This document shows positions 1-21,725 of a DNA stretch of 21,725 nt, one piece after another; position 1 is the stretch's first letter, and each line of letters begins with the position of its first letter. A model generated the notes under the pieces. It saw only the letters and a list, made by a program, of their open reading frames with translations. It made no database searches and was not told where the DNA came from. The translations under genes were made by a program, and so were the position numbers. Origin of the DNA: a virus; the IMG/VR virus record IMGVR_UViG_3300020442_002389, positions 1 to 21,725 of that record. One strand, 5' to 3'.

Positions 1-3000
1 ACTTGGGATATGTCAAATCTCTATGTCACTGGCGCTCATGTTGCTGGTGAAGAGACTCAAACAGTCCAAGCATTTGAATATGCTAGAGACCTGATGGTTC
101 AGGCAATGAGAAATGAGGTTATCCTTCCTGTAGGATCTCATGGTATTGCTCAATCATTTGATAATACTATCACTCAGAATTTAGCTACGCCAGTTGACAA
201 TAAGTCTGCTGATGCACGTAACCTAATTCTTGCTAATAAAAACTTCATTGCCGAAGTTGCATTTGGAAGAATGCGTGATGCATATCCTACATTTGCAGTT
301 CCAACTGGTAATAACCAAGACTGCATTGACGATATCAAAGATGTCATTGAAGTAGTTTCTCACAACCTTGCCTTTGGTGGTAATGATCGTGTTTGGGATG
401 CAGCAAATCTCTATGTCACTGGTGCTCATGTTGCTGGTGAAGAGGCACAAACCAATGCTGCTATGAACTATGCTAAGGATATCATGGCTCAGGTCATGAG
501 AAACGAGGTTGTAAATGACGGTGGTCATACTTCTATTCCACAGCAATTTGATCAAACAATTACTGTAGATAGCGGATCTCCTAAATGTGCTGCTCAGGAG
601 ACTACTCTGAGCACTCTCATGACTATCTTGACGAATGCTATTGCAGCACCAAACTTACATTATAATGTAACTAGAACTTCTTCTAATGGTCCTTGTGAAG
701 ATGTAAAATCTACTATTAATACTCTCACTGCAATTGCAACTAGCGCAATTCTTAATCCAGCTACATTGGGCGGTGTAACAAGATCTAGATCAGTTGGTTC
801 TTGTGAGGATGTAAGAGCAACTATTAACACACTGTTCCAGTTAGTACAGAACGCTGTTCTTACTCCAACCTCACTATCTTCAGTTCTCAGAACTGTATCT
901 AATGGATCCTGTCAGAATGTTGCATCTGCAATTACAACCCTATGGGATATTGTAACTAACACCATTGCTAATCCTGGATACCTTCAGGGTATTGATAGAG
1001 TTGAATCGCCACTGGGACTTGCATTTGGACCATCTGTAAATGCAAACGCAACCACTACTAATTCCTACCTCTATTTCACACTAGATGCTGGAGTATACAC
1101 TAGTGAGTTTACTCCAATTGTTGATGACACTATTACTCAGCATACATCATATCCTGAGTGTGCTGATCAGGCATCTGCTATCCGACAGTACTTCACTAAT
1201 ATCTCAACTATCATCCAGACAGGTTTGAACACTGTTCCTAGAGTTGAACCTACTCAACTTACTACGGAACTTGCTTCTAGAGCAACTGTTTGGACACTGA
1301 GAACTGGTTCAGGATCTAACCCACATAACCTAGAGACTGGTACTCCAGTAAGATTGGTTCCACGTCCTCGTTACGATACGATTACCAATCAGTACGTTGA
1401 TGTAGATAAGAGAAAGGTTAGACTTCCAAATGGATTTGAAACTAACGAGAAGTATTATGTAATTGCACCTGCAAGAAAAACAAAACCTGCATCGTATGAA
1501 GGAACATCAATATTTGATGGTACTGATCAAACTAAGATCATGCTTGCAAGCAGCAAAGAGAATGCTGCAGCAGGTATCTACATTCACTCAGCTGAAGTAG
1601 AAGGTATTGATCCAGATATTGAAATTGATGTCTATCAGTTTGTTCTTGATGATCGTTATGATCTACACCAGTATGCTTGTACACTTGAAGTATCCAGCAA
1701 TACTCAAATTCGTACTGATGTACCTCATATCTTTGATATTCCATTCGCTGATATTTCTGGTCACCAAGTATTCTTCAGACCAAATGAAGGCGGTAGCGTT
1801 CCTCTTGTAGGTTCAAACTATGCAGGAGATCCTACTGTTGGAGATGCAAATGGTAGAATTCGTGGAGACAGATTCTTCTGGGCAAGATATCAGACTGAGA
1901 AGACTTTCACTATTCACGCTTCTAAAGCAGATGCAATTGCTGACATCAATGCTATTACGTTCCAGACTGGTTCGTATGACTTCTCTGTATTCGCAGACAA
2001 GCGTGAATCTCCTGTAAGATATGATCCATCATATCAGAACCCAGGCACAACACCTACCATCTATGGTAAGTGGTACATGCAGTGTGAGGATCATTCTTCT
2101 AACAATCTTGATCCTGACTACGAATATAATATTCTCACTAGATTGCATGAGAATACTTACAGCGACCTCTCTGGTCAAGATAAGACCAATGACTCCTGGT
2201 TTGAAAGAATTAAGGATGAAAGAGACAAGGAAGATCGTATCTATCGTTTACGTTACGTTATCCCTGACTATCTACAGGCAGTTCGTGATCCTATTAATGG
2301 TTTCTCCATTAAGATCCGTAAGGACGAGACTAGAAAACTTCTACCACAGAAACTCGTACTTAAGCCTGTATCTGGTTCAGTAACAAAGGCGAGATTCTTT
2401 AACCCAGTTCAGGCAAATGAAGTCATTGGTTATACTAAGGATGATTTCATTAACTTCAGTCTGAATGAAGAGAATGCATATGATCCATACAAGAGAGATA
2501 TTGTAGGAACTACCAACTATGCTAAGAGCATTGAGACTTCTAACTATGTCTCAATGACTATTCAGTCAGGTAGATACTTTACTGAGCAGGGTAGTGGCGA
2601 TGAACTTTTAGAACTTACTGTATTTGATCTTGGCATTAAGAACGTTGGATTGCTTAATGAGACGTTTACTACTGTTAAAGTAACTGCACCTCAGGGTGGA
2701 AACTTTGTTGCTAATAAGACTCAATCTAACGCAACTAACAGAATTGAATGGTTCGGAAATTCTTCTGGATATGGATTTGTACATGCTGTATTGAATGTAC
2801 CTAACACTAGTGAATGGTATATTATTATCAAGGGTGTATCTGGTAAGATTAATTACTCTCAATTTGAGAACATCAGATTTACTCAAGGTGCTACATTTGC
2901 CGATCTACTAACTGATGAAGATTTTGGTAAATCACTATACATCAAGGACCTAATTGCAAAAAATTATCCTGAGTATTATTACCGTCAAAACGGCGCACCT

Positions 3001-6000
3001 GTTTATACTATCACTCCTGGTGATATTATCACTGACGATGACAATGTACAGTTCTACGTTGCATCTGTTGAAGATACTGGTGAACTTGATGATACATTCT
3101 ACATCTTTGATGTTGAAGAGATTCAGCGTCGTATCTACGGTCAGCAAGATGGTATCTATTACCTAACTGCTGTTCGTGGTAACATCTCACCATTCCCAAC
3201 TGGTGCTGGTAACCAGGGTAACTTCAGAAACATGAAGTTCTCTCAACCAATCAGCAAACTATATCCACTCAACTATAAGAATGATCCTCTCTGGTATAAG
3301 CAGTTAGATGCCTCTGCAGTTGATGCTCCTGCAACATATTCTGCTGCAGATAACTACACTCATGGTCTTGTAAGAGTTAACGACTTCAAGGGTTCAATGA
3401 CCCGTGAAGCAATGCTTGATTTTACACATCAGCCTGCACTATCTGACAACACTTATACTCAAGTCAGCAGCACCGAAGATAATAGACTTAGAGCACAGAA
3501 GGGTAACGCAACTTCTGGTTCTGAAGATCGTTTGATTCCTATTGCTGGTGACAGCAAGGTTATGTCCGATATGCGTCTCTACGTTGAATTACGTAGACCA
3601 TCTATCGCTCGTGCTGGTAACCACACGTTTGAATACCTTGGTTTCGGTCCTGGTAACTACTCCACTGGTCTACCTGCTAGACAGGAGATTGTTCTCACCC
3701 CAACTCAAGACTTCTATGCACAGTCTAAGAAGCAAGACGGTGGTCTCGTATTCTACACGGGTCTAAACTCCAACGGTGACCTATACATTGGTAACCGTAA
3801 GATTGATGCTATCACTGGCGAGGAAGAGTTCCTTGAATCTGCTGAGTTGGTTGATTCTGAAGATGATGCAGATGAAATCACTCAACTCGTTACTACGTTT
3901 GAAAATCCTGTAACCTTTAACGAGTATATCACCGTTAATGGTGGTGATCAGCAGGATCAACGTAGCACCTTCAACTCTCCTGTTACCATCAATGTTCTTG
4001 GTAGAGTAAGAGATCCAAATGAAGGATATGCACTACTAGTAATTTCTAATGTATCACCTAGTGATGGTGATGATGCAACTCTTGATAAGACTCAGCAGTT
4101 CCTTAACCAAGATACGTTTGGTGATATTGTAATTGCAAGAAACAGAGTTGCTGCTTCTATCTTCCAGTTCAACCCACGTGGATCAAACGGTGCTGGTCAA
4201 GGATATAAGATTCAGAACCATGTTGTTGGATCTATCGCTTCAAACATCACACCTAACCAGTCTGCACTATACAGCAGCGGACTTGGAACTGCAATTGATT
4301 CATCTCAGAATGTTCTTTATGGAACTAATGCTCCTCTCTCTGGAGATATGCTCCTCAAAGGTAGTGAAGTTGGTGGATCTGGATCTCTTGGTTGGATCTA
4401 TGCTAACTTCTTTGAAGTAGTTCCTGCTGCTAACATTCTCCACTTTACTATGGATGGCAGCACTGTCATTACTATTAGATGGGGCAGCAGTCTAACTAAC
4501 GAGCAAGTTGGTGTAACAAGTGGATCTCAAATTAGAATCTCTAACTTTAGTGATCCTGGATTTAATGGTCTATGGCAGATTGTTGGTAATGGATTTACTC
4601 CTTCTGCTAACACTTGTCAGATTGCTCTCATTGAGAACAGATCTAATGTTAATAATGAGAACCCAAGATTGTGGAGCAGTGAAGTAGCACTTGGTAATGG
4701 TGTAAGACTAGAGTTCTCTAATTCTTCTTGGAAAGAATTCGGTGTTCTCGGTGCTGAGGCAATCAGAACAAATACCAGTGAGATTGGTGATTATAAGTTA
4801 GGTATTAACACAGTTGCTCGTACACATCACGATGCATATCAGACTGCATTTGTTAATGTTGATACTGATCCTCGTGCTAATTTGGACGTTGTTGGTAATC
4901 TATTTGTTAGTGGAACAATTATTCCAGACTATCTTGACTATCCTACTTTTGCATCTAGACCACAAGAATTTACTGATCACGCAGTAATCGTTGGTGGAGA
5001 CAGTGCAACTCCAGATAATGCAGCGACGTTTAGAATTGCGACTACAAATGCTGGTCGTGTTGGTATTAATGTAACTAACAATGAACTAGACAGAGCACTG
5101 GTTGTAGATGGCACATCTAGATTTACTGATGATGCTAAGTTTGAGCATGACATTGAAGTCAATGGTGATGACGGTGTAGTTGCTGAGATTAGAACTTCTC
5201 AAACAACAGGTACATTCAACTTCTTGATGAATGACACCTTTGTTGGTCAACCTGATACAACTGGATTAAGAATTGCTGGTTGGGTTCAGAACATTGAACT
5301 AGGCAATGAGACTATTCTTGAGCAGACAATTGATATCGGTAATAGCAGTTACAATAGTGTTATTAACTTTGGTGCTACTCCTGATACACCTAATTCAAAT
5401 ATTTCTAAGGTAACTGTTGGTGGTGGTTACAATAATAACGAATCACTATCATTCGTTCAGATTGCTACTAAGTCCTTTAAAGTTGCTGGTGATTTCCAAC
5501 TCGGAACTAGAAGATTCCTTGAAGATACTGTCAACCTTTCCTCTACAGCAGGAACTGTTAACTTCTTCGCTGGAAACAGTAATACTAACACTCTAAACTT
5601 TGCTACTAATGCATCCACGATCACAATTGCTGGTCAGGGTGGTACTACAAGAATTAGAAACAAACTAGAGGTTGATGCATCTGCAAGATTTAATTCTAAT
5701 ATCACCCTTTGTGGTGGATTTGCATCGTTCCAGTTTACTGCATACAGAGGAAGATCTGGTTCTAACGAAGTTGAACATGCATCTGGAGATCTTGGAAACA
5801 ATCTCTTCAATCAGAACGTTGACATCATTACTGTTGACAGAAAGATTATTAGTGATACTGAGTACACTTCAATTGATGCTGCTGGTTCTGGTAACTGGGG
5901 TGGTATTTCTTATCAGCAAGCACTCACCAACATCGGTGGTAATCCTCAGATTGAACCACAAAATCTCCCAGCACTAACTGGTAATCAATATTACTTACCA

Positions 6001-9000
6001 CTAAGTCATAGTCCAGTTGATGCTGATGGAAATCCTCATTTTGTTGAGAATGATTATCTCTTAATTGATAGTCCTGAAGGCACTGGTAACTTCCTAGAGC
6101 AGCATAACTTTGGTGGTGACTCTGTTACTACCGATGCTACTCAGATTTCATTCATTCAAGAGTGGGCAGGTGGTGTTGATATCAGTGCATCTGGTGCTGG
6201 AACTGGAATGAGCAGTGGATTTGCAACAAACCAAAACTATCTCCACTTCCATACTTCCAGTAACCAAACTCAATATGGTCCAAGATATGTAACTTTTGCT
6301 CCTGTTGATGCGTCCTTCTATGGAGGACTCGGTGCAATTTCTAGAATAGATTTCTTCGCTCATGTTGGTAATAATCAAAATGGTGGTGAACTTCCTGATG
6401 CAATCAATGAGCATCTAGAGTTACGTTTCTCTGTTGATAACGGTCAAACATTCACTAAGATCGGTAATATTACTGAAACAAATCCTTATTCTGATACAGA
6501 TCTTGCTTCATGGCCATCGTTTGTTGAATGGATAGATCAAAGTGCAAACTATGCGAAATTCAGTGTTGACGTTCCAGTTCAGGCTCAGCAAGCTAATTGC
6601 ATGTTCCAGATCTACCAACCTGTTATTAGTGGACCACCATATGATAATGTTGGTTTTACTAAGGTTGAGTATTATTCTGGTTCTTCATTCACTGTTGATA
6701 CCCACGTTGAATTTGTAAAAGTTATTTCTACACCAAGAATTGCTGAAGAACCATATTATATCGTTGTTGAGAGAGAACCATTCGGTACTTTCACAGGTGT
6801 CAGAAATGATCATCCAGACGGAACACCAATCTATAAGGTAAATGTTCAGTTTGACGCTACTTGGATCAATCAGAATATTGACAATGTAGGAATCATTGAA
6901 AATGTATATCTTGCTGAATTTGGTGGATCAATCAATACCGATGATTATGTAATTATCAGCAGAGATTCTACCGCACCTAATGTTGAACCAGTTGTATATG
7001 ATCGTGGTGAGGTCTTTAAGGTTAATGAACCAATTGATCTAGTACCTAAGTTCTTTACAATCTCTTCTAACTGTGACACTGGAGATGATGTATTTGTTAT
7101 TGATTCTACTACAGGTGATACCACTATTGAAGGTGATGTAATCATCAATAACGGTCTTACAATCAATGGTGGTTGCGAGACAACTATTAAGGGTGTTATT
7201 ACTGGTAATACTTCACCAACATTTAACGGTGTAGCAACTAACATTATTACTGCCATCAGTGATATTGACATTGCTAAGGTTGCTATTGGAGACAATATCA
7301 AACTTGAACCTACTCAGACTGGATTAGATATAGAACTGTACAATAATCCAAAGATTATTGCGATTGATTTTGCTACAGATAACAATACAATCACAATGTC
7401 TGCTTATGCAGAGACAAATGCAGTCATTAGTTCAGTTCAATTTGTAGTTTATAACAATGAAGAATTTACCATCACAAATGGTAAAGGTCAGAATACACTA
7501 CATCATGATACTTGCACAGCTGCAACTGAAATTGGTAATCAGTTTAGAAGACTAGATGTTTCTAGAGTTCTTCCTGATTTACAATCTAGTGGCGATACAG
7601 TAAATCAATATGTTGATCAAAACATTAGAATTTATTCCTATTGGGCAGATCCTCGCACTATCAACCCAGGTGGACCTATAACCACTCTAACTTCAACTGC
7701 ATCAACTGGTGCTGTTGCTGGCAGCGTTTATCTACAAGTTGCTGAACTAGGAACAGGAACTGGAGCATTTGCTGTTGATGACTTAGTAATTGTTGGTAAG
7801 ACCGCTGATGTTGTTTCAAATGGTCTCCAAGGAAATGAGTGGGAGGTAATGAAGATTGTTGAGGTTGATGAAGTAGGTAAGGTTCTAAGATGTCTTCCTG
7901 CACAAGAATCAACCACTGCACTTGCTTTAGCAACATATCAAGCAACTACCACTACTGTTGTTAGAATCCTGAAGCACCCAGAGACAGCAACTCTAAAAGA
8001 TATTCAGAGCAGAACTCGTCCTAACTTTGGAGCTTTTGTATCCATTATCCTAGACAATGGTCATATCGCGCAACAAAAACTTGATTATTCAAACTTCTTG
8101 CGCTTCCATGATGTTGCTGGTGTAATTGATGATGCTTGGTTCTTCGTTAACGGTGGACTACGTGGCAAGTATCACACTGCTGTAATGAATGAGGAGATCC
8201 AGGTAGGCGTTAATCCATACAGAACTGGTGACCTAACACTCAACAATAATCTGTACTTACTTGGTGGCGGAATTAGCGTTAGAGACTCTGTAAACAAAAC
8301 TCAGATTCTTTCAGTTGATAATGATGATGGTCACGCAGATCACTCTGGTTCTATCTACTTTGATGCTGGTGTTGTTGGTAGAGGTGATATTAAACTCTAC
8401 TCAACTTCCTGCCCAGAAAACGTACTGCAAGCATCTTGTGATGTAACATTCCAAATTGATATCTTTGGTAATGGTATTGTTGGTAATACCTTAACAGTCC
8501 GTGGTCTTGCTAGTGAAACTCCAACCAAGACCGCTCAACTTGATATCACAAACTTGGGTCCAAATGGTGTTAACTCCTTCACTGTTAATAGAGACCAGTC
8601 AATTGATGCATTTGGATATGAAAACTTCTACACATCAAGTGGTGGTAGACATTCAAGATACGTTGCAAGTGGATCTGATGATGCTGCTAAGTTCTTAGTT
8701 CCAAACGTTCAATACTTTGCAAACGTCAATCCTGGTGATAATTTAATCTTGTACTTACCAGATAATCCACAGACTGGAGATACTGTATCTGTCATTGATG
8801 TCGGTGGAAATCTAACTTATGATACATCTCTTGTAATGAGAGCACAAGGAGTTGGTACAAGAGTTCAGGGTGATGGAACTGGAACTACAATTGGCATTGG
8901 TGGAACTACACCATACAGTGCGGGTGAGTTGATTGTTCAAACACCAAACGCTGGATTCACCCTTGTATACTTGGGTGGAACTGATTCTAACGGTACAATT

Positions 9001-9042
9001 GTTTCGTCTGCAGTACAGGGTTGGTGGCTCAAGGAGGTCTGA
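1..9042 (+). CDS. Giant virion structural / tail-fibre-like protein (5' end outside window)
   Basis: At least 3013 residues, still open at base 1. The Met codon at 10 is not a convincing start, because the Trp-Asp before it is part of a repeat that recurs intact 130 residues later (WDxxNLYVTGAHVAGEE at 4 and at 394). From 586 come four 36-residue repeats, each starting with Cys. At about 2191-2370 is a charged stretch (DSWFERIKDER...YRLRYVIPDYL...LLPQK) that I recall from large cyanophage structural proteins. Fibre-like strands follow (NPVTFNEYITVNGG near 3904; GRVGIN...LVVDGTSRFT near 5053-5127). A jelly-roll-like module with GNNQNGGELP lies at 6367-6396. The end (about 8692-9039) has the GDTVSVIDVGGN and GWWLKEV signatures common at the ends of T4-like marine phage virion proteins. 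No signal peptide or membrane segment is visible. A role in the tail, baseplate or fibre is inferred, and the exact position in the virion is unknown. Confidence 0.9.
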   Translation, partial: TWDMSNLYVTGAHVAGEETQTVQAFEYARDLMVQAMRNEVILPVGSHGIAQSFDNTITQNLATPVDNKSADARNLILANKNFIAEVAFGRMRDAYPTFAVPTGNNQDCIDDIKDVIEVVSHNLAFGGNDRVWDAANLYVTGAHVAGEEAQTNAAMNYAKDIMAQVMRNEVVNDGGHTSIPQQFDQTITVDSGSPKCAAQETTLSTLMTILTNAIAAPNLHYNVTRTSSNGPCEDVKSTINTLTAIATSAILNPATLGGVTRSRSVGSCEDVRATINTLFQLVQNAVLTPTSLSSVLRTVSNGSCQNVASAITTLWDIVTNTIANPGYLQGIDRVESPLGLAFGPSVNANATTTNSYLYFTLDAGVYTSEFTPIVDDTITQHTSYPECADQASAIRQYFTNISTIIQTGLNTVPRVEPTQLTTELASRATVWTLRTGSGSNPHNLETGTPVRLVPRPRYDTITNQYVDVDKRKVRLPNGFETNEKYYVIAPARKTKPASYEGTSIFDGTDQTKIMLASSKENAAAGIYIHSAEVEGIDPDIEIDVYQFVLDDRYDLHQYACTLEVSSNTQIRTDVPHIFDIPFADISGHQVFFRPNEGGSVPLVGSNYAGDPTVGDANGRIRGDRFFWARYQTEKTFTIHASKADAIADINAITFQTGSYDFSVFADKRESPVRYDPSYQNPGTTPTIYGKWYMQCEDHSSNNLDPDYEYNILTRLHENTYSDLSGQDKTNDSWFERIKDERDKEDRIYRLRYVIPDYLQAVRDPINGFSIKIRKDETRKLLPQKLVLKPVSGSVTKARFFNPVQANEVIGYTKDDFINFSLNEENAYDPYKRDIVGTTNYAKSIETSNYVSMTIQSGRYFTEQGSGDELLELTVFDLGIKNVGLLNETFTTVKVTAPQGGNFVANKTQSNATNRIEWFGNSSGYGFVHAVLNVPNTSEWYIIIKGVSGKINYSQFENIRFTQGATFADLLTDEDFGKSLYIKDLIAKNYPEYYYRQNGAPVYTITPGDIITDDDNVQFYVASVEDTGELDDTFYIFDVEEIQRRIYGQQDGIYYLTAVRGNISPFPTGAGNQGNFRNMKFSQPISKLYPLNYKNDPLWYKQLDASAVDAPATYSAADNYTHGLVRVNDFKGSMTREAMLDFTHQPALSDNTYTQVSSTEDNRLRAQKGNATSGSEDRLIPIAGDSKVMSDMRLYVELRRPSIARAGNHTFEYLGFGPGNYSTGLPARQEIVLTPTQDFYAQSKKQDGGLVFYTGLNSNGDLYIGNRKIDAITGEEEFLESAELVDSEDDADEITQLVTTFENPVTFNEYITVNGGDQQDQRSTFNSPVTINVLGRVRDPNEGYALLVISNVSPSDGDDATLDKTQQFLNQDTFGDIVIARNRVAASIFQFNPRGSNGAGQGYKIQNHVVGSIASNITPNQSALYSSGLGTAIDSSQNVLYGTNAPLSGDMLLKGSEVGGSGSLGWIYANFFEVVPAANILHFTMDGSTVITIRWGSSLTNEQVGVTSGSQIRISNFSDPGFNGLWQIVGNGFTPSANTCQIALIENRSNVNNENPRLWSSEVALGNGVRLEFSNSSWKEFGVLGAEAIRTNTSEIGDYKLGINTVARTHHDAYQTAFVNVDTDPRANLDVVGNLFVSGTIIPDYLDYPTFASRPQEFTDHAVIVGGDSATPDNAATFRIATTNAGRVGINVTNNELDRALVVDGTSRFTDDAKFEHDIEVNGDDGVVAEIRTSQTTGTFNFLMNDTFVGQPDTTGLRIAGWVQNIELGNETILEQTIDIGNSSYNSVINFGATPDTPNSNISKVTVGGGYNNNESLSFVQIATKSFKVAGDFQLGTRRFLEDTVNLSSTAGTVNFFAGNSNTNTLNFATNASTITIAGQGGTTRIRNKLEVDASARFNSNITLCGGFASFQFTAYRGRSGSNEVEHASGDLGNNLFNQNVDIITVDRKIISDTEYTSIDAAGSGNWGGISYQQALTNIGGNPQIEPQNLPALTGNQYYLPLSHSPVDADGNPHFVENDYLLIDSPEGTGNFLEQHNFGGDSVTTDATQISFIQEWAGGVDISASGAGTGMSSGFATNQNYLHFHTSSNQTQYGPRYVTFAPVDASFYGGLGAISRIDFFAHVGNNQNGGELPDAINEHLELRFSVDNGQTFTKIGNITETNPYSDTDLASWPSFVEWIDQSANYAKFSVDVPVQAQQANCMFQIYQPVISGPPYDNVGFTKVEYYSGSSFTVDTHVEFVKVISTPRIAEEPYYIVVEREPFGTFTGVRNDHPDGTPIYKVNVQFDATWINQNIDNVGIIENVYLAEFGGSINTDDYVIISRDSTAPNVEPVVYDRGEVFKVNEPIDLVPKFFTISSNCDTGDDVFVIDSTTGDTTIEGDVIINNGLTINGGCETTIKGVITGNTSPTFNGVATNIITAISDIDIAKVAIGDNIKLEPTQTGLDIELYNNPKIIAIDFATDNNTITMSAYAETNAVISSVQFVVYNNEEFTITNGKGQNTLHHDTCTAATEIGNQFRRLDVSRVLPDLQSSGDTVNQYVDQNIRIYSYWADPRTINPGGPITTLTSTASTGAVAGSVYLQVAELGTGTGAFAVDDLVIVGKTADVVSNGLQGNEWEVMKIVEVDEVGKVLRCLPAQESTTALALATYQATTTTVVRILKHPETATLKDIQSRTRPNFGAFVSIILDNGHIAQQKLDYSNFLRFHDVAGVIDDAWFFVNGGLRGKYHTAVMNEEIQVGVNPYRTGDLTLNNNLYLLGGGISVRDSVNKTQILSVDNDDGHADHSGSIYFDAGVVGRGDIKLYSTSCPENVLQASCDVTFQIDIFGNGIVGNTLTVRGLASETPTKTAQLDITNLGPNGVNSFTVNRDQSIDAFGYENFYTSSGGRHSRYVASGSDDAAKFLVPNVQYFANVNPGDNLILYLPDNPQTGDTVSVIDVGGNLTYDTSLVMRAQGVGTRVQGDGTGTTIGIGGTTPYSAGELIVQTPNAGFTLVYLGGTDSNGTIVSSAVQGWWLKEV
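4..513 (+). repeat. Direct repeat pair, 390-nt period, in giant structural gene
   Basis: Copy A spans about 4-123 and copy B about 394-513. They are very similar in DNA and protein: both encode WD-x-x-NLYVTGAHVAGEE, then a helix ending MRNEV. The identical DNA includes a 19-base block and a 21-base block separated by one C/T difference. Copy A touches the window edge, so more copies may lie upstream. This is an in-frame segmental duplication within the coding sequence. Confidence 0.9.
586..1017 (+). repeat. Four tandem 36-residue Cys-anchored repeats
   Basis: Cys codons at 586, 694, 802 and 910 are each exactly 108 nt apart. Each begins a unit of the form C-(E/Q)-(D/N)-V-x-x-x-I-x-T-L, followed by a helix, a Pro and a short strand (V-x-R-x-x-S-x-G-x). 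The first unit is the most divergent (CAAQETTLSTLM). Related but non-tandem units start at Cys 322 (DCIDDIKDVIEVV) and Cys 1159 (ECADQASAIRQYF). The constant length without gaps suggests a helical solenoid or a trimeric stalk repeat. Confidence 0.85.
9031..9038 (+). promoter_or_regulatory. Strong Shine-Dalgarno for first collar gene
   Basis: AAGGAGGT lies inside the last codons of the giant structural gene, 7 nt before the ATG at 9046. It is a near-perfect anti-16S match and fixes the start of the 474-aa gene. The two downstream collar genes have no comparable site. Confidence 0.8.
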
Positions 9043-9045
9043 TAG

Positions 9046-10470
9046 ATGGCAAGTTACAATCGTATTAAAACATCTAAAATCGCCCCAATTGGCACTATCA
9101 TGCCATGGGGCGGTGGATCAGCGTCAGGAGAAAATTTGGAAAATGTTCCTCCTGGTTGGATTGTATGTGGAGTATCATCAGCACAATTAAATGCTGCAGA
9201 TTACCCACTACTAGCAAGTATCATGGGTAATACTTATGGACCTTTACCACCTGATGCAAGTTTTGTTACTGGAACTAATTGGGGTATTGTAAATCCTTTT
9301 CCATACAATCCACCTGCTGGTAGAGAAGGACATAATCCAAATAGACATGTTGATACATTTGGTCTTCCAAATCTCAATCAGTTAGCATTAGTTGATATTG
9401 AAGGTGATAGACAATATGATAGTGAACCTGCTAATAGTAGTGCTTTAGATGCTTCAGCATTATTGGTATTAGGAAATACAATAAGTGAAAATGGTACTGA
9501 GGGTGATTTACCTGATGTACTGCAAAGTTCTGATGTTGATCTTATATTTGATCTGGAACCAGCTGGAAACCTTGCAGGAAGAATCACTGGCATTGTCATG
9601 GAAGATCCTATTTACTTTGACACTGTATATGCTTTACCTAGAAAACTAGGTATTGATCATATTGCTGCACACACTCACAGACCAGCATCAGATTCTGAAT
9701 TTGATCAATTTTGGTCTGCTGGAGCTAGTGCTAGTCATGTATTAGAATTCCAACCAGGACGTGCAGAACTTTCTGGTGATGGTGATGGTACAACTTCTGC
9801 CACTGCAATTGGAAGAAGAGGAGATTTTGCTCATAGTTTTAACTCTAATCCAGAGTATAACCTAACTTGGGTTAACCCAGATAATCCAGCAGACACTTTA
9901 GTTCCTGGCATGGATAAGGTTATAGTTGACTTTAAGAAGACACTTTTACCAGATAATTCTCTAGTTAGTCAAAGTAGAACAATTGAAGCAAGATCACCTG
10001 TTCAGCAAGATTATGATGAAGATAACCGTGCAGTTGCAAATGTTCAGGAACCAGCAAACGTCGGAACATTCCCTCCTGCAGGAAGATATTCTGGCAAAAG
10101 AAATTTTTATGCATCTCCTGATATTCCTGCAGTTTATAGGGGTGCTGACATGCCTTCAGTTTATGTACAGGACATTCCATATGATGGAGCAACTACACCA
10201 CAACCTATAAATACTGTTGTATCTAACACTTATACAACTACATTAAACCACGACTATGAGGGTTGGATTGACAGGGGATTGCAATCTCACACCCATGACG
10301 CAATGGAAGTTACCATGTCTAGAGGTAGTCTTTCCGTTCCAACTACAATTTTGGTTAATGATATTTCTACTGGCAGTTCAATTCCCGTGTCTATTGAGAC
10401 TGCATTAAGTATTCAAATGGATATCAACACACCATCTCAAACCGTAATGTATATTATTAGAGCATTCTAA
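9046..10470 (+). CDS. Tail-collar domain protein 1 (short-fibre / receptor-binding type)
   Basis: The 474-aa product starts 3 nt after the giant gene's stop. Residues 14-115 carry the phage tail-collar signature (PF07484 type): PIGTIMPWGG, PPGWIVCG, a YPLLASIMGNTYG core, and FGLPNLN. T4 gp12 and many phage fibres use this fold at the tip. Two His-x-His motifs, HTH at 209-211 and 415-417, resemble the metal-binding HxH of T4 gp12 and gp37. Between the collar and the first motif is an acidic, Ser-rich insert (about 120-175) with no recognised fold. The C-terminus, MYIIRAF, matches the 1849-aa neighbour. The role is inferred to be a baseplate or short-tail-fibre component contacting the host surface. 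The collar assignment is firm, while the gp12 equivalence is uncertain. Confidence 0.9.
   Translation: MASYNRIKTSKIAPIGTIMPWGGGSASGENLENVPPGWIVCGVSSAQLNAADYPLLASIMGNTYGPLPPDASFVTGTNWGIVNPFPYNPPAGREGHNPNRHVDTFGLPNLNQLALVDIEGDRQYDSEPANSSALDASALLVLGNTISENGTEGDLPDVLQSSDVDLIFDLEPAGNLAGRITGIVMEDPIYFDTVYALPRKLGIDHIAAHTHRPASDSEFDQFWSAGASASHVLEFQPGRAELSGDGDGTTSATAIGRRGDFAHSFNSNPEYNLTWVNPDNPADTLVPGMDKVIVDFKKTLLPDNSLVSQSRTIEARSPVQQDYDEDNRAVANVQEPANVGTFPPAGRYSGKRNFYASPDIPAVYRGADMPSVYVQDIPYDGATTPQPINTVVSNTYTTTLNHDYEGWIDRGLQSHTHDAMEVTMSRGSLSVPTTILVNDISTGSSIPVSIETALSIQMDINTPSQTVMYIIRAF
10206..10213 (+). promoter_or_regulatory. Possible internal late promoter octamer TATAAATA
   Basis: This is an exact match to the T4 late promoter core, inside the first collar gene and about 260 nt upstream of the second. 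In AT-rich coding DNA such a match could be chance. It would add late transcription of the second and third collar genes. Confidence 0.25.
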
Positions 10471-10471
10471 C

Positions 10472-11857
10472 ATGGCTGTATTCTATAATAAAGAAAAGGC
10501 GAAACTGGGTTCGCTATCAGGCATGATTATATCTTTTCCTGTTGAGGTTGTTAATGATAATCCATCTGCTGCTATAAACAAGGAATTACTTCCTGCTGGT
10601 TATCTCAGATGTGATGGTAGAGTTTTGTTTGCTGAAGAGTACCCTATCCTAGCAGAAGTTTTGGGTACAGGTGGAAATTCAAAGTACAAACAAGAATCTA
10701 CTATCTTATCAAATAATCAATTTCAACTACCAGATTTAAGAAATAAACATATTAGAGCAACAACTTCATCTAATATTGGTCAGATGAATGATTTGACTGT
10801 TGAGGATGCCGAAGGAAATACAATTTTAAAGTCAGGTGTTGGATTAGATGTTATCCAAAACGTTGAGAGTCCTCTGCAATTAACATATACTGGCGAGTTT
10901 TATGTTCCTCCTCAAGAAATGCCATTGAGAGGAGAACCTGCGTTCTCTGTTAGTAGTGGTGCATATACAGAAATAGTTGATGTTCCTGCTAGGGCATTCC
11001 AACCACACATGCATAGAAGTACAACAACTCGTGCAAGACAAAGAGCAAAGAACAATGCAGACTTCAGTGCATTTGCAAGTAACTATGCTAGACATCCAAG
11101 TTCATTGAATGTTTGTCAATGGTGGGAAAATACAGAACAGATTCTTTGTTATTGGGCAATGACCAGTATTCAACTTACAGGGCGAGATGCTGGTACATTT
11201 TTTACAGGACCATCATCTTATTGCTACAACTATGGTGCATGTTTTAATGATGTCTGCTCTGGATTTATTGGCGCTGAAGGTCTTTGTTTATGGCCATCTG
11301 AAGGATTATGCCCAGAAGTTGATAATAAAGATTGGTGTATTACTAAAACTGGTGACTCTAACAATCACCATGAGGGTAAAGAATGTGATGGAGAAACGTT
11401 CGGTAACAATATATTCTACCCATCAACATATATTCAAAGATGTGTATGTACTCTTGCTATTTTTGGTGAATGTCTTGGTGGTGCAAACGGAAAAGGCATT
11501 AATGAAGATAACTCTGATGAATTAACTAACTGGCCACCACCATCATATAGTGGTGAGTTAACTCCATATGAAAACCTACCATTTACTACATTTGACGATG
11601 AAAATTATCAAACTGGATTGGTTGGTGTTAGTAACATTACAACAACAACTGGTGAGGTAGGATCTGATGGAACTCATAGACATAGACTAGATTTTAACTC
11701 AGATGAACCACATACATATACATTGAAGACAAGAGCTGCAACTATGAGACCTGAAGGTGGAATAGTTTCACGAATTACGATTAAAGCAAGCACTAGCAGA
11801 AAGGCGGATAGATATATCCAACCATACGTTATCACCGAATATCTAATTAAAATCTGA
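10472..11857 (+). CDS. Tail-collar domain protein 2 with cysteine-rich insertion
   Basis: The 461-aa product's ATG comes one base after the previous stop, with no clear Shine-Dalgarno, so it is probably translationally coupled. Residues 13-96 show the collar pattern: GSLSGMIISFP, LPAGYLRCDG, EEYPILAEVLG, then FQLPDLRNKHIRA. HMH (179-181) and HRH (402-404) parallel the paired HxH motifs of the neighbouring collar genes. Between them, residues 215-334 contain 12 of the protein's 13 cysteines, plus several Trp residues. Such density is unusual for a phage protein folded in a reducing cytoplasm. The C-terminus, YVITEYLIKI, resembles those of its two paralogues. The protein is inferred to be a receptor-binding or baseplate component. 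The Cys-rich domain matches no family I recognise. Confidence 0.9.
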   Translation: MAVFYNKEKAKLGSLSGMIISFPVEVVNDNPSAAINKELLPAGYLRCDGRVLFAEEYPILAEVLGTGGNSKYKQESTILSNNQFQLPDLRNKHIRATTSSNIGQMNDLTVEDAEGNTILKSGVGLDVIQNVESPLQLTYTGEFYVPPQEMPLRGEPAFSVSSGAYTEIVDVPARAFQPHMHRSTTTRARQRAKNNADFSAFASNYARHPSSLNVCQWWENTEQILCYWAMTSIQLTGRDAGTFFTGPSSYCYNYGACFNDVCSGFIGAEGLCLWPSEGLCPEVDNKDWCITKTGDSNNHHEGKECDGETFGNNIFYPSTYIQRCVCTLAIFGECLGGANGKGINEDNSDELTNWPPPSYSGELTPYENLPFTTFDDENYQTGLVGVSNITTTTGEVGSDGTHRHRLDFNSDEPHTYTLKTRAATMRPEGGIVSRITIKASTSRKADRYIQPYVITEYLIKI

Positions 11858-14800
11858 TGGCACTTTACAGATCTACGTTACCTAATTACTATTCTGACAA
11901 GGGAGGATCCTACGTAACTGTGGGTGCTATCGTACCTACTTTGGTTGGTATTAATAGTGATAGAACTAATGGACTGGTAACAGAAGATCCAGAGTATGAT
12001 TATAGAGGATATCTTTATTGTGATGGAGCAGAATATCATATCAAAGATTATCCAACTTTATATGAAAAATTAGGTAATGAATACAACAAAACTACTGATG
12101 TTAACAGGAATGCTACAGTTTTTACTGCAGCTGGTGCTCCAGGAACTATCAGAAGAATGTTTGTTGATAGTGGCAATGTTTATATTGAGGTATATGGTGA
12201 AGCAAAAACAAATCCAGATGGCACAACATATTATGATAGGGTAATTCCAAACGATGCAAACCTATCAATCTTAGATTTAATGTCCTTCCCAGGTGGAAGA
12301 ACATGGTATAAAACAAGATCGCCATATGCGAGCACGTGGAATAATTTCATGCAGAATTACTCTGTATGGGTCTCAACAAATGATGCTGCTGTTGGTCAAG
12401 CCTGGAATTTTGGTGGAACAGTCAACATTCCTTCAACTGGCAATTATAAAATCCAAGTAGCATCTGATAATACTTGCACCGTAACTTTTAATGGTGGTAC
12501 ATATAACCAATCTGGATTTAACGATGGTTCAATGGTGACATATGATCTTGGAACTGTTGCTGCTGGAAATTACCAAATAACATTTTCTGCAACTAACAAT
12601 CCAAGTGCTGACGGGGATGATAGTTGGTCAAATAATCCTGGTGGTATTGCTTTAAAAATTTATAATAGTGCTGATGGTGCAGAGGTATGGTCAACGAGAG
12701 ATGATGTTGCTGGCAGTGCAACTGCTAATACTCTTGCCGAGGGTCAGTTTTATCTCTTAAACTATACTGCTGCTGATCAATCTCTAGCAATAGGATCCGA
12801 CACCCATATTTACAGGGTACTGATAAATTATAATCCATTGACAGGAACTGGCGGAACTCCTGGCGGAACTGTTACATGGCCTATTGTATCATCATCTCTA
12901 CTCAATGATGGTAGTGAATATCCAATTCTTCCTGTTAGTTTTGCAGGAACTGTACCTGAAATTGATCCTCAAACTTACGATCCATTGACAGGAACAGGAT
13001 ATCCTACTGGATATGATAGTTATGTTGGAGCTGAAAATAATACTCCTGCGTTATCTTGGGGAACGATGGTTGGTCTCCCTGATGGCATCAGCGTAGAGAG
13101 TTATGAGTTGATGATGGAGGATATGTCAGCTAATGGTGATGAACCACCTACAGATGCATTTCCACAGTGGTGGGTATCAGATATTCCACCAACGTTTACA
13201 TCTATTCCATCTAATGGAACATGGCCTAATGGAGTTACAATTAACCAGAATCAGGTTCAAGGAACATCCTTGGGAACTAGTCCTGATTGGGTAAATAACG
13301 GATACTCTGGACCACAACCTCCAGCAGGTGAGAAGCACATTTACAGAGTACATGTAAAAGCAAATCTATCAAATGGTTCATATATTGTTTCTAATCTAGA
13401 TTTTACTTTTGGTGATGGACCACAAGCTCAAATACCTATTACAAAACAACCATATTATGAAGAGGATCTTGATGTTGAAGGCACAGGTTCTGGTATTACA
13501 AACCCAAATCTAAACATAGATTTTACTCAGTTTGCAACTCAAAACCCTGACGCAGGCACAGGACACCCAACAGTTAGAATTGCAAAAGCTTTTAGACTAG
13601 AAGATTATCCATATATTCTAGGTAAATTTAGAGTACCTGATTATAGAGATAGAAAACTGATTGGATTTGGTGAAGGTGTAAGTGGAGCTGGAACACCGTT
13701 GGTTGAGGGTAGAGTCTCAATGAACATCGGTGATATTGGTGGAAGATGGTATATTACTACTGATATTATTGACGAACCAGGAGAATTCTTTGAGATTAGT
13801 GATGTTACTACTACAGGTTATAGTGATGTAAATACACAAATTGAACCATATTTGATTGGTGAGAAGAAATATGTTGTTGGACCAATCCAAGATTATATTT
13901 TTAACAAAGCACCAACTCACGATCACCAACTTCTTCATAGTGTACCTGAAGAGTCAACTGAAGCTCCTATTGGTGGTATGGATAATTACACCTCTGCATT
14001 CAGTAGAATTAAAGGTTCTGTTATGCAGTTCATTCCTGGTGGAGAATCTGGAGATGGTATTGCTAAAGGACACTCACATGGACTGTTAGGAAATAGACCA
14101 TCAAATGCTAGAATTGCTACGTATGGAAATACTGACGGTATAGGTGAAAGAATAGCATCAAATGCTCTACCAACTGTAAATTTTGCAATTACTGATATAT
14201 TAACAGCTGGAAGTGGTATTGAAGCTGTTGATCTTAACGATACTTATCTCTTGAATTGGGGATCTGGATCAGGAGAGACTGGTGGATTTGCTAATCCTGG
14301 ATTAGCACAAGCACAGTACCTTTCAATGTCTTCATATGGTCTGTCACCAGAAGATCACCTGCAATATAATCGTTTTGCCATTTTAAAACTGGATTTGACA
14401 GGATATGCTAAGCTATCAATTCTTGCTATTGCAGGTAATGATAATAATGGTGGAGAACGTCCTAATAACCCAGGTGAAGGATTAAGACTAATTTGGCCAA
14501 ATGGTAATGAGATTACAATACTCCCGTCAAAGCAAGATACTAGTTTTAACTTTGATCAATATGACGCAGAATATGCATTTTGGAAGTCAACTATAGTTGA
14601 AATCCCTGAAGTCTATAGGACAAGTGACGTACAAATTAGATTTCAACAGAATTCCAACCCAAGTAGTAACAGTCCAAGTGAATATAAAGATGGTGATGAA
14701 GACGCTACACACCCAAATGGTTATGATGCTATTGGTATTGCAACTATTGGTTTGCTTGAAGGTAGTGATTCAGGTAGTACTTGGGATGGATGTTACAACT

Positions 14801-17406
14801 ATAGTATTACTGAAGCACCTGCTGTAGATATTGCATCTTGGTCTGGTGATGGCACAAATCTGAATATTGTTACTGCAGCAGATCATGGTTTAAAACCTGG
14901 CGACAGTGTGGTTGTATTCGGAACAGGAGATTCTAATGCTGATGGAATATATGAAGTAGAAGATTCTGGATATACTGCTACTTCATTACGAGTCTTATCA
15001 TCAGTAAGTGGTGGAGGAACTAGTGGACAAGTAAGAGAAGCTGCTGGTTATTTCCAAGATCAAACATATACTCCTACTCCAAGAATGTATACAGTTGATC
15101 AAAATACTGTTATTGGTGGAAAACTTATTCCTGCGGTGAACGTTGGTAAAGGAGAAGTTCGCTATAACAATTCATATACACCAGGAACTTATACTATTGG
15201 TGCTCTTGCAAGAACATCATCATTCCAAATTGATATGTACGCTGGTGGTGGCGGCGGTGGAGGTTCTACAGGCAGTGGTGGTAATGGCGGTAATACAAGT
15301 ATTACATTCTTTGTTGATGGCGTATCCCATACTATTACTTGTACTGGTGGACAAGGTGGAGGATCTGGTAATGGTGGCGGTTCTGGTGGACAAGGTGGAA
15401 CAGTAACAATTCCTGCTGCTTTGATAAATGACAACCGATTCCAATTTAATATTGATGATAATAGAGATGGACAATCTGCTGCCAATGGCGGAAACGGTGG
15501 TCAAGGAGCTGGTGGAGGTTCTGGCGGTGGTGATGGTGGAAATAGTGTAACCATTATCAGTGGATCGGAGACCAGAACGTTCTATAATAGTGGAAGTTTT
15601 AATGCTAATAGTGTAGTTCCTTCTGGTGGTAGTATAACCAGCGTTACATTAGCTGCTTCTGGCGCAGCAGGTGGTGATGGAAACCCCAATGGAAACTCGG
15701 GATGTTCTGCAGCTGGTGGATCTAGAGGAAGTGGTAGATATATTCAAGGAAAAATTAATGCTGGTGGAACTTTCTCACACCAAATTGGTACTCAAGGAGC
15801 ACGAGGTTGGAACTATTATACTGGTAAGCAAACAGAACCTTGGAACTATGGTGGAGGTTCTGGTGCTGGTGTAGGTGGCGCAGGCGGTCGTGGTGCATGG
15901 GGTAACGGTGCTACTGGTGGTGCTGGTGGTGGTACTACTAGCATTTCTAATGGTAGTGGTTATCTACTTGGCGCTGGCGGCGGTGGCGGCGGCGGTGGAT
16001 CAGGTGGTGGTTACAATGGTGGTAACATCACTGACCCATGTTGGACTGGTGGATCTGGTGTTCCTCATCCTTCTGGATACTATGGTGCAAACTCTATCGG
16101 TCCTGGTGCTGGTCAGCAAGGTGGTATCGCAGGTTGCACCGCTGGTGGCGGTGGCGGCGGTGGAGGTGGTTTCGGTCCCTCTGGCGGCGGTGGCGGTGGC
16201 GCAGGCGGACAAGCAGGTGCTGGTCACGTCAACACTGGATCTGGTGATGGTGGACAAGCAGGAAGATGTGCTGCTAGAACAAGTGTAATTTCTGATGTAT
16301 ACGAAACTAGTGGATCATCTGCTGGTGGATATGTAACATATGTTGTAAACTATAACGGAACTGTTGATAATCCAGCAGGTGGTGGAGGTGGCGGTGGTGC
16401 CGCTCTATCGTTTGGATTTGCTGTAAATGACTATCTTAATGAAGATATTTCTACTAGTTTTGTAATTAATGTTGGTGCTGCAGGTAATGCTGGTAGTGGA
16501 GAGGGTGGTGCCGCTGAAAATGGTTTCGTACAAATAGAAGCATTTGAAATTGTTGCAACTGAAGTTGGTAATGACGAACTAACATCTCCTTCTGGTAGAT
16601 ATTATGAAGTTCCTGGACTACCAAGTGATGCTCCTAATTTCCCAGATACTTTCTTTAATCAAGGTATCTTTATAGGTGCTAGTGCAAATGTAGATGTTAA
16701 AACATCAACTGGAAGTAATTTCCCTCTAGCAACTACAAAATCTGACGGAAAAGCAAACAGATACATTGAATTCGCTGGATATAATAACAGATATCTTGAA
16801 ATGGGTCCAATGAATCTAGAAAATGTCAATCAAATGATATTTACTGTTATTCAGGGTAATAATAGTAATGGTGGAGAAACACCTGAAGAGAATCTGATGT
16901 TATATTATAGAAACTCTGAAGACAGTCCAACTGAAAACTTAATTGAAGCAGTTGCTCTTGGTGGTCCTGGTGCAGCAGGATATGTCAATTACATTATAGA
17001 TCTAGATGAAGAAAATGATGCGAGAAAGAATGGAGTCATTCTTGTTCTTCGTCAAGATAGACCAGAAAGTGCTGGTGACAATGATCTAGTTCCTGATGGA
17101 AAAACAAATGATAATTATGGACTAGCGCAACTTGGTCTTGTATATGATGAAGTAACTGAACAGGTATTTGTACCATCTAGTGATGCTACTTTGCCTGGTA
17201 ATGAAGGTGCATGTGGTCCAGATACTGGTATCAATGTAATTCGTAGAACAGTTAGTGCTACTGCTTCAAATATTAGATTTACTGACGGATTACTTACATT
17301 AACAGGATCAACACCAATATCTGTAACTGCAGATGCACGTGTTTTAGAACCAATTCCGCTTTTAACTAGATACCATCGCGCAAAGTATTTAATTAAAGCG
17401 TTCTAA
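11857..17406 (+). CDS. Giant collar / PEBP-like / glycine-rich adhesin-like protein
   Basis: The 1849-aa product overlaps the previous stop by one base (TGATG). Modules by residue: the first half of a tail-collar domain (YRGYLYCDG at 49, DYPTLYEKLG following); a beta-sandwich (about 148-285: VWVSTNDAAVGQ, PSTGNYKIQVASDN, then an NPGGIALKI-like end); a PEBP/YbhB-like domain (about 343-520); the second collar half (DYPYILGKFRVPDYRDRK, about 583-600); HDH at 688 and HSH at 739; a jelly-roll-like module with GNDNNGGERP at 860; a short HGLKPGDSVVVFGTG domain (about 988-1050); a glycine-rich region (1129-1560); a second jelly-roll-like module with GNNSNGGETP at 1667; and the C-terminus KYLIKAF. It is probably a fibre tip or adhesin. 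Gly-rich domains of T4-like gp38 adhesins bind host receptors, so a similar role is inferred here. The collar and Gly-rich calls are firm, and the PEBP call is good by motif. Confidence 0.9.
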   Translation: MALYRSTLPNYYSDKGGSYVTVGAIVPTLVGINSDRTNGLVTEDPEYDYRGYLYCDGAEYHIKDYPTLYEKLGNEYNKTTDVNRNATVFTAAGAPGTIRRMFVDSGNVYIEVYGEAKTNPDGTTYYDRVIPNDANLSILDLMSFPGGRTWYKTRSPYASTWNNFMQNYSVWVSTNDAAVGQAWNFGGTVNIPSTGNYKIQVASDNTCTVTFNGGTYNQSGFNDGSMVTYDLGTVAAGNYQITFSATNNPSADGDDSWSNNPGGIALKIYNSADGAEVWSTRDDVAGSATANTLAEGQFYLLNYTAADQSLAIGSDTHIYRVLINYNPLTGTGGTPGGTVTWPIVSSSLLNDGSEYPILPVSFAGTVPEIDPQTYDPLTGTGYPTGYDSYVGAENNTPALSWGTMVGLPDGISVESYELMMEDMSANGDEPPTDAFPQWWVSDIPPTFTSIPSNGTWPNGVTINQNQVQGTSLGTSPDWVNNGYSGPQPPAGEKHIYRVHVKANLSNGSYIVSNLDFTFGDGPQAQIPITKQPYYEEDLDVEGTGSGITNPNLNIDFTQFATQNPDAGTGHPTVRIAKAFRLEDYPYILGKFRVPDYRDRKLIGFGEGVSGAGTPLVEGRVSMNIGDIGGRWYITTDIIDEPGEFFEISDVTTTGYSDVNTQIEPYLIGEKKYVVGPIQDYIFNKAPTHDHQLLHSVPEESTEAPIGGMDNYTSAFSRIKGSVMQFIPGGESGDGIAKGHSHGLLGNRPSNARIATYGNTDGIGERIASNALPTVNFAITDILTAGSGIEAVDLNDTYLLNWGSGSGETGGFANPGLAQAQYLSMSSYGLSPEDHLQYNRFAILKLDLTGYAKLSILAIAGNDNNGGERPNNPGEGLRLIWPNGNEITILPSKQDTSFNFDQYDAEYAFWKSTIVEIPEVYRTSDVQIRFQQNSNPSSNSPSEYKDGDEDATHPNGYDAIGIATIGLLEGSDSGSTWDGCYNYSITEAPAVDIASWSGDGTNLNIVTAADHGLKPGDSVVVFGTGDSNADGIYEVEDSGYTATSLRVLSSVSGGGTSGQVREAAGYFQDQTYTPTPRMYTVDQNTVIGGKLIPAVNVGKGEVRYNNSYTPGTYTIGALARTSSFQIDMYAGGGGGGGSTGSGGNGGNTSITFFVDGVSHTITCTGGQGGGSGNGGGSGGQGGTVTIPAALINDNRFQFNIDDNRDGQSAANGGNGGQGAGGGSGGGDGGNSVTIISGSETRTFYNSGSFNANSVVPSGGSITSVTLAASGAAGGDGNPNGNSGCSAAGGSRGSGRYIQGKINAGGTFSHQIGTQGARGWNYYTGKQTEPWNYGGGSGAGVGGAGGRGAWGNGATGGAGGGTTSISNGSGYLLGAGGGGGGGGSGGGYNGGNITDPCWTGGSGVPHPSGYYGANSIGPGAGQQGGIAGCTAGGGGGGGGGFGPSGGGGGGAGGQAGAGHVNTGSGDGGQAGRCAARTSVISDVYETSGSSAGGYVTYVVNYNGTVDNPAGGGGGGGAALSFGFAVNDYLNEDISTSFVINVGAAGNAGSGEGGAAENGFVQIEAFEIVATEVGNDELTSPSGRYYEVPGLPSDAPNFPDTFFNQGIFIGASANVDVKTSTGSNFPLATTKSDGKANRYIEFAGYNNRYLEMGPMNLENVNQMIFTVIQGNNSNGGETPEENLMLYYRNSEDSPTENLIEAVALGGPGAAGYVNYIIDLDEENDARKNGVILVLRQDRPESAGDNDLVPDGKTNDNYGLAQLGLVYDEVTEQVFVPSSDATLPGNEGACGPDTGINVIRRTVSATASNIRFTDGLLTLTGSTPISVTADARVLEPIPLLTRYHRAKYLIKAF
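15241..16545 (+). repeat. Glycine-codon (GGN) rich repetitive tract
   Basis: Runs of GGT/GGC/GGA codons (for example at 15241-15264, 15973-16003, 16141-16164, 16183-16206 and 16378-16400) encode Gly runs of up to about 9 separated by Ser, Ala, Asn and aromatic residues. The runs are locally GC-rich in an AT-rich phage. Gain or loss of whole GGN units would keep the frame, so this is a plausible length-variable tract. Confidence 0.85.
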
Positions 17407-17414
17407 GATAAATA
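17407..17414 (+). promoter_or_regulatory. T4-type late promoter (GATAAATA)
   Basis: GATAAATA fits the NATAAATA late promoter core used by T4-like cyanophages with gp55-type sigma and the gp33/gp45 system. It lies right after the stop of the 1849-aa gene, in a 31-nt gap. It would start a transcript around 17424, just before an AGGA ribosome site (17426-17429) and the ATG at 17438. Confidence 0.65.
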
Positions 17415-17437
17415 CCACTGACCATAGGACAAGTATA

Positions 17438-18361
17438 ATGGCGACAAGTAATGCTACTTTGTTTTTGAATGCCTACGAGAAGACACTCACATATAAAGGT
17501 ATTCAAAAAGAAATCAATGATTCTTATTGGGAAGAACATATAGTTCCCATCCTATATCCTTTATGGGATAGTGACAAGGATAGACTAGAACTATTTGTTT
17601 ACAGAGAGAATGGTCAATATCTAATTGAAAAGAATAAGTATACGAAAAACTTTAAGACTGGTGAGTCAAAGTGGGTTTCGTATGAGTTTGACCCAAATGG
17701 TGTTGATCTATTATCAGTTACTGAACTTTATGAGTCTCTCAAAGAAAAGTTTCTTGACTTCAAAGAGTTATCAGAAGCTGAGTATGAGACTGCAGTTCAG
17801 AAAAAGTTTGCTGTTGGTCAAATCTTGACATGGAATAAAGTTAAACTTGTCCGTTTATTCCTGTTACAAGATAGTGATTATACACAACTTCCTGATTCTC
17901 CTTGTACTGATGAGGAGAGAGCATTGTGGAAGCAATATAGAAACTATCTTAGAGACTTCCTGACACTACAGACACCTCAAAGTCCATATGATGTCATTTT
18001 CCCTATTACTCCTACTGAATATCTTTCACGTAAGGGTTTTGAATTATCTCCAATACAAGTAGAAGTATATGGTCAGCAAGGTAGTGACGAGGATTATCTT
18101 ACTAGTGGATATCATTTCTGGAAATTGTCATCAAATGCACTAAAATCATTTGCTCAAAGAATGAGCACATATGTTGCATTGAGAACACTCACTGCTGAGA
18201 ATGATAAGTTTGGACGTGTTGAAGTTAAGAAGTGGATCGCTCCTGATAATCAAATCACTCAAGGTATTAGAAATACTTTGGAAGTTGAGCATGGATCTCA
18301 AGAGAGTGCAGAGAGTTATCTTGATCAGTTAATGAAACGAATTGAGAACGGAGAAGTCTGA
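17438..18361 (+). CDS. Tail assembly chaperone-like protein
   Basis: The 307-aa product has its ATG 8 nt after AGGA, behind the late promoter at 17407. Residues about 130-195 carry the signature of the phage tail assembly chaperone family (PF16778 type): a helix, LLQDSDYTQLPDSP, then DEERALWKQYRNYLRDF and a Pro-rich TPQSPYDVIFP. In other phages these proteins help fold or assemble tail fibres, and their genes often follow fibre genes, as here. The protein is much longer than a lone chaperone domain. It has an N-terminal domain (1-125, mixed alpha/beta, charged) and a C-terminal domain (195-307, FWKLSSNALKSFAQRMSTYVALRTL, mainly helical) that I cannot assign. It probably assists the collar/adhesin proteins just upstream. 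This is an inference from domain and position. Confidence 0.75.
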   Translation: MATSNATLFLNAYEKTLTYKGIQKEINDSYWEEHIVPILYPLWDSDKDRLELFVYRENGQYLIEKNKYTKNFKTGESKWVSYEFDPNGVDLLSVTELYESLKEKFLDFKELSEAEYETAVQKKFAVGQILTWNKVKLVRLFLLQDSDYTQLPDSPCTDEERALWKQYRNYLRDFLTLQTPQSPYDVIFPITPTEYLSRKGFELSPIQVEVYGQQGSDEDYLTSGYHFWKLSSNALKSFAQRMSTYVALRTLTAENDKFGRVEVKKWIAPDNQITQGIRNTLEVEHGSQESAESYLDQLMKRIENGEV

Positions 18362-18714
18362 TGTTAGTATCAATGAATGCAATGCGTATCTATGAGATGG
18401 CATCTCATTACGCTAAAACACAAGATAAGTTTGTAGTAGTGATTGACAATACAAAGTATGGTAAGCTGACTACTACTAAACAACAGACAGTAAAATTGTA
18501 CTATGATACTATCTTACCAGAAGATGAAATTGGTGAGATTTTTGACAACCCATTTACATTCTATGCATTTAATGGTCAAGCAGTAGCTACAGAGTGGGTA
18601 ACAGATCATTTTCCACAGTCAACTGATCTAGATGATGAGGATTATTTTATTGAAGTTCAAGTCATCACGCCATCAGGTGGCATTCCATATACTAACAGAG
18701 TATTGACAAACTGA
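18361..18714 (+). CDS. Hypothetical protein, 117 aa
   Basis: The start overlaps the previous stop (TGATG), with GGAG at 18350-18353 giving 7-nt spacing. Alternative in-frame Met codons exist at residues 5 and 8. The protein looks globular: strands (FVVVIDNTKYGKL, YFIEVQVITP) around an acidic middle and a polar end, and no membrane segment. It is probably co-expressed with the chaperone-like gene from the late promoter. I do not recognise the family. Confidence 0.8.
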   Translation: MLVSMNAMRIYEMASHYAKTQDKFVVVIDNTKYGKLTTTKQQTVKLYYDTILPEDEIGEIFDNPFTFYAFNGQAVATEWVTDHFPQSTDLDDEDYFIEVQVITPSGGIPYTNRVLTN

Positions 18715-18754
18715 TCTAGGTAATTTAAAATTGACATTGTAATCGTTATACCAC

Positions 18755-19363
18755 ATGACATATACTACTGAGAGGATGCAGGGTCCGATTTTATATCAGA
18801 CCACAGATGACTATTATAAATTCTCATCCACTGAAATTAATTGTATTAATAAAACAACTGCATTTACTGAGGATCAGGTTCTAAAACTTCCTGACCTGCA
18901 TGGTCTTAAAGAATACATTCAACTACATGTTGATCGGTATAAAGAGGATGTCCTCAGAGCTACTGATGATGTTCAATTTTATGTGTCACAGTCATGGTTA
19001 TCTAAGTATAATACAGGTGATGGGCAAGTTCATAACATGCATATGAATAGTGTCCTCACTGGTTGTATTGATGTTAGTGAGGGTGAAGGGGAAAGTATAT
19101 TCTATGCTGATGGCAGAAACGAAGTATTCCCTGGTCTTGAGTTTCCTTACAATGCTATTCCATTCTCAGTTTCTGAGTACCGACAAGGAAAGGTAACACT
19201 ATGGCCATCTAGAATTCCATACACTGTACCACCTAATAAACTGTCCACTGAAGTTGTGAAGGTCTGGTTTAATGTCTATGTTTATGGTACTCTTGGTATT
19301 GGAGGCATCAATGCTCCATTTAATACACACTCCAGAGTGACCATTCAAAAACCTAATGACTGA
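18755..19363 (+). CDS. 2-oxoglutarate/Fe(II)-oxygenase-like protein, active site degenerate
   Basis: The 202-aa product resembles the phage 2OG-Fe(II) oxygenase family (PF13759 type). Shared features are SQSWLSKYNTGDGQ (78-91), then HNMHMNSVLTG (93-103) in place of the usual HxHPNSxLSG, then GKVTLWPSRIPYTVPPN (145-161) in place of the usual FPSWxxHxVPPN, and a final WFNVYV strand. The first His of the HxH pair becomes Asn, the distal His becomes Tyr156, and no clear Arg follows for 2-oxoglutarate. The fold is therefore probably kept while catalysis may be lost. The start is uncertain: ATG 18755 has no ribosome site, and ATG 18776 (residue 8) directly abuts GAGAGG. Small oxygenase homologues are common in cyanophages, where their substrates are mostly unknown. 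Confidence 0.65.
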   Translation: MTYTTERMQGPILYQTTDDYYKFSSTEINCINKTTAFTEDQVLKLPDLHGLKEYIQLHVDRYKEDVLRATDDVQFYVSQSWLSKYNTGDGQVHNMHMNSVLTGCIDVSEGEGESIFYADGRNEVFPGLEFPYNAIPFSVSEYRQGKVTLWPSRIPYTVPPNKLSTEVVKVWFNVYVYGTLGIGGINAPFNTHSRVTIQKPND

Positions 19364-19598
19364 ATTGATGAACGTACCAACTGAGTCTGAGTTGAAGCAT
19401 CTGCAGTTTCAAGCAATGCTGCGTGATCATGACATTCCAAATAGTGAACTAATGTATCTTGGTGAGCGTGAGTATACTACAGAGTATGCTGCTCACCCTG
19501 AGTTTCATGGTATGATGATGCATTGGTATCTCGTAGGTGGGGAGCATGAAGTCCCTATCTGTGACATCCATTCTATTGACCGTGTTGATGAGGACTAA
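19356..19598 (+). CDS. Hypothetical protein, 80 aa
   Basis: The gene overlaps the oxygenase-like gene by 8 nt and has no clear ribosome site; a second ATG follows at 19368. It is an acidic, His- and Met-rich small protein with a helical start (SELKHLQFQAMLRDHDI) and a HPEFHGMMMHWYLVGGEHEVPICDIHSID segment split by short strands. The pattern His-x3-His-x4-His near the middle could bind metal, but no family is recognised. Confidence 0.75.
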   Translation: MTELMNVPTESELKHLQFQAMLRDHDIPNSELMYLGEREYTTEYAAHPEFHGMMMHWYLVGGEHEVPICDIHSIDRVDED

Positions 19599-20194
19599 TG
19601 TTTTCTGAACAATTGATTTCACTTGCGACTGAACGAGCACTGGGTCATCCCACACAAATACAATGTGATCTTTTTGAGGAGTTATATGAAACCTACATCA
19701 ACGACTCAAATAGTTCCACTCTGCGCGAGCATATTGTTGCTCGTGTTGCTGGTTGTAACCCTCTGGATGGCAAACTTGGTCGCGATGCAATCCACCCTGC
19801 AACAAATGTAGAGAAAGAAGTAAAACCAAAGAACTACACTGGTAAGACTACCAATGGTAGTGGTTGCTTCAATGACTACACACGTGCAAGATATAATAAA
19901 GATACTGCTGTCAATCTTCCCATCATTCATGGGTTGTTTGTTGGTGGTATCTTGCAGTATGTGGTAGAATTTACTATTGACGCTGTTGCATCTAAACTTG
20001 ATGAACAAGTCAGAAAGAAATGTGAAGAGGGTGGCAATCAGTATGTACGTTCTGCATCATGGACGTGGAGCGACTGGATTGATCACCCATCACTAACTGT
20101 TCATTATATTGACAAACCATTGCTTAAGCATAACCATGTCAAGGGACAGTATAAAGTATGTGATCCATTCTACAAGAAACTAATTGCCTTGTGA
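19598..20194 (+). CDS. Unknown protein, possible PD-(D/E)XK nuclease fold
   Basis: The 198-aa product's start overlaps the previous stop (TAATG), with GAGGA at 19590-19594. The N-terminus is helical (LREHIVARVAGC). Residues 57-80 read DGKLGRDAIHPATN followed by EKEVKPKNYTG, a layout like the D...E-x-K motif of PD-(D/E)XK nucleases (Asp63, Glu74, Lys76). A hydrophobic stretch (LPIIHGLFVGGILQYVVEF, about 107-125) looks like paired core strands rather than a membrane helix. The end holds YVRSASWTWSDWIDHPSLTV. The nuclease idea is inference from one motif, and a structural or regulatory role is equally possible. Confidence 0.7.
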   Translation: MFSEQLISLATERALGHPTQIQCDLFEELYETYINDSNSSTLREHIVARVAGCNPLDGKLGRDAIHPATNVEKEVKPKNYTGKTTNGSGCFNDYTRARYNKDTAVNLPIIHGLFVGGILQYVVEFTIDAVASKLDEQVRKKCEEGGNQYVRSASWTWSDWIDHPSLTVHYIDKPLLKHNHVKGQYKVCDPFYKKLIAL

Positions 20195-20248
20195 CACCTT
20201 ACAAACCGCCACACTTCCGCTCGCCACGCACACGATGTGCTCTACAAT

Positions 20249-20431
20249 ATGAGCAATCAAGACAAAACAATGCTCAAAGCAACGATCGTCAAGACCATCC
20301 GCGAGTGCTGCAAAGGCACTGCTCTGACAAAAGTTGAGAAGTTTCAAGTGTTCTGTCATGTGTGTGATAACATGCTGGAAGAAGGTCGCATCACTAAGAT
20401 TCAACACGAGCGTTACACTAACATTTTTTGA
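20249..20431 (+). CDS. Hypothetical small protein, 60-64 aa
   Basis: The frame is open from a GTG at 20237, but the ATG at 20249 (MSNQDKTML) is the likelier start. Neither has a Shine-Dalgarno. The protein is helical and basic, with three Cys (IRECCKG, FQVFCHVCDNMLEEG) and a C-terminus ITKIQHERYTNIF. The CHVC pair plus the earlier CC could form a small metal site, though this is speculative. The stop overlaps the next gene as TGATG. Family not recognised. Confidence 0.65.
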   Translation: MSNQDKTMLKATIVKTIRECCKGTALTKVEKFQVFCHVCDNMLEEGRITKIQHERYTNIF

Positions 20432-20727
20432 TGGAATTGCCAGCAAATTTTATTCACCTTCCCCCTTCAGGATACTCTTATGAATGCACTTTACACAAGC
20501 GTAACTATCTGTCTATTTGGTGTGTTAACCATAGCGAATTTGTATATAACAATGGGTGCCGTGCAAAAACTATCTGGGGATTCTACAACATTAAGAAAAG
20601 ATGCTATTATGCCCCAATCAACTCTAAAAAACCAGGAGCAGAAATAGATATTAGTAAGACGACACCATACACTGCTATGCAGATCGTCAAACCAATGAGA
20701 CCAACAATAGGTAACTTCTATGAGTGA
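20431..20727 (+). CDS. Conserved cyanophage-type hypothetical protein, 98 aa
   Basis: ATG 20431 overlaps the preceding stop (TGATG). A TTG one codon earlier is a less likely start. The sequence (MELPANFIHLPPSGYSYE, then WGFYNIKKRCYYAPINSKKPG, then a TPYTAMQ motif) resembles a small protein I recall from many cyanomyovirus genomes, with no known function. It is a compact beta-rich protein with many aromatics and no membrane segment. Confidence 0.75.
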   Translation: MELPANFIHLPPSGYSYECTLHKRNYLSIWCVNHSEFVYNNGCRAKTIWGFYNIKKRCYYAPINSKKPGAEIDISKTTPYTAMQIVKPMRPTIGNFYE

Positions 20728-20875
20728 ACAGAAGAAGGACTACGATGGACCACTCTACGCACCATGGTATAAGGTAGAAGCGGGTAAAAAGAAACGTCCT
20801 ACATATGTTGATCACCTTCTTGGTGATACCAAGTATCCCCCAGCATTTAAAAGAGATAGCAGTTTGTCCGAATAA
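20720..20875 (+). CDS. Small hypothetical protein, 51 aa
   Basis: The ATG at 20720 overlaps the previous gene by 8 nt, and the stop TAA is at 20873-20875. The product begins MSEQKKDYDGPLYAPWYKVE and is Lys/Tyr/Pro-rich, with a basic middle (GKKKRPTYVDHLL). It fills the only gap between neighbours, keeps the overlap style of this cluster, and its last codons coincide with the -35 box of the next promoter. Function unknown. Confidence 0.65.
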   Translation: MSEQKKDYDGPLYAPWYKVEAGKKKRPTYVDHLLGDTKYPPAFKRDSSLSE

Positions 20876-20892
20876 GGAATTTATGCTATACT
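20864..20892 (+). promoter_or_regulatory. Sigma70-like promoter, TTGTCC-17-TATACT
   Basis: The -35 box TTGTCC (20864-20869) is separated by exactly 17 nt from the -10 box TATACT (20887-20892), and TGC just before the -10 makes it an extended -10. It drives the 63-aa gene, whose GAGGT ribosome site is at 20906-20910. This host-type architecture suggests early expression. Confidence 0.7.
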
Positions 20893-20914
20893 ATCTTAAG
20901 ACTATGAGGTAACC

Positions 20915-21106
20915 ATGTCCGAATACTATGACCTGAAACACCAAAAGCGTAAAGATGCATTTGGTTTGTTCTATGAAAGTGTACTTAAACCTGATGCAGA
21001 GCTACGTCAGTGTGCTCATGAACAAGAATGTTATCATGAACTAATGGAATGGCGTAGTGATATTCTAGGGTATCTTGATCAACGACGTAATTCTGAATTC
21101 TGGTAA
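20915..21106 (+). CDS. Hypothetical small protein, 63 aa
   Basis: This is the first gene behind the sigma70-like promoter at 20864, with GAGGT 4 nt before the ATG. It is a highly charged, probably all-helical protein (KHQKRKDAFGLFYESVL, then ELMEWRSDILGYLDQRR). Short, charged, early-promoted proteins in T4-like phages are often host-takeover factors, but nothing in this sequence shows a specific target. The stop overlaps the next start (TAATG). Confidence 0.75.
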   Translation: MSEYYDLKHQKRKDAFGLFYESVLKPDAELRQCAHEQECYHELMEWRSDILGYLDQRRNSEFW

Positions 21107-21420
21107 TGACATCATCACCACTCCGCAAAACTTACGCACAACAGCGTAAAGATAGACTTCAAGAAGCTATTGATGACTATCTTAATGACAATGAAGTCAG
21201 TATCTCTGAGTTTTACAATGATTTGAGAGACTGTCTTGAGGATATTATCTCATATCATGAGAGATCAAAGACTAGAGCACAGGGTGCATTGGAGTTGGTG
21301 TTAGGACACAGAACTCAGCAAGATCTCTCTGATACTGACACTCAACCTAATTCATATGAGTATGCTGCTGACATTACACTGTCAAAAATCAATCAGTTTC
21401 AGAGAGGTTCGCATCTATGA
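21106..21420 (+). CDS. Hypothetical helical protein, 104 aa
   Basis: The start overlaps the previous stop, so it is probably coupled and co-transcribed from the promoter at 20864. Residues 6-70 are predicted as charged amphipathic helices (QQRKDRLQEAIDDYLND, FYNDLRDCLEDIISYHERSK), possibly coiled-coil and oligomeric. A polar linker (TQQDLSDTDTQPNS) precedes a short C-terminal helix. Family not recognised. Confidence 0.75.
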   Translation: MTSSPLRKTYAQQRKDRLQEAIDDYLNDNEVSISEFYNDLRDCLEDIISYHERSKTRAQGALELVLGHRTQQDLSDTDTQPNSYEYAADITLSKINQFQRGSHL

Positions 21421-21584
21421 AAGTAGAACTAGATGAACAAGAGATCAAATATCTTATAGATGCTATGTGGGGTATGAGTCGCCATGACTCTCAAGCATTA
21501 GCAATTCGTCACAATATCAATGACGTTGCTTTGGAGAGTCACTTGCAGAACTGTCTACCTGATGCTCCTGACGCGGAGTCCTAG
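21417..21584 (+). CDS. Hypothetical small protein, 55 aa
   Basis: ATG 21417 overlaps the previous stop (ATGA), with AGAGAGG at 21401-21407. The stop is TAG at 21582-21584. The product starts MKVELDEQEIKYLIDAMWGM and ends LQNCLPDAPDAES. It is acidic and mostly helical. The coupled overlap and the ribosome site support it as real. No function can be assigned. Confidence 0.65.
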   Translation: MKVELDEQEIKYLIDAMWGMSRHDSQALAIRHNINDVALESHLQNCLPDAPDAES

Positions 21585-21586
21585 CC

Positions 21587-21592
21587 TATACT
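21587..21592 (+). promoter_or_regulatory. Probable -10 box TATACT
   Basis: The box and its flank (CTATACTA) are identical to the -10 of the promoter at 20864-20892. It lies in the 31-nt gap before the last gene. No good -35 is seen 16-18 nt upstream, so this may be a -10-only promoter, a class known in cyanobacteria. Confidence 0.45.
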
Positions 21593-21615
21593 ACTAAGGT
21601 AATCAAGGGAGAGAC

Positions 21616-21725
21616 ATGACCCGCACCATCCAAGAGTACCGAGCAGACCTTGCCCGTCACCTGGCACAACCCGAGACCCGTGCCACCTATGCTCTCAAGA
21701 ATTACTCTCAATGGTGTGCTGGTCG
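21616..21725 (+). CDS. Hypothetical protein, 3' end outside window
   Basis: The ATG follows GGGAGAG (21607-21613). Only 36 full codons are visible, starting MTRTIQEYRADLARHLAQ and continuing with helical, basic sequence. Codons are richer in GC than in the neighbours (CGC, CTG, CCC, ACC), possibly from high expression or transfer from a GC-richer host. Function cannot be judged from this fragment. Confidence 0.6.
   Translation, partial: MTRTIQEYRADLARHLAQPETRATYALKNYSQWCAG

Follow-up and report, generated by a model that had tools for sequence, protein, structure and literature searches.

Proteins of the PEBP/RKIP/FT/YbhB family (PF01161, TIGR00481), which occur in bacteria, plants, and animals, have a small sandwich fold with a pocket for anions. 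They are stand-alone, and a review of them recognizes five near-invariant residues: three that line the cavity rim (Asp71, His87, and His118) and two that form a salt bridge (Asp73 and Arg119) (PMC8793217). Rare multidomain members occur in actinobacteria, where YbhB is fused to carbohydrate modules; these share a link to sugars with the proteins described below, but they are cellular rather than phage proteins and carry the PEBP domain at the C terminus (PMC8793217). PEBPs are also found on a phage record (L016) or at a prophage edge, as YbcL and YbhB encoded within or beside lambdoid prophages of E. coli, but there they are stand-alone cargo or a flanking host gene, have the canonical residues, and are not virion proteins. 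A different kind of precedent is the phage Ig-like domains, beta-sandwich display domains that occur on several classes of virion protein, some of which are thought to aid adsorption (Fraser et al. 2006, as reviewed in PMC9022992).

We analyzed a viral DNA stretch of 21,725 nucleotides from IMG/VR (the window), in which a PEBP domain lies inside a 1849-aa tail protein (Table 1). This domain resembles the known family by homology, motif order, predicted fold, and the retention of Asp71, His118, and the GYxGPxPP loop. Unlike that family, the phage copies are embedded in virion tail proteins, always lack the D73/R119 pair, vary at His87, and have a new invariant Glu and Arg. Compared with the phage Ig-like domains, it has an unrelated fold, is an internal insertion, was found only in uncultured marine phages, and shows no frameshift control. 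The same domain is nonetheless present in several unrelated virion proteins, and these have relatives with empty sites, as for promiscuous display domains; by analogy, the PEBP module may act like the promiscuous Ig-like domains without being one of them. Our main reading, to which we assign a probability of about 0.6, is that it is a roaming virion-display module on the tail of T4-like marine cyanophages, recombined into unrelated proteins and binding a ligand on the surface of picocyanobacteria.

Table 1. Features of the window that bear on the embedded PEBP domain (residue numbers refer to the 1849-aa protein).
Feature	Position	Strand	Basis or remark
3010-aa tail protein, first gene of the window	10..9042	+	without PEBP
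474-aa short tail fibre protein	9046..10470	+	phrog_4591; without PEBP (HMM)
1849-aa tail protein, carrier of the PEBP domain	11857..17406	+	ORF; collar-like halves, PA14-like, PEBP, Gly-rich region, ...YLIKAF C-terminus
First collar-like stretch, GYLYCDGAEYHIKDYPTLYEKLGNEY	12007..12084	+	upstream of the inserted domains; from sequence
PA14-like stretch, residues 165-298	12349..12750	+	PF07691 E 0.0057, below cut-off
PEBP (YbhB/RKIP-type) domain, residues 339-525	12871..13431	+	PF01161 match; AlphaFold2 models; PDB fold matches
E421-D422-M-S424	13117..13128	+	equivalent of D71-P-D73; D71 retained and preceded by a new invariant Glu, D73 substituted
Q437	13165..13167	+	position of pocket-rim His87; H/L/N/Q/I in relatives
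G482-YSGPQPP-P489	13300..13323	+	conserved second signature loop of PEBP
H494-I-Y496-R497	13336..13347	+	retains His118 and Tyr but not Arg119; invariant Arg at +3 from the His
Second collar-like stretch, FRLEDYPYILGKFRVPDYRDRKLIGFGEG	13573..13677	+	downstream of the PEBP domain; phrog_30655 match 577-770
Glycine-rich region of the 1849-aa protein	15241..16524	+	from sequence
Tail assembly chaperone/fibre assembly protein, adjoining the tail protein	17438..18361	+	PF16778 2.2e-8, phrog_4697

An earlier note on this DNA had proposed the PEBP domain from five motifs, all of which are present, in frame, and in the order it gave: SSSLLNDGSEYP, NNTPALSW (residues 394-401), SYELMMEDMSANG (with EDMS at 421-424), QWWVSDIPP (beginning with Q437), and GYSGPQPPAGEKHIYRVHV (from residue 482 and including H494 and Y496). 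The domain is where the note placed it, at about residues 343-520, but is slightly wider (339-525). PF01161, with a curated cut-off of 24 bits, matches the excised stretch at 43.0 bits (E 7e-11) and the whole protein at 37.9 bits (E 2.7e-9), and it exceeds the cut-off in 14 of 14 related viral records; phrog_5139 also matches the domain, more weakly than PF01161. A profile built from 25 viral relatives retrieves solved PEBPs, namely E. coli 1fux (E 5e-8), H. pylori HP0218 (E 1.6e-5), and YbhB 1fjj (E 8.5e-5), the best chain other than these reaching only E 0.19. Two AlphaFold2 models point to the same fold, and in a PDB fold search with either one, PEBPs were the only matches below E 0.001. 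The model made with the viral relatives (pLDDT 82.6, pTM 0.80) matched only Chlamydia CT736 and H. pylori HP0218 below this threshold in Foldseek, the predicted fold agreeing best with CT736 (TM 0.72 when normalized to target length and 0.59 to query length), while an earlier, shallower model (pLDDT 70) had E. coli YbhB among its two best fold matches. The best fold and sequence matches are thus PEBPs rather than members of the immunoglobulin-like superfamily (I-set, Big, FN3), and the assignment is far beyond chance. By sequence and predicted fold, residues 339-525 belong to the PEBP superfamily; because they depart from two of its residue signatures and score below the cut-off of the YbhB/YbcL subfamily (TIGR00481, 34.9 bits against 57.75), we place them in a divergent virion branch.

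The protein that carries the domain is a Kyanoviridae-type tail protein. It has relatives in phrog_30655 and phrog_4924 (PHROGs), its tblastn matches are cyanophage tail proteins, its ORF is syntenic with S-WAM2 AOV61725.1, and the tail genes of the window as a whole match T4-like Synechococcus phages (tblastn). The first collar-like stretch resembles the part of the S-WAM2 orthologue that Pfam calls Collar. The Gly-rich region is long, contains Gly runs, and may resemble the Gly-rich receptor-binding tips of some T4-like phages. Together with the collar and PA14-like parts and the adjoining fibre-assembly gene, it gives the PEBP domain the setting of a putative receptor-binding protein.

The PA14-like stretch has a tblastn match to a ‘PA14 domain-containing protein’ of ACG-2014g. 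In the window, L008, and L009 it directly precedes the PEBP domain, and it is absent from that position in L001-L007. Something similar seems to lie within the Gly-rich region of L004 and L005 instead, so it may be a second variable module that also roams.

A search for the same fusion elsewhere, using the PEBP domain as query together with a DNA pattern for GYxGxxPPxGxxHxY and sorting the matches by the ORF that holds the motif, recovered 28 other IMG/VR contigs with a PEBP domain at the same place in the same protein, between the two collar-like stretches of the Gly-rich tail protein. Three further copies lie on viral contigs binned in marine MAGs. When only the downstream flank (from residue 563 on) was used as the query, 11 relatives were found, and all 11 were PEBP carriers that were already known. 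On the strength of these sequence matches, the PEBP domain is a standing component of the family rather than a peculiarity of a single contig. All of the virion contigs that carry it are metagenomic, and most are partial.

The larger point, which the earlier note missed, is that the PEBP domain roams across several unrelated virion proteins. The IMG/VR pattern scan and a scan with a second alignment revealed it in about six other virion-protein contexts. Homologues of the 474-aa neighbor in L085 and L050 are short tail fibres with a PEBP domain, and homologues of the first gene of the window in L124, L085, and L050 are giant tail proteins with one; L085 and L050 thus have two copies each, in adjacent genes. 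In L082 the domain occupies a different site in an S-WAM2-like collar protein, in L084 it belongs to a fibre with a LamG-like start (judged by eye from the sequence), and in L122 to a repeat fibre. The carrier in L015 is a T7-like nozzle protein, with Pfam Phage_nozzle (PF25675) and PBP (PF01161) in one ORF; it is known from a single 4.6-kb contig, which stops shortly past the insert, and some of the fibre copies likewise come from single short contigs. A tree with few outgroups and long branches separates four stand-alone PEBPs from the virion-protein PEBPs, all of which fall into a single clade (100/99).

Cultured relatives of three of these carriers have empty sites. S-WAM2 aligns to the L082 collar protein before and after an insert of about 185 residues, Sf-CH1b aligns to both sides of the PEBP domain in the L085 short tail fibre, and the S-SRP01 nozzle protein continues across the L015 junction once a 195-residue insert is skipped. 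To judge from these alignments, the domain is therefore an insertion and not an ancestral presence. At the DNA level, L082, L084, and L122 share 80.7-83.6% identity over about 620 bases of the module, in genes that are otherwise unrelated and with the matches confined to the module; the podovirus copy (L015) is 69-76% identical to these three. At its left border the module has the same 19 bases, AGTCAAACTATTACTGGTG, in L082 (3115-3133), L084, and L015 (3901-3919), and the sequences upstream of them are unrelated among the three; this border may mark a recombination join.

Among the matches listed for tblastn of the PEBP domain and of complete carrier proteins in 50,697 phage records, no isolate has an embedded copy, and neither the S-WAM2 nor the ACG-2014g record contains PF01161 anywhere. 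The matches in E. coli phages are stand-alone YbcL cargo and were rejected as virion PEBPs, as were most short pattern-scan matches (158-225 aa), which are ybhB-like genes at the ends of prophage contigs. No phage fibre of this kind has been described as far as the earlier note was aware, and this still stands: the BFVD structure search with the domain model returned nothing below E 0.001, and we found no description of PEBPs in phage fibres, tails, or cyanophages in a literature search whose coverage excluded most subscription papers.

The pocket was compared over 29 distinct virion copies. The position of Asp71 is Asp in 27 and Asn in two (D422 in the window), and that of His118 is His in all 29 (H494), although the pattern scan itself used this His, the Tyr, and parts of the GYxGxxPP loop, which inflates their conservation. 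The copies found independently of the pattern (L002, L012, L122, L124, L085b, and L050b) keep the His, a Tyr or Phe, and the new Arg, although the Pro-Pro pair is altered in L122 and L124. In the window, the HxY of the earlier note (His494, Tyr496) is indeed kept. Its statement that the His of the HW motif is replaced applies to the window copy (Q437) and not to the family, as 11 of the 29 copies keep His at the His87 position, the others having Leu (10), Asn (5), Gln (2), or Ile (1); the Asp71/His87/His118 triad is accordingly complete in ten copies, and broken in the window at Q437. The note did not mention the second conserved Asp (D73) and the Arg (R119), which are lost in every copy (0/29 for each; S424 and I495 in the window). 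Two other charged residues are invariant in 29 of 29 copies: Glu421, adjoining Asp71, and Arg497, three residues past His118. Stand-alone YbhB copies from the same scan have canonical DPD, HW, and HRY motifs and serve as a built-in control. With Asp, His, and Tyr retained and an invariant Glu and Arg added, the pocket probably still serves for binding, but its enzyme-like set of residues is broken.

Recombination has carried the module into unrelated virion proteins of marine myo- and podoviruses. If the main reading is correct, it would be exposed on the tail; its carriers (tail fibre, collar, and nozzle) are presumably the virion components that make contact with the host. What remains of the pocket would bind a sugar or an anionic ligand on the surface of the host, which the related phages suggest is a picocyanobacterium, and the outcome would be weak, reversible attachment, with the residue at the lost rim His (437) tuning specificity. 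Since the module is kept while the carrier changes, it is most simply seen as a surface-binding display domain, and likely a novel type of interchangeable adhesive patch with which the phage grips its host. A bolder version, which we offer tentatively and would not yet favor, makes it an exchangeable host-recognition cassette of contractile- and short-tailed cyanophages, in which Glu421 and Arg497 replace Asp73 and Arg119 and residue 437 sets glycan specificity; if true, such a cassette would be a new class of phage surface-binding fold.

Alternatively, the domain could be an inert structural spacer, a fold that stiffens, shields, or is displayed without binding a small ligand, and whose motifs serve only to keep the fold. 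The absence of the first pocket His from 18 of 29 copies, which could be decay rather than tuning, and the universal loss of D73 and R119 are compatible with this, and phage Ig-like tail domains have been reported as non-essential for infection (PMC9022992). However, the polar pocket residues D422, H494, E421, and R497 vary hardly or not at all, even though overall identity among the copies drops to about 30%, and upkeep of the fold alone would not be expected to need the rim His and Asp, so we regard a spacer as unlikely.

The surface-binding reading leaves the nature of the ligand to be considered. The earlier note thought of a lipid headgroup as one possible target, and binding of a lipid or phosphate headgroup, as in eukaryotic PEBPs, would fit the family name, its anion binding, and the retained HxY. 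The window copy, however, lacks the first pocket His; the PEBP cavity has been judged neither hydrophobic nor large enough for a lipid (PMC8793217), and lipid A of marine Synechococcus has no phosphate and contains galacturonic acid (PMC4515613). Given these properties of the cavity and of the lipid A, a phospholipid ligand is improbable, and a surface glycan appears the better guess. It is less probable still that the module is an enzyme that modifies the host surface or a small molecule at entry: the family has been argued to be enzymatic from its cluster of two His, two Asp, and an Arg (PMC8793217), but the window copy lacks three of these five and none of the 29 distinct copies has D73 or R119, and with this constellation broken the module is probably not catalytic. 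Assembly chimeras of phage tail genes with a bacterial ybhB-like gene, suggested by the shortness of some fusion contigs (L015 and L082, 4.6 kb; L084, 5.8 kb), can be set aside for the protein family of the window, as the same fusion, in frame at both junctions, recurs in tens of metagenome contigs, and the virion copies lack the canonical residues that stand-alone YbhB copies of the same scan have.

The receptors of marine cyanophages and the parts of the virion that bind them are mostly unknown, and a domain that jumps between tail proteins of unrelated phages marks where selection may act on attachment. The PEBP module is also a small, expressible unit for tests of host attachment. Moreover, it is an ancient fold of disputed function that has been reused outside the cell with its signature residues partly stripped, which bears on the role of these residues in PEBPs generally.

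Several records encountered in the searches deserve separate mention. A match in MT835538.1 (L019) was rejected because its PEBP is stand-alone and actinobacterial-looking and the record is marked UNVERIFIED; although it is in a phage collection, this record resembles an actinobacterial chromosome, with glycosyltransferase-like ORFs, the stand-alone PEBP, and a MerR/HspR-like regulator. MAG records labeled Euryarchaeota, Gammaproteobacteria, and Proteobacteria (L117, L118, and L119) hold contigs with cyanophage tail clusters, and these contigs are probably viral and mis-binned. In the window itself, a 202-aa ORF just 3' of the tail genes (18755-19363) has a sub-threshold match to the 2OG-Fe(II) oxygenase family PF13759.
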